Below are positions 1 to 64,000 of a stretch of DNA of 64,000 nt, one piece after another; the first letter of the stretch is position 1, and the number at the start of each line of letters is the position of its first letter. Origin of the DNA: Acrocarpospora catenulata. Lineage in GTDB: Bacteria; Actinomycetota; Actinomycetes; Streptosporangiales; Streptosporangiaceae. Location of the stretch: the NCBI RefSeq assembly GCF_018476525.1, contig NZ_JAHCST010000015.1:107630-171629 (forward strand), read 5' to 3'. The notes under the pieces are model-generated. The model worked only from the letters and a program-made list of their open reading frames with translations. It was not told the DNA's origin and did no database searches. The position numbers and the translations under genes are program-made.

Positions 1-30
1 GGTGGGGGTGGCGGCGACGCTGTGTCATTT

Positions 31-144
31 GCCGATCCTTCGGATCGGCGGGCTTGGCCGCCGGGGAGCCTGTGTCTTCCCTCCTCCGCTCTGGTCGCTG
101 CGCTCCCGCCGCTCCGTCAGTCCAGACACAGGCGCGGCCAAGCC
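31..144. repeat. Hairpin plus long imperfect inverted repeat upstream of the first gene
   Basis: Positions 31-49 form a perfect short hairpin (8-bp arms around TTC). Directly after it, 51-77 pairs with 124-144: the right arm is the reverse complement of the left arm apart from a 6-nt bulge (arm core GGCTTGGCCGC). The loop is GC-rich and has no convincing gene. It could be an intergenic REP-like repeat, a terminator for a gene left of the window, or part of the leader of the gene at 207. Only the pairing is seen directly. Confidence 0.55.
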
Positions 145-206
145 GAAACATACGACTAATGGTGCGGCGGTTGCCCATATTCGGACCCAGAAAGGAGACC
201 CTCGCA

Positions 207-1487
207 ATGTCGGAAATATCCGTTAAGTCGCCTAGGCGTGCGGCCACCGTCGTTGCGGGGGCCTTCTTCGCGGCAATCGTCCTCACTGCGGGCGCGACCC
301 TGATTCCCGCGTCGACCGAGAACATCCCGCAGCCCGCGGCGCCCGCCGTGGCGGTGGGGGCGCCCGGATCGATCCCCGCTCTCCAGGAACGGCTGCGGCG
401 GCTGCCCAAGGACGATGGTGCCTGGGGGGCGCTCGGCTCGGCCTACGTGCAGCAGGCCCGGATTTCCGGGGATCCTTCGTACTACCCGAAGGCCGAGCAG
501 GCGGTGGCGCGGTCGCTGGCGCTGCGGCCGGACGGGTTCGCCGGGCTCACCGCGCAGGCGACGCTGGCCGCCGGGCGGCACGACTTCGCCGCCGCCGTGC
601 GATACGCCGAGGAGGCCGTGGCCGCCAACCCCTACGGCTCCCTCGCCTACGGCGTGCTGGCCGACGCGCACACCCAGCTCGGCGCGTACTCCCAGGCCAG
701 CGAGGCGATCACCAGGATGATGGAGCTCGCCCCGGGTGTCTCCTCCTTCACGCGGGCCTCCTACGACGCCGAGATACACGGGGACCAGGTGACCGCGCGC
801 CGCATGCTGGAGTACGCGCTCCGCGACGCCTACCTCCCCGCCGACGTCGCCTTCTGCCAGAACTACCTGGGCGAGCTGGCCCTGCACGCCGGGGACCTCG
901 ACGAGGCCCGCAGGCGCTACGAGCTGGCCGTCGCCGCCGACCCCGCCTTCGTCCCCGCGCAGGCCGGGCTGGCCCGCACCGCCGCCCTGGCCGGCGACCT
1001 GACCGGCGCGGCCGCGCGGTACGCCGAGGTGACCGGCCGCCTGCCGCTGGCCCAGTACCTGGTCGAGTACGGCGAGGTGCTGGAACTCCTCGGCCGGGAC
1101 GCCGCCCCCCAGTGGCGGCTGCTGACCGCCCAGCGGGACCTGATGCGCGCCAACGGCGTGCACGACGACCTCACCTGGGCGGAGTACGAGGCCGACCACG
1201 GCTCCCCCGCCAAGGCCGTCGAGTACGCCAGGGCCGAGTACGCCCGCAACCCCAACCTGGTCGCCGCCGACGCCCTGGCCTGGGCCCTGCACCGGGACGG
1301 CAGGTCGGCCGAGGCGTTGCCGTACGCGGAGCAGGCCGCCGCCACCGGCTGGCGGAACGCGCTCTTCGCCCACCACCGGGCCGAGATCGAGAAGGCCCTC
1401 GGCCGCTCTTCGGACGCCGCCGCCCTGGTCAGGACGTACAACCCGCGCTTCACCCCGAAGCTCCCCGCTCTCCAGAGGTTCTCATGA
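207..1487 (+). CDS. TPR-repeat protein with N-terminal membrane anchor
   Basis: 426 residues. The ATG at 207 is chosen over upstream in-frame starts because AAAGGAGA lies 9 nt before it. Residues about 12-34 are hydrophobic (signal or anchor), followed by an Ala/Pro-rich linker and tetratricopeptide repeats to the end (repeated A-x-YAEEAVAANP and YELAVAADP type helices). TPR proteins are scaffolds; no catalytic motif is visible. The stop overlaps the start of the nickel/cobalt exporter gene (ATGA), so the two are translationally coupled, and the protein probably acts outside the membrane in metal transport or assembly. That role is inferred from the pairing only. Confidence 0.8.
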   Translation: MSEISVKSPRRAATVVAGAFFAAIVLTAGATLIPASTENIPQPAAPAVAVGAPGSIPALQERLRRLPKDDGAWGALGSAYVQQARISGDPSYYPKAEQAVARSLALRPDGFAGLTAQATLAAGRHDFAAAVRYAEEAVAANPYGSLAYGVLADAHTQLGAYSQASEAITRMMELAPGVSSFTRASYDAEIHGDQVTARRMLEYALRDAYLPADVAFCQNYLGELALHAGDLDEARRRYELAVAADPAFVPAQAGLARTAALAGDLTGAAARYAEVTGRLPLAQYLVEYGEVLELLGRDAAPQWRLLTAQRDLMRANGVHDDLTWAEYEADHGSPAKAVEYARAEYARNPNLVAADALAWALHRDGRSAEALPYAEQAAATGWRNALFAHHRAEIEKALGRSSDAAALVRTYNPRFTPKLPALQRFS

Positions 1488-3010
1488 TCGCCACCCGAAC
1501 CCTCGCCCGGATCGGCGGGGGGCTGCTGGCCACGCTGGCGCTCCTGCTCGGCGCCCCGGCCGTCGCCCAGGCGCACCCGCTGGGCAACTTCACCGTCAAC
1601 CACTACAACGGCCTGCGCCTGTACGCGGACCGGCTGGAGAACACGGCGGTGGTGGACGCCGCCGAACTCCCCACCCTCCAGGCCGAACCGGCGATCGACA
1701 CCGACGCCTCGGGCAGCGTCTCGCCCGCCGAGGCAAGCGCCCACGCCGACGCCGAGTGCGCCGGCCTGATCGCCGCCCAGACCCTCACCGTGAACGGCGC
1801 CGCCGCCCCCTGGCGGCTGGTGGGCGCGGAGTTCACCTACCACCCCGGCCAGGGCGGCCTGAAGACCAGCCGCCTGACCTGCTCCCTGGTCGCCGCCACC
1901 GCCCCGGCGGGCACGATCGAGTTCGCCGACACCTTCCTCGCCGACCGCCTCGGCTGGCGCGAACTCACCGTCGCCTCCGACACGGTACGGCTGACGCCCA
2001 CCGGCCTCCCCAGCACGAGCATCACCGACGAGCTGCGCACCTACCCGGACGACCTGCTCGCCTCCCCGCTCGACCAGCGCTCGGCCTCCCTCACCGTCAA
2101 CCCGGACGGCGAACTGCCGGGCACCGGGGTGGCCCTGCCCGGCATCACGGCTCCCGGGCCGATCGGCGACTGGCTGGCCGGGCTGGACCGCGCCTTCACC
2201 GGCCTGGTCGGGGCCGAGTCGCTGACGGTCCCGCTCGGCCTGCTCGCCGTGCTGCTGGCCGCCGTGCTCGGCGCGGGGCACGCGCTGATCCCCGGCCACG
2301 GCAAGACCATCATGGCCGCCTACCTGGCCGGTCGCCGGGGCCGCCCCCGGGACGCGCTGCTGGTCGGTGTGACCGTCACCGCCACCCACACCGTGGGGGT
2401 GCTGACCGTGGGCCTCCTGCTCAGCGCCTTCTCCGCGCTGACCGGGGACTCCCTGCTGGGCTGGCTGGGCCTGGCGAGCGGCCTGCTCATCATGGCGATC
2501 GGCGCCCGCATGCTGTGGACCGCAGTCAAGGGCGACACCCCCACCGGTCACGGACATGGGCACGGACATGGGCACGGGCATGGGCACGGGCACCACACCC
2601 ACGCAGCCGGGCAGGAGCACGCCACCGGAGCGGTGCTGGTTCTTGAGCGGGAACACCACCACCACGAGGTGGCGGAGAAGAAGACCCGCCGGTCGGGGCT
2701 CATCGGCATGGGAGTGGCGGGTGGCCTCGTCCCCAGCCCCTCCGCGCTCATCGTGCTGCTGGGCGCGATCGCTTTGGGCCGTACCTGGTTCGGCGTGGGC
2801 CTGGTCGCCGCGTACGGACTGGGCATGGCCGCCACGCTGACCGCCACGGGACTGCTGCTCGTCAAGCTGGCCGGCAGGCTCGACCGGCTGACGGCGGTCC
2901 GCGGCGGCCTGCCGGCCCGGATCTCCGCGCTCGCCCCGGCGGGCACCGCGCTGGTCGTCGTGGTGCTCGGCCTCGGCCTGGCCGTACGGTCGATCACCGG
3001 GGCGCTGTAA
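1484..3010 (+). CDS. NicO/RcnA-type nickel-cobalt transporter with His-rich loop
   Basis: 508 residues. Residues 1-30 look like a signal peptide ending in AQA, followed by HPLGNFTVN. Residues about 30-235 form an extracytoplasmic domain. The rest holds about six membrane helices with the family-like segment GHALIPGHGK near 264-275. A cytoplasmic loop at about 356-390 carries a (GH)n run and then HHTHAAGQEH and HHHHE, a typical Ni/Co-binding loop. NicO family members move Ni2+ or Co2+, most often outward. The gene overlaps the TPR gene by 4 nt. Direction of transport and choice of metal cannot be read from sequence. Confidence 0.85.
   Translation: MIATRTLARIGGGLLATLALLLGAPAVAQAHPLGNFTVNHYNGLRLYADRLENTAVVDAAELPTLQAEPAIDTDASGSVSPAEASAHADAECAGLIAAQTLTVNGAAAPWRLVGAEFTYHPGQGGLKTSRLTCSLVAATAPAGTIEFADTFLADRLGWRELTVASDTVRLTPTGLPSTSITDELRTYPDDLLASPLDQRSASLTVNPDGELPGTGVALPGITAPGPIGDWLAGLDRAFTGLVGAESLTVPLGLLAVLLAAVLGAGHALIPGHGKTIMAAYLAGRRGRPRDALLVGVTVTATHTVGVLTVGLLLSAFSALTGDSLLGWLGLASGLLIMAIGARMLWTAVKGDTPTGHGHGHGHGHGHGHGHHTHAAGQEHATGAVLVLEREHHHHEVAEKKTRRSGLIGMGVAGGLVPSPSALIVLLGAIALGRTWFGVGLVAAYGLGMAATLTATGLLLVKLAGRLDRLTAVRGGLPARISALAPAGTALVVVVLGLGLAVRSITGAL
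2545..2600 (+). repeat. Short in-gene tandem repeat encoding the (Gly-His)n loop
   Basis: Imperfect repeats of GGACATGGGCAC and GGGCATGGGCAC encode the Gly-His metal-binding run of the exporter. Such runs vary in copy number by slippage, so repeat length may differ between strains. Confidence 0.8.
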
Positions 3011-3057
3011 AGGGCGTGCGTTCGGCGACAGATCCACTACGCGGGCATACTGAACTT

Positions 3058-3741
3058 ATGACGGCCCGTACGCCCCTGGCACCCTTCTACCAGAGGGTTC
3101 TCGACCTGGTGTTCGACGCGGAGCCCGGATACGGGCTCTGCCTGACCGGGGCTTACGCGCTGCGCGCGCACGGGCTGGTGGATCGGCCGAGCAGGGGTCT
3201 GGACTTCGTCACGGTCAGCGAGACGCCGCTGGGCGACATAGCCGACGGCGTGGCGGACCGGTTGCGCGCGGACGGTCTTGACGTCAAGCAGCGTCCCGGA
3301 ACCCCGCTGGTGGCCAGGATGATCGCCTCGGAGCCGGTCACCGAACAGTCCTGCCCGGTGAACCTGCTGAAGGAGCCGCTGCAACGGCCGCCGGTGATCA
3401 TCGACGACCACCCGGTGGCCGACCTGGACGACATCGTGGGCATGAAGGTGGGCGCGGTGCTCAACCGCGCCCTCCCCCGCGACCTGATCGATGTGGCCGC
3501 CGTCAGCGAGTGGTACGCCTTCCCCGACCTGGAGCGCCTGGGCGCCCTGTTCGAGGACGGGTTCAACCCGCAGGAGCTCGCCTTCAAGCTGGAGACGGCC
3601 CAGATCTACGACGACGAGGCGTACGCGGAGTACGGCCTGGACAAGGAGCAGGCCACCAAGGTCCGCCGTTTCGCCCTGCTCTGGTACGAGGATCTCTCTA
3701 TGCGCCTGGCCGAAGAGGCCGACATCGACAGCTACGAATAG
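3058..3741 (+). CDS. AbiEii-like nucleotidyltransferase-fold protein, probably lacking a catalytic Asp
   Basis: 227 residues from the ATG at 3058; a GTG at 3016 is possible. The N-terminal region has the fold pattern of AbiEii/DUF1814 nucleotidyltransferases (LTGAYALRAHGL followed by SRGLDFVTVSE at residues about 45-54, then a DLDDIVGMKVGA helix and an LPRDLIDVAAV segment). In active relatives the motif reads D-x-D; here the first Asp position is Gly47 and only Asp49 remains. AbiEii enzymes are toxins of type IV toxin-antitoxin systems, but no AbiEi-like antitoxin lies beside it. It may be an inactive or repurposed orphan. Convergent with the next gene, 2 nt apart. Confidence 0.65.
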   Translation: MTARTPLAPFYQRVLDLVFDAEPGYGLCLTGAYALRAHGLVDRPSRGLDFVTVSETPLGDIADGVADRLRADGLDVKQRPGTPLVARMIASEPVTEQSCPVNLLKEPLQRPPVIIDDHPVADLDDIVGMKVGAVLNRALPRDLIDVAAVSEWYAFPDLERLGALFEDGFNPQELAFKLETAQIYDDEAYAEYGLDKEQATKVRRFALLWYEDLSMRLAEEADIDSYE

Positions 3742-3743
3742 GG

Positions 3744-4154
3744 TCAGCGCGGCTGGCCGATGTTGACCATCCAGGCGATGCCGTACCGGTCGACGCACTG
3801 GCCGAACTCGTCGCCCCACATCTGCTTCTCCAGCGGCATGGTCACGCTCCCGCTCTCGGAGAGCTGGTCCCAGTAGCCGCGGAGTTCGTCGCCGTCGTCG
3901 CCGCTGAGGCTGATGGTGATGTTGTTGCCGGGGTTGTGCTCGAAGCCGGGCGCGGTGTCGGAGCCCATCAGGGTGAACCCGCTGGGGGTCTCCAGCATGG
4001 CGTGCATGACCTTGCTCGCCAGGTCGTCGTCGACGGTGCCGAAGTCGCCGAAGGTGTTCATCGCGAGTTCGCCGCCGAAGACGCCCTGGTAGAACTCCAT
4101 GGCCTCGCGGGCGTTGCCGTCGAAGGAGATATACGGATTGAGACGAGATGGCAT
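3744..4154 (-). CDS. VOC superfamily PhnB-like protein
   Basis: 136 residues, the usual length for this group. N-terminal PYISFDGNAREAMEFYQGVF is the hallmark of PhnB-like vicinal-oxygen-chelate proteins, and the C-terminal FGQCVDRYGIAWMVN completes the second beta-alpha-beta module. Such proteins are often called 3-demethylubiquinone methyltransferase-like or glyoxalase-like, but substrates are rarely known. AAAGGATGATCTAA before the ATG gives a good ribosome site. It appears to be a single-gene unit. Confidence 0.85.
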   Translation of the reverse strand: MPSRLNPYISFDGNAREAMEFYQGVFGGELAMNTFGDFGTVDDDLASKVMHAMLETPSGFTLMGSDTAPGFEHNPGNNITISLSGDDGDELRGYWDQLSESGSVTMPLEKQMWGDEFGQCVDRYGIAWMVNIGQPR

Positions 4155-4235
4155 TTAGATCATCCTTTCGTGACTCGCCCAATCTTTTCAGAGCGCCCGG
4201 AACGTCAACAATGAAACGTGGGTAAACAGCTGCCC

Positions 4236-4988
4236 TCAACAGGAAAGATCATGCCGTCCTGAGACGAATTCCTGAAAAGAGATCTTGGCTCTGATGACCG
4301 GCCGCCGCCACCGGTCCTCCCGGCGAACGGCCCGCGCCATTTTGCCGGGTTTCGGGCGTCTTGCCCGGGGCGAATAGAACCAGTGCGCCCACGGCGATCC
4401 GGGCCGGGCCAGCCGGAGCGCCCCGACGTACCCGAAGACCGGCACGAACAGCCCGAGCAGGCCGCTCCAGATCTTGCCCTTGAGCAGGGTGACCACCGCG
4501 AACAGCAGGTTGAGCACCAGGAAGCCGGCTCCCGCCCAGTCCACCAGCACGGTCGGGTGGAAGTCCAGCGGGCGGCGGCCGACCAGCAGCAGCCCGGTGG
4601 CGGCCACCGCGATGAACACGGCGTCCACCGAGGTGCGGCCCTCCTCCGACCAGTAGACGTCGCGCAGGTGCAGAATGAGCGCGAACTCGTCGAGCACCAG
4701 GGCCGAGCCGACCCCGAAGACGGCGGCGGCGACGACGTGCCAGCCGACCGACAGCCCCGACACGATCAGGCTCGCCACCCCGCCGAGCAGCATCAGCACC
4801 ACTCCGAACACCACGTGGTGGATGTGCATCGCGCCGACATTGACGTTCTTGAACCACCAGCGGGTGTTGGCCCGGATCAGACGGACGTTGATCCGGGTGA
4901 AGACGAAGGCGACGATCAGTGCCACGAAGAAGGCGAAGAGCGGGAGCCGTTGCGTGTCGATGATGCCGCGCTGGAAGAGTTCGCCCAT
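4236..4988 (-). CDS. Conserved multi-pass membrane protein of unknown function
   Basis: 250 residues from the ATG at 4988 (MGELFQRG); the longer reading from a TTG at 5039 is less likely. About five to six hydrophobic segments are visible (for example LPLFAFFVALIVAFVF, HHVVFGVVLMLLGG and VVAAAVFGVGSALVL). The motif MHIHHVVFG near the second helix and the polar DEFALILHLRDVYW segment between helices stand out and could bind metal or lipid. A basic tail follows. The family function is not known to me. It lies downstream of the regulator gene at 5071 on the same strand, with an 82-nt gap. Confidence 0.7.
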   Translation of the reverse strand: MGELFQRGIIDTQRLPLFAFFVALIVAFVFTRINVRLIRANTRWWFKNVNVGAMHIHHVVFGVVLMLLGGVASLIVSGLSVGWHVVAAAVFGVGSALVLDEFALILHLRDVYWSEEGRTSVDAVFIAVAATGLLLVGRRPLDFHPTVLVDWAGAGFLVLNLLFAVVTLLKGKIWSGLLGLFVPVFGYVGALRLARPGSPWAHWFYSPRARRPKPGKMARAVRREDRWRRPVIRAKISFQEFVSGRHDLSC

Positions 4989-5070
4989 GTCAAAAGCCTT
5001 GAAAACCCTTATGACCCCGAAAACCCCCGATCGCGACAAACACCGCGTTTAGCCCGGAACCCGATGGTAC

Positions 5071-5793
5071 CTACGCCAGGAACCCGCGGAGCAGCGCCGC
5101 GGTGCCCTCCAGGTGTTCGGCCACGGCCTGACGCGCGCGGTCGGGGTCGCGGTCCAGAATGGCGGCGACGATGGCGGCGTGCTGGGCGGCCGAGTGCTGG
5201 ATGTTGAAGCCGATCATGGGGATGGCGTTGAGCAGGTCGGTGACCCGCAGCCGGGCGTCGGCGCAGGCGGCGGCGAGCAGCGAGGAGCCGGTCAGCTCGG
5301 CGATGCACAGATGGAAGGCGGTGTCCAGGCGCCGGTAGTCGCCCGGGCCCGCCTCGTTCACCTCGGCCAGGCGGCGCCGGAGCAGGGCCGCCTGCTCGGG
5401 GGTGAGCTCGGTGTCGGCGAGCACCTGGGCGGCTCCGCACTCCACGGCCATCCGGAACATCAGGGCGTCCTCCAGCTCGCTCTGGCCCATCGCGTTCACG
5501 ACCTGGCGGAGCGCGCCCTGGCTGGGGTGGGGGGGCTGGTAGACGACGAAGGCGCCGCCGTACCGGCCGCGGCGCACGTCGAGGTAACCGGCCTCCTGGA
5601 GGGCGCGGATGGCCTCGCGCAGGGTCACCCGGCTGATGCCGAGCTGGGCGGCGAGCTCCCGTTCCGGCGGCATACGCGCCCCGTGCGGGACCACGCCCAG
5701 CTTGATGGCCTGGAGCAGGCGTTCGACGGTCTCCTCGAAGGCGTTGCCGGCACGTACCGGGCGGAGTAACGGAAGGAGCGGAGTTTCACTCAT
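5071..5793 (-). CDS. FadR-subfamily GntR transcriptional regulator of the amine pathway
   Basis: 240 residues. N-terminal winged helix (PPERELAAQLGISRVTLREAIRALQEAGYLDVRRGRYGGAFV at about 42-84) joined to an all-helical FCD ligand domain with metal-binding His/Asp pattern (DTAFHLCIAELT, and SAAQHAAIVAAI near 210). FadR-type GntR proteins release DNA when a carboxylic-acid metabolite binds. The gene is divergent from the GS-like ligase at 5921 over a 127-bp gap, so it very probably controls that pathway and itself. Confidence 0.88.
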   Translation of the reverse strand: MSETPLLPLLRPVRAGNAFEETVERLLQAIKLGVVPHGARMPPERELAAQLGISRVTLREAIRALQEAGYLDVRRGRYGGAFVVYQPPHPSQGALRQVVNAMGQSELEDALMFRMAVECGAAQVLADTELTPEQAALLRRRLAEVNEAGPGDYRRLDTAFHLCIAELTGSSLLAAACADARLRVTDLLNAIPMIGFNIQHSAAQHAAIVAAILDRDPDRARQAVAEHLEGTAALLRGFLA

Positions 5794-5820
5794 GGGTCAC
5801 CTCCCAGGAACTCCCTCCAA

Positions 5821-5900
5821 ATGGTCCAAGATTAGCCCAATCCGCAGTTGACGAGCCGCCGGGGCGGGTGCTTGCATGCCTCCATTGGTCTGATTCCAGA
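5821..5900. promoter_or_regulatory. Candidate operator region between FadR-type regulator and GS-like gene
   Basis: In the divergent gap, TGGTCTGATTCCA (within 5884-5900) has inverted TGG/CCA arms and a related ATGGTCCAAGATTA lies at 5821. FadR-type regulators bind short palindromes of the TGGT-N-ACCA class, so these are reasonable sites. The match is weak; footprinting or comparison with orthologous promoters would decide. Confidence 0.3.
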
Positions 5901-5920
5901 CTTTTAGAAAGGACCCGCGC

Positions 5921-7267
5921 GTGCTGACTGTGGAGCAGCTTCGGGTGGAAGCCGAGGCCGGCCGGATCGACACCGTGCTGCTGGGCGTCACCGACATGCA
6001 GGGGCGGCTCCAGGGCAAACGACTCGCCGCGCGGTACTTCCTGGAGGAGGTCCTCGGGCACGCCGCCGAAGGCTGCAACTACCTGCTCGCCGTGGACGTC
6101 GAGATGAACACCGTCGGCGGGTACGCGATGTCCTCCTGGGAGCGCGGCTACGGCGACTTCGTGATGCGCCCCGACCTGGACACGCTCCGCCGGATCCCGT
6201 GGCACGAGGGCACCGCGCTGCTCCTGGGCGACCTGGTCTGGGAGGACGGCTCGGACGTGACGGCCTCGCCCCGGCAGATCCTCCGCCGCCAGCTGGCCCG
6301 CCTGGCCGAGCGCGGCTGGACCGCGTACGTCGGGACCGAGCTGGAGTTCTGCGTCTACAACGACAGTTACGAGCAGGCGTGGCAGAAGGGGTATCGCGAC
6401 ATGAACCCCACCAACCTCTACAACGTGGACTACTCGCTGATGGGCACCGCCCGGATCGAGCCGCTGCTGCGCCGCATCCGGCTGGGCATGGAGGGCGCCG
6501 GACTGTACGTGGAGTCGGCCAAGGGCGAGTGCAACCTGGGCCAGCACGAGATCGCGTTCCGCTTCGCCGACGCCCTGACCACCTGTGACAACCACAGCAT
6601 CTACAAGAACGGCGCCAAGGAGATCGCGTCCCAGGAGGGTAAGTCGATCACCTTCATGGCCAAGCCGAACCAGCGCGAGGGCAACTCCTGCCACATCCAC
6701 ATCTCGTTAAGGGACGATGACGGCACCCCGGTGATGGCCGGTGACGGGCCGCACGGCCTGTCCAAGATCGGCGAGCACTTCATCGCCGGGCAACTCGCGG
6801 CGCTGCGCGAGCTCACCCTCTTCTACGCGCCCAACATCAACTCCTACAAGCGGTTCGTCGAGGGCTCCTTCGCCCCCACCGCCGTCAAATGGGGCATCGA
6901 CAACCGCACCTGCTCCTTCCGCCTGGTCGGCCACGGTCCCTCGCTCCGGGTGGAGAACCGGGTGCCCGGCGGGGACGTCAACCCGTACCTGTCGGTGGCG
7001 GCGCTGGTGGCGGCCGGGCTCAAGGGCATCGAGGAGGAGCTGCCGCTTGAGGAGGCGTTCGCCGGGAACGCCTACGTGTCCGATGCCGAGCGGGTGCCGA
7101 GCACGCTGCGGGAGGCGCTGGAACTTTTCCACAGGTCGGAGCTGGCGGTCTCGGCGTTCGGGCAGGATGTGGTGGACCACTACGGCAACTACGCCCGGGT
7201 GGAGCTGGCCGCCTTCGACGCGGCGGTCACCGACTGGGAGATGTATCGGGGGTTCGAACGGCTGTGA
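5921..7267 (+). CDS. Glutamine-synthetase-fold gamma-glutamyl-amine ligase
   Basis: 448 residues from GTG 5921 with GAAAGGA upstream. GS beta-grasp N-domain followed by the catalytic domain: GTELEFCVYND (metal-binding Glu), KGECNLGQHEIAFR, the CHIHISL metal/ATP segment, and NRTCSFRLVGHGPSLRVENR. The family adds the gamma-carboxyl of glutamate to an amine using ATP. The setting (aldehyde dehydrogenase, SDR and gamma-glutamyl hydrolase, no nitrogen-control genes) points to a PuuA/GlnA3/GlnA4-type catabolic ligase rather than housekeeping GS. An SDR in place of a PuuB-like oxidase favours an amino alcohol such as ethanolamine, an inference. It overlaps the next gene by 4 nt. Confidence 0.85.
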   Translation: MLTVEQLRVEAEAGRIDTVLLGVTDMQGRLQGKRLAARYFLEEVLGHAAEGCNYLLAVDVEMNTVGGYAMSSWERGYGDFVMRPDLDTLRRIPWHEGTALLLGDLVWEDGSDVTASPRQILRRQLARLAERGWTAYVGTELEFCVYNDSYEQAWQKGYRDMNPTNLYNVDYSLMGTARIEPLLRRIRLGMEGAGLYVESAKGECNLGQHEIAFRFADALTTCDNHSIYKNGAKEIASQEGKSITFMAKPNQREGNSCHIHISLRDDDGTPVMAGDGPHGLSKIGEHFIAGQLAALRELTLFYAPNINSYKRFVEGSFAPTAVKWGIDNRTCSFRLVGHGPSLRVENRVPGGDVNPYLSVAALVAAGLKGIEEELPLEEAFAGNAYVSDAERVPSTLREALELFHRSELAVSAFGQDVVDHYGNYARVELAAFDAAVTDWEMYRGFERL

Positions 7268-8619
7268 AGATCGTCAATCCGGCCACCGAGGAGGTTCTGG
7301 CCGAGATCGAGGCGGCCGACGCCGCCGAGGTCGACCGGGCGGTGGCCCGGGCCAGGCAGGCCTTCCGCGCCTGGCGGGAGGTGGCGCCCGGGGACCGGGC
7401 GCGCCTGCTGCGGGCCTTCGCCCGGCAGGTGGAGGAGCACGCCGAGGAGCTGGCCCAGCTGGAGATCACCAACGCCGGCCACACCGTGGGCAACGCGCGC
7501 TGGGAGGCGGGCAACGTCCGCGACGTGCTGCACTTCTACGCGGGCGCGCCGGAGCGCAACCACGGCAAGCAGATCCCGGTGCCCGGCGGAATCGACGTGA
7601 CCTTCCAGGAACCGCTGGGCGTGGTCGGGGTGATCGTGCCGTGGAACTTCCCCATGGTGATCATGACCTGGGGGGTGGCGCCGGCGCTGGCGGCCGGGAA
7701 CACGGTGATCGTGAAACCGGCCGAGTACACCCCGCTGACCGCGCTGCGGCTGGCGGAGCTGGCCCTGGCCGCCGGCCTCCCCGAGGGGGTGCTCCAGGTC
7801 CTGCCTGGAGTGGGGGAGGTCGCCGGGGCCCGTCTGGTCGACCATCCCGACGTGGGGAAGATCGTCTTCACCGGCTCCACCGAGGTCGGCAAGGAGATCG
7901 CCGCCAAGGCCGCCGGGCAGGTCAAGCGGGTCACCCTGGAGCTGGGCGGCAAGAGCGCCAACATCGTCTTCGCCGACGCCGACCTGGACAAGGCCGCCCG
8001 CGCCGCCCCCATGGCGGTCTTCGACAACTCCGGCCAGGACTGCTGCGCGCGGTCCAGGATCCTGGTGGAGCGTTCCGTTCACGAGGAATTCCTGGCCAGG
8101 CTCACGGCGGAGGTCGCCGGCCTGAAGGTGGGCGACCCGCACGACCCCGGCACCGCGATGGGCCCCCTGATCAGCGCCGAGCACCGGGCCCGGGTGGCCT
8201 CCTACGTCACCGAGCCGTACTTCCAGGGCGCCTGCCCGGCCGGGCCGGGTTTCTGGTTCCCGGCCACGGTGCTCACCGGCGACCAGGACCGGGCCTTCCA
8301 CGAGGAGGTCTTCGGACCGGTCGTCTCGGTGGTCCCGTTCGACGGCGAGGCCGAGGCGATCCGGATCGCCAACGACACGGCGTACGGGTTGTCCGGGTCG
8401 ATCTGGACCCGGGATCTGGGCCGGGCGCTGCGGGTGGCGCGGGCGGTGGAGGCGGGGAACCTCTCGGTCAACTCCAACTCCAGCGTCCGGTACTGGACGC
8501 CGTTCGGCGGCTTCAAACAGTCCGGCCTTGGCCGGGAACTCGGCCCAGACGCACTCGCCGCGTTCACCGAGACCAAGAACGTCTTTTTTTCGTCGAACGA
8601 CTTCTTCGCATCGGAGTGA
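7264..8619 (+). CDS. NAD(P)-dependent aldehyde dehydrogenase of the gamma-glutamyl pathway
   Basis: 451 residues; GTG start overlapping the ligase stop. Shows VPWNFPM, the cofactor-binding FTGSTEVGKEIA, the general-base Glu in LELGGKSAN, catalytic Cys260 in SGQDCCARSR, and the C-terminal WTPFGGFKQSGLGRELG. It would oxidise a gamma-glutamyl-amino aldehyde to the acid, equivalent to PuuC. It is shorter than the common 480-500 residues, mainly at the segment ASYVTEPYFQGACPAGPG, a compact form I believe normal for this actinobacterial subgroup. Confidence 0.88.
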   Translation: MKIVNPATEEVLAEIEAADAAEVDRAVARARQAFRAWREVAPGDRARLLRAFARQVEEHAEELAQLEITNAGHTVGNARWEAGNVRDVLHFYAGAPERNHGKQIPVPGGIDVTFQEPLGVVGVIVPWNFPMVIMTWGVAPALAAGNTVIVKPAEYTPLTALRLAELALAAGLPEGVLQVLPGVGEVAGARLVDHPDVGKIVFTGSTEVGKEIAAKAAGQVKRVTLELGGKSANIVFADADLDKAARAAPMAVFDNSGQDCCARSRILVERSVHEEFLARLTAEVAGLKVGDPHDPGTAMGPLISAEHRARVASYVTEPYFQGACPAGPGFWFPATVLTGDQDRAFHEEVFGPVVSVVPFDGEAEAIRIANDTAYGLSGSIWTRDLGRALRVARAVEAGNLSVNSNSSVRYWTPFGGFKQSGLGRELGPDALAAFTETKNVFFSSNDFFASE

Positions 8620-8627
8620 GAGCACAC

Positions 8628-9392
8628 ATGCAGCGTTTGCAGGACCGGGTCGCCGTCATCACCGGTGGGGCCAGCGGCATCGGGCTGGCCACCGCGCGGC
8701 GGTTCGCCGAGGAGGGGGCCAAGGTGGTGCTGGCCGACCTGGACGAGGCGGCGGGCGCCGAGGCCGCGGCCGAGGTCGGCGGGCTCTTCGTGCGGGCGGA
8801 CGTGACCAGCGAGGCCGACGTCATCGCCATGTTCCGGGCAGCCTTCGACGCCTACGGCAGCGTGGACATCGCGTTCAACAACGCCGGGATCTCCCCGCCC
8901 GACGACGACTCCATCCTGGTCACCGGGATCGACGCCTGGCGGCGGGTCCAGGAGGTGAACCTGACCAGCGTGTACCTGTGCTGCAAGCACGTCATTCCGT
9001 ACATGCAGCGGCAGGGCAAGGGGTCGATCATCAACACCGCCTCGTTCGTGGCGGTGCTGGGTTCCGCGACCTCGCAGATCTCCTACACCGCCTCCAAGGG
9101 CGGGGTGCTGGCGATGAGCCGGGAGCTGGGCGTGCAGTTCGCCAGGGAGGGGATCCGGGTGAACGCGCTCTGCCCGGGGCCGGTGAGCACGCCGTTGCTG
9201 ATGCAGCTGTTCGCCAAGGATCCGGAGCGGGCGCAGCGGCGCCTGGTACACGTGCCGATGGGCCGGTTCGCCCGGCCGGAGGAGATCGCCGCTGCGGTGG
9301 CCTTCCTGGCCTCCGACGACGCCTCTTTCATCACCGGTGCGGAGTTTCTCGTGGACGGCGGGATCTCCGGGGCCTACGTTACGCCGCTATGA
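8628..9392 (+). CDS. Short-chain dehydrogenase (putative gamma-glutamyl-alcohol dehydrogenase)
   Basis: 254 residues, classical SDR length. TGGASGIG cofactor loop at about 11-18, NNAG at about 84, catalytic Ser-Tyr-Lys (the YTASKGG element), and C-terminal FLVDGGISGAYV. It sits between the aldehyde dehydrogenase and the hydrolase, 8 nt after one and overlapping the other by 4 nt, so it belongs to the same pathway. Its likely job is oxidation of an alcohol group on the gamma-glutamylated amine to the aldehyde. Function is inferred from context; SDR substrates cannot be read from the fold. Confidence 0.82.
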   Translation: MQRLQDRVAVITGGASGIGLATARRFAEEGAKVVLADLDEAAGAEAAAEVGGLFVRADVTSEADVIAMFRAAFDAYGSVDIAFNNAGISPPDDDSILVTGIDAWRRVQEVNLTSVYLCCKHVIPYMQRQGKGSIINTASFVAVLGSATSQISYTASKGGVLAMSRELGVQFAREGIRVNALCPGPVSTPLLMQLFAKDPERAQRRLVHVPMGRFARPEEIAAAVAFLASDDASFITGAEFLVDGGISGAYVTPL

Positions 9393-10117
9393 GGCCGGTG
9401 ATCGGGATCACCTGTTACGTCGAACCGGCGGCGTACACGGTGTGGGAGCAGAAGACGGCGCTGTTGCCGTACGACTATGTCCGGCAGGTGGAGCGGGCGG
9501 GTGGGCAGCCGGTGCTGCTGCCGCCCGCCGGGGCGCCGGCGGGTCTGGTGGATCGGCTGGACGGGTTGATCCTCGCCGGGGGCGGCGACGTCGATCCGGC
9601 CCGGTACGCCGCCGACCCCCACCCCACGACCTCCCAGATCCGGAAATTTCGGGATGACGCGGAGTTCGGGCTGGTTCGGGCGGCGCTGGAGGAGGACCTG
9701 CCGCTCCTGGGCATCTGCCGGGGGCTCCAGGTGTTGAACGTGACCCTGGGCGGCACCCTGCACCAGCATGTGCCGGACGTGGTGGGCCACCTGGGCCACT
9801 CCCCGGCCCCGGGGCAGTTCGGCCGCCTGCCGGTAAGGCTCTCGCCCGCCCTGGCCACGCTCTACGAAGCGGAGGAGATCACCCCCGCCCACTACCACCA
9901 CCAGTGCATCGACCGCCTGGGCAAGGGCCTCACGGTCACGGCCACCGCCGAGGACGGCACGATCGAGGCGGTCCGGCTGAACCGGCGGGTGGCGGCCGTG
10001 CAGTGGCACCCCGAAGTGGACCAGGACGGGCCGCTCTTCGACGCGCTGGTCGCGCTCGCCCGGTCGTACCGAGCGTCGCGCCAGCTTTCGCGGGCCGGGG
10101 CCGGGCCGATAGGCTGA
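9389..10117 (+). CDS. Gamma-glutamyl hydrolase of the C26 / PuuD type
   Basis: 242 residues. Class I glutamine-amidotransferase-like fold with nucleophile Cys110 in LLGICRGLQVLN, LDGLILAGGGDVDP earlier, and the C-terminal QWHPEVDQD that supplies the His-Glu dyad. This family hydrolyses the gamma-glutamyl bond, freeing glutamate and the carboxylated amine (GABA in the putrescine route; glycine if the amine was ethanolamine). It is the last gene of the pathway; 15 nt later the glycine riboswitch begins. Confidence 0.87.
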   Translation: MRPVIGITCYVEPAAYTVWEQKTALLPYDYVRQVERAGGQPVLLPPAGAPAGLVDRLDGLILAGGGDVDPARYAADPHPTTSQIRKFRDDAEFGLVRAALEEDLPLLGICRGLQVLNVTLGGTLHQHVPDVVGHLGHSPAPGQFGRLPVRLSPALATLYEAEEITPAHYHHQCIDRLGKGLTVTATAEDGTIEAVRLNRRVAAVQWHPEVDQDGPLFDALVALARSYRASRQLSRAGAGPIG

Positions 10118-10132
10118 CCGAACACCAGTGAT

Positions 10133-10322
10133 CCCGCGCGGGAGAGCGGCCTGGCATCCGGCCAGGTCCCCTGAAGGAGCAAGCCCTCCCCGCGAACCTC
10201 TCAAGGCAAAGGACCGTGCGGGCCAGGTGACCTCTGGAAAGCAGGCCCGCGCCTCGCCGAAGGTGAAAGTCCGGACAAGATCCGGGCGAAGCTCTCAGGC
10301 ACCCATGACAGAGGGGGAGGAT
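10133..10322 (+). ncRNA. Tandem glycine riboswitch controlling gcvT-gcvH-sdaA
   Basis: Two aptamer-like halves are readable. The first runs from GCGCGGGAGAGCGGC through GAAGGAGCAA to CTCAAGGCAAAGGACCG; the second from GACCTCTGGAAAGC through GCCGAAGGTGAAAG to CTCTCAGGCACCCATGACAG. These match the conserved gcvT element cores. Tandem glycine riboswitches bind glycine and usually switch expression on. It ends about 30 nt before the gcvT ATG, so control may be translational or through an overlapping structure. Confidence 0.9.
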
Positions 10323-10353
10323 GCTGGCATCCGACCTTGCCTGAGGTGCACTC

Positions 10354-11430
10354 ATGTCCCGACATACTCCGCTTTACGAGGTTCACCAGAGCCTGGGCGC
10401 CACCCTCGTCGACTTCGCCGGGTGGCTGATGCCGCTCCGGTACGGCAGCGAGTCCGCCGAGCACACCACCGTGCGGACCGCGGCCGGCCTCTTCGACCTG
10501 TCCCACATGGGGGAGGTCTTCGTCACCGGTCCCGAGGCGGGCGCGGCGCTCGACTACGCCCTGGTGGGCGAGCCAGGCGCGCTTCAGCCCGGCCGGGCCA
10601 GGTACACGATGATCTGCGCGCCGGACGGCGGCGTGCTGGACGACCTGATCGTCTACCGGCTGGCCGCCGAGGAGTTCCTGGTGGTCCCCAACGCCGCCAA
10701 CGCCGACCGGGTGGCGGGCGAGCTGATCAAGCGGGCGGCGCCGTACCAGGCCGAGGTGACCGACAGGTCCGGCGAGTACGCGCTGGTCGCCGTGCAGGGG
10801 CCGCGCGCCCAGGAGCTGCTGGCCACGCTCACCGACGCGGATCTTCCCGGGCTCGGGTACTACACCGGGCTGCCGGGGGTGGTGGCGGGCGTGCAGGCGC
10901 TGATCGCCCGTACCGGGTACACCGGTGAGGATGGTTTCGAGCTGTTCGTCGCGAACGCGGACGCCGTACCGGTGTGGAACGCCCTGACCGAGGCGGGCGC
11001 ACGGCCGGTCGGGCTGTCGGCCCGGGACACCCTGCGGCTGGAGGCCGGCATGCCGCTGTACGGCAACGAGCTCACCGCCGACCGCACCCCCTTCGACGCC
11101 GGCCTCGGCCGAGTCGTGAAATTTGACAAAAAAGGGGACTTTGTCGGGAAAACGGCGCTGGCCGCGCGGCAGTCGCCGCCGGAGCGGCTGGTGGGGCTGG
11201 TCGCGCGGGGGCGTCGAGTGCCCAGGCACGGGTACGCCGTGGTGGACGAGGCGGGCACCGTCGTCGGCGAGGTGACCAGCGGCGCGCCGTCCCCGTCGCT
11301 GGGCAAGCCGATCGCGATGGCGTACGTTGCGGCCGCAGTGCCGGAAAATGGCGGTCTGGCGGTGGACATCCGCGGCACCCGGGAACCGGTCGACGTCGTT
11401 GACCTGCCTTTCTACAGGAGGAAGAAGTGA
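10354..11430 (+). CDS. gcvT: Glycine cleavage system T protein (aminomethyltransferase)
   Basis: 358 residues, normal length. N-terminal [20 protein letters not shown] with [22 protein letters not shown], and [13 protein letters not shown] all fit GcvT. The enzyme takes the aminomethyl group from lipoylated GcvH and passes it to tetrahydrofolate with release of ammonia. Preceded by the glycine riboswitch and overlapping gcvH by 4 nt. gcvP is not in the window. Confidence 0.96.
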
Positions 11431-11819
11431 GCACCATCCCCAACGAGCTGAGCTACACGAAGGAACACGAGTGGGTCGCCGGCCTGGAGGACGGGCTGAC
11501 GGTCACGGTCGGCATCACCGACTACGCCGCCAACGCGCTCGGTGACGTGGTGTATGTGCAGGTCCCCGAGGCGGGCGACACGGTGGCGGCCGGTGACGCG
11601 GTGGGCGAGGTGGAGTCCACCAAGTCGGTGAGCGACATCTACTCGCCCGTGAGCGGCGAGGTGGTGGAGACCAACCAGGCCGTCGTGGACGACCCCTCCC
11701 TGGTCAACTCCGACCCGTACGGTGAGGGCTGGCTCTTCCGGGTCCGGGTGGACGGCGAGCCGTCCGACCTGCTGACCGCCGAGGAGTACGCCACCCTCAC
11801 CGCGGGTGAGAACGCCTGA
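11427..11819 (+). CDS. gcvH: Glycine cleavage system H protein
   Basis: 130 residues. The lipoyl-domain hairpin [13 protein letters not shown] places the lipoylated lysine at residue 66; the hairpin is followed by a C-terminal segment ending in the LTAEEYATL helix. GcvH shuttles the aminomethyl group between the P, T and L proteins. Starts with GTG overlapping gcvT; 13 nt before sdaA. Lipoylation enzymes are not encoded nearby. Confidence 0.96.
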
Positions 11820-11832
11820 TCCAGCGGTTCCC

Positions 11833-13209
<1,377 letters not shown>

Positions 13210-13278
13210 CATGCCCGGGGACTCGCGACCGATAGCTGGTTGTCTTTGATAGCGCGAACGCCGCTGGGGTGTGTCTGA

Positions 13279-14607
13279 ATGTCTCGGGTGTCGGCGCTGC
13301 GCGCGCACTGGTTGTTCGGCGTTCTGCTGGTCGCCGGGTTGGCGGTGCGTGCGCTGGCCGTGCTCGGGTATCGGCCGGCTCTGTGGTTCTGGGCGGACTC
13401 GTTCGCGTATCTGAGTTCAGCCATCGACCTGCGCCCGCTGGCCTCCCGGCCGTCGGGGTACTCGCTGTTCCTCTGGCTCTTCAGCGACGTGCGGACGGTG
13501 GTGGTCGTCCAGCATCTGCTGGGGGTGGCCATGGCGGTGGCCGTCTACCTGCTGCTGGTCCGGCGCCTGCCCGCCTGGGGCGCCGCGCTGGCGGCGGCCC
13601 CGGTGCTGCTGGACGTGCACCAGGTGCAGCTGGAGCACCTGATCATGGCCGATCTGCTCTTCACCGTGCTCGTCCTGGCGGCCGTGGCGCTGCTGCTCTG
13701 GCGGCCGGGCCCGTGGGCGGTGGTGGCCGGCCTCGGCCTGCTCGGGCTGGCCACGATCACGCGTACCCTCGGGCTGCCGCTGCTCGGGGTGGCCGTGGTC
13801 TGGCTGCTGATCGCGCGGGCCGGGTGGCGGGCCATCGCCGCCGGGGTGGCCGCCGCCGGCGTGGTGATCGGCGGGTACGCGGTCTGGTTCCACGCCTTCT
13901 ACGGCTCGTACGGCATGGGCGGCAGCAACGTCTGGCTCTGGTCGCGCACGATGACCTTCGCCGACTGCCGCCTCATGAACCCCCGCCCCGAGGTGGCGGT
14001 CCTCTGCCCCGAAGCCGGCCCCCGGCTGTCGGCCCCCTCCTACATCTGGGACCCGTCCTCACCGATCATCCGCAGCGGCGCCGACAAGGAAACCCTGACC
14101 GCCGAGTTCACCTCCCTGGCCATCCGAACCCAGCCCATCGACTTCCTCCTCACCGGCCTCGGCGACGCCCTCTGGGCCTTCGAGTGGGAACGCCGCGTCT
14201 ACCCCTCCCCCGGCCCGCAGAGCGCGTACGTCTTCCCCGACACGGTCGGCCCGTTCAACGACAAGATCGCCTCCGCCGGCCGCACAGCCACGCAACTGAC
14301 CAATGAGTACCAGGGCTCCTCCGGGGAAACCGTCATGGCGGAGCCCTACGCGGGGTGGCTGCGCTGGTACCAGCAGTACGGCTACCTGCGGGGGCCCTTC
14401 CTCGCCGCCATACTGCTTGCCGCCCTGGTGGGCATGGCGCGCATGGCGGTCATGGGCATGACGCGCACAGCAGGCACGGCAGACACGGCGGACGTGGCCG
14501 TCCCGGTGGGCGGGCCGCCCTCCCGGCGGAGCCGGGTCCGACCGAAGGTCAGAACGGGTGGGTGGGTGGGAGATCCACGCCAACCAACGGCGAAGCCGAA
14601 CTCGTAG
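13279..14607 (+). CDS. Polytopic membrane protein, GT39/ArnT-like glycosyltransferase candidate
   Basis: 442 residues with about nine hydrophobic helices. ALWFWADSFAYLSSAIDLRPLASRPSGYSLFLWL near residue 35 fits the first luminal loop of GT-C enzymes, where an acidic residue (here Asp in WADS) acts in catalysis with a polyprenyl-phosphate sugar donor. A large soluble loop follows around 210-370 and one final helix. The last 45 residues are low-complexity and read through the G-quadruplex repeat, so the natural C-terminus may have been replaced. Function is by analogy only. Confidence 0.6.
   Translation: MSRVSALRAHWLFGVLLVAGLAVRALAVLGYRPALWFWADSFAYLSSAIDLRPLASRPSGYSLFLWLFSDVRTVVVVQHLLGVAMAVAVYLLLVRRLPAWGAALAAAPVLLDVHQVQLEHLIMADLLFTVLVLAAVALLLWRPGPWAVVAGLGLLGLATITRTLGLPLLGVAVVWLLIARAGWRAIAAGVAAAGVVIGGYAVWFHAFYGSYGMGGSNVWLWSRTMTFADCRLMNPRPEVAVLCPEAGPRLSAPSYIWDPSSPIIRSGADKETLTAEFTSLAIRTQPIDFLLTGLGDALWAFEWERRVYPSPGPQSAYVFPDTVGPFNDKIASAGRTATQLTNEYQGSSGETVMAEPYAGWLRWYQQYGYLRGPFLAAILLAALVGMARMAVMGMTRTAGTADTADVAVPVGGPPSRRSRVRPKVRTGGWVGDPRQPTAKPNS
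14535..14600 (+). repeat. Dispersed repeat with perfect G-quadruplex motif (copy 1)
   Basis: GGGTGGGTGGGTGGG at 14556-14570 is an ideal four-tract G-quadruplex motif on the plus strand. Its flanks (CCGAAGGTCAGAAC before, AGATCCAC after) match a second copy on the minus strand near 51661-51715. It lies at the junction between the membrane-protein tail and the truncated acyl-CoA dehydrogenase. Confidence 0.6.
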
Positions 14608-14609
14608 TC

Positions 14610-15143
14610 GAACGACAGGATGCGGTTGACCCGCTCTACCCCCTGTATCGAGTCACCGGAACGGGACAACTCGTAAGCCAGGACGCCGCAGCCGTGGAAC
14701 GGGCTTGGACCCGGATGGTGGCGGGCTCCGCCTGTCTGCTTACCGGTGTCAGTACGAGGCTGCTCGACATGACCGTGGCGTACGTGAAGACGCGCCACCA
14801 GTTCGGCCGCCCAGTCGGGTCGTTCCAGGCGGTCAAGCACAAACTGGCCGACGTCGCCACCGGCGTGGACCTCTCGCAGGCCGCGTCCTTCGCCGCCTTC
14901 CGCGACACCAGCGCCCCGGACGCCCCCGTACGGGCGGCCGTAGCCAAGGCTTACGCGGGGGAGGCGGCCCGCCCGGCCGACGTGGAGGCACTCCAACTGC
15001 ACGGCGGCATCGGATTCACCTTGGAGTACGGCCTCCAGTTCTGGCTGAAACGCGCGATGTCCCTCTCGGCCGCCTACGGCACCGCCAGGGAGCACCGCCG
15101 CTCCCTCGCCGTACGCCTACTGGCCCGGGAGACGGCCCGATGA
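14610..15143 (+). pseudogene. Acyl-CoA dehydrogenase fragment (C-terminal half only)
   Basis: The open frame reads YPLYRVTGTGQLVSQDAAAVERAW, then the complete C-terminal helical domain (VAYVKTRHQFGRPVGSFQAVKHKLAD, LQLHGGIGFTLEY, and FWLKRAMSLS). About the first 170 residues of a normal acyl-CoA dehydrogenase, including the FAD-binding beta domain, are absent; the frame instead runs back into the upstream membrane-protein gene. It overlaps the ligase start by 4 nt, so it was the first gene of that operon. A translated stub from an internal start (for example ATG 14716) is possible but could not bind FAD properly alone. Confidence 0.75.
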
Positions 15144-16693
15144 ACCTGAAAGAACTGGGATTCTGGCGAATCGCCCGACGATCTCCAGAAAACATCGCCG
15201 CAGTGGAACCGGACGGCACCCCGATCACGGCAGGCGAACTGCTGGCCCGGATAAACCAGATCACACGGCTACTGCGCGACCTGGGCCTGCAACACGGAGA
15301 CAGGGTCGCCCTGGTCGCAGCCAACGAGGTGGCCGCCCTGGAGACCGTACTCGCCTGCCACCAGGCAGGGTGGTACCTGATCCCGGTCAACACCGCCCTC
15401 AGCGCCCCCGAGATCGCCCACATCATCGCCGACTGCACCCCAGGGGCGGTAGTGACCTCTGCCCGCTATGCCGACACCGTACGGACCGCCCTCGACCAGG
15501 CGGCCATCGCGACGGAACGGCGGTTCGCCACAGGCCCGGCAGAGGGCTTCCGCCTTCTGGCAGACGCCGCGCCGTACTCAGGCGAATGGATAGAAGACCG
15601 CGCACCAGGCGCGTTCATGGCCTACACCTCCGGCACCACCGGCCGCCCGAAAGGCGTACTCCGCCCCCTCGCCACCGGCGACCCCGACGACGCCTACGCC
15701 GCCGGATCAGCCTGGCAACTGGGCATGTTCGAGGTCGAGCCATTCCAGAACGGCACCCACCTGGTGACCTCCCCGCTATCGCACACGGCGGTGAACGGCC
15801 TGGCCCTGGCCTCCCTCCACCTGGGCCACCGAGTGGTGCTGATGGAACGCTTCGACGCGACCGAAATGCTCCAGCTCATCGAGCGCGAACGGGTGACCAC
15901 CACACACGTGGTCCCCACCCAGATGCACCGCCTACTCGCCCTCGACCCCAAGATCCGCGCATCCTACGACGTCTCCACCATGCGCAACCTGATCCACGGC
16001 GCGGGCCCCTGCCCCCCAGCGGTCAAACGCGGCATCATCGACTGGTTCGGCCCGGTCGTGTACGAGTACTACGGCGCCAGCGAAGCCGCCGGCACGGTCA
16101 TCTCCGCCCGCGAATGGCTGGCCAGACCAGGCAGCGTAGGCCGCGCCCAGCCAGGCGCAGCCGTAAAGATCATGGACGAGCACGACCACGAACTCGCCCC
16201 CGGCGAGCGCGGACGTGTCTACCTGGAGATGGGCCCCCGAGCCTTCGAGTACCGAGGCGACCCCGAGAAGACCAGAACCAGCGTCGTGAACGGCTGGGTC
16301 ACCGTCGGCGACCTCGGCTACCTCGACGAGGACGGATACCTCTTCCTACTCGGCAGAACCGCCGAGGTGATCGTCTCCGGCGGGGTCAACGTCTACCCCG
16401 CAGAGGTGGAGGCCGCCCTCCTGGAACACCCCGACATCGCCGACGCCGGGGTCATCGGGGTACCCGACCAGGAGTGGGGCGAGATCGTCTGCGCGGTGAT
16501 CCAGCCCACCGCCTGGGACCGCGCCACCGCACCCGGCTTCCACGACCAGGTCACCGCCTTCTGCCGGGAGCGCCTCGCCGGCTTCAAACTGCCCCGGCGC
16601 ATCGAAATCGTGGAGCAACTCCCGCGCGGGGCCAACGGAAAACTCCGCAAACACCTCCTGCTGCCGAAGACCGACGGGAGACGAACCGGGTGA
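15140..16693 (+). CDS. AMP-dependent acyl-CoA synthetase (FadD-like)
   Basis: 517 residues. AMP-binding P-loop AYTSGTTGRPKG at about 163-174, YEYYGASE, the VGDLGYLDEDGYLFLLGR hinge, and C-terminal PRGANGKLRKHLL with the catalytic lysine. It activates a carboxylic acid to its acyl-CoA through an acyl-adenylate. It stands first among the intact genes of an operon with the DUF35 and thiolase-like genes, overlapping its neighbours by 4 nt each, so the CoA ester should feed that pair. The acid is unknown. Known for this family: fatty, aromatic and steroid side-chain acids. Confidence 0.88.
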   Translation: MNLKELGFWRIARRSPENIAAVEPDGTPITAGELLARINQITRLLRDLGLQHGDRVALVAANEVAALETVLACHQAGWYLIPVNTALSAPEIAHIIADCTPGAVVTSARYADTVRTALDQAAIATERRFATGPAEGFRLLADAAPYSGEWIEDRAPGAFMAYTSGTTGRPKGVLRPLATGDPDDAYAAGSAWQLGMFEVEPFQNGTHLVTSPLSHTAVNGLALASLHLGHRVVLMERFDATEMLQLIERERVTTTHVVPTQMHRLLALDPKIRASYDVSTMRNLIHGAGPCPPAVKRGIIDWFGPVVYEYYGASEAAGTVISAREWLARPGSVGRAQPGAAVKIMDEHDHELAPGERGRVYLEMGPRAFEYRGDPEKTRTSVVNGWVTVGDLGYLDEDGYLFLLGRTAEVIVSGGVNVYPAEVEAALLEHPDIADAGVIGVPDQEWGEIVCAVIQPTAWDRATAPGFHDQVTAFCRERLAGFKLPRRIEIVEQLPRGANGKLRKHLLLPKTDGRRTG

Positions 16694-17079
16694 AACCCCT
16701 ACCCCTGCCCACCCCCGACACCGCCGCGTTCTTCGCAGCCATCGACGCGGGCGAACTCAAGGTGCCCCGCTGCAGCGCGTGCGGGAGGTTCTTCCTCTAC
16801 CCGCGCGCCTACTGCCCGTTCTGCACATCCGACCAGGTGACCCTGGAACCGGCTTCCGGCCGGGGCTCGCTGGAGTCCTACGTGGTCAACCATCGCCCAG
16901 CGCCCGGCTTCGAGGAGGACGCGCCCTACGTACTCGGGGTGGTCCGGTTGGCCGAGGGCCCCACACTGTTCGCCGAAATCGCCGGAGACCCCGTCGTCGA
17001 CGGGGACCTCGAAGCGTTCTTCGAACCCCGCAGCGACCGAAATGTCCTGAAATTCCGGATGAGGAAGGCGGCCGGATGA
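16690..17079 (+). CDS. DUF35 OB-fold / zinc-ribbon protein
   Basis: 129 residues. N-terminal helix (TAAFFAAIDAGELKVPRCSACG), zinc ribbon with CSACG and CPFC at about 30-50, then an OB-fold with YVVNHRPAPGF and APYVLGVVRL. DUF35 proteins partner with thiolase-superfamily enzymes, as in the ChsH2 C-terminal domain with the aldolase Ltp2, where they form an obligate complex. Its gene overlaps the thiolase-like gene by 4 nt, which supports that partnership. Confidence 0.88.
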   Translation: MKPLPLPTPDTAAFFAAIDAGELKVPRCSACGRFFLYPRAYCPFCTSDQVTLEPASGRGSLESYVVNHRPAPGFEEDAPYVLGVVRLAEGPTLFAEIAGDPVVDGDLEAFFEPRSDRNVLKFRMRKAAG

Positions 17080-18221
17080 GCCTCCGAGGCAAGGTCGCGA
17101 TCGTCGGCGCGGCCGAGACCGACCGCATCGGCAAGGTCCCCGACAAGTCGGCACTCGAACTGCACGCCCAGGCCGCCGTCAACGCCCTCCGCGACGCCGG
17201 TCTCACCCCCGCCGACGTGGACGGCGTCGCCTCGGCGGGAGAATCACCGGTAGACGTGGCCGACTACCTGGGAATCGTCCCGGACTACCTGGACGGCACC
17301 AACGTCGGGGGCAGCTCGTACATGCTGCACGTCCGCCACGCCATGGCCGCCATCACCTCCGGCCTCTGTACCACCGTCCTGATCACCCACGGCGAATCCG
17401 GACGCTCCCGCGTCGGCATGGTCCCATGGGCGCCCGCCCCGCAGTCGTACATGGCCCAGTTCGAGGTCCCACACGGCCCCATCGGCGCCCCCGCGCTCTT
17501 CCCGATCGGCGTACGCCGCTACATGCACCAGTACGGCATGACCGAAGAACAACTCGCCATGGTCCCCGTGGTCCAACGCCAGTGGGCGGCACGCAACCCC
17601 CGAGCCAAACTCCGCGACCCGATCACCGTGGCCGACGTCCTGGCCTCCCCGATCATCGCCGACCCGATCCACCTACTCCACTGCTGCCTGGTCACCGACG
17701 GCGGCGGCGCCCTGGTCCTCACCTCAGCCGACCGCGCCCGCGACTTCGCCGCCCCGGTCTACGTACTGGGCGCAGGCGAATCAAGCGAGTCCTCAATCGT
17801 CGCCGGCCTACACGACCTCACCTCCTCCCGCGCCATCGAACGCGGCGGCACAGCAGCCATGCGCCAAGCCGAGATCACCCACGCCGACGTCAACCACCTC
17901 ATGATCTACGACGCCTTCGCCCACGTCCCCGTCTACGGCCTGGAAGACCTCGGCTTCGTCAAACGCGGCGAGGCCCCCGCCTTCATCACCGACGGCAACA
18001 CCGCCCCCGGCGGCCCACTCCCCATGAACACCAACGGCGGCGGCCTCTCCTACACCCACACCGGCATGTACGGCATGTTCGCCATCCAGGAATCAGTACG
18101 CCAGGTCCGCGGCACCGCTCCCGCCCAGGTCCCCGGCGCGGACATCAGCCTGGTCACCGGCGTGGGCGGCATGTTCATGAGCTCAGGCACACTGGTGCTT
18201 GGTAGCGCCCGAACCCTCTGA
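17076..18221 (+). CDS. SCP-2 thiolase-like protein, possible retro-aldolase of Ltp2 type
   Basis: 381 residues. Thiolase-superfamily start (VAIVGAAETDRIGK) and end (GADISLVTGVGGMFMSSGTLVLG) with a late His-rich loop near NTNGGGLSYTHTG. Where true thiolases have the acyl-accepting Cys near residue 85-95, this protein reads TNVGGSSYMLHVRHAM with no Cys. Loss of that Cys and pairing with DUF35 are features of the Ltp2-type aldolases that cleave beta-hydroxy acyl-CoA side chains. So carbon-carbon cleavage by retro-aldol rather than thiolysis is likely, as an inference. Confidence 0.82.
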   Translation: MSLRGKVAIVGAAETDRIGKVPDKSALELHAQAAVNALRDAGLTPADVDGVASAGESPVDVADYLGIVPDYLDGTNVGGSSYMLHVRHAMAAITSGLCTTVLITHGESGRSRVGMVPWAPAPQSYMAQFEVPHGPIGAPALFPIGVRRYMHQYGMTEEQLAMVPVVQRQWAARNPRAKLRDPITVADVLASPIIADPIHLLHCCLVTDGGGALVLTSADRARDFAAPVYVLGAGESSESSIVAGLHDLTSSRAIERGGTAAMRQAEITHADVNHLMIYDAFAHVPVYGLEDLGFVKRGEAPAFITDGNTAPGGPLPMNTNGGGLSYTHTGMYGMFAIQESVRQVRGTAPAQVPGADISLVTGVGGMFMSSGTLVLGSARTL

Positions 18222-18261
18222 CTTTCAGTCGGGAGTTTATATGTTGGACCCTGCCGCCTAG

Positions 18262-18909
18262 TTAACTCTCACAGTAAGGATCTCCGTATTCTTCGTACAG
18301 TGCATCGTAGTCAATCCGCAGGAGCCGTACGTCGGGCTGGAAGAAGCGGTTCAGATCAAATGGATTACCCGTCAGCCGCTCACCGATTCTGACGCACGAC
18401 TCCTGCCAGACCTCCCGGACGGGAATACCATCATTGGATTCCTCTCCTGGCGTATCGCCCGACTGATGTCGCACAAGAGAACCGCTCTCGAATACGAGTC
18501 CCTCCAGATGCGGGTCGATCGCATCGGGAGCAAGGCCCTGGCGATGCGAGGGGTCGTTCACGTTGAACATCGCCGTTATAGGATCGAACATCACGGGCAT
18601 GAAGCGGACGAGGATCCGGCCGCCTACCGCGTAGGTGACCGAATTATTCCCATCGATATCCCAGAACACAGTGAGCACTCGTCGAGAATTCTGACTCAGC
18701 GCGATTATCTGGGCGGTCAAGGAGAATCCGGATGCCGTTAGTTCGAGGATCTCCGTCCAGCCGTTACGGGGAGGCGCGACGATCGCGGCACGCCCTTCCT
18801 CATCGTCATCCGTTGGGACCGCCCGAAGCGCGGATACCAGGGTCGTCACATCTATGTCATCGCACCAGGTAAGACAGAATGGCCAGGGAAGGTCGGTGGC
18901 GAAGTCCAT
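18262..18909 (-). CDS. Hypothetical protein, possibly DUF6461-like
   Basis: 215 residues, noticeably less GC-rich than its neighbours. The N-terminus PWPFCLTWCDDIDVTTLVSAL resembles DUF6461-type proteins that begin with a similar WCLT-like stretch; the rest is acidic with no catalytic motif or membrane segment. Such proteins are often orphan or immunity-like genes in actinobacteria. The family call is a recollection of pattern and needs a profile search. Only a weak ribosome site (GAGAACGAGA) precedes the ATG. Confidence 0.5.
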   Translation of the reverse strand: MDFATDLPWPFCLTWCDDIDVTTLVSALRAVPTDDDEEGRAAIVAPPRNGWTEILELTASGFSLTAQIIALSQNSRRVLTVFWDIDGNNSVTYAVGGRILVRFMPVMFDPITAMFNVNDPSHRQGLAPDAIDPHLEGLVFESGSLVRHQSGDTPGEESNDGIPVREVWQESCVRIGERLTGNPFDLNRFFQPDVRLLRIDYDALYEEYGDPYCES

Positions 18910-19281
18910 GGAAAGTCTCGTTCTCGTCCGGCAAGTTTAAATGAGCCTGCGGGCCCTCGTAGGCGTTTGCATTAGGCAGACCCTCGCCCACTATACAGAG
19001 GCCAGACGAGGCCATTACCGGGGTCAGCGGGGACAACCAATTCTGGGTGCCGATCGAACCCTAGCCCGTAGCTGAGTGAGGGAGAGCCCGTTGATGGCCC
19101 TCCCTCACTCCTGGGCCGCTCGCCGTCATGGCACCGACTCCATTCATGCTTGTCCGGCAGCTTGATCTCGCTGCAAACAGAATGCTAGTGCCGGTCTTCT
19201 TGACATCGTCAGCCACTTCCCGGTCTCCGCGGGGGATTCTCTGGTGAGCCCTTCTTGATCACCTGCCGTAGAATGTGTCCC
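18910..19281. other. Gene-poor AT-richer gap with one hairpin
   Basis: No supported gene. The region is less GC-rich than the window in general. It includes the hairpin at 19074-19110 and a short unsupported reading frame near 19127. It probably holds the promoters of the divergent genes at 18909 and 19282. Confidence 0.5.
19074..19110. terminator. Terminator-like hairpin
   Basis: GAGTGAGGGAG pairs with CTCCCTCACTC through a nearly complete stem with a small bulge and an apical loop at CCGTTGATGG. There is no T-run after it. It stands alone between two divergent genes, so it may be a remnant of a lost gene or a structured leader. Confidence 0.45.
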
Positions 19282-19854
19282 ATGAATGCTCCCGATACTC
19301 CCCGCTACCCTTGGGCTGAGCGTCTCCGTACCGCCTATGCCGGCCCGGACGCTCTTCCGTATCCGCCTGATTGGGTGGGCATGGATCCTGCGAGCGAAGC
19401 CGAGATCCGTCGGCAGGAGGAACGTCTCGGTCGGCGTCTGCCACCGAGTTACCGGGAGTTTCTCCAGGTGAGCAACGGCTGGGACGAACAGTCCAGCACC
19501 AGTCTTCACCTGTTGCCCATAGCCGAGGTCGGCTGGACTCGCGACGTCGCCCCGCATCTCGCGGAATGGGGTCCCCCACCGGGCACCCCGATCCGCGAGA
19601 TGCCCAGCGATTATTTCTTCGACTACGACGCCCCCCAGGACCCGGATTACTTCGAAGTCGGGGACCACATTCCACACACGCTGCACATTTCCGAAGACGT
19701 CGAGGGCCTCATCTACCTGCTTGATCCGTACGTCGTCACCTCCGGCGGTGAGTGGGAGGCGTGGTTTCTCGACCTCACATCCGCGATCGGCGGGAGACGC
19801 TACCGGTCGTTCTGGCACTTGATGGAGCATGCGTTCCGCGGCCACCCGTACTGA
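19282..19854 (+). CDS. SMI1/KNR4 family protein
   Basis: 190 residues from the ATG at 19282. The core ASEAEIRRQEERLGRRLPPSYREFLQVSNGW at about 38-70 is the classic SMI1/KNR4 (SUKH) signature, with the late DVEGLIYLLDP and EWEAWFLD strands. Family members are typically immunity proteins against contact-dependent or polymorphic toxins, or general binding modules. No toxin gene is adjacent, so it may be an orphan immunity protein. An integrase remnant follows about 200 nt later. Confidence 0.82.
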   Translation: MNAPDTPRYPWAERLRTAYAGPDALPYPPDWVGMDPASEAEIRRQEERLGRRLPPSYREFLQVSNGWDEQSSTSLHLLPIAEVGWTRDVAPHLAEWGPPPGTPIREMPSDYFFDYDAPQDPDYFEVGDHIPHTLHISEDVEGLIYLLDPYVVTSGGEWEAWFLDLTSAIGGRRYRSFWHLMEHAFRGHPY

Positions 19855-20049
19855 CCAGAGATTGGTGTGTCATCCGTCGTGTCTGATTCCTGGAGTGGAG
19901 TCGTGCGTCGCTATCGGTTGGGCGTTCCCTCCATACTCGTCGGGGGCGGGTACGTGGTGTCGCTGCGGTCGCTGCCGTGTCCGCGCTGCTCAGCGGCGAT
20001 ATAGGGATTCTCTGGCGGTTGACGCTCTTCGTCGAAATGGACGAGGACC

Positions 20050-20275
20050 GCGCTGGCGAGACACCGGAACCAGTACGGACCGCTGACGGCGGCGTCACTG
20101 GAGCGGATCCGCGCTAAGCTGCTGGACGATCCCTCAACTGGTGTCCTTCGTGGACGGCGTCCGCGCGGATCCCCTGTTCCCGCTGTGGTGGCTGGCCGCG
20201 CTGCGCGGGCTGCGCCGGGGCGAACAGGCCGGCCTGCGCTGGATGGATCTCAGCCTGGACAGCCAAATTCGCAAT
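20050..20275 (+). pseudogene. Tyrosine-recombinase (integrase) remnant
   Basis: Two stretches in different frames resemble actinobacterial phage or ICE integrases: NQYGPLTAASLERIRAKL near 20070-20125, then, one frameshift later, FVDGVRADPLFPLWWLAALRGLRRGEQAGLRWMDL at about 20143-20255, containing the first catalytic Arg box (ALRGLRRGE). The His-x-x-Arg and Tyr boxes are absent. It marks a former integrative element. Confidence 0.7.
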
Positions 20276-20365
20276 GGCCCAGCAGTTCGTGCACGTACGT
20301 CAACCGGAATACCCCTTGCATCCAAATCGCGACCGAAGCCGACCCGAGTAGTTCGCCGGGCGGGA
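20276..20365. other. Short unassigned tail after the integrase remnant
   Basis: No gene or structure recognised. It may be decayed integrase or att sequence. Confidence 0.3.
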
Positions 20366-21529
20366 TCATTGCCCCACCAGTCCGGCGTCGTTGAACCGTT
20401 TGACCAGACTGGGCTTACCCTGGTGGCGTTCCCGCAGGCGAGTGAACTGCCCGGTGAACTCGCTCATCCGGTCATCGCGGTAGGCCAGTTCCCGCAGGTC
20501 ACGCAGTATCTCGACCGCCTGGTCGTACTCGCGGGGCTTCTTGGTGTCGATGAACGCCTCCACCCGCGCCCACGCCCGCTCACCCTCCCCGGCGAGTTCG
20601 GCGAGGTGGCGTTCGCGGGCCTGCTTACGTTGCTGTTCCCGCCGCTCCAGCTCGGCCGCCCGCAGCGCGGCTTCCTCCCGCTGGCGGGCCTGCCGTACCT
20701 GGCCGGCCGCGTCCAGCAACTGCCCGACCGTACGCCGAGGGCCGTCGGCGGTCGCGGCCGGGCCGGCGAACTCCCGCCGCAGCTCCAGCTCCACCCGTGC
20801 GGCATCCCCGGTGGCCACCCGCAGCAGCAGGGCGTCCTTGCGGGCCTCCGTCAGCCCTTTCACCCACGCGGTCAGCGCGGCTCGGTCATCTCCCGCGGCG
20901 TGCGCCGCCGGACTGGCCTGCGCCGCGACCGTCAGCAGGTCGTCATCCAGGCGCAGGAAATCGGCCAGAGCCCGCTGGGCGGCGGTCAACCCACCGAGCC
21001 CGGCCGGAACCGGCGGCTCAAGCTCGTCTTCCTCGTCGTAGTCGAAGGCGTCCTCGTCACGTTCCCAGACCCCGTAGGCCGACAACCAGGCCAGATACAG
21101 GGGCCGCAGGTCACCTGCGGCCAATTCGGCTCGTACCCCGACCAGTGAGGACAGCATGTGGTCGAGGTCGAGATCCCAGGTCTCCTCTTCCTCCTGGCTG
21201 GTCAGGTCCACGATCACGTGTCCGCCGGAGGTCCACGCGCACACCTGCTCGCCCACGGCGTACTGCTCGGTGGTGGCCAGGTCGAGCAGCGACGTGGGGA
21301 GGCGGAGCATGAGACGGCGGGTGCCCCAGTTGGCGTAGTAGAGATGGGCGTCGTAGTAGCGCTCCATCAGCTTGTTCGGGTCGCCCTTGAAATCGCCCCA
21401 CTGGTAGTCGTTGGTGAAACTGGTGGCGGTGATCTGCGCCCTGGTCGACAACGCCCGCACCTCGGCCTGCTGCCGGTCGGTCAACGGTCGGTCCAGAGCC
21501 AGGAACTCGTAGTACTGGTACTCGCTCAC
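20366..21529 (-). CDS. Conserved hypothetical protein with coiled-coil C-terminal half
   Basis: 387 residues from GTG 21529 (VSEYQYYEFLALDRPLTDRQ), 4 nt after the CcbP-like gene; a GTG at 21541 would overlap it. N-terminal globular half has DRPLTDRQQAEVRALSTRAQIT, GDFKGDPNKLMERYYDAHLYYANWGTRRLM and a strongly acidic segment (DYDEEDELE near 165-180). From about 270 a long charged helix (QREEAALRAAELERREQQRKQARERH) predicts coiled coil. I recognise it as a conserved actinobacterial protein often next to a small CcbP-like gene, but no function is known to me. Confidence 0.7.
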   Translation of the reverse strand: MSEYQYYEFLALDRPLTDRQQAEVRALSTRAQITATSFTNDYQWGDFKGDPNKLMERYYDAHLYYANWGTRRLMLRLPTSLLDLATTEQYAVGEQVCAWTSGGHVIVDLTSQEEEETWDLDLDHMLSSLVGVRAELAAGDLRPLYLAWLSAYGVWERDEDAFDYDEEDELEPPVPAGLGGLTAAQRALADFLRLDDDLLTVAAQASPAAHAAGDDRAALTAWVKGLTEARKDALLLRVATGDAARVELELRREFAGPAATADGPRRTVGQLLDAAGQVRQARQREEAALRAAELERREQQRKQARERHLAELAGEGERAWARVEAFIDTKKPREYDQAVEILRDLRELAYRDDRMSEFTGQFTRLRERHQGKPSLVKRFNDAGLVGQ

Positions 21530-21533
21530 GTGC

Positions 21534-21848
21534 TCACCCACCCCAGCGCCGGTAGGCGGCGATCCACTCGGCTCCGGCCGGGGGCGGCTCGGGCAGCGGC
21601 AGGTCCAGGATGCCGATCAGCTGCCGGTGCTTCCCATGGCGGCAGATGGCCGCGATGCCGGTTCCTGGGGAGTCCTTGACGCCGGTTACGGTGACGGGGA
21701 CGCCCAGCACGGTCGTCTCAAAAGGCACCTGGAGGTTGTCCTGGAGTACGGCGGCGAACGCTGCCCGCTGCTCCTCCTCGTCATAGGCGTCGAGGGTCGC
21801 CTCGGCGATCAGCTCATCCAGGCGGTCATCGGGAATGTCGGGGGCCAC
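21534..21848 (-). CDS. CcbP-like calcium-binding family protein
   Basis: 104 residues, GTG start. The central VPFETTVLGVPVTVTGV and late GIAAICRHGKHRQLIGILDLPLPEPPPAGAEWIAAYRRW fit the small CcbP-type calcium-binding family; the acidic N-terminal helix (DDRLDELIAEATLDAYDEEEQ) suits metal binding. Role unknown in actinobacteria. It runs directly into the 387-residue coiled-coil gene, so the two form a probable two-gene unit and may act together. Confidence 0.65.
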   Translation of the reverse strand: MAPDIPDDRLDELIAEATLDAYDEEEQRAAFAAVLQDNLQVPFETTVLGVPVTVTGVKDSPGTGIAAICRHGKHRQLIGILDLPLPEPPPAGAEWIAAYRRWGG

Positions 21849-22035
21849 GGGCGACCACGATAGCGAGCAGACTTCTCATGGCCGACTTTGTCCCGCTACG
21901 AATGCGCCGCCCGATACGCCTCCCAGATTTCGGGGCGAAGACATCCCTTGCCGGGCACGTCCAGGCCGCCAGGCCCGGACGCACCTGAGCCGATCCACAA
22001 GGTCGGCGGTAGATCTTTTGTCGAGCCTCGCAGGT

Positions 22036-23124
22036 TCACGATCGTGCTCGCGACCTTCGTGGTTGGAAGTCGGGCTTGGGATGGCGTAAATGGGATGATG
22101 CGAGGCCATCGGCCGGAGGATGGTCCTCGTCCGTGTTCTCGGCGGGCAACGTCGCGTTGAGCATCACCGTGCGGGCAGGCTGCCCAGGCGTTTGCAGGCG
22201 TTCGAGCAGCAGCTTCCCGGCGACCTGACCAAGCTCGTACGCCGGTTGATGGATCACCGAGATCGCGGGTGTGAGCAGGCTGGTCCATGGCGCGTCGTCG
22301 AAGACGACGATCTCCACGTCGATGCTGGGCCGCAGCTGCCGGTCGCGCAGCACCTGGAGGACGCCGACTGCCATCATGCTGTTGGCCACCAGGATCGCCT
22401 CGACCGGACCGGCGTCGGTCCCGTCGAGAAGTTCGACGGCGGCGAGGTGGCCGCCCTGCTCGTTGAAGTCGGCGTAGCGGATCAGGCTCTCGTGCAGTGG
22501 CAGGCCGGCCTCGTGCAGCGCCTCTCGGTATCCGAGGACCCGCTCGCCGGCGGTGAAGACCCGGCGCGGCCCGGTGATGCAGGCGATCCGCCGGTGCCCG
22601 CGGGTGATCAGGCGGTCCACGGCGGCCCGGGCCGCCCTGCGGGAATCGATGAGAACGGTGTCGACGGCGAGGTCCTGCCGTAGCGGACGGTCCATGGTGA
22701 TCACTGGCAGCCCGCGGGCGAGCAACCGGTCGACCGGGCTGGTGGGCGAGGTAGGCGTGATCAACACGCCGGATACCCGGAACTGTTCGGCGATACTCAG
22801 GTAGCTCGCCTCCTTGTCCGGCCGCTCGTCGGTGTTGCAGAGAAGCAGGGAGTAACCCTCGGATTGAGCGATGTCTTCGATCCCGCGGGTGACCTGGGTG
22901 AGGAACGGGTTCTCGATGTCCGCGATAATCAGCGCCCAGGTGGCGGAGGACTGCTGGCGCAGCGATCTGGCCAGCGTGTTCGGCACGTAACCGAGTTGCC
23001 GAGCCGCCTCCCGCACGCGCCGGGCCGTCTCCGGCCGGACCGCGGTGTCGGAGGCGAAGACCCTCGACACCGTGGCCGTCGACACCTCGGCGAGTCGAGC
23101 CACGTCACGGATGGTGATCGTCAA
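22036..23124 (-). CDS. LacI-family repressor of the sugar operon
   Basis: 362 residues from a TTG at 23124; an earlier TTG at 23190 would add 22 non-family residues. N-terminal helix-turn-helix ITIRDVARLAEVSTATVSRVFAS, hinge helix PNTLARSLRQ, and a periplasmic-binding-type sugar domain (SRRAARAAVDRLITRGHRRIACITG). It is divergent from the ABC operon, over a 270-bp gap holding three operator-like repeats. The last about 35 residues (PAENTDEDHPPADG onward) do not follow the usual LacI ending, suggesting a late frameshift or a replaced tail. Confidence 0.88.
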   Translation of the reverse strand: MTITIRDVARLAEVSTATVSRVFASDTAVRPETARRVREAARQLGYVPNTLARSLRQQSSATWALIIADIENPFLTQVTRGIEDIAQSEGYSLLLCNTDERPDKEASYLSIAEQFRVSGVLITPTSPTSPVDRLLARGLPVITMDRPLRQDLAVDTVLIDSRRAARAAVDRLITRGHRRIACITGPRRVFTAGERVLGYREALHEAGLPLHESLIRYADFNEQGGHLAAVELLDGTDAGPVEAILVANSMMAVGVLQVLRDRQLRPSIDVEIVVFDDAPWTSLLTPAISVIHQPAYELGQVAGKLLLERLQTPGQPARTVMLNATLPAENTDEDHPPADGLASSHLRHPKPDFQPRRSRARS

Positions 23125-23217
23125 GTCAGGCCTTTCGCGACGGCGGGCCCCTCTGTCTGAGGCGGAAACAGAGTACCGGCTCGCCGTCAAGGTACGTCGT
23201 CTCGGCCCGAAGCCGAC

Positions 23218-23231
23218 TGTAAACGATTACA
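23218..23231. promoter_or_regulatory. LacI-type operator candidate 1
   Basis: TGTAAACGATTACA is a near-perfect 14-bp palindrome (TGTAA/TTACA arms around ACGA), of the size and symmetry expected for LacI-family sites. It lies about 95 bp upstream of the repressor start. The same ATGTAATCGT word returns twice in the gap. Confidence 0.65.
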
Positions 23232-23281
23232 TAAAACCTGGCAAGATGCGGTCGATTTTTGGCCAGGATGCCGCGTGGAGG

Positions 23282-23298
23282 TGATCATGTAATCATGA
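23282..23298. promoter_or_regulatory. LacI-type operator candidate 2
   Basis: TGATCATGTAATCATGA carries ATGTAATCAT, one change from the shared word, with TGATCA/TCATGA flanks giving partial dyad symmetry. Confidence 0.5.
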
Positions 23299-23335
23299 AG
23301 TTGCTGGTAGCTGACTCTTGTGCGAACCATGTTGG

Positions 23336-23350
23336 TCATGTAATCGTAAC
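23336..23350. promoter_or_regulatory. LacI-type operator candidate 3
   Basis: TCATGTAATCGTAAC again contains ATGTAATCGT, 46 nt before the binding-protein start. Sites 2 and 3 are about 51 bp apart, close to five helical turns, which would allow looping or cooperative binding. Confidence 0.5.
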
Positions 23351-23395
23351 GCATCCGTTGGCCCAACAAGGTCCTCACTCGTGGAAGGAGCCCCT

Positions 23396-24724
23396 GTGAA
23401 GCGGCACAAGAAATCCGCCGCCGTCGCAGCGGCGACGGCGTTCAGCATCGTTCTCGCCGGGTGTGCCGGCAGCGCCAGCAAGCAAGACTCCAGTGACGAG
23501 AGCGGCTTAAGAGCGCTGACCTTCCGCTCCTGGAGCCCGATCGAACAGACGACTCGGCAGATGGTCGACGCCTTCACCAGCGCCAACCCCGACACCAAGA
23601 TCGACGCGACCATCTTCAACTATCCCGAGTACCTGGTCGACCTGCAGACCCGCGCGTCGTCCGGCACCATGCCCGACATCATCGGCCTGCAGCCCGGCGC
23701 GCTCACCCAGCAGTACCGGTCGAACCTCCTGCCGCTGCAGGACTGCGCGCAGAAGACGTGGGGCGCCGACTGGCAGAAGAAGTTCTACCCGATCGGCATC
23801 GACCAGGCCCGGCTCGGTAACCCAGCCGGCGACGAGAACTTCTACTCGCTCCCGTTGCTGGTGCAGACGGTCAACCTGTGGGCCAACACGGAGATCTTCG
23901 AGGCCGGGAACGCGCAGATCCCGAAGACCTGGGATGAGCTCGTGGCGGTCGTGAAACAGCTCAAGGGCGGGGAGTACGCGCCGTTCATGTTGCCGGCCAA
24001 GGACAGTTGGCTCCGCAACGTGGTCTTCCTGCAGATCGCCAACAACGTCGAGCCGGGCCTGGTTTACCAGGCCGAGGACGGCTCCGACAAGTGGACCAAC
24101 CCGAAGATCGTCGAGGCCTTCACGTACTGGGGCAAGCTGTTCACCGACGGCATCGCCCAGGACGGCGCGATCGGGCTGGACGCCTACCCGTCCGGGGCGA
24201 ACCAGTTCGAGGCGGGCAACGCCGCGATGATCCCGCTCGGCGCCTGGTGGATCCAGCAGTCCGACCCGAGCAAGACGGGTATCCCGCCCCTGTCCGAGGG
24301 CATGTCGGGCTACCAGCCGTTCCTGTTCCCGACCATTCCGGGCGGTGCCGCGCAGTCGCAGTACGTCGGCGGCATCGACGTCGCACTCGGCATCTCCAAG
24401 AACACGAAGAACCCCGACCTGGCCTGCAAGGTCCTCACCGACTGGATCGCCGGCGCGGGTGCCCAGAAGTTGATCAACACGTTCAACGACCTGCCTGCGG
24501 TGACCGGCCTCAATCCGGAGAAGTTCACCAGCGACAAGCAGCAGCAGATCTGGACGACGCTCACCACCGAGTGGATGCCCCAGGTGAAGTACTCCCGCTA
24601 CCTGAAGAGCCCGCAGCTGGACACCGCGCTCGGAGACGCGCTGTCGGCGATCGCGACCGGCCAGCTCACGCCGAAGGCCGCTGCCGACAAGATGCAGGCC
24701 GAACAGGAGAAGGTCGGGGGTTGA
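23396..24724 (+). CDS. Sugar ABC transporter substrate-binding lipoprotein
   Basis: 442 residues from GTG 23396 with GGAAGGAG upstream. Lipoprotein signal peptide with lipobox LAGC (Cys at about residue 23). The mature part is a family-1 (CUT1) binding protein: SWSPIEQTTRQMVDAFTSANPDTKID, MPDIIGLQPGAL, KTWDELVAVVKQL, and GGIDVALGISKNTKNPDLA. It captures an unknown oligosaccharide or sugar outside the membrane. First gene of the LacI-controlled operon; a strong hairpin separates it from the permeases. Confidence 0.93.
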   Translation: MKRHKKSAAVAAATAFSIVLAGCAGSASKQDSSDESGLRALTFRSWSPIEQTTRQMVDAFTSANPDTKIDATIFNYPEYLVDLQTRASSGTMPDIIGLQPGALTQQYRSNLLPLQDCAQKTWGADWQKKFYPIGIDQARLGNPAGDENFYSLPLLVQTVNLWANTEIFEAGNAQIPKTWDELVAVVKQLKGGEYAPFMLPAKDSWLRNVVFLQIANNVEPGLVYQAEDGSDKWTNPKIVEAFTYWGKLFTDGIAQDGAIGLDAYPSGANQFEAGNAAMIPLGAWWIQQSDPSKTGIPPLSEGMSGYQPFLFPTIPGGAAQSQYVGGIDVALGISKNTKNPDLACKVLTDWIAGAGAQKLINTFNDLPAVTGLNPEKFTSDKQQQIWTTLTTEWMPQVKYSRYLKSPQLDTALGDALSAIATGQLTPKAAADKMQAEQEKVGG

Positions 24725-24744
24725 GCGGCGAAAGCCGCCGGTAT

Positions 24745-24774
24745 CCGCGGGCGGGAGTGAACTCCCGCCCGCGG
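24745..24774 (+). terminator. Perfect 13-bp hairpin between binding-protein and permease genes
   Basis: CCGCGGGCGGGAG pairs exactly with CTCCCGCCCGCGG around a TGAA loop, 20 nt after the binding-protein stop and 14 nt before the permease start. It lacks a T-run. Hairpins in this position commonly protect or attenuate the transcript so the binding protein is made in excess of the membrane subunits. Confidence 0.8.
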
Positions 24775-24788
24775 CAATGGAGTTGACC

Positions 24789-25700
24789 ATGACTTACGTA
24801 AAGATCGACAAGACCTCGGTACGCCGGGAACGGCTTGCGGGAACGATGTTCCTGCTACCCGCCTTCCTGCTTTTCGTGCTCTTTGTCGTCTACCCGATCG
24901 TCTACAACGTCCAGGCCAGCACCCTCGACTGGGACGGGGTCAACCAGGGCGTCTTCACGGGGCTTGGCAACTACGCCCGGCTGTTCGACGACCCGATCTT
25001 CATCACCACACTGAAGAACTCCGGGTGGTGGATCCTGCTGACGATCATTCCGCAAGCGTTGATCGGGTTCTTCCTGGCGCTGCTGCTCAACGAGAAAATC
25101 CGCGGCCGCGCGATCTACCGCGCGATCTTCTTCGTCCCCGCGGTGCTTTCCCCCGTCGTCGTCGGCATCGTCTGGCAGCGCATGCTTGACCCGTTCAACG
25201 GTGTGTTCGTCAAGGTCGGCCAGGCGACCGGGCTGGACTTCCTGGCGCGCGGCTACCTCGCCGACCCGGAGACGGCCATCTTCGCGGCGATCGTCGTCAA
25301 CGTCTGGATGTGGACCGGCTTCTCCATGCTGTTCTACCTGGCGGGCCTCCAGCTCATCGACAGCAGCGTGCTGGCCGCAGCCAAGATCGACGGGGCGAGC
25401 ACCTGGCGTACCGTCCGCAGCATCATCTGGCCGATGCTCCGGCCGACCCACCTCTCCCTGCTGCTGCTCGGCGTCATCGGCTCGCTCAAGACCTTCGAAC
25501 TGGTCTACGTACTCACCGAAGGCGGCCCCAACCACGCCTCCGAGATGCTCCCGACCTACACCTTCAAGCAGGCGTTCCAGCTGCAGAGCGTCGGCTACGC
25601 CTCGACCATCAGCGTGGTCCTGCTCCTCATCGCGGTGGTCAGCTCGTTGTCCATGGTGCGGGCGTTCGGCTCGGGTTTCCTCACCGGAGACGCCAAATGA
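24789..25700 (+). CDS. Sugar ABC transporter permease, first subunit
   Basis: 303 residues from ATG 24789 (GGAG 8 nt before); an ATG at 24777 is possible. Six membrane helices with the EAA-loop equivalent AAKIDGASTWRTVRSIIWPMLRP at about 200-222, the contact site for the ATPase. Typical CUT1 MalF-like subunit without the large periplasmic loop. Overlaps the second permease by 4 nt. No ATPase gene occurs in the operon, so a shared MsiK-type ATPase probably energises it. Confidence 0.93.
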   Translation: MTYVKIDKTSVRRERLAGTMFLLPAFLLFVLFVVYPIVYNVQASTLDWDGVNQGVFTGLGNYARLFDDPIFITTLKNSGWWILLTIIPQALIGFFLALLLNEKIRGRAIYRAIFFVPAVLSPVVVGIVWQRMLDPFNGVFVKVGQATGLDFLARGYLADPETAIFAAIVVNVWMWTGFSMLFYLAGLQLIDSSVLAAAKIDGASTWRTVRSIIWPMLRPTHLSLLLLGVIGSLKTFELVYVLTEGGPNHASEMLPTYTFKQAFQLQSVGYASTISVVLLLIAVVSSLSMVRAFGSGFLTGDAK

Positions 25701-26587
25701 AGACCGCAGAAGAGACAACGACGGCCGCCCCGGCCGTCCCGACCCAGGCCGCCACCCGCGCGAGTCAGCCGCTACGCCGCCGCCTGCGCTGGGAGCACGC
25801 CGTGCTCGCGCCGATGGCGGCGCTGTGGCTGATCCCGATCGCGATGGTGATCGGGATGTCGCTGTTGCCCACCTCGAACCCCAAGACCACTGCCTTCGGG
25901 ATGTTCCCGGCCGAGCCGTCGTTGGGCAACTACGTCGAGATCTGGACTAACAACCCGATCCTGCGGAATCTGATCAACAGCGCGCTGATCACCGTCCCGT
26001 CGGTGCTACTGGTGATGCTGTTCGGCTCGATGACGGCGTTCGCGCTGGCGCGCCTGCGGGTTCCGCTGAAGGCGGTGATCTTCGGAGCCCTGACTCTGGC
26101 CCTGATTCTGCCCATGTCGAGCATCGTGGTGGCGGTCTTCAAGATCTTGCAGAGCATGGGGCTGTACAACAACCTGGTCGGCCTCGTGCTGGTCTACACC
26201 GCGCTGGGCCTGCCGTTCGCGGTCATCATCATCCGCACATCGTTCCTCGCGGTGCCCGAGGAACTGCACGAGGCCGCCTCGCTCGACGGAGCGAGCAAAT
26301 TCACCGTCTACTGGAGGATCTACCTGCCGCTGAGCAGGCCGGCACTCGCCGTGGTCGCGGTCTGGCAGTGCATGTCGTCCTGGAACGATTTCCTGCTGCC
26401 GCTGGTCACCCTTCAGGACAACGAGCTCAAGCCGCTGACGCTGATCCCGCTCGCCTATCGCGGAGTGTTCCTCAGCCAGCCCGGGGCGCTCTTCGCCGTC
26501 CTGGTGCTCATCTCGCTGCCGATCGTCGTGGTCTTCCTCGCCGTGCAGCGGTACCTGGTCAACGGCCTGTCCGGAGCGATCAAATGA
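25697..26587 (+). CDS. Sugar ABC transporter permease, second subunit
   Basis: 296 residues; MalG-like. A Thr/Ala/Pro-rich cytoplasmic N-terminus of about 30 residues precedes the first helix. EAA loop ELHEAASLDGASKFTVYWRIYLPLSRP at about 190-216. It forms the heterodimeric channel with the preceding permease. Start and stop overlap both neighbours by 4 nt, so the operon is tightly coupled through to the kinase. Confidence 0.93.
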   Translation: MKTAEETTTAAPAVPTQAATRASQPLRRRLRWEHAVLAPMAALWLIPIAMVIGMSLLPTSNPKTTAFGMFPAEPSLGNYVEIWTNNPILRNLINSALITVPSVLLVMLFGSMTAFALARLRVPLKAVIFGALTLALILPMSSIVVAVFKILQSMGLYNNLVGLVLVYTALGLPFAVIIIRTSFLAVPEELHEAASLDGASKFTVYWRIYLPLSRPALAVVAVWQCMSSWNDFLLPLVTLQDNELKPLTLIPLAYRGVFLSQPGALFAVLVLISLPIVVVFLAVQRYLVNGLSGAIK

Positions 26588-28068
26588 GCCTCTTCGGCGT
26601 TGACCTGGGCACCAGCGGGGTACGCGTGGTCGCGCTCTCGGCCGCCGGGACCGAGATCGCCGGGGCGGCGCGGGCAACGGCGCTCAGCCGGCCCGGTCCC
26701 GGTCTGGTGGAGACCGACGCCGAGGAGGTGCTGGCCGCCGCGGCCGGCCTGCTCGCCGAGGTCGCGACCCACCCGGCGGTGGGCGCCGACCCGCCCGAGG
26801 CGATCTCGTTCAGTGTCCAGGGCGAAGCGGTGCTCCCCGTCGGCAGGAACGGGCACGCGCTCGCGCCGGCGCCGGTCAGCATGGACCGGCGCGGCACCGA
26901 GGTAGCGGATCGGGTCGCCGCGGAACTCGGCGCCGATCGGATCCAGCACATCACCGGACAACCGGCACACCCGATGTTCTCGCTGTACAAGATCGCTTCC
27001 GGTGGTCCCGGCTGGACAGGTTCAGCGGTGCACGGCTACCGCTGTCTGGGTGACTACGTCGCCGGCAGGCTTGGCGCCCGAGCGGCCATGGATACGAGCA
27101 TGGCGGCCCGTACCGGGGCCTACGACGTGGAAGCCGGGGTCTGGTCGGCCGAACTGACCGGCGCCGCCGGGGTCGACCCGGATCTCCTGCCCGAAGTGGT
27201 GCCGGCCGGGACCGTGGTCGGCACGCTCACCGCCGAGGCGGCCCAGCTGACCGGGCTGCCGGCCGGGCTGCCGCTGATCGTCGGTTCGCACGACCAGGCA
27301 GCCGCGTTCCTTGGCGGGGGTGGACGGCGCGGCGCGATCTCGGTCGTCTCGTTCGGCTCCAGCGACTGTCTCACCGTGGGCACGGCTGGGCGCCCCCGTG
27401 AGTTGACCGGCACCGGCCTGGCCTCGTACCCGATGGGCGACGGCAGCTGGCTGACGCTGGCCGGCACCGCCGCCGGCGGCTGGGCTCTTGACTGGTTCGC
27501 GACACTGGTCGGCGTCGCCGACCCGGCGGAGCGTGACGCGCTGTTCGAGGCGGCGTCCGCCGAGCCGCCGCAGGTGCTGGTTCTGCCCTATTTCGCCGGT
27601 TCAGGGACGCTGGACAACGACCCGCTGGCTCGCGGCGCCGTCGTCGGGCTCACCCTGGGCACCTCGCGCGCAGACCTTGCCCGGGCATTCCTGGAGTCGT
27701 TCGGCTTCGAGATCCGCAAGATCGTCGACGCGCTGGCCGAGCGGGACGTCGCGGTCGGCGTGGTGCACGCCGTCGGCGGCGGCGCGCGCAGCCTGCGTTC
27801 GCTGGCCATCCGGGCCGACGCGTCCGGTCTGCCGCTGACCTCGGTGCCCGGCCACGCGGCCGCCCGTGGCGCGGCGCTGCTGGCCGGCGTCGGCATCGGC
27901 CGCTACCCCTCGATCGCCGACCTGCCCGCCCCGGAGTGCCGACCGGCCATCCCGCCCGACCCGGTCACCGCTACGTGGTACACCGCGCAGTCGCGCCGGT
28001 TCCGGGACCTCTACCCGACCCTTCTTCCGCATGACCGCAGCTATCCCCATCTGAAGGAGCAACCGTGA
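26584..28068 (+). CDS. FGGY-family carbohydrate kinase (first)
   Basis: 494 residues. N-terminal FGVDLGTSGVRVVAL phosphate-1 loop, SFSVQGEAVLPV, central GSHDQAAAFLGGG, and C-terminal HAVGGGARSLRSLAIRADASGLP. FGGY kinases phosphorylate ketoses or polyols. The GSHDQ signature sets it apart from the second kinase at 31342, which has GTIDAWAEA; the two are distinct lineages, not a recent duplication. It overlaps the class II aldolase by 4 nt. Substrate unknown. Confidence 0.88.
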   Translation: MSLFGVDLGTSGVRVVALSAAGTEIAGAARATALSRPGPGLVETDAEEVLAAAAGLLAEVATHPAVGADPPEAISFSVQGEAVLPVGRNGHALAPAPVSMDRRGTEVADRVAAELGADRIQHITGQPAHPMFSLYKIASGGPGWTGSAVHGYRCLGDYVAGRLGARAAMDTSMAARTGAYDVEAGVWSAELTGAAGVDPDLLPEVVPAGTVVGTLTAEAAQLTGLPAGLPLIVGSHDQAAAFLGGGGRRGAISVVSFGSSDCLTVGTAGRPRELTGTGLASYPMGDGSWLTLAGTAAGGWALDWFATLVGVADPAERDALFEAASAEPPQVLVLPYFAGSGTLDNDPLARGAVVGLTLGTSRADLARAFLESFGFEIRKIVDALAERDVAVGVVHAVGGGARSLRSLAIRADASGLPLTSVPGHAAARGAALLAGVGIGRYPSIADLPAPECRPAIPPDPVTATWYTAQSRRFRDLYPTLLPHDRSYPHLKEQP

Positions 28069-28700
28069 CCGAGTTCGACCTGCGAGCCGTCAAGCAGAAC
28101 GTGCTGGACTACTGTCTGCTGTCAATGCAGTACGGCCTCAACTTCAATACCCAGGGCAACATCAGTGTCCGGCTGCCCGGCGAGAACCGGTTCCTCATCA
28201 CGCCGACCGACCTTGAGTACGACCGGATGACCGCCGACGACATGGTGGTCGTCGACGCCGATGCGAACGTGCTGGAAGGCCCGCACGAGCCCTCCTCCGA
28301 GGTGACCGTCCACCTGGCTGTCTACCGCAGGCGCCCGGATGTGAACGCGATCGTGCACACCGAGCCCGTCTTCGCCAACGTCTTCGGCGTCGCCGGGGAG
28401 CCGATCACCGGCTCGCTGGTCAACATGGTCATCTACACCAAGGGCGATGTCCCGATCATGCCGTTCGCGCTCAGCAACCGCACCGAGTTCGGCGACGCCA
28501 TGTGCGACGTGATGGGTGATCTCAACGCGGTCGTCTGGGCCAACCACGGGCTGCTCACGGTGGGAACCAACCTGCGGGACGCGTTCAAGACCTCGGTGGC
28601 GGTGGAGAGCGCGGCCAAGGTGCTGGTGTACTCGCGGGCGCTGACCGACAAGCCGGTCGTCCTGGACTACAAGACGCTCGGCATCACCGAGTCGCTCTGA
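28065..28700 (+). CDS. Class II aldolase/adducin-family protein with variant metal site
   Basis: 211 residues, FucA/AraD fold. GNISVRLPGENRFLITPTDLEYDRM is typical; the metal-binding HxH is here HTE (His98, Glu100), while the later His in WANHGLL is kept. Glu76-type acid in EPSSEVTVHLAVYRRRP is present. Fuculose-phosphate-type aldolases split a ketose-1-phosphate into DHAP and an aldehyde using zinc. The Glu in place of His may change the metal or the chemistry (isomerase or decarboxylase members also exist). GTG start overlapping the kinase. Confidence 0.82.
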   Translation: MTEFDLRAVKQNVLDYCLLSMQYGLNFNTQGNISVRLPGENRFLITPTDLEYDRMTADDMVVVDADANVLEGPHEPSSEVTVHLAVYRRRPDVNAIVHTEPVFANVFGVAGEPITGSLVNMVIYTKGDVPIMPFALSNRTEFGDAMCDVMGDLNAVVWANHGLLTVGTNLRDAFKTSVAVESAAKVLVYSRALTDKPVVLDYKTLGITESL

Positions 28701-28711
28701 AGGGCGGACAG

Positions 28712-29722
28712 ATGGCACTGGTCACTCTCCGCCAAGCGCTGGACGAGGCCCGCCGCGGCGGATACGCCGTCGGAGCGTTCAACGTCAGCGATGTCGTACA
28801 AGCCGAAGCGGTGTTGGACGCCGCCGCCGAGACCGCGTCGCCGACCATCCTGGCAGCGCTGGCCGGGGTCACCGCCCACGCGAGCGACGAGCGGTTCTGG
28901 GCCGGCCTGCACCGGCTGATCGACGGTTACCCCGAACTGCCCGTGGTGCTGCACCTGGACCACGGCCCGCACCCGGCCGTCTGCCTGCGGGCGATGGACC
29001 ATGGCTTCACCAGCGTGATGATCGACGGCAGCCTGCGCGCTGACGGCACTCCGTCCTCGTTCGCCGAGAACCTCGCCGTCACCGCCGAGGTGGCCGCCGA
29101 AGCGCATCGCCGGGGCGTCTCGGTCGAGGGCGAGCTCGGCACGATCGGCGGTTCCAAGACCGACGGGTCGCGCGCGGCGATCGTGCTCGCCGACCCGGAA
29201 CAGGCCGGCGAGTTCGTGGCGGCGACCGGGGTGGACGCGCTCGCGGTGGCGATCGGCACCTCGCACGGCGCGTACAAGTTCGACACACCGCCGGACAGCA
29301 CCGTGCTGCACATGACGCTGATCGAGAAGATCGCAGCCCGGGTGCCGGACACCCACCTCGTCATGCACGGCTCGTCGTCGCTGCCGGCCGAACTGCGCGA
29401 GCAGAACAACCGGCACGGCGCGCGCCTGCCCGAGTCATGGGGCGTACCGGACAGCGAGAAGGTCCGGTCGATCGCCATGGGCGTACGGAAGATCAATCAG
29501 GGCATGGATTCGCACCTGGCCTTCACCGGCGCCGTGCGCGAAGCGCTCGGCGCCGACCCGCTCAACGTCGACCCGGCCCCCTATCTGCGCGCCGGACGGG
29601 CGGCCATGCAACGCATGGTCGCCGCGCGGATGCGCATCTTCGGACAGGCCGGACACGCCGGCGACTACCGCGCTCGGTCGCTCACGGAGATGGCCGTCCG
29701 CTACTCGGGAGGCAACGCATGA
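28712..29722 (+). CDS. Class II fructose/tagatose-bisphosphate aldolase-like enzyme
   Basis: 336 residues. YAVGAFNVSDVVQAEAVLDAA start, zinc site LHLDHGPHP near 90, SVEGELGTIGG (Glu ligand), ALAVAIGTSHGAYKF, and VMHGSSSLP all match the class II FBP aldolase family; the Fba/KbaY type cleaves ketose-1,6-bisphosphates into DHAP and glyceraldehyde-3-phosphate. Its placement between the small aldolase and the isomerase suggests a sugar-specific paralogue, not the glycolytic enzyme. Overlaps the isomerase gene by 4 nt. Confidence 0.87.
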   Translation: MALVTLRQALDEARRGGYAVGAFNVSDVVQAEAVLDAAAETASPTILAALAGVTAHASDERFWAGLHRLIDGYPELPVVLHLDHGPHPAVCLRAMDHGFTSVMIDGSLRADGTPSSFAENLAVTAEVAAEAHRRGVSVEGELGTIGGSKTDGSRAAIVLADPEQAGEFVAATGVDALAVAIGTSHGAYKFDTPPDSTVLHMTLIEKIAARVPDTHLVMHGSSSLPAELREQNNRHGARLPESWGVPDSEKVRSIAMGVRKINQGMDSHLAFTGAVREALGADPLNVDPAPYLRAGRAAMQRMVAARMRIFGQAGHAGDYRARSLTEMAVRYSGGNA

Positions 29723-31335
29723 TCGAGCACGTCTATCTGGTCGCCAACGGCGACCAGCGGCTTTCGGCCAACCTGCTCTGCTGGCCTGCCCAGCAGCGGT
29801 TCGAGGAGCTGCTCACCGCCGCGTTCACCCGCCGGGGCGTGACCGTAACCCGAGCCCACCCGGCCGAAACGCCTGACGGGCATGGCTTCATCGCCAGCCA
29901 GGCACAAGGGCTGGCCGTGTTGGGCGGCATCCCCGAGAACGCCGCGGTGGTGATGGCCGAGGGCGTGTGGCAATTCTCCCAGCAGGTTCTCGGCGGGCTG
30001 TTGCGACACCGCGGCCCCATCCTCACCGTGGCCAACTGGGAGGGGCAATGGCCGGGGTTGGTCGGCCTGCTGAACCTCAACGCCTCGCTCGCCAAAGCCG
30101 GCCGGTCGTTTGAGACGGTATGGAGCCGCACGTTCGACGACGAATGGTTCGAACTCCGGCTGGAGGAGTGGCTGCGCGACGGCACGATCCGGCACGACCT
30201 GTCGCACGTCAAGCCGTTCGACGCCTCGTCGGTCGATGGCCGGGCCCGCGAGGCCGCCGACCACGTGGTCGATGGGCTGCGCCGGGACGGCGCCATCCTC
30301 GGGGTCTTCGACGAGGGCTGCATGGGGATGTACAACGCGATCATCCCGGACGAACTGCTCTTCCCGCTTGGTGTGTTCAAGGAGCGGCTCTCCCAGTCCG
30401 CGCTGTACGCCGAGACCATGTCGGCGACCGAGGAGGAGGCCGTCGCGGCGCTGCGCTGGCTGACCGACCGTGGGATGACCTTTCATTTCGGCACCGATCC
30501 TGACACCGAACTGACCCGCGAGCAGGTGCTGCTCCAGTTGCGAATGTACGCGGCGGCCGCCCGGATGGCCGACCGGTTCGGCTGCGACGTGATCGGCATC
30601 CAGTACCAGCTCGGCCTCGCCGACGTGCTTCCCGCCTCCGACCTGGCCGAAGGGCTGCTCAACAACGCCGACCGGCCGCCGGTCACCCGCGCCGACGGCA
30701 CGGTCATCCGCGCGGGCGCCCCGATCACGTTGTTCAACGAGGCCGACGAATGCGCCGGCCTGGACGCGCTGCTCACCACCCGGGTCAGCAGCGCCCTCCG
30801 CCAGCCGGTGGAGACCACCCTGCACGACGTGCGCTGGGGCGACCGGGATGCCGGCGGCACCGTCAGCGACTTCGTCTGGGTCTTCGAGATCTCCGGCGCG
30901 GTGCCGCCCGAACATCACGTCGGCGGCTATGCCGGCACCGACTCGATGCGCCAGCCCGCGCTCTACTTCCGGCTCGGCGGCGGCACCGTCCGCGGCGTGG
31001 CCAAGCCCGGCGAACTGGTCTGGTCACGGATCTTCGTGGAGGGCGGCGAACTGCACATGGACCTCGGCCGGGCCACCGTGGTGGAGTTGACCGCGGCCGA
31101 GACCGAGCGACGCTGGTCCGAGACCACCCGGCAATGGCCGATCATGCACGCCGTACTGCACGGGGTGACCCGCGACCAGTTCATGGCCCGGCATCGCTCC
31201 AACCACATCCAGGTCAGTTACGCCACCGACGCCGCCGCCGCTGATCAAGTGCTGGCCGCGAAGGCGCTGACCGCCCACCAGCTGGGCATCCAGGTCAACC
31301 TCTGCGGCGTGGCCGCGGACGGCGCGGAGGCCTGA
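29719..31335 (+). CDS. L-fucose-isomerase-like aldose-ketose isomerase
   Basis: 538 residues, somewhat shorter than E. coli FucI (about 590). FDEGCMGMYNAIIPDELL, DRFGCDVIGIQYQLGL (metal-binding Asp/Glu region), SMRQPALYFRLGGGT and the C-terminal HIQVSYA with a late His fit the FucI/AraA superfamily. It would interconvert an incoming aldose and its ketose using Mn2+. Together with the two kinases it supplies the ketose phosphate for the aldolases. The true sugar cannot be told from sequence. Confidence 0.85.
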   Translation: MIEHVYLVANGDQRLSANLLCWPAQQRFEELLTAAFTRRGVTVTRAHPAETPDGHGFIASQAQGLAVLGGIPENAAVVMAEGVWQFSQQVLGGLLRHRGPILTVANWEGQWPGLVGLLNLNASLAKAGRSFETVWSRTFDDEWFELRLEEWLRDGTIRHDLSHVKPFDASSVDGRAREAADHVVDGLRRDGAILGVFDEGCMGMYNAIIPDELLFPLGVFKERLSQSALYAETMSATEEEAVAALRWLTDRGMTFHFGTDPDTELTREQVLLQLRMYAAAARMADRFGCDVIGIQYQLGLADVLPASDLAEGLLNNADRPPVTRADGTVIRAGAPITLFNEADECAGLDALLTTRVSSALRQPVETTLHDVRWGDRDAGGTVSDFVWVFEISGAVPPEHHVGGYAGTDSMRQPALYFRLGGGTVRGVAKPGELVWSRIFVEGGELHMDLGRATVVELTAAETERRWSETTRQWPIMHAVLHGVTRDQFMARHRSNHIQVSYATDAAAADQVLAAKALTAHQLGIQVNLCGVAADGAEA

Positions 31336-31341
31336 ACCGGC

Positions 31342-32850
31342 ATGGAGGTGTTCCTCGGCGTCGACATCGGCACCGCCAGTACCAAGGGCGTGGCGGTCGC
31401 GGCGGACGGCCGGGTGCTGGCCCGGACCCAGGTCGCGCACCGGACGAGCAGTCCACGGCCCGGCTGGTTCGAGCACGACGCCGAGTCCGTGTGGTGGGCC
31501 GACTTCCGGGAGGTGATCGCCGTTCTGACCGCCGACACCCGGCTCCGCCCGGCCGGGCTCGCGGTGAGCGGCATCGGGCCGTGCCTGCTACCCGCCGACG
31601 TGGATGGCCGGCCGCTGCGCCCGGCCATCCTCTACGGCATCGATACCCGCGCCACGGAGGAGATCACGCTGCTCACCGAGCGGTGGGGCGAGGCGGAGAT
31701 CGCCCGGCGCGGCTCGCTGCTGACCACCCAGGCGATCGGGCCGAAAATCTCCTGGCTGGCCCGGCACGAGCAGGAGGTGTTCGCCGCGACCCGGAAGGTT
31801 TTCATGGCGAGTTCCTTCCTGGTGCACCGGCTCACCGGCGAGTACGTGCTCGATCACCACTCGGCGAGCCAGGTGAGCCCGCTGTACGACCAGCGGTCGC
31901 GTGCCTGGGACGTCGGTTGGTGGGACGAGCTCGCGCCCCGGATCCAGCGTCCGGCGCTGGCCTGGGCGAACGAGGTGGCCGGACGAGTCACGCCCGAGGC
32001 GGCCCGGCAGACCGGCCTCCCGGCCGGTCTGCCGGTCACCACCGGCACGATCGACGCCTGGGCGGAGGCGGAGAGCGTCGCGGTCCGGAACCCGGGCGAC
32101 GTCATGCTCATGTATGGCAGCACGATGTTCCTTATCGCCATGGCCGACCGGCCGTTGAGCAGCACCAGCCTGTGGCCCGCCGTCGGGGTGCGGCCGGGCG
32201 TCAGCTGCCTGGCGGGCGGGATGGCGACCGCCGGTTCGGCGACCGCGTGGCTCGCCGACCTGACCGGAACCGGGTTCGCCCAGCTGACCGCCGAGGCCGC
32301 CGCCGTCGCCCCGGGCAGCGAAGGACTGCTGATGCTGCCCTACCTGGCCGGCGAGCGGACCCCCATCTTCGACCCGCGGGCCCGGGGGGTCGTCGCGGGC
32401 CTCACACTGGGCCACCGGCGGGCACACCTCTATCGGGCGGCTCTCGAGGGCATCGCGTACGGCGTGCGGCACAACCTCATCGCGATGGGGAAGGCCGGGA
32501 TCGACCCGAAGCGGGTGACGCCGGTCGGCGGCGGCACGACCGGCGACCTGTGGACACAGATCGTCAGCGACGTCACCGGGCTGGTGCAGACGTTGCCGCG
32601 AGAGACAGTCGGAGCCTCCTACGGTGACGCGATGCTCGCCGCCGAGGCGGTCGGCGCCGCCACCGCGGCCCAGACCGCCCTGTGGAACCCGCCGACCCGG
32701 CGCATCGAACCGGACGCAACGCAGGCCGCCCGCTACGACGCCCTGTTCGAGGACTACCTGGAGCTCTACACGTCGACCGCGCCGCTCGTGCACCGGCTTG
32801 CCGATCGGGTGTCGGACGAGTCGACCATGACGCCGAATCAAGGCAGGTAA
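31342..32850 (+). CDS. FGGY-family carbohydrate kinase (second)
   Basis: 502 residues. FLGVDIGTASTKGVAVAADG start, WWADFREVI, central TTGTIDAWAEAESVAVRNPGDVMLMYGST, and C-terminal GTTGDLWTQIVSDVTG. Related to xylulose/ribulose kinases. Last gene of the operon, 6 nt after the isomerase. Having two different FGGY kinases implies two phosphorylation steps or two substrates. A bidirectional hairpin terminator follows. Confidence 0.88.
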   Translation: MEVFLGVDIGTASTKGVAVAADGRVLARTQVAHRTSSPRPGWFEHDAESVWWADFREVIAVLTADTRLRPAGLAVSGIGPCLLPADVDGRPLRPAILYGIDTRATEEITLLTERWGEAEIARRGSLLTTQAIGPKISWLARHEQEVFAATRKVFMASSFLVHRLTGEYVLDHHSASQVSPLYDQRSRAWDVGWWDELAPRIQRPALAWANEVAGRVTPEAARQTGLPAGLPVTTGTIDAWAEAESVAVRNPGDVMLMYGSTMFLIAMADRPLSSTSLWPAVGVRPGVSCLAGGMATAGSATAWLADLTGTGFAQLTAEAAAVAPGSEGLLMLPYLAGERTPIFDPRARGVVAGLTLGHRRAHLYRAALEGIAYGVRHNLIAMGKAGIDPKRVTPVGGGTTGDLWTQIVSDVTGLVQTLPRETVGASYGDAMLAAEAVGAATAAQTALWNPPTRRIEPDATQAARYDALFEDYLELYTSTAPLVHRLADRVSDESTMTPNQGR

Positions 32851-32903
32851 TCAGGTCCAGCCCGTTGCGGGGTCTGTCGTCGTTCGTCAACCGTTGAGCT
32901 GGT

Positions 32904-32930
32904 CCGCCCCGGACAGAACGCCCGGGGCGG
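32904..32930. terminator. Bidirectional terminator hairpin between sugar operon and nrdB
   Basis: CCGCCCCGG and CCGGGGCGG form a perfect 9-bp stem with a 9-nt loop, placed between two convergent genes (kinase stop 32850, nrdB stop 32938). Confidence 0.8.
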
Positions 32931-32937
32931 ATCCCGG

Positions 32938-33963
32938 TCAGAAGTCGGAGTCGAAGGTGACCGATCCCGTCACGCCCACCTGGTAGGCGGAGACGCGGCG
33001 CTCGAAGAAGTTCGACAGCTCCTGCACGTCCTGGAGCTCCATGAAGGCGAAGGGGTTCTTCGACCCGTACAGCGGCTCGATGCCGAGCTGGGCCAGGCGC
33101 CGGTCCGCGACGTGCTCCAGGTAGGCGCGCATCTCCGCGGTCGACATGCCGGGCACGCCCTGGTCGAGCAGGTCCTCGGCGAACTGCGCCTCGCAGTCGA
33201 CCGCCTCGGCCAGCATCTGGCGGCACTGCGCGGCCAGCTCGTCGTCGAACAGGTCGGGCTCCTCCGTGCGTACCACGTCGACCACGTCGAAGGCGAAGGC
33301 CATGTGCATGGACTCGTCGCGGAAGACCCAGTTGGTGCCGGAGGCCAGCCCGTTGAGCAGGCCGCGGGACCGCAGGAAGTACACGTAGGCGAAGGCGCCG
33401 TAGAAGAACAGCCCCTCGATGCAGGCGGCGAAGCAGATCAGGTTGAGCAGGAACGCCCGCCGGTCCGCCCGGGTCTCCAGCCGGTTCAGGTCGCCGATGG
33501 AGTCGATCCAGCGGAAGCAGAACTCCGCCTTGCGCCGGATGGAGGGGATGTTCTCCACCGCCGCGAACGCCGCGAAGCGCTCCTGCTCGTCCGGCACGTA
33601 CGTGTCGAGCAGGTTCAGGTAGAACTGCACGTGCACGGCCTCCTCGAAGAGCTGCCGCGACAGGTACAGGCGCGCTTCGGGGGCGTTGATGTGCTGGTAG
33701 AGGTTGAGCACCAGGTTGTTGGCGACGATCGTGTCGCCGGTGGCGAAGAACGCGACCAGGCGGCTGATCAGGTGCCGCTCGGCGGCGGACAGGCCGGGCA
33801 GGTCCTTGAGATCCGAGTACAGGTCCACCTCCTCCACCGTCCAGGTGTTCTTGATCGCGTCCCGGTAGCGGTCGAAGAACAGTGGATAGCGCATCGGGCG
33901 CAGCGTCAGGCTCATGCCCGGGTCGAGCAGCATCGGCTTCTCCTCAGGGTCGGTGACGCTCAC
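32938..33963 (-). CDS. nrdB: Class Ia ribonucleotide reductase beta subunit
   Basis: 341 residues from GTG 33963, overlapping the nrdA stop by 4 nt; ATG 33933 (MLLDPGMSLTLRPMRYP) with GAGGAG upstream is an equally good start. Iron ligands are visible in the ISRLVAFFATGDTIV, EEAVHVQFYLNLLDTY and DESMHMAFAFDVVDVV helices; the C-terminal tail that docks into NrdA ends in SDF. The radical Tyr region lies in the AVHVQFYLNLLDTYV helix neighbourhood. It generates the diiron-tyrosyl radical for NrdA. Confidence 0.95.
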   Translation of the reverse strand: MSVTDPEEKPMLLDPGMSLTLRPMRYPLFFDRYRDAIKNTWTVEEVDLYSDLKDLPGLSAAERHLISRLVAFFATGDTIVANNLVLNLYQHINAPEARLYLSRQLFEEAVHVQFYLNLLDTYVPDEQERFAAFAAVENIPSIRRKAEFCFRWIDSIGDLNRLETRADRRAFLLNLICFAACIEGLFFYGAFAYVYFLRSRGLLNGLASGTNWVFRDESMHMAFAFDVVDVVRTEEPDLFDDELAAQCRQMLAEAVDCEAQFAEDLLDQGVPGMSTAEMRAYLEHVADRRLAQLGIEPLYGSKNPFAFMELQDVQELSNFFERRVSAYQVGVTGSVTFDSDF

Positions 33964-36365
33964 TGGCACGCCTCGCAGGACTCGGGGTTCTCCAGCAAGC
34001 AGGCGAGCGCCTCCTCCGACTTGGCCGCGGTGGCGGCCTGGATCGGCACGGTGGCCTGCTGGATTCGGGTGGCGGGCCGGGACCGCAGGTAGTAGGTGGT
34101 CTTCAGGCCCGACTTCCAGGCGTACAGGTACATCGAGGAGAGCTTGTCGATCGTGGGGGCGCTCATGAACAGGTTGAGCGACTGGCTCTGGTCGATGTAC
34201 GGCGAGCGCGCCGCGGCCATGTCGATCAACGCCCGCTGCGGCAGCTCCCACGCCGTGCGGAACAACCGCCTCATCTCCTCGGGCAGTTCCGCGAGGCCCT
34301 GCACCGAGCCCTCCGCCTGCTTGATGGCCGCCCTGATCGGTTCGGTCCACAGCCCGCGCGCCTTCAGCTCGGCCACCAGAGCGTTGTTGATCTGCAGGAA
34401 CTCCCCGCTCAGGGTCTCGCGCTTGAACAGGTTGGACACCTGCGGCTCGATGCACTCGTAGCAGCCGGCGATGGAGGCGATGGTGGCGGTGGGCGCGACG
34501 GCGATCAGCAGCGAGTTGCGCAGCCCGTGGGCGGCGATCCGATCGCGCAGCGCTGCCCAGCGGTCGGCCTGGGTGCCGGGGACGCCCCACAGGTCGTGCT
34601 GGAGTTTGCCGCGCGCCGCCCAGGTCTGGTCGTAGGCGGGGTGGGCGCCGAAACGCTCGGCCAGGTCGGCGGAGGTCTCCAGCGCGGACAGGTAGATCTC
34701 CTCGGCGATCCGGGTGGACAGCTCCTTGGCCTCGGCCGAGTCGAACGGCAGGCGCAGGGCGAAGAACACGTCCTGGAGCCCCATGACGCCGAGGCCGACC
34801 GGCCGCCAGCGCGGGTTGCTCGCGGCGGCCTGCGCGGTCGGGTAGTAGTTGATGTCGATCACGCGGTCCAGGAAGGTGACCGCGGTGCGTACGGTGGCGC
34901 GCAGCCGCTCCCAGTCGAGGCCGTCGCCCGCCACGTGGGCGGCCAGGTTGACCGAGCCGAGATTGCAGACGGCGGTCTCGGCGTCGCTGGACACCTCGAT
35001 GATCTCGGTGCACAGGTTCGAGAGGTGGACCACGTTGCCGGGTTCCGCCGCCTGGTTGCAGAGCCGGTTGGCGGCGTCCTTGAAGGTCATCCAGCCGTTG
35101 CCGGTCTGCGCCAGGGTGCGCATCATCCGGGCGTACAGGTCCCGTGCCCTGACCTGCCGGACGTGGCGACCGGCCAGTTCGGCGACCCGGTAGGCGTCGA
35201 CGAACTCCGCGCCCCACAGATCGGGCAGTTCCGGCACTTCATCGGGGTCGAACAGCGACCACATGCCGTCGGCCTCGACCCGGCGCATGAACTCGTCGGG
35301 GATCCAGTTGGCCAGGTTCAGGTTGTGGGTACGGCGGGCGTCCTCGCCGGTGTTGTCCCGCAACTCCAGGAACTCCTCCACGTCCGGGTGCCACGGTTCC
35401 AGGTAGACGCAGGCCGCGCCCTTGCGCCGGCCGCCCTGGTTGACCGCCGCCACCGAGGCGTCCAGGGTGCGCAGCCACGGCACGATGCCGTTGGAGTGCC
35501 CGTTGGTGCCCCTGATCAGCGCGCCGCGCGAGCGCACCCGGCTCCAGCCGATGCCGATGCCGCCGGCGAACTTGGACAACTGCGCGATCTGGGCGTACCG
35601 CTCGTAGATGGAGCCCAGGTCGTCGCGGGGCGAGTCCACCAGGTAGCAGGAGGACATCTGGGTGTGCCGGGTGCCCGAATTGAACAGCGTGGGCGAACTC
35701 GGCAGGTAGGCCAGCGACGACATCAGCCGGTAGAAACCGATGGCCTCGGCGGGCGACTCGGCCAGCCCGCAGGCCACGCGCAGCAGCCAGTACTGCGGTG
35801 TCTCGACGACCAGCCGGGTGGACGGGTGGCGCAGCAGGTAGCGGTCGTAGACCGTACGCAGGCCGAAGTACTCGAAACGCAGATCGGCCGCGGGGTCGAT
35901 CGCGTCATCCAGTTTGCGGGCGTTGGCGCGGACGAAGTCGGCCGTCGCGTCGCCGATGAGCCCTTCCGCGTGCCCCAGGCGGATGGACTGGCTGAAGGAG
36001 GCGATGCCCTGGCCGCGCACCTCCTTGTCGATGTACCCGGACAGCAGGCGGGCGGCCAGGCGCGAGTACTGCGGCTCCTCGCTGATCATCGCGGCGGCGG
36101 TCTGGATCGACAGCCGGTCCAGCTCGGCTGTGGTCGCCCCGTCGTACAGGCCGCTGATCGTCTTGGTGGCGATCCGCAGCGGATCGACGTCGGTGAGATC
36201 GTCGGCCCAGCGCTCCACCGCCCGGACGATCTTGTTGACGTTGACGGGCTCGGTGCGGCCGTTGCGCTTGCGCACCTGCATCTGCGCTCGTCGGGGCGAG
36301 GGCTCGTCCCTTTTCCCCGACTTTGTACTGGTCAGGTCTGTCACTGTGTCCCCGGTGACCGTCAC
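33960..36365 (-). CDS. nrdA: Class Ia ribonucleotide reductase alpha subunit
   Basis: 801 residues from GTG 36365 with GAGGAGAG upstream. ATP-cone N-terminal domain (MQVRKRNGRTEPVNVNKIVRAVERW), catalytic barrel with SSCYLVDSPRDDLGSIY, NLCTEIIEVSSDAETAVCNLGS (active-site Cys and Glu in the NLCTEI loop), and a C-terminal Cys pair (CEACQ) for thioredoxin re-reduction. It reduces ribonucleoside diphosphates. Preceded by a cobalamin riboswitch and NrdR-like boxes, so it should be off when B12 (and hence a class II NrdJ) is available. Confidence 0.96.
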   Translation of the reverse strand: MTVTGDTVTDLTSTKSGKRDEPSPRRAQMQVRKRNGRTEPVNVNKIVRAVERWADDLTDVDPLRIATKTISGLYDGATTAELDRLSIQTAAAMISEEPQYSRLAARLLSGYIDKEVRGQGIASFSQSIRLGHAEGLIGDATADFVRANARKLDDAIDPAADLRFEYFGLRTVYDRYLLRHPSTRLVVETPQYWLLRVACGLAESPAEAIGFYRLMSSLAYLPSSPTLFNSGTRHTQMSSCYLVDSPRDDLGSIYERYAQIAQLSKFAGGIGIGWSRVRSRGALIRGTNGHSNGIVPWLRTLDASVAAVNQGGRRKGAACVYLEPWHPDVEEFLELRDNTGEDARRTHNLNLANWIPDEFMRRVEADGMWSLFDPDEVPELPDLWGAEFVDAYRVAELAGRHVRQVRARDLYARMMRTLAQTGNGWMTFKDAANRLCNQAAEPGNVVHLSNLCTEIIEVSSDAETAVCNLGSVNLAAHVAGDGLDWERLRATVRTAVTFLDRVIDINYYPTAQAAASNPRWRPVGLGVMGLQDVFFALRLPFDSAEAKELSTRIAEEIYLSALETSADLAERFGAHPAYDQTWAARGKLQHDLWGVPGTQADRWAALRDRIAAHGLRNSLLIAVAPTATIASIAGCYECIEPQVSNLFKRETLSGEFLQINNALVAELKARGLWTEPIRAAIKQAEGSVQGLAELPEEMRRLFRTAWELPQRALIDMAAARSPYIDQSQSLNLFMSAPTIDKLSSMYLYAWKSGLKTTYYLRSRPATRIQQATVPIQAATAAKSEEALACLLENPESCEACQ

Positions 36366-36489
36366 AGCTCTCTCCTCGCGAACTCGGTCATGAACCGAAA
36401 GTCACGCGGGAGGCGCCGGCAAGGACGCCGCTCAGCCCGGGCGCCGGTTGCCGTCGGCCGTCCCGCGCGGCCTCGGAGCACCGCACACA

Positions 36490-36660
36490 GGCACGTGTAC
36501 GGCACAGCCGGCAGGTCTTCGGACTCGTGGGCGTGGCACTCGCTCCTACTGGCCGTCGCTTCCCAGGCACGTGGCCCAGTGCGCCTGACGGCGGTCGTTC
36601 CCACTCACCGCTGCGGGGCAGTCCCGGATTCCCACCGGGTTCCCTCTTGCCTCAGCCGCC
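36490..36660 (-). ncRNA. Cobalamin riboswitch upstream of nrdAB
   Basis: Read on the minus strand, the leader has GAGGGAACCCGGTGGGAATC, then CCGGGACTGCCCCGCAGCGG, later GCGACGGCCAGTAGGAG and CCGAAGACCTGCCGGC, the conserved cobalamin-aptamer blocks in correct order. It ends about 125 nt before the nrdA start. Known: in Streptomyces, a B12 riboswitch represses the class Ia nrd operon when B12 is present and the B12-dependent class II enzyme can work. Confidence 0.93.
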
Positions 36661-36690
36661 CTGAGTGAACGGCCGAACCGGCTGCAGGGG

Positions 36691-36736
36691 ACACCATATA
36701 TAGGGCCGAAGGAAATGTCACACCCCTATATGTCGT
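36691..36736 (-). promoter_or_regulatory. Pair of NrdR-box-like sites in the nrdAB promoter
   Basis: ACACCATATATAGGGC (36691-36706) and CACCCCTATATGTCGTG (36720-36736) each have an ACAC or GTG end and a TATAT centre, and their centres are about 31 bp apart. Paired NrdR boxes, consensus ACACWATATATWGTGT, are known to be three helical turns apart. Each site keeps only one good half, so the match is partial. Confidence 0.5.
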
Positions 36737-36792
36737 GCTGAGACCAGGATCACGCGAGATGTCCCCCAGCGAAGCCGGCACGGCCTCGTCTG

Positions 36793-38214
36793 TCACGTAG
36801 CAGTGCTGCCCGAGGTGACCTGTGCTGCGTCCGCGGTGTCCACCGCGGACGCGGGTGGTGCCGGGTCGAGGGTGGTGGGGAGAGCCGAGTCCTGCCGGGT
36901 GGTCCTGCGGCGTTCGAGCAGGACGTCGACCGCGAGGAAGACGCCGAGGCTGATGGCGAACAGCGGGACGAAGTACGCGATGAACAGGGTGACCACGGTG
37001 ACCAGGATCAGCACGCCCGGAGAGAGCGCGCGGAGGCTGCCGCGCGGTGCCGGGCGCCCGAAGCGAGGGCCGGTGTCGTTGCGCTTGCTCGGCCTGCGTT
37101 GCCACCACATCCGGTAGCCGCGGAGGATGATGAGGATGACGCCGACCGCCAGGGCGATGAGGACGAGTTGGTTGGCGAGACCAAACAGGATGCCCATGTG
37201 GGCGTCGATCGTCCAGTCGGTCATCTTGGCCATGAACGGCCAGTCGGCGAAGTTCACCCGGTCGACGACCGTGCCGGTGGTGCCGTCGACGGAGATGGCG
37301 TCGAACCGGGTGGGCCAGTCCCGCTTCCTTTCCCGTACGCTCCAAGCCGACCCCGCGTCCTCCGGCGGTCTGATGAAGAGGGGCACCTGAAGACCCTGGG
37401 CCGTGGCGGTGGCCATGACCCCGTCGATTCCCGCCCCGGTGGTGAACACCGCGTCGCCGCTCGCGGCGGCCGTGGCGCCGTGCTGGTGTCCGGCCCCGCT
37501 GCCGGTTCCGGCGCTCAGGCTGGTCTCCAGCGGCCGACTGTGCCAGTCCAGCAGCGAGCGGACATCGGCGATCTTCGCCCCGGCGTAGTTGGACCAGGTC
37601 AGTCCGGTGGCCGAGAGCAGGAGCAATCCGATGGCGATCCAGACGCCGGTCGTCGCGTGCCAGGACAGGTTGCGGGTCCGTCCCCGGCTGGAGGTGTCCG
37701 GCAGGAGCACGCGCCGCAGCTTTCGTTCGGTACGGCGCCGCCCGATCCACAGCGCGAGCCCGCCGAGCACGACGATCCACATCCAGCTCGCGGCCAGTTC
37801 GCTGTAGTTCCGTCCGAACGCCCCCAGGTGCGGGGTGCGGTGGAGCTCGTCGATCCAGGCGCGTACGCCGAGCCACTGCCCGAACGTCGGCACCTGCCCG
37901 CGCACCTCCGCGGTGTACGGATTGACGAAGACCGCCATCGCGTAGTCGTCCGGCACCGTGGCGTCGCTGAAGACCACCCGTGTGGTGCTGGTCGCGTCGA
38001 TGGCGGGCATCACCTCGGTGATCTCGCCGTCCGGGTGGGCCGCTCTGGCCGCGGCGACCTGCCCACTGAGCGGAAGCGCGGTCGTTCCGGCGGGAACGTG
38101 CAGCTCATGGTCGTAGACGGCCTGTTCGATCTGCGACGCGACCGTGTACAGCAGGCCGGTGGCGGCCGCGATCAGGATGAACGGCGCGATGAACACGCCC
38201 GCGTAGAAGTGCAT
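36793..38214 (-). CDS. PepSY-associated membrane protein with disrupted N-terminus
   Basis: 473 residues from ATG 38214. Four strong membrane helices (FIAPFILIAAATGLLYTV, ASWMWIVVLGGLALWI, GVWIAIGLLLLSATGL, LVLIALAVGVILIIL) and soluble PepSY-like domains between them; HFYAGVFIAP and the HMGILFGLANQ His residues are typical of PepSY-TM/FecR-associated proteins linked to iron or heme reduction. The family normally starts about 25 residues earlier with a basic segment before LRPLLLRMHFYAG. That text (RRRGVWTQLRPLLLR) is present upstream but in-frame with no start, whereas a GTG start at 38293 is one frame off. Probable frameshift near 38230-38260. Confidence 0.75.
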   Translation of the reverse strand: MHFYAGVFIAPFILIAAATGLLYTVASQIEQAVYDHELHVPAGTTALPLSGQVAAARAAHPDGEITEVMPAIDATSTTRVVFSDATVPDDYAMAVFVNPYTAEVRGQVPTFGQWLGVRAWIDELHRTPHLGAFGRNYSELAASWMWIVVLGGLALWIGRRRTERKLRRVLLPDTSSRGRTRNLSWHATTGVWIAIGLLLLSATGLTWSNYAGAKIADVRSLLDWHSRPLETSLSAGTGSGAGHQHGATAAASGDAVFTTGAGIDGVMATATAQGLQVPLFIRPPEDAGSAWSVRERKRDWPTRFDAISVDGTTGTVVDRVNFADWPFMAKMTDWTIDAHMGILFGLANQLVLIALAVGVILIILRGYRMWWQRRPSKRNDTGPRFGRPAPRGSLRALSPGVLILVTVVTLFIAYFVPLFAISLGVFLAVDVLLERRRTTRQDSALPTTLDPAPPASAVDTADAAQVTSGSTAT

Positions 38215-38293
38215 CCGCAGCAGCAGCGGCCGCAGCTGCGTCCAGACGCCGCGCCGCCGCGGTGTCGGGCTGGGGAATTTGGTCGGTGGTCAC
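38215..38293 (-). pseudogene. Out-of-frame N-terminal segment of the PepSY protein
   Basis: GTG 38293 opens VTTDQIPQPDTAAAR, a plausible natural N-terminus, but that frame passes through an alanine run and ends at 38105. Only the neighbouring frame carries RRRGVWTQLRPLLLR that joins the ATG at 38214. A one-base indel in the GC-rich run would restore a normal start. Confidence 0.55.
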
Positions 38294-38350
38294 GGGATTC
38301 CTCTCACAATCAGGTCAAGCCGGTGCCGTTGCTTGTGGCAGACGTCGCGC

Positions 38351-38853
38351 ATGGGGGCCGTCGACAGCGCTCTGCGCGGGAACGAACCGGGCGCCCCCGG
38401 ATCCGACCCCTTATTGATCACCACGCGCGCCCGGCGGCAGGCGGACGGAACGTGGACCGTGCATGGGGGGAAGTGGTTCGTCTCCGGCGCGGGCAGCGCC
38501 GACCTGGCCTTCGTCCTCGCGCGCACCTCTGACGACAGGCTGGCCGACCTGCAACTCGTCCAGCGGATGGTCTTCGAGGCGCTCCTGGCCATCCGGAGCT
38601 GCCGCCCCCTGGTGTTCGACACGATCACCCGGTACGACACCGGCGAGGACGTGTCCATGGAGATCGGCCTGGCCAAGGTCGCCGCGGCGCGGATGCTCAA
38701 CCAGGTCACCGACGCGGCCATGCAGGTGTACGGCGCGGCCGGGTTCGGCCCCGACACCCCGCTGCCGCATCTGTTCCGATCCGGGCGTACCGCCAGGATC
38801 CTCGACGGCCCCGACGAACTGCACGTCTCCTCGGTGGCCCGGCGGATCCTCCG

Positions 38854-38857
<4 letters not shown>
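38351..38857 (+). pseudogene. Acyl-CoA dehydrogenase with N-terminal and internal deletions
   Basis: The frame reads GNEPGAPGSDPLLITTRARR, then GKWFVSGAGSADLAFVLARTSDD, both from the central beta-domain, and jumps directly to RLADLQLVQRMVFEALLAIR and the C-terminal DAAMQVYGAAGFGPDTPLPHLFRSGR. Roughly 120 N-terminal residues and about 130 middle residues are missing, yet the reading frame stays open. Such a protein cannot form the substrate and FAD pocket. It ends by overlapping the convergent P-type ATPase remnant. Confidence 0.75.
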
Positions 38858-40397
<1,540 letters not shown>

Positions 40398-40413
40398 ATC
40401 GACCTCGCGATGC

Positions 40414-40617
40414 TCAGCTCACCTGGAAACCCGCGTCGGTCACGACCTGCCGTACCGCGCTCTCGTCGAGAGCGCCATGCGCGGTCACCTCCATCCGTCC
40501 CGTGGGGAGATCCACCTCCACACCGGTCACGCCTGCGACGGCCGACACCTTCTGACTGAGGGAGGTCACGCAGTTCCCGCAGTTCATCCCGCCAACCACG
40601 AACGTTTTGACGTCCAT
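40414..40617 (-). CDS. copZ: CopZ-like heavy-metal chaperone
   Basis: 67 residues, single HMA domain. GGMNCGNCVTSLSQKV carries the CxxC copper ligands; the ending DEAVRQVVTDAGFQVS type strand completes the fold. It normally hands Cu(I) to the CopA ATPase. Here the neighbouring ATPase is broken, so the chaperone may serve another exporter or simply buffer copper. 16 nt separate it from the remnant. Confidence 0.88.
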   Translation of the reverse strand: MDVKTFVVGGMNCGNCVTSLSQKVSAVAGVTGVEVDLPTGRMEVTAHGALDESAVRQVVTDAGFQVS

Positions 40618-40645
40618 ACGAGTCCTCTCACCGGAGATTTCGCCG

Positions 40646-41251
40646 CTACAAGGTACGGGCGACCGTGCCGGACGGTTCGGCCCGGCACAGAAGTCGGTTC
40701 CCGGCCGCGAGGGGTTCCCGGAGGTTGCGGCATGAGGACGTCAATAATGGCCAAGGCGGAGGTGAGGGAACCGCCTTTCGCATGATGATGCGGGTCGTGT
40801 CGGTGGGGTGGCGGGAGACGGCCTGCCAGCCGCGGCGGTGGTAGAGGCCGAGGGCGGCGGTCGCGTTCACGTGGGTGATCAGCCACCACGGTCCGCCGCC
40901 GGAGGCCGCGAGTACCTGGTCGTGGAGCGCGACCCCGATGCTCAGGCCGCGGAAGTCCGGCAGCACGCCCAGCTCCTTGAGGGTGAAGTCGGCTCCGCAG
41001 GGCCGCGCGGCCGTGGCGGCCAGGGCCGAACACCGGTACCCGTAGGCGAAACCGACCACCTCGTGACCCTGGCGGGCCACCGCCAGGACGAAGCCGGGAC
41101 GTGCCGAATCGGCCAGCAGCCGCGCGGCCACCGTCCGTGCCTGCGCGTACGGCTCACGCCAAGGCGGCCGGGTGAACACCTCGCCGCCCACATCGGCCAC
41201 GGCGGACAGCAGCGGCACGGCCACACTGTCCGCCAGGGTCACCGAAACCAT
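40646..41251 (-). CDS. GNAT-family N-acetyltransferase with extended tail
   Basis: 201 residues. The acetyl-CoA site region is LKELGVLPDFRGLSIGVALHDQVL (about 95-118), though the usual R/Q-x-x-G-x-G/A is altered to RGLSIGVA, and AALGLYHRRGWQAVSR ends the core. After IIMRKA the last 35 residues (PSPPPWPLLTSSCRNL onward) are atypical and suggest the original stop was lost. Acceptor unknown. Confidence 0.75.
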   Translation of the reverse strand: MVSVTLADSVAVPLLSAVADVGGEVFTRPPWREPYAQARTVAARLLADSARPGFVLAVARQGHEVVGFAYGYRCSALAATAARPCGADFTLKELGVLPDFRGLSIGVALHDQVLAASGGGPWWLITHVNATAALGLYHRRGWQAVSRHPTDTTRIIMRKAVPSPPPWPLLTSSCRNLREPLAAGNRLLCRAEPSGTVARTL

Positions 41252-41267
41252 CTGGAGCCGGGCTTGG

Positions 41268-41867
41268 TCAGGCGCGGGCCGCGTCGTACCGGGCGATGAC
41301 GTCCGGCCAGTTGATCAGCGACCACAGCTTCTCGACGTAGTCGGGGCGCACGTTGCGGTACTGGAGGTAGTACGCGTGCTCCCAGGCGTCGAAGACCAGC
41401 AGCGGGGTGGTGTTCATGCCGACGTTGCCGTGGTGGTCGTAGACCTGCTCGACGATCAGTCGCCGGCCGAGGGGCTCCCAGGCCAGGACACCCCACCCGG
41501 AGCCCTGCACGGTCGCGGTCGCGGTGGTGAGTTGCTTCTGGAACGCCTCGAAGGAGCCGAAGTGCTCGCTGATGGCGTCGCCGAGTTCGCCGCCGGGGCG
41601 GTCGCCGCCGTCGGGGGAGAGGTTCTGCCAGAAGATCGTGTGCAGGACGTGCCCGGACAGGTTGAACGCGAAGGTCTTCTCCAGCCCGACCAGGCCGCTG
41701 AACTCGCCCTTGTCCCGGGCCTCGGCGAGCCGGTCCATGGTGTCGTTGGCGCCCTTGACGTACGCGGCGTGGTGTTTGGCGTGGTGGAGTTCAAGGATCT
41801 CGCCGGTGATCGCGGGCTCCAGGGCGGCGTAGTCGTAGGGCATGTCCGGCAGGGTGTACGGGCTCAC
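41268..41867 (-). CDS. sodF: Fe/Mn superoxide dismutase
   Basis: 199 residues, GTG start with AAGGAGATCGA. Metal ligands His in [12 protein letters not shown] (about residue 28) and [12 protein letters not shown], and Asp-x-x-x-His in [22 protein letters not shown] is conserved. It dismutates superoxide in the cytoplasm. Two Nur-like boxes upstream imply repression by nickel, as known for sodF in Streptomyces where a Ni-SOD takes over. Fe versus Mn cannot be told from sequence with confidence, so the symbol rests on the Nur context. Confidence 0.92.
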
Positions 41868-41879
41868 TCGATCTCCTTA

Positions 41880-41896
41880 TTGCGAACTAGTTGCAA
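41880..41896. promoter_or_regulatory. Nur-box-like site 1 in the sod leader
   Basis: TTGCGAACTAGTTGCAA matches the nickel regulator Nur pattern tTGCaa-N5-ttGCAA with one change. It lies 13-29 nt before the sod start. Confidence 0.65.
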
Positions 41897-41938
41897 CAGC
41901 AGTATGCCCGCAAGAGTGTCTCACCCCTCCGTCTTATG

Positions 41939-41955
41939 GTGCGAAAGGTTCGCAA
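41939..41955. promoter_or_regulatory. Nur-box-like site 2 in the sod promoter
   Basis: GTGCGAAAGGTTCGCAA has perfect TGCGA/TCGCA arms with a 5-nt spacer, the same geometry as a Nur box. The two sites are 59 bp apart centre to centre. Confidence 0.6.
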
Positions 41956-41990
41956 TAAGCAATTTCTGGTGATTTCGGACCGGTGCAGCC

Positions 41991-42773
41991 TCAGGTGAGG
42001 CTTTGACCGAGGTAGACCAGGGCCAGAGCGATGGCCAAGGTGCCGAGCAGGAGGCGCAGCGCGGTTTCGGGGAGGCGTGGCTGGAGGCGAGCACCCAGAT
42101 AGCCGCCGATCAGGCCGCCCAGGCCGCACATCAGGCCGAGGCTCCAGTCGGGAGCGACATCGCCCGGGGCGGATAGGGACAGCACGGCGTAGGCCGCGGC
42201 GCCGACGATCGAGGTCAGGAAGGTGGAGGCGAGCGCCGCCGGTGCGACCTGAGCGAGGGACATGCCCAGGCCGGCCAGGAAGGGACCGAGTATCGATCCG
42301 CCACCGATCCCGTAGATACCGCCGACAACGCCGACCGCCAAGGCAAGCAGAAAGACCAGGAGCGGGGACGGCGCGCGCAGGGCCAGCCGCCGTGGTGGGC
42401 GCAGGGTCCGGGCGCACAGCCACAACCCCAGCGGGAGCAGGAGCACCGCGACCAAGAGGCGGAAGACCTGGTCACCGGGTACGGCGAACACGCGGATGAC
42501 CGCTCCGACGACGACGCCGGGCAAGGTGCCGCAGATGAGGAGCCGGGTGAGCGGACCGTACAGCTGGCCGTTGGTTCGGTAGCGGGCCAGGGCTCCGGGG
42601 GTGGCGACGACGTTGTAGAGCAGGTTGGTCGGGGTGATCGCGGGGCTCGGCATGCCCAGAACAGTGAGCTGGACCGGCAGCAGAAACACCGCGCCCGACA
42701 CCCCGACCGGGGTGGTGAAGACGGCGATCAGAAGCCCGGCCGCGAAGCCCAGCACGTCAGCCTGCCAGGTCAC
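41991..42773 (-). CDS. TauE/SafE-family anion exporter
   Basis: 260 residues, about eight membrane helices in two repeats; GVGGIYGIGGGSILGPFL is the family signature, with PTNLLYNVVATPGALARY in the first repeat. Members export sulfite, sulfoacetate and related organic anions. GTG start with GGAGAGCC upstream. No sulfur genes are close, so the substrate is open. Sod lies downstream in the same direction, 123 nt away. Confidence 0.88.
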   Translation of the reverse strand: MTWQADVLGFAAGLLIAVFTTPVGVSGAVFLLPVQLTVLGMPSPAITPTNLLYNVVATPGALARYRTNGQLYGPLTRLLICGTLPGVVVGAVIRVFAVPGDQVFRLLVAVLLLPLGLWLCARTLRPPRRLALRAPSPLLVFLLALAVGVVGGIYGIGGGSILGPFLAGLGMSLAQVAPAALASTFLTSIVGAAAYAVLSLSAPGDVAPDWSLGLMCGLGGLIGGYLGARLQPRLPETALRLLLGTLAIALALVYLGQSLT

Positions 42774-42904
42774 AACGGGCTCTCCATGATGGTCGGGGGG
42801 CAGTGTCTCGGCGGACGGCGATTACCCTGGTTCTCCGCCAGCTGGGACGACCAGCTTATGCATGAGGTGCGCCGATCGCGGCTGAGGGCGGCCTTCAGAC
42901 GGAG

Positions 42905-43895
42905 GTGGCCAGTAGCTCGGAAGGAAGTCTGCCGAGGGAGACGAGCCCGACCATGGTGGAGGTGCATCGTTCGGCCGTCCGGGCACTGGGTGAGCGTCCA
43001 CGCGCCGTCCTGCTCGACACCCCCTACGCGTTCCAGGAGAACGCTGCCGACATCTCCGTCCGGGCCCGTGGATACTTCGCCCGCAGCGTCGGCCTGGACG
43101 TCGAGATCGGCGGAGACGTCGCGGGCGCCGACTGGATCTTCTCCGGCCCGGGTAGCCCGACGTACGCGCTCGACCAGTGGTCGCGAAGTTCCGTACGGGC
43201 CGATCTGCGCGGCCGGGTGGCGGGCGGATTCGGAGTGACGGTGCTCGCGTCGGCGGCGGCCTGCACCACCGGAGTCGCGACCGTGCCCGTGTACGAGATC
43301 TACAAGGTGGGCGCCGCCCCCCACTGGCGGGAAGGGCTGGACCTGCTCGCCGCGCTCGGCCTGCGCGTCGTGGTGATCCCGCACTACGACAACGCCGAGG
43401 GCGGCACCCACGACACCCGCTACTGCTACCTCGGCGAGCGCCGGCTGTCCCGGATGGAGGCCGACCTGCCCGCGGGAGTCGCCGTGCTCGGCCTCGACGA
43501 GTGGCCGCCCCGACCACGCCGGTGCCCACCGGGGAGGTGACGCTGGCGGAGGTCATCGGCGTGTGTACCGGCCGGTTTGACACCGCCTTGGCCGCCTACG
43601 AGGGCGTACGAGCGGCGGGAGCCGTCCTGGACCTGGAAGCGGAGATCGTGAAGTGGTCGGCCGACACCGAGGCCGACGACGGAGGGGTCGACCAGGCGCG
43701 CCAGACGCTTCGCCTGTTGATCGCTCGACTCGGCACGTAGGCCGGGTCCGCTGACCGCGTCGTCGGCGCGGTGCCGGACCTGCGCGCGGAGTTACGCCGC
43801 CGCGGGCAGTACGACGTCGCCGACGACATCCGGCTGGCTCTCGTCACGGCCGGTCTGACGATCGAGGACACCACCGAAGGGACCCGCTGGCGAGA
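42905..43895 (+). pseudogene. Decayed amidotransferase-like/CysRS-tail two-part protein
   Basis: Three pieces of one protein. 42905-43540 gives the first domain (ETSPTMVEVHRSAVRALGERPRAVLLDTPYAFQEN, FSGPGSPTYALDQW, and HYDNAEGGTHDTRYCYLGERR), a PepE/class-I-amidotransferase-like fold. After a frame change near 43515, VPTGEVTLAEVIGV to LLIARLG ends at a stop (43738), and in the same frame VPDLRAELRRRGQYDVADDIRLALVTAGLTIEDTTEGTRW resembles the tail of cysteinyl-tRNA synthetase. The match ends at about 43892, where minus-strand Fe-S coding begins. Frameshift, stop and deletion mark it as broken. Confidence 0.7.
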
Positions 43896-44046
43896 CCACA
43901 TTGGCCTGGTCGCATATGTCCAGGCAATCGGTGAGGCGGACCTGGCCCGCCGCGGCCAGGCGGCGGACCTGCTCGTCATGGTCCATCCCGGGCACTTTCC
44001 GCGGACTGCCGCAGCAGCAGTCACGGCAGACGGTGATCCTGTTCAC
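43792..44046 (-). pseudogene. Truncated (2Fe-2S) ferredoxin-like gene
   Basis: From GTG 44046, overlapping the FhuF-like stop, the frame reads RITVCRDCCCGSPRKVPGMDHD and VRLTDCLDICDQANVV, with the cysteines of the small thioredoxin-fold ferredoxin domain. Family-like sequence stops at about 43894, exactly where the opposite-strand gene's similarity stops; the remaining 34 residues are the antisense of that gene. So the C-terminal half is lost. Confidence 0.7.
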
Positions 44047-44354
44047 GCGGTCCTTCCGCTCTGGGCCAGCACGCAGTCGCCACAGGTGCCGCCTCCGGGC
44101 ACCCGGTAGTACAGGCAGCAACTGCGCCGTACGAAGAACGGTTCTCCGGCGAACCGCCCGGTGCCCCGCAGCCGCCCAAGTTCGAGAGAGGCGGCCACCC
44201 TCCGCTCGCCGGTGCCCAACCGCCGCGCCACTTCCTCGACGCGCGCCGCGATCAGCTCACCGCCGGTTAGCAGTTCGCTGAGTGGGCGCCAGTCGGCTGC
44301 CGCGGGTCCGGTTTCCACCGCGAAATAGCCGCCGAGCCCGGCCAGCTCGCGCAC
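44043..44354 (-). pseudogene. FhuF-like (2Fe-2S) protein with internal deletion, under B12 riboswitch
   Basis: 103 residues from GTG 44354 versus about 210-240 for the family. The N-terminus (VRELAGLGGYFAVETG, WRPLSELL, VAASLELG) and C-terminal cluster motif (RRSCCLYYRVPGGGTCGDCVLA) are both present, but VAASLELGRLRGTGRF joins them directly, so about 110 middle residues are missing in frame. FhuF-type proteins reduce ferric siderophores; versions beside B12 riboswitches are thought to act in corrinoid uptake or reduction. The four Cys remain, so a small Fe-S peptide could still be made. Confidence 0.75.
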
Positions 44355-44407
44355 GCGCGACCGTCCTCTCTCGGGGAGATCCGCCCCGAAGCGCCGAGGG
44401 GCGACCG

Positions 44408-44565
44408 CGTGAGTCTCCTGGCTCCCGGGTCACCGCTCCTCCCGGCCTTCCCACCCCTTGCGGGGCAGTGGCCTGTCACGGGATTCGCTCACCGGTCACA
44501 GTGGCGGGACCGCACCGGGTTCACACCGGTTTCCTCGTTCCGCCGTCGCCTTTCGGGCATCGTCT
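44408..44565 (-). ncRNA. Cobalamin riboswitch upstream of the truncated Fe-S genes
   Basis: Minus strand reads GAGGAAACCGGTGTGAACCC, GCGGTCCCGCCACTGTGACC, then GCCACTGCCCCGCAAG, GGGAAGGCCGGGAGGAGC and CCGGGAGCCAGGAGACTC: all conserved aptamer blocks in order. It ends about 50 nt before GTG 44354. The aptamer looks intact although both genes it controls are damaged. Confidence 0.92.
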
Positions 44566-44870
44566 CACCCCGTCGGGGGCGGCTGGTCGCGACTGGGCGT
44601 AGGTGGTCCAGCGCAGCGTCATCGGCTCTGGTCGGGAGCGTCGGCGGGGGTGATGGCCGTGGCACGGGTGGGGGCGCGGGTCAACGGCGATTCGGCGCGC
44701 GACCGCAGGCTCGCCTGTTCCAGCTGGGGATGATTTGGCAGCGTGAATGCCCGGCTGTTGCGCCGGGGGCGAGGTTCCACGGTGCCACGACGAATCCAGG
44801 TGAGCGATTTCAGGGAAACGATCGACTGACGGGGGTGGGTTGATGCAGATTTGATTTGCTCTGTCAGTCG
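44566..44870. other. Intergenic region between B12 riboswitch and STAND gene
   Basis: About 300 nt holding the divergent promoters. No supported gene or repeat seen; GC is a little lower toward 44800-44870. Confidence 0.4.
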
Positions 44871-47456
44871 ATGGGCGGTGTCGTGGTGGCTCGGCGGGTA
44901 GTTGCTCGGGTCGTGGTGGCCGTGGCTGGGACGGTTGCGGTAGGGGTGGCGGTCAACCAGGTACTGAACGGCGGGGTGTGGAACTGGTGGGCGCTGGGCG
45001 TCTCGGCGACCGTCGCGGTGACCTTCGAATCGGTGACGCGATGGCTGGACCACCGTGAAGAGGCATTGGCCGCACCTGCCTTGCCGCCGGTCTCGCCACG
45101 GCGGCTCCAAATGGTCACGCTTGACGGCGTCAGCCGGGGTGCGCTCGCGAGCGATTATGGACTGATCGCCCGTGTCACGCCTGCGGTGCCGCTGGAGGAG
45201 GTGAAGGCGAGACCGGGGCTGAAGAACGTGCCGGTGCAAACGCGGGAGTTCGTCGGACGCGACCGCGATATGGCAGATCTGGAAAACGCTCTCACCGGCC
45301 CGGGGCCCGTGGTCGTCGCTGTCGTGCACGGCCTCGGCGGTGTCGGCAAGTCAACCCTCGCCGCCCGCTACGCGATCAGCCAAGCACTGGAGCAACGGTC
45401 GTCGCCCGTGTGGTGGATCACCGCTGAAGGCCCGTCGGAGATACAGAACGGGCTCGCGAGCCTGGCAGTGGCGCTGCAGAGCGAGGTGGCCGGGATGGAG
45501 TTGGAGGAACTGGCGGACCGGGCGGTGCTGTGGCTGGACTCGCACAATGACTGGCTGCTGGTGCTGGACAACGTCGCGGACCCCTCGCACATCGCGCCAC
45601 TGCTGGCCCGGGTCGGATCAGGACAGGCACCCACGGGAAACGGCTCACGTCGGATAATCGTGACCAGTCGGCTCGCTGAGGGCTGGGCCCGCATTGGCGC
45701 TCAGGAACTGCGGCTGGACGTGCTGTCAGAACAGCAGGCTGTCGACCTCCTTTTCCGCATCGCTCGCCCCGTTCATGTCGCAGAAGACTGGGAGGGCGTG
45801 GAGGAACTGGTACGGGAACTGGGATGCTTGCCGCTGGCCATAGACCAGGCCGCGGCCTACCTGCACCAGATGAAGCGCACCCCTCGCGCGTACCTGGAAT
45901 CTCTGGCCGGAAATTCTTCGTCCATGTACGGCAAGGTCGCCGAAGGAGCAGACGCGCAACGCACCATCGCCCGTGTCTGGCGGATCACCCTCGATCAGCT
46001 CACCGACGAGTTTCCCCTTACCGGCCACCTGCTGCGAATGCTGGCCTGGTGGGCGCCGGAGGCGATCCCGCTCACTCTGCTGGATCCTGTCACCAAGACG
46101 ATGCCCAACCAACCGATGCCCGCCGGCCCCGTGAGTTCCCGGATTTGGCGACTGGGAATGGGCCTCATCCGGACCGGGGAGCGGATGGGCGACTGGGCCG
46201 ACAGCCGGGGGACGACCTTCAACTGGTCCATCGTCAGTGCGCTCACCGACGCGCTTGGCCTCGAGACAGCCCTGGGCAAACTCGCCGCCTTCAACATGAT
46301 CACCCTGGGCCGCGACACCGTCACTGTCCACCGACTCGTCCAAGCCGTCGCTCGTACCCCCGACCCCCAAGACCCTAACCGCGCTGCCGCGGACATCGAC
46401 AAAGCTCGCGCTCAAGCCACTCGTCTCATGATCTACGCCCTGCCCGGCAACGTCGACGACCCCGCCACCTGGCCCGTCATGCGGACCGTGTTTCCTCATA
46501 TCGATGCCCTCAATAACCACACATCTGCTGACACCGAATCCATCGGACTGCTGTGCAATCGCGTCGGGAACTTCCTTCGCGGCCAGGGCGCGCACAACCG
46601 GGCCATCACCTACCTGAACCGGTCGCTGACCATAACCGAACGCCTGCACGGTCCTCACCACGACGAGGCCTTGACCACGCGCAGCAACATCGCTCTAGCC
46701 CATCAGGAGGCGGGCGACTACCAGCGGGCACTACCCATGCTCCAGCAGGTTCTCGACGAATCCAGCCAGCAGCGGGGCAGCGCTCACGAGGCCACATTGG
46801 CGTGTCTCAACAACCTGGCCCTTGCTTACCAGGACGTGGGTGACCACGAGCGGGCGATCCCCCTGTTTGAACAGGCTGTCGCAGGCTCGGTCAACGAAGA
46901 CCACTCAAACACCCTGATCTTTCGCGCCAATCTCGCCTCGTCCTACCAGACGGTAGGCGACGAGCGGGCGATCCCTCTGGCCGAGCAGAATCTCGCCGAA
47001 GCCGTACAGAGGCTGGGTGGCGACAACGTCATCACACTGAGTTGTCAAATAATTCTCGGCATGCTGTACGAATCGGCAGGTGATTACGGGCGGGCGATTC
47101 CCTTGCAGGAACAGAATCACGCAGACTGCGCACGCGTGTTGGGGAGCGATCACCCACTCAGTCTGGCCTCCTGCCGGAGTCTCGCGTCTTCCCTCCACGC
47201 CTTTGGCGACTATACGCGGGCAGCTTCTTTGCAGGAGCAGAATCACGCCGATTACCAACGCGTATTAGGGAGAGACCACCCGCTCGCCCTGATCGCCTGC
47301 AACAATCTCGCCCGCTCATATGAGTCGACAGGTGACCTGGGCCGAGCAGTACATTTATACGAGCAGACTCTCACTGACAGCCTGCGAGTGCTTGGAGAGA
47401 ATCACCGAATCACCGTGAAGGTTCGGAGCAACCTCGAACGCGTCCAGACAGCATGA
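44871..47456 (+). CDS. Membrane-anchored STAND NTPase (NB-ARC) with C-terminal TPR array
   Basis: 861 residues from ATG 44871; a TTG at 44856 is possible. Two hydrophobic stretches near residues 6-25 and 30-45 anchor the N-terminus. FVGRDRDMADLENAL leads into Walker A GLGGVGKSTLAARYA (154-168), Walker B WLLVLDNVAD (228-237), and the sensor region IIVTSRL and GCLPLAIDQAAAYL. From about 560 to the end run TPRs of about 42 residues (NRVGNFLRGQGAHNRAITYL, HQEAGDYQRAL and so on). STAND proteins switch on when the repeats sense a ligand; some act in phage defence. No effector domain or partner gene is adjacent. Confidence 0.85.
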   Translation: MGGVVVARRVVARVVVAVAGTVAVGVAVNQVLNGGVWNWWALGVSATVAVTFESVTRWLDHREEALAAPALPPVSPRRLQMVTLDGVSRGALASDYGLIARVTPAVPLEEVKARPGLKNVPVQTREFVGRDRDMADLENALTGPGPVVVAVVHGLGGVGKSTLAARYAISQALEQRSSPVWWITAEGPSEIQNGLASLAVALQSEVAGMELEELADRAVLWLDSHNDWLLVLDNVADPSHIAPLLARVGSGQAPTGNGSRRIIVTSRLAEGWARIGAQELRLDVLSEQQAVDLLFRIARPVHVAEDWEGVEELVRELGCLPLAIDQAAAYLHQMKRTPRAYLESLAGNSSSMYGKVAEGADAQRTIARVWRITLDQLTDEFPLTGHLLRMLAWWAPEAIPLTLLDPVTKTMPNQPMPAGPVSSRIWRLGMGLIRTGERMGDWADSRGTTFNWSIVSALTDALGLETALGKLAAFNMITLGRDTVTVHRLVQAVARTPDPQDPNRAAADIDKARAQATRLMIYALPGNVDDPATWPVMRTVFPHIDALNNHTSADTESIGLLCNRVGNFLRGQGAHNRAITYLNRSLTITERLHGPHHDEALTTRSNIALAHQEAGDYQRALPMLQQVLDESSQQRGSAHEATLACLNNLALAYQDVGDHERAIPLFEQAVAGSVNEDHSNTLIFRANLASSYQTVGDERAIPLAEQNLAEAVQRLGGDNVITLSCQIILGMLYESAGDYGRAIPLQEQNHADCARVLGSDHPLSLASCRSLASSLHAFGDYTRAASLQEQNHADYQRVLGRDHPLALIACNNLARSYESTGDLGRAVHLYEQTLTDSLRVLGENHRITVKVRSNLERVQTA

Positions 47457-47552
47457 GGAAACGCTTCACCCGATTCTCACGATGAGTCGATGAAGTAAAC
47501 GGGTTCACTGTTGCGATCGCGGAGCCTGGGGACGGGTCATCGGCGAGCAGGC

Positions 47553-48236
47553 CTACCAGCCGAGCTCGCTATCGTCTTCCTGGAACGTGCCGGTGGGGCC
47601 GTCGGGGCCGATGGTGGCCATGCGGACGATGGTGCGTGCGCTGATCTCGACGGGGCGGCCGTGGGGGTTGGGCTGCCCGCCGAGTTCGGTGTTGGTGTAG
47701 CCGGGCTCGACCGCGTTGAACTTCACCTCGGGGACCGCGCGAGCGTATTGGACGGTCAGCATCGAGGCGGCGGCTTTGCTCGCGCCGTAGACGATCGCGG
47801 ATACCTGGGATGCGGGGCGCTCGGGATCGTGGTTGGCGGCGAACGAGCCGAGCGCGCTGGAGACGTTGACGACGACGGGGTTGCCGGACTTGCGCAGGAG
47901 CGGCAGGGCGGCCTCGGTGACGCGGATGATGCCGACGGCGTTCGTGTCGAACACCTCAAGTGCTTCCGGTCCGTTGAGCGCGAGCTTGGCGATGCCGGCG
48001 TTGTTGATGAGCACGTCGAGGCCGCCATCGGCCTCCAGTTGGGCGAACGCCGCGGCGACGGAGGGGTCGTCGGTGACGTCGAGCTGGAGGAAACGGGCTC
48101 CGAGCTCCGCGGCGGTGGCGCGACCGCGGGCCTCGTCGCGGGCGCCGAGGTAGACGGTGTGCCCGGCGGCGATGAGCTGGCGGGCGGTTTCCTTGCCGAG
48201 GCCCCGGGTGGCCCCGGTGATCAGTGTGGTTGTCAT
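47553..48236 (-). CDS. Short-chain dehydrogenase
   Basis: 227 residues. LITGATRGLGKETARQL cofactor loop, NNAGIAKL, Ser in VNVSSALG and the Tyr-x-x-x-Lys in VYGASKAAA. No membrane segment. Divergent from the XRE regulator at 48338 over about 100 bp, a common pairing in which the regulator controls the SDR. Substrate unknown; an NADPH-dependent carbonyl reductase role is usual. Confidence 0.88.
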   Translation of the reverse strand: MTTTLITGATRGLGKETARQLIAAGHTVYLGARDEARGRATAAELGARFLQLDVTDDPSVAAAFAQLEADGGLDVLINNAGIAKLALNGPEALEVFDTNAVGIIRVTEAALPLLRKSGNPVVVNVSSALGSFAANHDPERPASQVSAIVYGASKAAASMLTVQYARAVPEVKFNAVEPGYTNTELGGQPNPHGRPVEISARTIVRMATIGPDGPTGTFQEDDSELGW

Positions 48237-48337
48237 GCTCCGAGCGTCCGGGATCGGGGCGAGCTCAGGCAGTCGTCCCGTTGTCGTAGGAACGCCAGGG
48301 CCAGGATAACGAGGGCACTCTCCCGCAGACTGGACGT

Positions 48338-49183
48338 ATGGAGTTGTGGGAGTTCGGACGGATGGTGCGCCGCCTGCGCGACCGCGTCGCGCCCGAGTCG
48401 GTCGGGGTGCCGGTGGGTGGGCGGCGCCGCGCGGCCGGGCTGCGCCGTGAAGAGCTCGCCGGGCTCGCCGGGATCTCGGCCGACTATCTCACCCGCCTTG
48501 AGCAGGGGCGGGCGACCTCACCTTCGGCACAGGTGGTGGAGTCCCTCGCCCGCGCCCTCCGCGTGTCCGACACGGAACGCGACCTCCTCTACCGGCTGGC
48601 CGGGCACGCCACCCCGGGGCTGGACATGGTCCCCACCCGCATCACCGCGAGCGTGCAACGCCTGCTCGACCGGTTGGCCAACACCCCGGTCGCCGTGTAC
48701 GACGCCACCTCGACCCTCATCGTCGCCAACGCGCCCCATGACGCGCTCATGGGCGAGATCTCGTACGCGCGTGGCATCGAACGCAACGCCATCTGGCGCA
48801 ACCTCGTCGGCCCGGGAACCAGGGTCGTGCACACTCCCGAGGAGCAGGCCGTCCACGAGGCCCGGCTGGTCGCCAACCTGCGCCTGACCGCCGCCCGGTA
48901 CCCCGCCGACCGGTCGGTCAAGCGACTCGTCGGCGAACTCGCCGCGCAGAGCCCGCGCTTCGTCGAGCTCTGGGAATCGGAGGACCCGGATCTGGGTCAG
49001 GAACTGTCCAAGCACAAGATCATCGACCATCCGGCCGTCGGCCGTATCACCCTCGACTGTGACACTCTCATCGTCGCCGGCGACGATCTGCGCATCATGG
49101 TCTACACCGCCGAGCCGGGCACCGAGGACGCCGAACGCCTCGCGCTCGCGATCGTCCTGGGTACGCAGATCCTCGTCGAGTGA
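48338..49183 (+). CDS. XRE-family regulator with MmyB-like ligand domain
   Basis: 281 residues. Helix-turn-helix RREELAGLAGISADYLTRLEQGRATSPS at about 32-60, then the MmyB-like PAS-type domain with PVAVYDATSTLIVANAPHDALMGE and the late TEDAERLALAIVLG. Such regulators sit divergent to SDR genes and bind a small or fatty ligand. Probably controls the SDR at 47553. Confidence 0.88.
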   Translation: MELWEFGRMVRRLRDRVAPESVGVPVGGRRRAAGLRREELAGLAGISADYLTRLEQGRATSPSAQVVESLARALRVSDTERDLLYRLAGHATPGLDMVPTRITASVQRLLDRLANTPVAVYDATSTLIVANAPHDALMGEISYARGIERNAIWRNLVGPGTRVVHTPEEQAVHEARLVANLRLTAARYPADRSVKRLVGELAAQSPRFVELWESEDPDLGQELSKHKIIDHPAVGRITLDCDTLIVAGDDLRIMVYTAEPGTEDAERLALAIVLGTQILVE

Positions 49184-49185
49184 CA

Positions 49186-49881
49186 TCACGATCGCAGGGC
49201 GACAGTCTTCTTTGTCCTCCAGGCGACCGCAGCGAGCCAAATGATCCACGCGAGCATGAGGAGGTAGCCGATCAGGATCGCGGACGTGTTGGTTGCCGAG
49301 AAGCCGTCGGAACCCAGCACCCAGCCCTGCACGAGGTAGGCGAGACCGGACAGTCCCATCAGGTAGCCAAGGGCTCTCGGCAGCCTCGCCGCCAGGGCCA
49401 CCGCGCTGCCGAGCAGGATCAGGGCGAGACCGAACATGAAGCTCTGGTAGCTCCTGGCCCCCCACTCCAGCCATCGAACCGTCTCGGCGCCCGCGAAGTG
49501 GGTCGTCTTCTCCGCTGCCGGGGCGCTCGCCCACGTGTCAACGGCCTGTTTGAGGGCGACTCCGTCGATCGCCTGCAAGACGCAGTAGAGCCCAAGTGCC
49601 ACCCCCGCGGAGAGAGCTCCCAGTCGTGCCATCCAGGCCGCGCCTCCTGTTCTGACGTCGAGAGCGAAGTAGAGGGCGAGTAGACCGCCGATGATCACCG
49701 CCATGCCGGCGAGCTGGCCGAGGTGCACGAGGGTCCAGCTGTCGCTGCTGGCGTAGTTGGCGAACACCACTTCGTGGTCGTTGGCCGGCCCGCCGGTATG
49801 GAAGAGGCCCATGATCACGTAGAAGATGAACCCTGCTGCAAGCAGGACTGCCGGAAGGCGAAGCGTCTTGCGGTCGATCAT
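49186..49881 (-). CDS. DUF4386-like integral membrane protein
   Basis: 231 residues from ATG 49881. About seven helices (LPAVLLAAGFIFYVIMGLF, LGQLAGMAVIIGGLLALYFAL, ALSAGVALGLYCVLQAI, and others). Family-like HTGGPANDHEVVFANYASSDSW after the first helix. Convergent with the regulator gene, 2 nt apart. A perfect palindrome precedes it. Function unknown. Confidence 0.75.
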   Translation of the reverse strand: MIDRKTLRLPAVLLAAGFIFYVIMGLFHTGGPANDHEVVFANYASSDSWTLVHLGQLAGMAVIIGGLLALYFALDVRTGGAAWMARLGALSAGVALGLYCVLQAIDGVALKQAVDTWASAPAAEKTTHFAGAETVRWLEWGARSYQSFMFGLALILLGSAVALAARLPRALGYLMGLSGLAYLVQGWVLGSDGFSATNTSAILIGYLLMLAWIIWLAAVAWRTKKTVALRS

Positions 49882-49904
49882 GATTGTCACTTCTTCGTTT
49901 TGTA

Positions 49905-49929
49905 GGTGTGTGGGCGACTCCCACACACC
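49905..49929. promoter_or_regulatory. Perfect 10-bp inverted repeat upstream of DUF4386 gene
   Basis: GGTGTGTGGG and CCCACACACC are exact complements around CGACT. It lies 24 nt before the start. It may be an operator or an RNA stem in the leader; no partner regulator is identified. Confidence 0.6.
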
Positions 49930-49993
49930 GGTTCGAGCGGCGGGATCGCGCCAGTTCTGGTTCAACACGTGTGGCCCTGGAAGCGAGGGCCGG

Positions 49994-50146
49994 TCAGCGG
50001 GAGTCGAGCCTGTCGCGCCGTGTCCAGAACCGGGGGCCGCGGAGCGCGCAGGTCCGCCGGTGGGCGGCGGCGGACCTGCGGCGTTCGGCCTCCTGCGACA
50101 GCTCGGGGTGCTTCAGCTGGATCAGTTCAGGGAGGGTGGGATGCAT
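49994..50146 (-). CDS. Small basic protein, 50 residues
   Basis: ATG 50146 is preceded by GAGGAGGT at ideal distance. The frame reads MHPTLPELIQLKHPELSQEA, then an Arg-rich stretch (ERRRSAAAHRRTCALRG) and ends RDRLDSR. The N-terminal helix followed by basic residues resembles small actinobacterial proteins of unknown function that lie before membrane or regulator genes. No homology claim is made. The strong ribosome site is the main evidence. Confidence 0.55.
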   Translation of the reverse strand: MHPTLPELIQLKHPELSQEAERRRSAAAHRRTCALRGPRFWTRRDRLDSR

Positions 50147-50209
50147 GGCGACCTCCTCGGTCGGAATGGGGGGTGACGCTGTTCGACATGAGAAGCGTCT
50201 CGGTCCGGC

Positions 50210-50269
50210 CTGTCCGTAGCCTGTCCGGCGGCCGGCGTGGCCGCCCCGGCGTTCGGACAGGGCGGACAG
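50210..50269. terminator. Large GC hairpin after the FAD oxidoreductase gene
   Basis: CTGTCCGTAGCCTGTCCG pairs with CGGACAGGGCGGACAG, enclosing a second perfect stem GGCGGCC/GGCCGCC. It stands between the stop of the minus-strand oxidoreductase (50343) and the small ORF at 50146, so it can end the former's transcript. Confidence 0.65.
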
Positions 50270-50342
50270 CGGGCGGACGGCCGGAAGGAGGGCGCTAGTC
50301 AGATGGCGATCGGGAGCCGATTCGGCGGCGGACGGCCGGGGC

Positions 50343-51449
50343 TTACTCCGTATCGCCGCAGAGGCCCGCGGCCAAGGTTGTCCGCTGGTCGGCCTGTCCA
50401 GGGTCGGGGACGGACGCCGTCAGCCGATCGGCCAGAGTGCGTGCGTCTCGGCCAACCCAGCCGAGCAGGGCCGATCCACGGTCGCGCTGCCACGGCAGCC
50501 CGAGGAAGTACAGCCCGGGCCAGGTCGTCACCCCCCTCGTCGTGCATCGGGGCCCGTGCTCGTCCAGCACGGGAACCTGTAGCCAGGGGTACTCCGGGCG
50601 GTACCCGGTCGCCCACACCACGGCGTCCGGGTGCCGTCGGGTCCCGTCGGCGAGGACGACGTCCGGCCCGTCGGCGTCGACGACGCGGTCCACCCGCTTC
50701 ACCCGGCGCATCAGCCGCTTCACGTCGGTCCCGATGATCAGCTCCTGCTGTCTCATGCGGCGTCCGAGGCGGCTGTCAGCGCGGACGTCCATGAAGCCGA
50801 GCCGCGAGAACCACCAGAAGAGATCGCGGCCCAGCAATCGCTGGGGCAGCGCCCGGCCGATCGTCGAGGCGGAAAGCCACACGTGCCGTCCGCTGCCGGC
50901 GAGCTCTTCCGCGATCTGCACGCCGGTGTTGCCCGCGCCCACGACCATGACGCCGCCCATGGGGAGCCGGTCCGGACGCCGGTACCGGTTGCTGTGCAGT
51001 TGCACGACGTGCGGCGCCAGCCCGTCGGCGAAATCGGGCGTACGCGGCGTGTGGAACGCCCCCGCCGCGACCACGACCCTGGCCGCCCTGTACGACCCGG
51101 CCGAGGTGCGGACCGTGAAGCCCCCGGCAGGGTCCGGGCGTACGGAGGTGACGGGGTGCCCCAGGCGCACCGGCAGATCGAAGTGCTCAACATAGCCTTC
51201 GAGATAGTCGGCGACCTCGTCCTTGCTCGGATGACCGTCCGGGTCACCCGGGAACGGCAGACCCGGCAGCGCGTCGTGGCGGCGCGGCGTGAACAGCGTC
51301 AGCGAGTCCCACCGCCGCCGCCACGCGTCGCCCACCCGCTGGTGCGCGTCCAGGATCACGAAACGCAGGCCAGCGCGGCGCAGGTGATACCCCAGCGCCA
51401 GCCCAGCCTGCCCACCCCCGATGATCAGTGTGTCGAATCCGGTGTCCAT
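50343..51449 (-). CDS. FAD/NAD(P)-dependent flavoprotein monooxygenase
   Basis: 368 residues. FAD-binding LIIGGGQAGLALGYHLRR at 7-24, FFxG-like flavin monooxygenase features, second Rossmann motif GGVMVVGAGNTGVQIAEEL near 170-190, and VWATGYRPEYPWL near the C-terminus. Related to Baeyer-Villiger/YUCCA-type monooxygenases or CzcO-like proteins. A 28-codon ORF ends 10 nt before its start. No clear substrate from context. Confidence 0.87.
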   Translation of the reverse strand: MDTGFDTLIIGGGQAGLALGYHLRRAGLRFVILDAHQRVGDAWRRRWDSLTLFTPRRHDALPGLPFPGDPDGHPSKDEVADYLEGYVEHFDLPVRLGHPVTSVRPDPAGGFTVRTSAGSYRAARVVVAAGAFHTPRTPDFADGLAPHVVQLHSNRYRRPDRLPMGGVMVVGAGNTGVQIAEELAGSGRHVWLSASTIGRALPQRLLGRDLFWWFSRLGFMDVRADSRLGRRMRQQELIIGTDVKRLMRRVKRVDRVVDADGPDVVLADGTRRHPDAVVWATGYRPEYPWLQVPVLDEHGPRCTTRGVTTWPGLYFLGLPWQRDRGSALLGWVGRDARTLADRLTASVPDPGQADQRTTLAAGLCGDTE

Positions 51450-51459
51450 CGCGGCAGCC

Positions 51460-51546
51460 TCAGACGATCTCGTGGCCTGTGCCGGCGACGGGCTTCACAC
51501 AGTGGCCACAGCCGATGGCCGGGACAGACAACAGAAGCTGGTCCAT
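51460..51546 (-). CDS. Tiny ORF resembling the start of a copper-chaperone (HMA) domain
   Basis: 28 residues from ATG 51546, with GAGGAG 9 nt upstream. LLLSVPAIGCGHCVKPV closely follows the first strand, CxxC metal loop and helix start of CopZ-like domains; it then ends GTGHEIV and stops. So it is probably a chaperone cut off after the metal loop, or a real small metal-binding leader peptide for the flavoprotein gene that starts 10 nt later. Confidence 0.5.
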   Translation of the reverse strand: MDQLLLSVPAIGCGHCVKPVAGTGHEIV

Positions 51547-51851
51547 CGAAACGCTCCTCTTCACAACGGACCGCCCAACGCGACCCGATCGAGAGCAGCG
51601 TGCCTGGCCCCGCTGTCCGTTCCCTGTCCACGGCGACGCGGTTGCCGTGGAACTTCCGCCCATGCGATTGCGGTGGAACTCCCGCCCACCCACCCGTATT
51701 GGCCTTCGGCCCGAGTCCCGGCTGGCGTCCAGGCCGGCGTCACGGGCGGACAGCACGCAGGCAGTGGCTGGACAGTGTCGCCCGCCGTCGAGGCACCCGC
51801 CGCACTAAACGCGCACCCGCCGCAGGGCGCGCCGTCGCCTGCCGTGCAACC
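51547..51851. other. Gene-free stretch with dispersed repeats
   Basis: No supported gene. It contains the second G-quadruplex repeat copy and a local direct repeat (GGTTGCCGTGGAACTTCCGCC-like at about 51640 and the related word at about 51667). It also has several GGACAG words. Confidence 0.45.
51640..51715 (-). repeat. Dispersed repeat with G-quadruplex motif (copy 2) and adjacent direct repeat
   Basis: On the minus strand, GGGTGGGTGGGCGGG (51681-51695) is flanked by CCGAAGGCCAATAC before and AGTTCCACCGCAATC after, matching copy 1 at 14535-14600 (GAAGGTCAGAAC and AGATCCACGCCAACC). A second partial unit, TTCCACGGCAACC, follows 26 nt on. Confidence 0.6.
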
Positions 51852-52184
51852 TCACTGTGGGCCTGAGCGGATGCGTCGGCTCACCAGGACGATCAGCCCG
51901 ATCTGGATGACGAGCATCACCAGTGCGATCAGTCCCGATACGCCGGTCATCTGTTCTTCCGAAAACCCGCCAGCACATTCCGTTATGTTGCCGCCCTCAT
52001 ATAGCACGACGCAGCCGGGTGCCAAGATCGTGGCAACGATGAACCAGTTGGCGAGCAGAAGGGGAACCGCGCCCAGGACAAGGGCCAGCGTGAGGTGATT
52101 CCCCTTGCCGCCTGCCGGGTTCACCTTCGCCGGAACAGGTTCGAGACGTCTGCCCGTAGCCGAATCAGGACTCACCCCGAACAC
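51852..52184 (-). CDS. Small two-helix membrane protein
   Basis: 110 residues, GTG start. Two hydrophobic helices (LTLALVLGAVPLLLANWFIV and GLIALVMLVIQIGLIVLV) separated by a short outside loop with two Cys (APGCVVLYEGGNITECAGG) that could form a disulfide; basic tail RRIRSG. No family recognised. No obvious operon partner. Confidence 0.55.
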   Translation of the reverse strand: MFGVSPDSATGRRLEPVPAKVNPAGGKGNHLTLALVLGAVPLLLANWFIVATILAPGCVVLYEGGNITECAGGFSEEQMTGVSGLIALVMLVIQIGLIVLVSRRIRSGPQ

Positions 52185-52290
52185 GTAAGCATGAGCAAGC
52201 GATCACGACAAGGTCGGTACCAACCGCTCACTATGACGGCCGCCGACCACCGGCGCGAGCCAGGCCACAGTTCTCCCACCGCAGGGCGAT

Positions 52291-52325
52291 CGGTCCTGAT
52301 AAGAGGTCCCAGGTTCACGTCCTGG
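52291..52325 (+). other. tRNA-like fragment (anticodon-loop and T-arm look-alike)
   Basis: CCTGATAAGAGG contains CTGATAA, the usual tRNA-Ile(GAT) anticodon loop, and CCAGG-TTCACGT-CCTGG forms a perfect 5-7-5 T-arm, although A58 is C. No acceptor or D-arm pairing was found. It may be an att-site relic or chance. Confidence 0.25.
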
Positions 52326-52332
52326 CCGCTGT

Positions 52333-52521
52333 TCAGTTCGAGCCGACGCCGCGGTCTTCGCGTCGCATGTCCCCGGCGCCGACGTGCCGGCCGACCGTCT
52401 CGTCGAACAAGGGCGCCTGCCATCCCCCGAACGGAAAGCCGTCGGGGTCTTCCTCGGGATCACCCGGCGCCTGGCCAACCAGGTCGAGCGTCGCGAACAG
52501 GTCGATGTGGATCATGCCCAT
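52333..52521 (-). pseudogene. Truncated RibD/dihydrofolate-reductase-like protein
   Basis: From ATG 52521 the frame reads MGMIHIDLFATLDLVGQAPG, then EEDPDGFPFGGWQAPLFDETVG, the typical first 45 residues of small DHFR-fold (RibD C-terminal domain) proteins of about 190-220 residues. It then loses similarity (RHVGAGDMRRED) and stops at 62 residues, so at least two-thirds of the gene is missing. Its start overlaps the end of the DUF998 gene. Confidence 0.7.
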
Positions 52522-53096
52522 GACGCACGCGATCGCAGGGCGACGGCGGCCAGCAGCATCCATGCTGAGCAGGCGACCAGGTAGAGCCGCTGGGCGATGC
52601 CGAAGGCGCCGTGCAGGTCGGAGGCGAGCAGGGCGAGCACGGTCACCACGAGGACCGCTGCCGCGATCGGGGCTGCCCGCCAGGCGGGTCTCAGTGCGCG
52701 GGCCGCGAGTCCGGCGGCCAGGGGGAGGGCGAGGAAGGCCACGTTGCCCAGGACGTTGTGGACGAGGCCGGTTGTGGTGCTGGTGCCGGGTGCGTCGATC
52801 GGGAAGAACGCCTGGACGACCTTGGCCACCCCGAACACGGCCAGGACGATCGCGGCGGCCCGTGCTCCGGGCCCCGACCACAACGCCCAGGCCAGTGCCA
52901 GGGCGCCGATGCCGACCAGTGCCGTCACCGGGCCGGCGAGCACGCCGAAGTCCCCGAGGGCGTACTCGCTCGTTGGCCTGGTCAATGGGTCGACGTCGGG
53001 GCGCAGGAGGTGGAAGAGGGCCAGTACGAGCAGGTCCACGGCGGCGATGGTGACGGTGACGGCGGGGGAGAGCGTGGTCCGGGGTGATGCGGTCAT
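52512..53096 (-). CDS. DUF998-family membrane protein
   Basis: 194 residues from ATG 53096. About six helices; the early segment RPDVDPLTRPTSEYALGDFG between helices 1 and 2 and FFPIDAPGTSTTTGLVHNVLGN are DUF998 hallmarks. Function unknown. It overlaps the start of the DHFR-like stub by 10 nt, suggesting the two were an operon. Confidence 0.82.
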   Translation of the reverse strand: MTASPRTTLSPAVTVTIAAVDLLVLALFHLLRPDVDPLTRPTSEYALGDFGVLAGPVTALVGIGALALAWALWSGPGARAAAIVLAVFGVAKVVQAFFPIDAPGTSTTTGLVHNVLGNVAFLALPLAAGLAARALRPAWRAAPIAAAVLVVTVLALLASDLHGAFGIAQRLYLVACSAWMLLAAVALRSRASWA

Positions 53097-53256
53097 TTCG
53101 CCCTTTCGCTTCAAGCGGGTGGAGTTGGCGACAATCTCCAGATGGATCGACGGGCCGGAAGTTCACACGCCCTGCGGGCCCGGGAGGCCCGATCACCACA
53201 CCTGGCTGAGCGTCGTCGTGGTCGTCAGCCCGCCAAGCAGTGCGTAACCGCGGATC

Positions 53257-53730
53257 TCACTCCTCTTCTGGCAGGAACTTCACCAGTGCGGTTCGTTGTG
53301 CCCGGCAGACCACGATGCCGTTCTGGTTGAGTCCGCGGTGTTCCAGGGTCACGATGCCCTGGCCAGGGCGGGAGGCGGAGGGGCGCGTGTTGATGATCTC
53401 GCTTTCGCAGTAGAGGGTGTCGCCGATGAACACCGGGGCGGGGAAGGCGATCTCGCCGAAGCCCAGGTTGGCGATCGTGGTTTTCTGGGTGAGGTCGCCG
53501 ACGCCGATGCCGCAGACGATGGCCAGGGTGAGCAGGCTGTTGACCAGCCGCTGGCCGAACTCGCTGTCGGCGGAGGCGACCGCGTCCAGGTGGAGTGACT
53601 GGCTGTTCATGGTCATGGTGCAGAACAGGACGTTGTCGGCTTCGGTGATGGTCCGGCCGGGTTCGTGGCGGTAGACGTCGCCGACGATCATTTCCTCGTA
53701 GTAGCGCCCGCGCCTGGTGTGAACGGTCAC
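53257..53730 (-). CDS. MaoC-like (R)-specific enoyl-CoA hydratase
   Basis: 157 residues, hot-dog fold. YYEEMIVGDVYRHEPGRTITEADNVLFC and NSQSLHLDA form the hydratase-2 type motif (Asp/His near residues 31-48), then PVFIGDTLYCESEI. It hydrates enoyl-CoA intermediates in fatty or alicyclic acid breakdown. Preceded by GAGG; 7 nt after the CoA-transferase stop, so the two are one operon divergent from the Liv genes. Confidence 0.87.
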   Translation of the reverse strand: MTVHTRRGRYYEEMIVGDVYRHEPGRTITEADNVLFCTMTMNSQSLHLDAVASADSEFGQRLVNSLLTLAIVCGIGVGDLTQKTTIANLGFGEIAFPAPVFIGDTLYCESEIINTRPSASRPGQGIVTLEHRGLNQNGIVVCRAQRTALVKFLPEEE

Positions 53731-53737
53731 GTGGTCC

Positions 53738-54985
53738 TCATTTCTGTGGATAGGGTTCGAGTGCCGCCCGGTGGTCGGGATGGGCGACTTGGGTCAGAGA
53801 CTCCGCGCGCTCGGCCGTGGTCTTGCCGCGCAGCCAGGCCACCCCGTACTCGGTCACGACGGCGTCGGGGGTGTGCCGGGGGATGGTGGCGACCGCGCCG
53901 GTGGGCAGGGCGGGCACGATCCGGCTGTGTCGGCCGTCCGGGGTGGTGGAGCTCATCGCGATGACGGACAGGCCGCCGGGGGAGGTGTGCGCGGCCTCGG
54001 CGAAGTCCGCGCCGCCGCCGACGCCGCTGACCTGCCGGTCGCGTACGGTCTCGGAGTTGACCTGGCCGAGCAGGTCCACCTCGACGGCCGAGTTCACCGA
54101 CACCAGCCCGGGCAGGCCGCCCAGGTGGCGCGGCGCGTGGCCGGTGCGGCTGTCGAAGACGCCGATCGAGGGGTTCCCGTCGGCGAAGTCCATCAGGGTG
54201 CGGGTGCCCATCAGCTCCACGGCCGCGACGGCGGGGGAGGGCATCATGGCCAGCGGGCTGAGCACGCCGCTCTCGAAGAGGCCCACCATGGCGTCGGTGG
54301 CCATGCCGACCACCCGGATGTCGCGCAGGCCGCTGCCGGCCAGGCCGTGGATGAGCGACTCGGGGACGGCGCCGAGGCCGAACTGGAGCACGGGACGCTC
54401 CGGCAGCAGGTCGAGCAGGTGCGCGGCGATGCGGTCGGCGATGGGGTCGCGTGGGGTTGCGGGGAACTCGCACATGGGGGTGTCGGCTTCCACCAGCGCG
54501 GTGATCTCCGAAACGTGCACGGCGGTGTCGCCGTGGGTGCGGGGGAGCTGCGGGTCGACCTCGGCGAGCACCACCGTCGCCCGGGTGACGGCCGCTCTGA
54601 CGTAGCTCGCGGAGGGGCCCAGGTTGCAGTAGCCGTTGCGGTCAGGCGGGGAGACCCGGATCAGGGCGGCGTCGGTCCGCCAGTGGCCGAGCAGGGCGGG
54701 TACGGCGGAGGCGCGGGCGGGCACGTACTCGCCGATGCCGCGGGCCGGGCCGTATGGGTGCCAGGTGAGGTAGCGCAGGTGGCCCTGGCGTACCGCGTCC
54801 AGGAACGGGTAGCCGCCGAGCTGGAGCCCCGAGTACAGGGTGGGCGCGGGCAGCAGGTCCGCGGTCTCGCCCAGGGCGCGGAGCAGGGTCTCGGGGGTGC
54901 CGCAGCCGGGGGAGCCGACGATCCGGGCGTTCGCGGGGAGCAGGCGGACGGCCTCGCCCGGCGGGAGCGTGCGGGGGAACGGCAT
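53738..54985 (-). CDS. Acetyl-CoA hydrolase/CoA-transferase family protein
   Basis: 415 residues from ATG 54985 (MPFPRTLPPGEAVRLLP). ARIVGSPGCGTPETLLRAL, WRTDAALIRVSPPDRNGYCNLG, and SPAVAAVELMGTRTLMDFADGNPSIGVFDS fit the CoA-transferase family with a catalytic Glu in the AVEVDLLGQVNSE segment. It would move CoA between acetate/succinate-type acids and the pathway acid. The coding frame remains open upstream through a 71-bp duplicated block, so the true start could be ambiguous (an ATG at 55057 lies in the second copy). Confidence 0.8.
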   Translation of the reverse strand: MPFPRTLPPGEAVRLLPANARIVGSPGCGTPETLLRALGETADLLPAPTLYSGLQLGGYPFLDAVRQGHLRYLTWHPYGPARGIGEYVPARASAVPALLGHWRTDAALIRVSPPDRNGYCNLGPSASYVRAAVTRATVVLAEVDPQLPRTHGDTAVHVSEITALVEADTPMCEFPATPRDPIADRIAAHLLDLLPERPVLQFGLGAVPESLIHGLAGSGLRDIRVVGMATDAMVGLFESGVLSPLAMMPSPAVAAVELMGTRTLMDFADGNPSIGVFDSRTGHAPRHLGGLPGLVSVNSAVEVDLLGQVNSETVRDRQVSGVGGGADFAEAAHTSPGGLSVIAMSSTTPDGRHSRIVPALPTGAVATIPRHTPDAVVTEYGVAWLRGKTTAERAESLTQVAHPDHRAALEPYPQK

Positions 54986-55092
54986 AGCAAGCAGCCAATC
55001 GTCGTATAGGCAACGCTTCTGGCCTCGCCCGGCGGGAGCGCGCGCGGGGAAACGCATAGCAAGCAGCCGATCGTCGTACGGGCAACGCCTCA
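54951..55092. repeat. 71/72-bp tandem duplication spanning the CoA-transferase start
   Basis: GCCTCGCCCGGCGGGAGCG at 54951 recurs at 55022, and the following text up to GGCAACGCNTC matches with few changes. At protein level RCLYDDWLLAM (ending at the chosen start) mirrors RCPYDDRLLAM 24 residues earlier. It duplicates the start codon and its upstream context. Confidence 0.8.
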
Positions 55093-55115
55093 CCGTAGTG
55101 CGGAGGAACCTGTGA

Positions 55116-55129
55116 AGCAAGTGCTTGAT
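55116..55129. promoter_or_regulatory. KstR2-like operator 1
   Basis: AGCAAGTGCTTGAT fits the published KstR2 pattern AnCAAGnnCTTGnT at every fixed position. It lies in the divergent promoter between the CoA-transferase and livH genes. Confidence 0.7.
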
Positions 55130-55171
55130 TTACCTTGACACCAATCAGAGGACCTGGATAGCTTCCGGTAA

Positions 55172-55185
55172 AGCGAGCGCTTGAT
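55172..55185. promoter_or_regulatory. KstR2-like operator 2
   Basis: AGCGAGCGCTTGAT differs from the pattern by one base. It sits 18-31 nt before the livH start, where a bound repressor would block transcription initiation or elongation. Confidence 0.6.
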
Positions 55186-55202
55186 TTGTGGAGGAAGCGG
55201 TC

Positions 55203-56090
55203 GTGACACTAGTCATCCAGCAACTCGTGAACGGCCTCGCCCTCGGTGCCGTGTACGCGCTCTTCGGCGTGGGTTTCGCTCTGATCCTCACCAAGATGGG
55301 CATCCTGAACGTCGCCCACGGCACGTTCGCCACCTGGGGCGCCCTGGTCGCCTACTTCGCCGTGGCCGACGTGGGCCTGCCCTTTCCCCTGGCACTGGTG
55401 GTCGGCGTGGTGGCCGCCGGAGTGATCGGCGTCCTCACCGACCTGGTGGCCTTCGAGCCGCTGCGGCGCAGGAACGCCGGGCTCTTCGCGCCCATCATCG
55501 CCAGCATCGGCATGTGGATCCTGCTCCTCACCGTCGCTCAGGCGGTGTTCGGGGCCACGGCCACCAGCTTCCCCGACCATGCGGTGCCGTCAGGACCGAT
55601 CAAGTTCGCGGGCCTGGTGATCCTGCCGGCGCAGCTGCTCAACATCGCCGCCGCGCTGCTGGTCGCCTTCGGACTGCACCTGGCGCTCACCCGGACCCGG
55701 TTCGGGGCCGCCGTGCGGGCCATCTCCGCCGACCCCAGGTCGGCCACCATCGTCGGCGTCAACGCGGCACGCACCCTCCGGCTGGTGGCCTTCACGGCCG
55801 CCGCCATCGCGGGTCTGGCGGGCGTGCTGGCCGGGCTGTCGTCCAACAACGTCTCCTTCGACCTCGGCGAGGCGCTGCTGCTCAAGGGCTTCGCGGCGGT
55901 CGTGGTCGGCGGTTACGGGGACATCCGCGGCGCGGCACTGGCCGGATTCATGATCGGCATTCTGGAGGTGGTCAGCGCGCAGTACATCTCCTCCGGCTTC
56001 CGGGACGCGATCACCTTCGGGGTGCTGCTCGTCATCCTGGTGCTCCGGCCGCAGGGCATGTTCGGCGAGCGGAAGCTGGCCCGCGCATGA
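55203..56090 (+). CDS. livH: Branched-chain-type ABC permease LivH
   Basis: 295 residues from GTG 55203 (GGAGG 10 nt before); an earlier GTG at 55188 has no ribosome site. VTLVIQQLVNGLALGAVYALFGVGFALIL start and VVGGYGDIRGAALAGFMIGILE with RPQGMFGERK end are typical LivH. About eight helices. It forms half of an HAAT-type channel for hydrophobic amino or carboxylic acids. Overlaps livM by 4 nt. Confidence 0.92.
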   Translation: MTLVIQQLVNGLALGAVYALFGVGFALILTKMGILNVAHGTFATWGALVAYFAVADVGLPFPLALVVGVVAAGVIGVLTDLVAFEPLRRRNAGLFAPIIASIGMWILLLTVAQAVFGATATSFPDHAVPSGPIKFAGLVILPAQLLNIAAALLVAFGLHLALTRTRFGAAVRAISADPRSATIVGVNAARTLRLVAFTAAAIAGLAGVLAGLSSNNVSFDLGEALLLKGFAAVVVGGYGDIRGAALAGFMIGILEVVSAQYISSGFRDAITFGVLLVILVLRPQGMFGERKLARA

Positions 56091-56944
56091 ACCTGGCAGC
56101 CTGGAACACCACCCTGCAGTTCGCGGGGGTCAGCGCGATCTTCGCGCTCAGCATCTACGCCTCGCTGTGGACCGGCGTGCTCAGCCTGGCCCCGGTCTTC
56201 TTCGGCGCGGTCAGCGCCTTCACCTTCGGCTGGGTGACGCTCACCGTGGGGCTGCCCCCGGTGGCGGGCCTGGTCCTGGCAGCAGCCGGCGGCGGACTGC
56301 TCGGCGTGCTCACCGCCTTCCTGGTGCTGCGGCTGGAGAGCCACTACCTGGCCATGGCCACCATCGCGCTGGTCCTCATCGGGCGGGTGCTGGTGCTCAA
56401 CATGGAGGACTTCACCGGCGGCGTGGCCGGCACCCTCGCCCCCGGCGACCTGGGCACCTGGCTCTGGTGCCTGGGCTGCCTGGGGCTGGCCGCCTACGTG
56501 CTGGCCCGGCTGCGCGGCTCGCGGTTCGGCCTGGCGGCCTCGGCCGTACGGGAGGACCCGGCCGTGGCGCAGTCGCTGGGCATCAACCCCCGTTCGGTGC
56601 AGCTGGTGGGCTTCGTGCTCTCCGGGGTGTTCGGCGGCATGGCCGGGGTGCTCCAGGCGAGCTTCCTCCAGTTCATCGGCCCCGACACCTTCTACACCCA
56701 CCTGGGCTTCACCACCCTGGCGGCGGTGGTGCTCGGCGGGGCCTTCCACTGGCTGGGCCCGATCATCGGCGCCGTGGTCTTCACCGCCCTGCCCGAGCTG
56801 CTGCGCGGGCCGCTGGGCGAGTTCGACTCCATCGTCACCGGCCTGCTGCTCGTCGTGATCATCATCTACCTGCCCCGGGGGCTGGTGGACCTACGGCGGC
56901 TCCGCCTGCTCCGGGGGCGCGGGAAGACGGCGGTGTCCGAATGA
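56087..56944 (+). CDS. livM: Branched-chain-type ABC permease LivM
   Basis: 285 residues. SHYLAMATIALVLIGRVLV, the cytoplasmic AVREDPAVAQSLGINPRSVQLVGFVLSG coupling segment, and VVLGGAFHWLGPIIGAVVF are LivM hallmarks. Partner of LivH. Overlaps livG by 4 nt. Confidence 0.92.
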   Translation: MNLAAWNTTLQFAGVSAIFALSIYASLWTGVLSLAPVFFGAVSAFTFGWVTLTVGLPPVAGLVLAAAGGGLLGVLTAFLVLRLESHYLAMATIALVLIGRVLVLNMEDFTGGVAGTLAPGDLGTWLWCLGCLGLAAYVLARLRGSRFGLAASAVREDPAVAQSLGINPRSVQLVGFVLSGVFGGMAGVLQASFLQFIGPDTFYTHLGFTTLAAVVLGGAFHWLGPIIGAVVFTALPELLRGPLGEFDSIVTGLLLVVIIIYLPRGLVDLRRLRLLRGRGKTAVSE

Positions 56945-57747
56945 GCAACGCCATCGAGATCGAGGGGCTGGTCAAGACCTTCGGCGGCCTGCGCGCGGTC
57001 GCCGACGTCGACCTGCGGGTGCCGCAGGGCAGCATCTACGGCCTGCTCGGCCCGAACGGGGCAGGCAAGACCACCGTGCTGAACATGATCAGTGGCTTCC
57101 TCACCCCCGACCAGGGGGTGATCCGGGTGCACGGCAAGGAGACGCACGGCCTGCCCCCGCACCGGATCGCCCGCGAGGGCGTGTCCCGCACCTACCAGAA
57201 CATCCGGCTCTTCCCCGGCATGACCGTGCTGGAGACGGTCGCCACCGGCGCCTACCAGCGGCGGCGCTCCAGCATCCTGGGGGCCGTGCTGCTCAGCCGC
57301 GCCGAGCGCAGGGAGCGGGCCGAGGTGACCGCCAAGGCACGGGCCCTGATGGAGCAGGTGGGCATCACCGCGCCGCCCGGCGCGCTGGCCGAGACGCTCT
57401 CCTACGGCGACCAGCGGCGGGTGGAGATCGCCAGGGCGCTGGCCGCCGAGCCCCGGGTGCTGCTGCTGGACGAGCCCACCGCCGGGATGAACGACGCGGA
57501 GTCCCACCAGGTCGGCGAGCTGCTGCTGACCCTGCGCGGGCAGGGCCTGACGCTGGTCCTGATCGAGCACAACATGCGGCTGGTCGAGGAGTTCTGTGAC
57601 CAGGTCACCGTGATGAACTCCGGCGCCGTGCTCGCCGTCGGCACCCTCGCGGCGTGCCTGGAACAACCCGATGTCAGGGAGGCCTACTTTGGCAAGCGAT
57701 CCGATGCTCGCCGTATCGAGACTCTGCGCCGCGCACGGCGTGGTTGA
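56941..57747 (+). CDS. livG: Branched-chain-type ABC ATPase LivG
   Basis: 268 residues. Walker A LLGPNGAGKTTVLN at about 37-50, Q-loop RTYQNIRLF, signature LSYGDQRRVEIARAL, Walker B VLLLDEPTAGM, and the switch His in VLIEHNM. C-terminus runs past the usual VREAYFGK ending by 18 residues and overlaps livF by 59 nt. Confidence 0.93.
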   Translation: MSNAIEIEGLVKTFGGLRAVADVDLRVPQGSIYGLLGPNGAGKTTVLNMISGFLTPDQGVIRVHGKETHGLPPHRIAREGVSRTYQNIRLFPGMTVLETVATGAYQRRRSSILGAVLLSRAERRERAEVTAKARALMEQVGITAPPGALAETLSYGDQRRVEIARALAAEPRVLLLDEPTAGMNDAESHQVGELLLTLRGQGLTLVLIEHNMRLVEEFCDQVTVMNSGAVLAVGTLAACLEQPDVREAYFGKRSDARRIETLRRARRG

Positions 57748-58408
57748 GGCCGTCCGCGACGTCGACCTGCGGGTGCCCAAGGGCGCGCTGGTGGCCCTGG
57801 TCGGGGCCAACGGCGCAGGCAAGACGACCACCCTCAACTCCATCGCCGGGCTGCACAAGCCGTCGTCGGGGAAGGTCGTGGTCGGCGGGCGGGACGTCAC
57901 CGGCTGGCCCTGCCACCGGCTGGTCCGGGCGGGGGTCGCGCTGGTGGCCGAGGGCCGCCGGGTGGCGCCCTCGCTCACCGTGCTGGAGAACCTGGAACTC
58001 GCCGTGTACGCCAAGCGCCGCGACAAGGCCGACTTCCAGCAGCAGATCGGCCGGGTCTACGACCTGTTCCCGGTGCTGGCCGAGCGGCGCCGGCAGTACG
58101 CGGGACTGCTCAGCGGCGGCGAGCAGCAGATGCTGGCGGTCGGGCGGGCCCTGATGACCCGGCCCGACGTGCTGGTCCTGGACGAGCCGTCGATGGGCCT
58201 GGCCCCCTCCATCGTGGACGTGCTGTTCACCACCATCTCCACCCTGCACGAGACGGGCTCCACCATCCTGCTCGTCGAGCAGAACGCCGAGCTGGCCCTG
58301 GCCGTCAGCGACTACCTCTACGTCATGCACCGCGGCCGGATCGTGGCCGAGGGCGAGCCGGACGAGCTCCGCTCCCGTCCCGAGATCATGACGGCCCTGT
58401 TCGGCTGA
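57689..58408 (+). CDS. livF: Branched-chain-type ABC ATPase LivF
   Basis: 239 residues from TTG 57689 with GGAGG 8 nt upstream; ATG 57671 or ATG 57704 are alternatives. Walker A LVGANGAGKTTTLNS, LSGGEQQMLAVGRAL, VLVLDEPSMGLAP and ILLVEQNA complete the ATPase. With LivG it drives uptake. No LivK binding protein is in the window. Start lies deep inside livG, so translation is tightly linked. Confidence 0.91.
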   Translation: MASDPMLAVSRLCAAHGVVEAVRDVDLRVPKGALVALVGANGAGKTTTLNSIAGLHKPSSGKVVVGGRDVTGWPCHRLVRAGVALVAEGRRVAPSLTVLENLELAVYAKRRDKADFQQQIGRVYDLFPVLAERRRQYAGLLSGGEQQMLAVGRALMTRPDVLVLDEPSMGLAPSIVDVLFTTISTLHETGSTILLVEQNAELALAVSDYLYVMHRGRIVAEGEPDELRSRPEIMTALFG

Positions 58409-58429
58409 TTCCCATCGAGAGGCACTCCT

Positions 58430-59323
58430 GTGAGCGAGATCAGACTGGACGGCCAGGTCGCCGTCGTCACCGGCGCCGGTCGCGGGCTCGGCCGCGCGCA
58501 CGCGCTGCTGCTGGCCGCGCGCGGCGCGGCGGTCGTGGTGAACGACGTCGGCGCGGCCCTGGACGGGGCAGGCGCCGAGCTGAGCCCCGCCGAGCAGGTG
58601 GTCAAGGAGATCACCGAGGCGGGCGGCGCCGCGGTGGCCGACGCCACCGACATCAGCACGCCCGAGGGCGCCGAGCAGGTGGTCGCGCGGGCGCTGGACG
58701 GTTTCGGGCGCCTGGACATCCTGGTCAACAACGCCGGCATCCTGCGCGACCGCACCATGGCCAAGCTCACCAGGGACCAGGTGGACCCGGTGCTCGCGGT
58801 GCACCTGGGCGGGACGATCTGGATGACCAAGGCCGCCTGGCCGGTCTTCACCGAGCGCCGGTACGGGCGGATCGTCAACACCACCTCGGCCGCCGGCCTG
58901 TTCGGCAACTTCGGGCAGACCGCGTACGCGGCGGCCAAGGCGGCCATCGTGGGCGCCACCAAGACGCTGGCCCTGGAGGGCGCCCGGCACGGCATCGCGG
59001 TCAACGCGATCGAGCCGGGGGCGCGCACCCGGATGACCGAGGACCTGCTGGGCGACCTGGCCGACCGGCTCGACCCTGAACTGGTCGCGCCGCTGGTGGT
59101 CTGGCTGGCCGCGCGGGAGTGCGAGGTCACCGGCGAGGTCTACAACGTGGGCGGCGGCCGGGTGGCGCGGGTGCTGGTCGCGCAGACCCCCGGCTACTTC
59201 TCCCGGTCGGTGTCGCCGGAGGAGATCCGCGACAACTGGGCGCAGATCAACGACCTGTCCCAGGCGTCCGTCATCGCGACCTTCCAGCAGGAGCTTGAGC
59301 TGCTGGTCCGGCAGCTGTCCTGA
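58430..59323 (+). CDS. MFE-2-type short-chain 3-hydroxyacyl-CoA dehydrogenase
   Basis: 297 residues, GTG start. AVVTGAGRGLGRAHALLLAARGAAVVVNDVG, NNAGILRDRTM, and the AYAAAKAAIVG catalytic Tyr-Lys element match the SDR domain of peroxisomal-type multifunctional enzymes; the extra C-terminal 60 residues (VARVLVAQTPGYFSRSVSP onward) are also usual for that subgroup. It oxidises a hydroxyacyl-CoA to the ketone and would act after the MaoC hydratase in beta-oxidation. Lies 22 nt after livF. Confidence 0.87.
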   Translation: MSEIRLDGQVAVVTGAGRGLGRAHALLLAARGAAVVVNDVGAALDGAGAELSPAEQVVKEITEAGGAAVADATDISTPEGAEQVVARALDGFGRLDILVNNAGILRDRTMAKLTRDQVDPVLAVHLGGTIWMTKAAWPVFTERRYGRIVNTTSAAGLFGNFGQTAYAAAKAAIVGATKTLALEGARHGIAVNAIEPGARTRMTEDLLGDLADRLDPELVAPLVVWLAARECEVTGEVYNVGGGRVARVLVAQTPGYFSRSVSPEEIRDNWAQINDLSQASVIATFQQELELLVRQLS

Positions 59324-59365
59324 CGAGATGTGCCCGATTTGTGCCGTGCCCTGCCAGCAAAGTAA

Positions 59366-59379
59366 AGCAAGCGTTTGAT
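59366..59379. promoter_or_regulatory. KstR2-like operator 3
   Basis: AGCAAGCGTTTGAT matches AnCAAGnnCTTGnT with one mismatch. It stands 42-55 nt before the LLM oxidoreductase start and implies a second promoter of the same regulon there. Confidence 0.6.
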
Positions 59380-59420
59380 AAACTTTGGGCCTGACCCCTA
59401 CTGACCCCGAGGGACAAAGC

Positions 59421-60680
59421 GTGAAGTTCACCTATTTCCATCTGATGCCCTTTGACGGGCTTCCAGAGGACTTCGCCCAGAAGCACCGGAGCGTCTGGGT
59501 GGACATCGACCCCCGTCTCATGGACGTGCGGCGCATCCACCACCTCTACAACGACTACCTGGACGAACTGGAGCACGCCGCCCGCATGGGCTTCGACGCG
59601 ATCGGCGTCAACGAGCACCACAGCAACGCCTACGGCCTGATGTCGAGCCCGAACATGATGGCCGCCTCGCTGGCCCGGCGCACCGCCGACACCGACGCCA
59701 AGATCCTGGTCATGGGCGACGCGGTGCCGCTCTACAACCCGCCCATCCGGATCGCCGAGGAACTGGCCATGCTCGACGTGATCAGCGGCGGGCGGCTGAT
59801 CACCGGGTTCCCGCTCGGCAGCAGCCAGGACACCAACTACGCCTACGGCATCAAGCCCGCCACCGTGCGCGAGCGCTACTACGAGGGCTTCGAGCTGATC
59901 CTCAAGGCGTGGCAGTCCCAGGAGGTGTTCAGCCACAACGGCCGCTACACCAAGCTGCGCTACGTCAACCCCTGGCCCAAGCCGCTCCAGCAGCCGCACC
60001 CGCCCATCTGGGTGCCCGGCAGCGGCTCCCTGGAGACCATGGACTTCGCCATCCGGCGCGACTTCCCGTTCTTCTTCCTCTCCTACTTCGGCACCGAGTT
60101 CTCCGGCTCGATGCTCCGCCGCTTCTGGGAGCGCGCCGAGGCCGCCGGGGTGGACGACAACCCGTACCGGGTGGGCATGTTCCAGCCGATCCTGGTCGCC
60201 GACACCGACGAGGAGGCCGAGCGCCTCTACGCCGACCACGTGAAGTACTTCTACCGCCGGTGCACCCACACCTACCCCGGCTTCGCCGAGGCCCCCGGCT
60301 ACAAGAGCGTGGAGTCGCTGCGCGCGGTGCTGCCGCCGCCCGGCGCGAAGACCACCCAGCGGCCGGACAGCTTCCGCGCGGCCAAGGACTACGAGTGGGC
60401 GGACTTCGTGAACCTCGGCATCATCATCGCCGGCAGCCCCAGCACCGTACGGGAGAAGCTGGAGCATTTGGCGAGCACCATGCGCATCGGCAACTGGATC
60501 GCCCTCATGCACATCGGCGACATGCCGCGCGAGAAGGCGATGAACAACATCGAGCTGTTCACCACCAAGGTCAAGCCCGGCCTGTCGGAGGTCTTCAGCC
60601 AGTACGAGCACAACTGGTGGCCGAAACCGATCCCCGGCTTCGAACCGGCGTCCGTCGCTCCCGTGGCGGTGGCCCGATGA
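59421..60680 (+). CDS. LLM-class flavin-dependent oxidoreductase
   Basis: 419 residues from GTG 59421 with GAGGGA upstream. Luciferase-like barrel: FDAIGVNEHHSNAYGLMSSPN, LDVISGGRLITGFPLGSS, WKPLQQPHPPIWVPGSGS, and a long C-terminal part. LLM enzymes use FMN or F420 and oxygen or hydride chemistry; in catabolic clusters they often open rings or oxidise side chains. Downstream of its own KstR2-like box. Overlaps the hydrolase gene by 4 nt. Confidence 0.86.
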   Translation: MKFTYFHLMPFDGLPEDFAQKHRSVWVDIDPRLMDVRRIHHLYNDYLDELEHAARMGFDAIGVNEHHSNAYGLMSSPNMMAASLARRTADTDAKILVMGDAVPLYNPPIRIAEELAMLDVISGGRLITGFPLGSSQDTNYAYGIKPATVRERYYEGFELILKAWQSQEVFSHNGRYTKLRYVNPWPKPLQQPHPPIWVPGSGSLETMDFAIRRDFPFFFLSYFGTEFSGSMLRRFWERAEAAGVDDNPYRVGMFQPILVADTDEEAERLYADHVKYFYRRCTHTYPGFAEAPGYKSVESLRAVLPPPGAKTTQRPDSFRAAKDYEWADFVNLGIIIAGSPSTVREKLEHLASTMRIGNWIALMHIGDMPREKAMNNIELFTTKVKPGLSEVFSQYEHNWWPKPIPGFEPASVAPVAVAR

Positions 60681-61462
60681 GGCACACCTTCGAGGGCCCG
60701 CACTCCGGCGACGTCACCGTCGTCGACGAACTCGGCACGTCCACCGGTCCCGTCCTGGTCTACCTGCACAGCGAGTGGGGCGCGTTCGAGGAACCCCCGC
60801 TGCCCGGCGAACTGCTCGACGGCAACCGGGTCCTGGTCGTGCACCTGCCCGGCTGGGGGGTCTCCACCTCCGTGCGGCCCGCCGCCGGCCTGCCTGACCT
60901 GGCGCTGGTCGTCTGGTGGGCGCTGGACCGGCTGGACGTGGGAGAGATCCGGCTGGTCGGCCACGGCATCGGGGCCACCCTCGCCGCCGAGATGGCCGCC
61001 GCCCAGCCCGGCCGGGTCGGTTCGCTGGCGCTGCTCGCCCCGTGGGGCATGTTCGACGAGGCCGACCCCGGCGCGGACATGTTCGCGCTGCTGCCCAGGG
61101 ACCTCAACCCCCTGATCTACGCCGACCCGGACGGGCCGGTCGCCACCGCCCAGCAGCCCCGGCCCGCCGACGCGCACGAGACCGGTCTGGCCGTCATCCG
61201 CCGGGTGCAGATGCTCGGCACCGCCAGCAACTACCTGTTCCCCATCCCGGACACCGGGATCGCCGAGCGGCTCTACCGGCTCGCCGAGGTGCCGGTGCTG
61301 CTGGTCTGGGGAGCTCGGGACGGCGTCGTACCGCCTTCGCTGGCCGCGCTCTGGACCGGCTACCTGCCGCACGCCCGCAGCGAGGTGGTCCAGGACGCCG
61401 CCCACATGGTCCCGTACGAGTCCGCCGACGCACGCAAGCTCATCCTGGAATTCCTGGCATGA
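60677..61462 (+). CDS. Alpha/beta-hydrolase-fold protein lacking the catalytic serine
   Basis: 261 residues. The nucleophile elbow reads LVGHGIGATLAAEM, with Gly97 where hydrolases have Ser (GxSxG). The later acid in LLVWGARDGVVPPS and base in AAHMVPYESAD are kept. So it is unlikely to be a normal serine hydrolase; Ser-less members may use cofactor-free, hydratase, or C-C bond chemistry, or bind only. Overlaps its neighbours by 4 nt on both sides. Confidence 0.83.
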   Translation: MRHTFEGPHSGDVTVVDELGTSTGPVLVYLHSEWGAFEEPPLPGELLDGNRVLVVHLPGWGVSTSVRPAAGLPDLALVVWWALDRLDVGEIRLVGHGIGATLAAEMAAAQPGRVGSLALLAPWGMFDEADPGADMFALLPRDLNPLIYADPDGPVATAQQPRPADAHETGLAVIRRVQMLGTASNYLFPIPDTGIAERLYRLAEVPVLLVWGARDGVVPPSLAALWTGYLPHARSEVVQDAAHMVPYESADARKLILEFLA

Positions 61463-62631
61463 GAACGGCCTTCGACGACCCCGACCACGAGCTGATCGCC
61501 GAGGCGGTCCGCGACCGCTGCGCCGCCTTCCCCGACGAGTACTGGGCCTCCTGCGACGCCGAGCACCGGTTCCCGTGGGAGTTCTTCACCGCCATGGCGG
61601 AGGGCGGCTGGCTGGGCATCGCGCTGCCGGAGGAGTACGGCGGCGCGGGCCGGGGCGTCACCGAGGCGGCGATCGTGCTCCGCGAGGTCGCCGCCTCCGG
61701 CGCGGCCATGAACGGCTGCACCGCCCTGCACATGAACCTGTTCGGGCTCCAGCCCGTGCTCAAGTACGGCAACGAGCGGCTCAGGAAGACCTTCCTGCCC
61801 CCGGCCGCCGAAGGAAGGCTGCACGTCGCCTTCGCGGTCACCGAACCGGACGCGGGCACCGACACCTCGCGCATCAAGACCGCCGCGGAACGGGACGGCG
61901 ACAACTGGGTGATCTCCGGCCAGAAGATCTGGACCAGCAAGGCCCTGGAGTCCGACGTCGCGCTCATCCTGGCCCGCACCGCCCCCGCGCCCGACCAGGA
62001 CCGGCGCAGGTTCGACGGACTCAGCCTGTTCCTGATCGACCTCGACCCCGCGCACGTCGACATCCGGCCCATCCCCAAGGCCGGCCGGAACGCCGTGGCC
62101 AGCTGCGAGACCTTCTACGACCGGCTGCCGGCCGAGGGCTGGCGGCTGGTCGGCGAGGAGGGCAAGGGCTTCCGGCACATCCTGTCCGGCCTCAACCCCG
62201 AGCGCATCCTGATCGCCGCCGAGGCGGTCGGCATCGGGTACGCGGCGCTGCGCCGCGCCACCGAGTACGCCCGGGTGCGCGAGGTCTTCGACCGGCCCAT
62301 CGGCGCCAACCAGGCCATCAGCCACCCGCTCGCCGACGCCTACGCCCGCCTTGCGGCCGCCTGGCAGATGACCATGGTGGCCGCCCGCCGCTACGACGCC
62401 GGGCTGTCCTGCGGGGCCGAGGCCAACATCGCCAAGTACCTGGCCGCCCAGGCCGGGTACGACGCCGCCGACCGCGCCGTGCAGACCCACGGCGGGCTCG
62501 GGTACGCCCACGAGTTCCACGTCGAGCGGTACTGGCGGGAGGCCCGGATCATGCGGCTGGCCCCGGTCAGCCAGGAGATGTCCCTCAACTTCATCGCGCA
62601 GCAGGTGCTCGACCTGCCGCGCGCGTACTGA
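61459..62631 (+). CDS. Acyl-CoA dehydrogenase
   Basis: 390 residues, full length. HVAFAVTEPDAGTDTSRIKTAAERDGDNWVISGQKIWTSKA (FAD-binding), LSLFLIDLD, LNPERILIAAEAVGIGYAALRRATEYARVREVFDRPIGANQA and QTHGGLGYAHEFHVERYWREAR with the usual acid in the last region. It makes the enoyl-CoA for the MaoC step. In contrast to the two broken relatives at 14.6 and 38.4 kb, this copy is intact. Confidence 0.92.
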   Translation: MRTAFDDPDHELIAEAVRDRCAAFPDEYWASCDAEHRFPWEFFTAMAEGGWLGIALPEEYGGAGRGVTEAAIVLREVAASGAAMNGCTALHMNLFGLQPVLKYGNERLRKTFLPPAAEGRLHVAFAVTEPDAGTDTSRIKTAAERDGDNWVISGQKIWTSKALESDVALILARTAPAPDQDRRRFDGLSLFLIDLDPAHVDIRPIPKAGRNAVASCETFYDRLPAEGWRLVGEEGKGFRHILSGLNPERILIAAEAVGIGYAALRRATEYARVREVFDRPIGANQAISHPLADAYARLAAAWQMTMVAARRYDAGLSCGAEANIAKYLAAQAGYDAADRAVQTHGGLGYAHEFHVERYWREARIMRLAPVSQEMSLNFIAQQVLDLPRAY

Positions 62632-62643
62632 GAGGACCGCGTC

Positions 62644-63450
62644 ATGACTGGTGACGGCAGGCTGGCCGGACAGGTGGCGTACGTGCTGGGCGGCGGCAGC
62701 CACGGCCCCGCCCGGCCAGGGGAGGACCTTCCCATGGGCAACGGCCGGGCCATCGCGCTCCGCCTGGCCGCCGAGGGCGCCACCGTCGTGGTCGGCGACA
62801 TCGACCTCGGGCGGGCCCAGGCCACCGTGGACGGACTGGCCACCCCGGGCCTGGCGGTCGAGGTGGACGCCTCCGACGCCGTCTCCTGCCAGGCGGCCGT
62901 GGCGACCGCGCTGGAGGCGTATGGGCGGCTGGACATCGTGGTCTGCAACGTCGGCATCTCCGGGCGGGAGCCGATCAAGGCGCAGAGCCTGCCGGAGTGG
63001 GAGTACTCCGAGGCGGTCAACGTGCGCTCGCACTGGCTCACCGCGCAGGCCGCGCTCGGCCCCATGCTGGACCGCTCGCGCGGCGCGTTCGTCTTCGTCG
63101 GGTCCACCGCCGGGCTGCTGAGCAGCCGCCGCTCGCTGTCGTACGAGGCCACCAAGGCCGCGCAGCTGGCCGTCATGCGGCACATCGCGGTCAGGTACGC
63201 CGCGCGCGGCATCCGCGCCAACGCGGTCGTGCTCGGCGTCATCGACTCGGCGCTGGTCCGGCGCGAGTTCGGCACCGAGGCGGCGCCCGCCCGCGCGGCC
63301 GTGGTCCCGATGGGCCGCGAGGGCCGCCCCGAGGAGGCCGCCGCCGCCGTGGCCTTCCTGGCCTCCGACGACGCCGCCTACGTCACCGGCCAGAGCCTGA
63401 TCGTCGACGGCGGCGTCAGCGCCTCCTGGCCCAGCCCTCAGAAGGGATGA
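62644..63450 (+). CDS. Short-chain dehydrogenase with enlarged cofactor loop
   Basis: 268 residues. The Rossmann start AYVLGGGSHGPARP to MGNGRAIALRLA has about a dozen extra residues inside the normal TGxxxGIG loop. NVGIS, Ser in FVGSTAGLLSS, YEATKAA (Tyr and Lys), and LIVDGGVSASW follow. Long loops with a late GNGRA occur in some catabolic SDRs. Preceded by GAGAGGA. Probable hydroxyacyl-CoA dehydrogenase of this cluster. Confidence 0.85.
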   Translation: MTGDGRLAGQVAYVLGGGSHGPARPGEDLPMGNGRAIALRLAAEGATVVVGDIDLGRAQATVDGLATPGLAVEVDASDAVSCQAAVATALEAYGRLDIVVCNVGISGREPIKAQSLPEWEYSEAVNVRSHWLTAQAALGPMLDRSRGAFVFVGSTAGLLSSRRSLSYEATKAAQLAVMRHIAVRYAARGIRANAVVLGVIDSALVRREFGTEAAPARAAVVPMGREGRPEEAAAAVAFLASDDAAYVTGQSLIVDGGVSASWPSPQKG

Positions 63451-63454
63451 CCTT

Positions 63455-64000
63455 ATGCACAGTGACGTGGTGATCCGGGGCGTCGGCATGACCCCCTTCG
63501 GCAAGTTCCTCGGCTCCTCCATGAAGGACCTGGGGCGGCAGGCCGTCCTGACCGCTCTGGCCGACGCGGGGATGGAGGTCGCGGACGTCCAGGCGGTCTT
63601 CTTCGCCAACGCGCTCGCCGGCCTCATCACCGGCCAGGAGAGCATCCGGGGCGAGACCGTCACCTACCCGCTCGGGTTCGGCACCATCCCCGTGCACAAC
63701 GTGGAGAACGCCTGCGCCTCCGGCGGCAACGCCCTGCACCTGGCCTGGCTGGCGGTCGCCTCCGGCCTGTACGACACCGTGCTCGCGCTGGGCGTGGAGA
63801 AGGCCAACCACGAGGACCGCGCCCGCACCTTCCGCGCGTTCGGCGCCGGCATGGACGTGGAGGACGGCTTCGCGGTCGGTGACGGCGCGGGGGAGAACCG
63901 CAGCCCGTTCGTGGACCGGCAGGCCCGGCTGGCGCGCACGCTCTTCGGCGAGCGCGGGGTCACCATGGACGGCCTGGCCCGGGTCACCTCGCGGTCGCTG
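63455..64000 (+). CDS. Thiolase (acetyl-CoA acetyltransferase), cut by the window end
   Basis: First 182 codons from ATG 63455. VVIRGVGMTPFGKFLGSSMKDLG start, and acyl-accepting Cys in NVENACASGGNALH near residue 87, as in SCP-2/lipid-transfer thiolases. It cleaves the final ketoacyl-CoA. Only 4 nt after the SDR stop. The C-terminal half with the His and second Cys is outside the window. Confidence 0.88.
   Translation, partial: MHSDVVIRGVGMTPFGKFLGSSMKDLGRQAVLTALADAGMEVADVQAVFFANALAGLITGQESIRGETVTYPLGFGTIPVHNVENACASGGNALHLAWLAVASGLYDTVLALGVEKANHEDRARTFRAFGAGMDVEDGFAVGDGAGENRSPFVDRQARLARTLFGERGVTMDGLARVTSRSL

Follow-up and report, generated by a model that had tools for sequence, protein, structure and literature searches.

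The three KstR2-like boxes of the window (the whole 64,000-nucleotide stretch of Acrocarpospora catenulata DNA analysed here) are very probably, at roughly 0.85, operators of a regulon under a TetR-type repressor that is a sister of KstR2 and is encoded outside the window, at G000:C116:235356-235994, the gene cluster being split in this genome. The boxes lie exactly where the original prediction had placed them, with 0 (at 55116), 1 (at 55172) and 1 (at 59366) mismatches to ANCAAGNNCTTGNT, though the regulon is wider than the window, taking in parts of C116, C108 and C112 as well. The boxes and the putative livH promoter are:

55116..55129, + strand: predicted operator 1, AGCAAGTGCTTGAT, 5 bp upstream of the livH -35
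55135..55140, + strand: putative -35 hexamer, TTGACA, of the livH promoter
55159-55164, + strand: putative -10 of the livH promoter, probably TAGCTT
55172..55185, + strand: predicted operator 2, AGCGAGCGCTTGAT, just 3' of the -10, over the presumed transcription start
59366..59379, + strand: predicted operator 3, AGCAAGCGTTTGAT, about 42 bp upstream of the start codon of the luciferase-like (LLM) gene

The genes next to them are:

53257..53730, - strand: MaoC-type hydratase
53738..54985, - strand: CoA-transferase-fold protein (acetyl-CoA hydrolase/transferase family), without the catalytic glutamate
55203..56090, + strand: livH, branched-chain-type ABC permease
56087..56944, + strand: livM permease
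56941..57747, + strand: livG ATPase
57689..58408, + strand: livF ATPase
58430..59323, + strand: short-chain dehydrogenase (SDR)
59421..60680, + strand: LLM monooxygenase, an Acrocarpospora-specific member of the regulon
60677..61462, + strand: alpha/beta hydrolase, overlapping the LLM gene by 4 bp; an ortholog is known in a related cluster
61459..62631, + strand: acyl-CoA dehydrogenase (ACAD)
62644..63450, + strand: SDR
63455..64000, + strand: thiolase, continuing beyond the end of the window

Past the window, its contig (C57) carries the thiolase, then an amidohydrolase, a CoA ligase and an LLM gene.

All three boxes are intergenic and fit the KstR2-type operator AnCAAGnnCTTGnT with 0, 1 and 1 mismatches. 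Within the window alone, a one-mismatch scan gives three matches against 0.47 expected, a count reached by 3 of 100 shuffles and only suggestive. The bare consensus ANCAAGNNCTTGNT was rejected as proof of operators because across the genome (7 sites, where a few are expected) it is no commoner than its reversed control, with 8. The more specific AAGCRAGNGYTTGAT, by comparison, occurs in five exact copies in the 10.29-Mb genome, where base composition predicts about 0.05, three of them in the window and the others on C112 and C108, and the motif stands up to the genome-wide check for a pattern common by chance. A weight matrix trained on sites from other genera only ranks the three boxes first across the 64 kb, at 32.7 (operator 1), 28.1 and 25.8, the next separate site scoring 11.4. 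Two further matches in the genome were set aside: AAGCAAGCGCTCGCT on C149, unconvincing and inside a predicted gene, and AAGCAAGTGCTCGAC on C111, which has a low matrix score.

The boxes sit within blocks of about 25-30 bp that are identical in three Acrocarpospora species. Operator 1 is identical in A. pleiomorpha, A. macrocephala, Actinophytocola, Nocardioides and Nocardiopsis, and other genera keep the off-consensus G of operator 2, at a distance of 56-59 bp from operator 1; the pair of the divergent promoter, including the off-consensus AGCGAGCGCTTGAT, recurs at that spacing in Actinophytocola and Nocardioides, where it usually flanks a TTGACA -35. TTGAC lies at the equal position in all of the eight aligned promoters except that of Actinophytocola. 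Operator 3 is identical in the two sister species, where a further copy lies in tandem upstream of it. Together, the genome-wide and comparative tests of the sequence confirm that the three boxes are real.

The candidate regulator has the domains of the TetR family (PF00440, TetR_N, E=5e-17; PF17932, E=7e-19), and it matches the structure PDB 4w1u (E=6e-33). It is 33% identical to M. tuberculosis KstR2 and is not its orthologue: in the tree it groups with 12 other cluster TetRs, the 13 lying apart from 4w1u, 2ibd and a closer KstR2 homologue encoded on C78, with moderate bootstrap (86/99). By these comparisons it is a KstR2-family member, a sister (paralogue) of KstR2, in keeping with the related regulator that the original prediction had proposed. 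Five similar boxes, with T, C or A at the position of the KstR2-like G of the window boxes, accompany it on C116, as do LivK, which is absent from the window, and a flavin reductase behind a box (its Pfam assignment being taken from its ortholog).

The link between this protein and the window comes from other genomes. A. pleiomorpha and A. macrocephala carry the two parts joined on a single contig, as an unbroken cluster of some 30 genes that contains the TetR and has boxes at matching places. Orthologs of the TetR (54-61%), accompanied by boxes and by genes in synteny, are found in Actinophytocola, Nocardioides, Nocardiopsis and Mycobacterium sp. IS-3022, the Mycobacterium version of the cluster being reduced. 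In 7 of the 10 genomes with TetR orthologs, all ANCAANNNCTTGMTT hits fall on one contig, in a region of some 40 kb that surrounds the TetR; the reversed motif, as control, has 0-2 hits in each genome. The remote box on C112, retained in both sister species, precedes an SDR and that on C108 a SnoaL/LLM pair, and orthologs of the genes behind both sit inside Nocardioides clusters.

The alternative that survives best, though an unlikely one, is that the C78 homologue, alone or as main regulator, controls the window boxes. It is closer to KstR2, being 44% identical to the M. tuberculosis protein and 44-46% to characterised KstR2-type proteins, and the box at 55116 is one base off AGCAAGTGCTTGCT, an M. 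tuberculosis site for which gel shifts show KstR2 binding (PMC3068626). Across genera, however, the boxes track the C116-type TetR by synteny; the C78 gene adjoins no regulon gene, and the C78 site is about 2.4 kb from it with unrelated genes between; and the likely KstR2 boxes of this genome differ in flavour, the AACAAGCGCTTGTT box of C144, whose neighbours are a CoA ligase and an enoyl-CoA hydratase, scoring only 13.9 with the regulon matrix. Cross-talk between the two proteins at the same boxes is possible, since the genome encodes this closer homologue. That a regulator of another family binds the boxes is very improbable: the palindromic sites have G and C or T at their centre, LacI-type proteins are also fond of AAGCGCTT palindromes, and a LacI-type gene seems, by the start of its sequence, to be present at 22036-23085 in the window, but no gene of this kind was seen to accompany the boxes in the related clusters, all of which have the TetR. 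Chance resemblance, which the shuffles of the window alone would allow, is practically eliminated by the five exact genome copies, by the recurrence of the boxes in other genera at an almost constant spacing, and by the matrix ranks and the clustering of ANCAANNNCTTGMTT hits around the TetR.

The original prediction that no TetR gene lies nearby holds for the present assembly, where no TetR_N match was found on C57, C108 or C112 among the 150 of 373 candidates scored; in the sister species and other genera the TetR belongs to the same cluster. The regulator gene is away from the boxes because the cluster here is broken into three pieces, one cut falling inside an acyl-CoA dehydrogenase gene while the boxes stay intact; the rearrangement that took it from their neighbourhood is confined to this genome. 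Displaced cluster genes, and the repeat at the break, lie near the other end of the window:

14522..14571, + strand: repeat of about 53 bp at the break, 90.6% identical to the repeat at the matching C116 break
14601..15143, + strand: 3' half of the acyl-CoA dehydrogenase gene, whose 5' half is on C116
15140..16693, + strand: displaced CoA ligase
16690..18221, + strand: displaced DUF35 protein (16690-17079), with an ortholog in a related cluster, and thiolase (17076-18221)

A loss of four genes between the two cluster halves was considered and proved wrong, the genes being those at 14601-18221. A search for the HMG-CoA lyase gene in the window, L017 and L021 gave no match. Sequence comparison establishes the common ancestry of the split pieces; their separation could be partly an assembly error, because one break falls at a repeat.

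In the proposed mechanism a TetR dimer would bind each box, one beside the -35 of the livH promoter and a second over its transcription start. These two would shut off livHMGF-SDR, and probably also the divergent operon of the CoA-transferase-like protein and the hydratase, while the third site would shut off the LLM-hydrolase-ACAD-SDR-thiolase genes. A CoA thioester of the pathway would presumably release the repressor. The genes provide for uptake of the Liv type, activation with CoA, oxygenation and steps that resemble beta-oxidation.

The KstR2 regulon of mycobacteria and Rhodococcus serves catabolism of steroid rings C/D and of HIP (PMC3068626, PMC5380842). Common to it and the present system are a TetR repressor of one family, whose DNA-binding domain carries LSGSLY(H/Y)(H/Y)F, divergent promoters with 14-bp operators of the AnCAAGnnCTTGnT type, and genes for CoA-dependent catabolism, among them one for a CoA-transferase fold that lacks the catalytic glutamate. 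The present system differs in the separate clade of its TetR, in the relaxed G of CAAG in the C116 boxes, and in having its own LivKHMGF uptake and LLM enzymes. As the original prediction had it, the genes are unlike the KstR2 regulon: the ring C/D genes ipdAB, ipdC, fadD3 and echA20, which together with release by HIP-CoA mark that regulon, are absent under the boxes, the cluster having Liv, LLM, SDR, ACAD, thiolase, HMGL and DUF35 genes instead. No IpdAB-type two-subunit gene is seen in the cluster, and its CoA-transferase fold belongs to the acetyl-CoA hydrolase family. This protein is assigned PF13336/PF02550, and its earlier label of CoA-transferase calls for caution: Gly227, invariant in eight orthologs, aligns with Glu238 of 3gk7, the catalytic glutamate of the 4-hydroxybutyrate CoA-transferase family.

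The window LLM, which has no match in ten genomes of other genera, is remotely similar to 3,6-diketocamphane monooxygenase (4uwm, E=5e-7). In other genera the cluster carries, behind its own box, a Baeyer-Villiger monooxygenase that among solved structures is closest to OTEMO (E=1.5e-137), an enzyme that, like the diketocamphane monooxygenases, acts in camphor breakdown in Pseudomonas putida (PMC6027186). LLM, flavin reductase and hydrolase genes together resemble type II Baeyer-Villiger systems, which turn ketones into lactones with FMNH2 supplied by a reductase. The remoteness of the window LLM, the regulator and the remaining genes set the cluster apart from the camphor system. KstR3 of Mycolicibacterium neoaurum, by the description in PMC10398937, is likewise a TetR-type repressor, encoded in one operon with DUF35 and aldolase genes; it differs in regulating the HBC sterol side-chain operon. 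The gene content of the present cluster, the OTEMO-like enzyme included, is compatible with the alicyclic substrate first suggested, an acid or ketone that may be terpenoid, a proposal far less certain than the regulation and somewhat short of even odds. More tentative still is the idea of a parallel system, in which a KstR2 sister, its operators almost those of KstR2, governs the degradation of a cyclic acid, and an enzyme with the CoA-transferase fold, though from another family, has likewise lost its catalytic glutamate (Gly, as in IpdAB) and acts as a ring-opening hydrolase; predictions of KstR2 sites in genomes with both repressors may then have mixed two regulons. No relevant report of the KstR2 paralogue or of this cluster was found among the open-access papers searched; it may still be described elsewhere.

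A KstR2 motif alone is no proof of steroid genes, the sister repressor probably using almost the same sequence, and a regulon can survive in trans, its boxes unchanged, after its cluster has broken up. An orphan pathway of at least five actinobacterial genera gains a candidate regulator, along with a set of defined operators and a gene list that is almost complete, and its substrate can therefore be searched for directly.

The three KstR2-like boxes of the original prediction have been confirmed in the window, though comparing their number there with shuffled sequence is a weak test. Genome-wide, the bare KstR2 consensus did not stand out, being no commoner than its reversed control; it was the longer AAGCRAGNGYTTGAT that departed from chance, with only five exact copies in 10.29 Mb against about 0.05 expected. 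These are the three window boxes and one copy each on contigs C108 and C112, listed here with related sites (L-numbers denote extracted DNA stretches).

KstR2-like boxes and related sites in the genome
Window, 55116: box 1, putative operator
Window, 55172: box 2, putative operator
Window, 59366: LLM (luciferase-like monooxygenase) box, putative operator
C108: AAGCRAGNGYTTGAT copy preceding a SnoaL/LLM operon
C112: AAGCRAGNGYTTGAT copy preceding a short-chain dehydrogenase gene
C144, L082:6477: AACAAGCGCTTGTT, probable true KstR2 box, between enoyl-CoA hydratase and CoA ligase genes (names from reading the sequence)
C78, L015:8539: ACCAAGCGCTTGTT, probable true KstR2 box, about 2.4 kb from a KstR2 homologue

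Between 229 and 238 kb of contig C116, a set of similar sites (AAGCAANNGCTTGMT) surrounds a TetR gene, which lies behind a box and after genes for a thiolase and a DUF35-fused synthase-like protein. Further boxes there precede genes for a flavin reductase, an acyl-CoA dehydrogenase and a LivK-type binding protein (by Pfam of the A. pleiomorpha orthologs); the window has livHMGF and lacks livK. The suggestion that a regulator related to KstR2 serves the boxes is supported, with this TetR identified by genomic context; its binding to the boxes, repression, ligand and substrate we infer. It matches the solved KstR2 structure 4w1u at E=6.4e-33. The C78 TetR matches solved KstR2 better (2.4e-48), is probably the KstR2 homologue proper, and may serve AACAAGCGCTTGTT on C144.

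Orthologs of the C116 TetR, 54-61% identical and in the same gene order, are found in Actinophytocola, six Nocardioides, two Nocardiopsis and one Mycobacterium. In 7 of these 10 genomes all ANCAANNNCTTGMTT copies share a contig with the TetR gene and fall within some 40 kb around it; in the remaining three some copies are on other contigs, several with the sequence ACCAAGCACTTGCTT, a variant described for KstR2 sites (PMC3068626). The divergent promoter between livH and the gene for a CoA-transferase-like protein carries the same two boxes in other genera, 56-59 bp apart, with TTGACA shortly after box 1 in most species; box 2 keeps its odd G, and in Nocardiopsis it has one additional change. 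No liv genes occur within the part read of the Mycobacterium cluster. The C112 dehydrogenase has orthologs inside Nocardioides clusters (52-60% identical to the in-cluster genes), as does the C108 SnoaL/LLM pair (59-74%). A weight matrix built from the other-genus boxes alone gave the three window boxes as its three top separate scores in the window. Conservation of sequence and linkage are what the analysis demonstrates.

The sister species A. macrocephala and A. pleiomorpha have the C116 and window parts joined in a single continuous cluster, with boxes at matching places, and both also keep the C112 box. The blocks around the Acrocarpospora boxes are fully conserved, and the sequence beside them varies. 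A second tandem box, AAGCAAGCGTTCGAT, is seen upstream of the LLM box in the sister species (L071, L072) and is absent from the window. Compared with A. pleiomorpha, the cluster of the window's genome is cut inside a second acyl-CoA dehydrogenase gene, with residues 1-151 on C116 and the remainder at window 14601.

Features at the first break
Window, 14522-15143, and C116, about 242231-242750 (L021:2232-2751): split acyl-CoA dehydrogenase gene and junction repeats
Window, 14601 to 18221: acyl-CoA dehydrogenase 3' part, then CoA ligase, DUF35 and thiolase genes

Each side of this break carries a copy of a repeat of about 53 bp (the copies are 90.6% identical), an arrangement which suggests that the cluster was split by recombination at the repeats; the split could instead be an assembly error. 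A related short repeat is also present on C144 (L082:30-62). The thiolase and MaoC genes, 15 bp apart in A. pleiomorpha, are separated in the window by 35 kb of unrelated genes (18222-53256). Judged by their protein starts, these include a ribonucleotide reductase and a superoxide dismutase, so this is no obvious mobile element; sugar uptake genes and kinases are indicated in the same way. A large ORF at 45186-47456 has a possible NTPase signature (GGVGKST) and a GC3 of 0.76, low relative to its neighbours. The cut through one dehydrogenase gene may leave the window's strain with an impaired pathway.

The cluster products comprise CoA ligases, acyl-CoA dehydrogenases, hydratases, dehydrogenases, thiolases, DUF35 proteins, LLM oxygenases, a flavin reductase and Liv-type uptake. 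Relatives' clusters also encode an HMG-CoA lyase-like enzyme (L070:11582-12493), missing at the corresponding position of the window's genome (L017:13148-13175), and end, behind a box, with a Baeyer-Villiger monooxygenase. For the Actinophytocola copy, the one tested, the best solved match is OTEMO from camphor breakdown. Homologues of the monooxygenase (55-63%) lie outside the cluster in the window's genome and A. pleiomorpha, with none in A. macrocephala at the threshold used. The window LLM gene has only Acrocarpospora among its close matches and is also present in both sister species; the LLM/hydrolase pair may take over a step of ring oxygenation and lactone opening. The CoA-transferase-like protein (window 53738-54985, minus strand) has Gly227, invariant in eight orthologs of four genera, at the position of the family's Glu238, which we take to be the catalytic residue of 4-hydroxybutyrate CoA-transferases. 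The KstR2 pathway's ring-opening enzyme, IpdAB, shares this replacement of the catalytic Glu by Gly (PMC5380842), so the window protein may reasonably be guessed to act as a hydrolase.

For Nocardioides simplex, KstR2 sites have been predicted for 29 operons, 10 of them phytosterol-induced (PMC7807495); some of that gap could be due to a sister repressor that uses the same motif.
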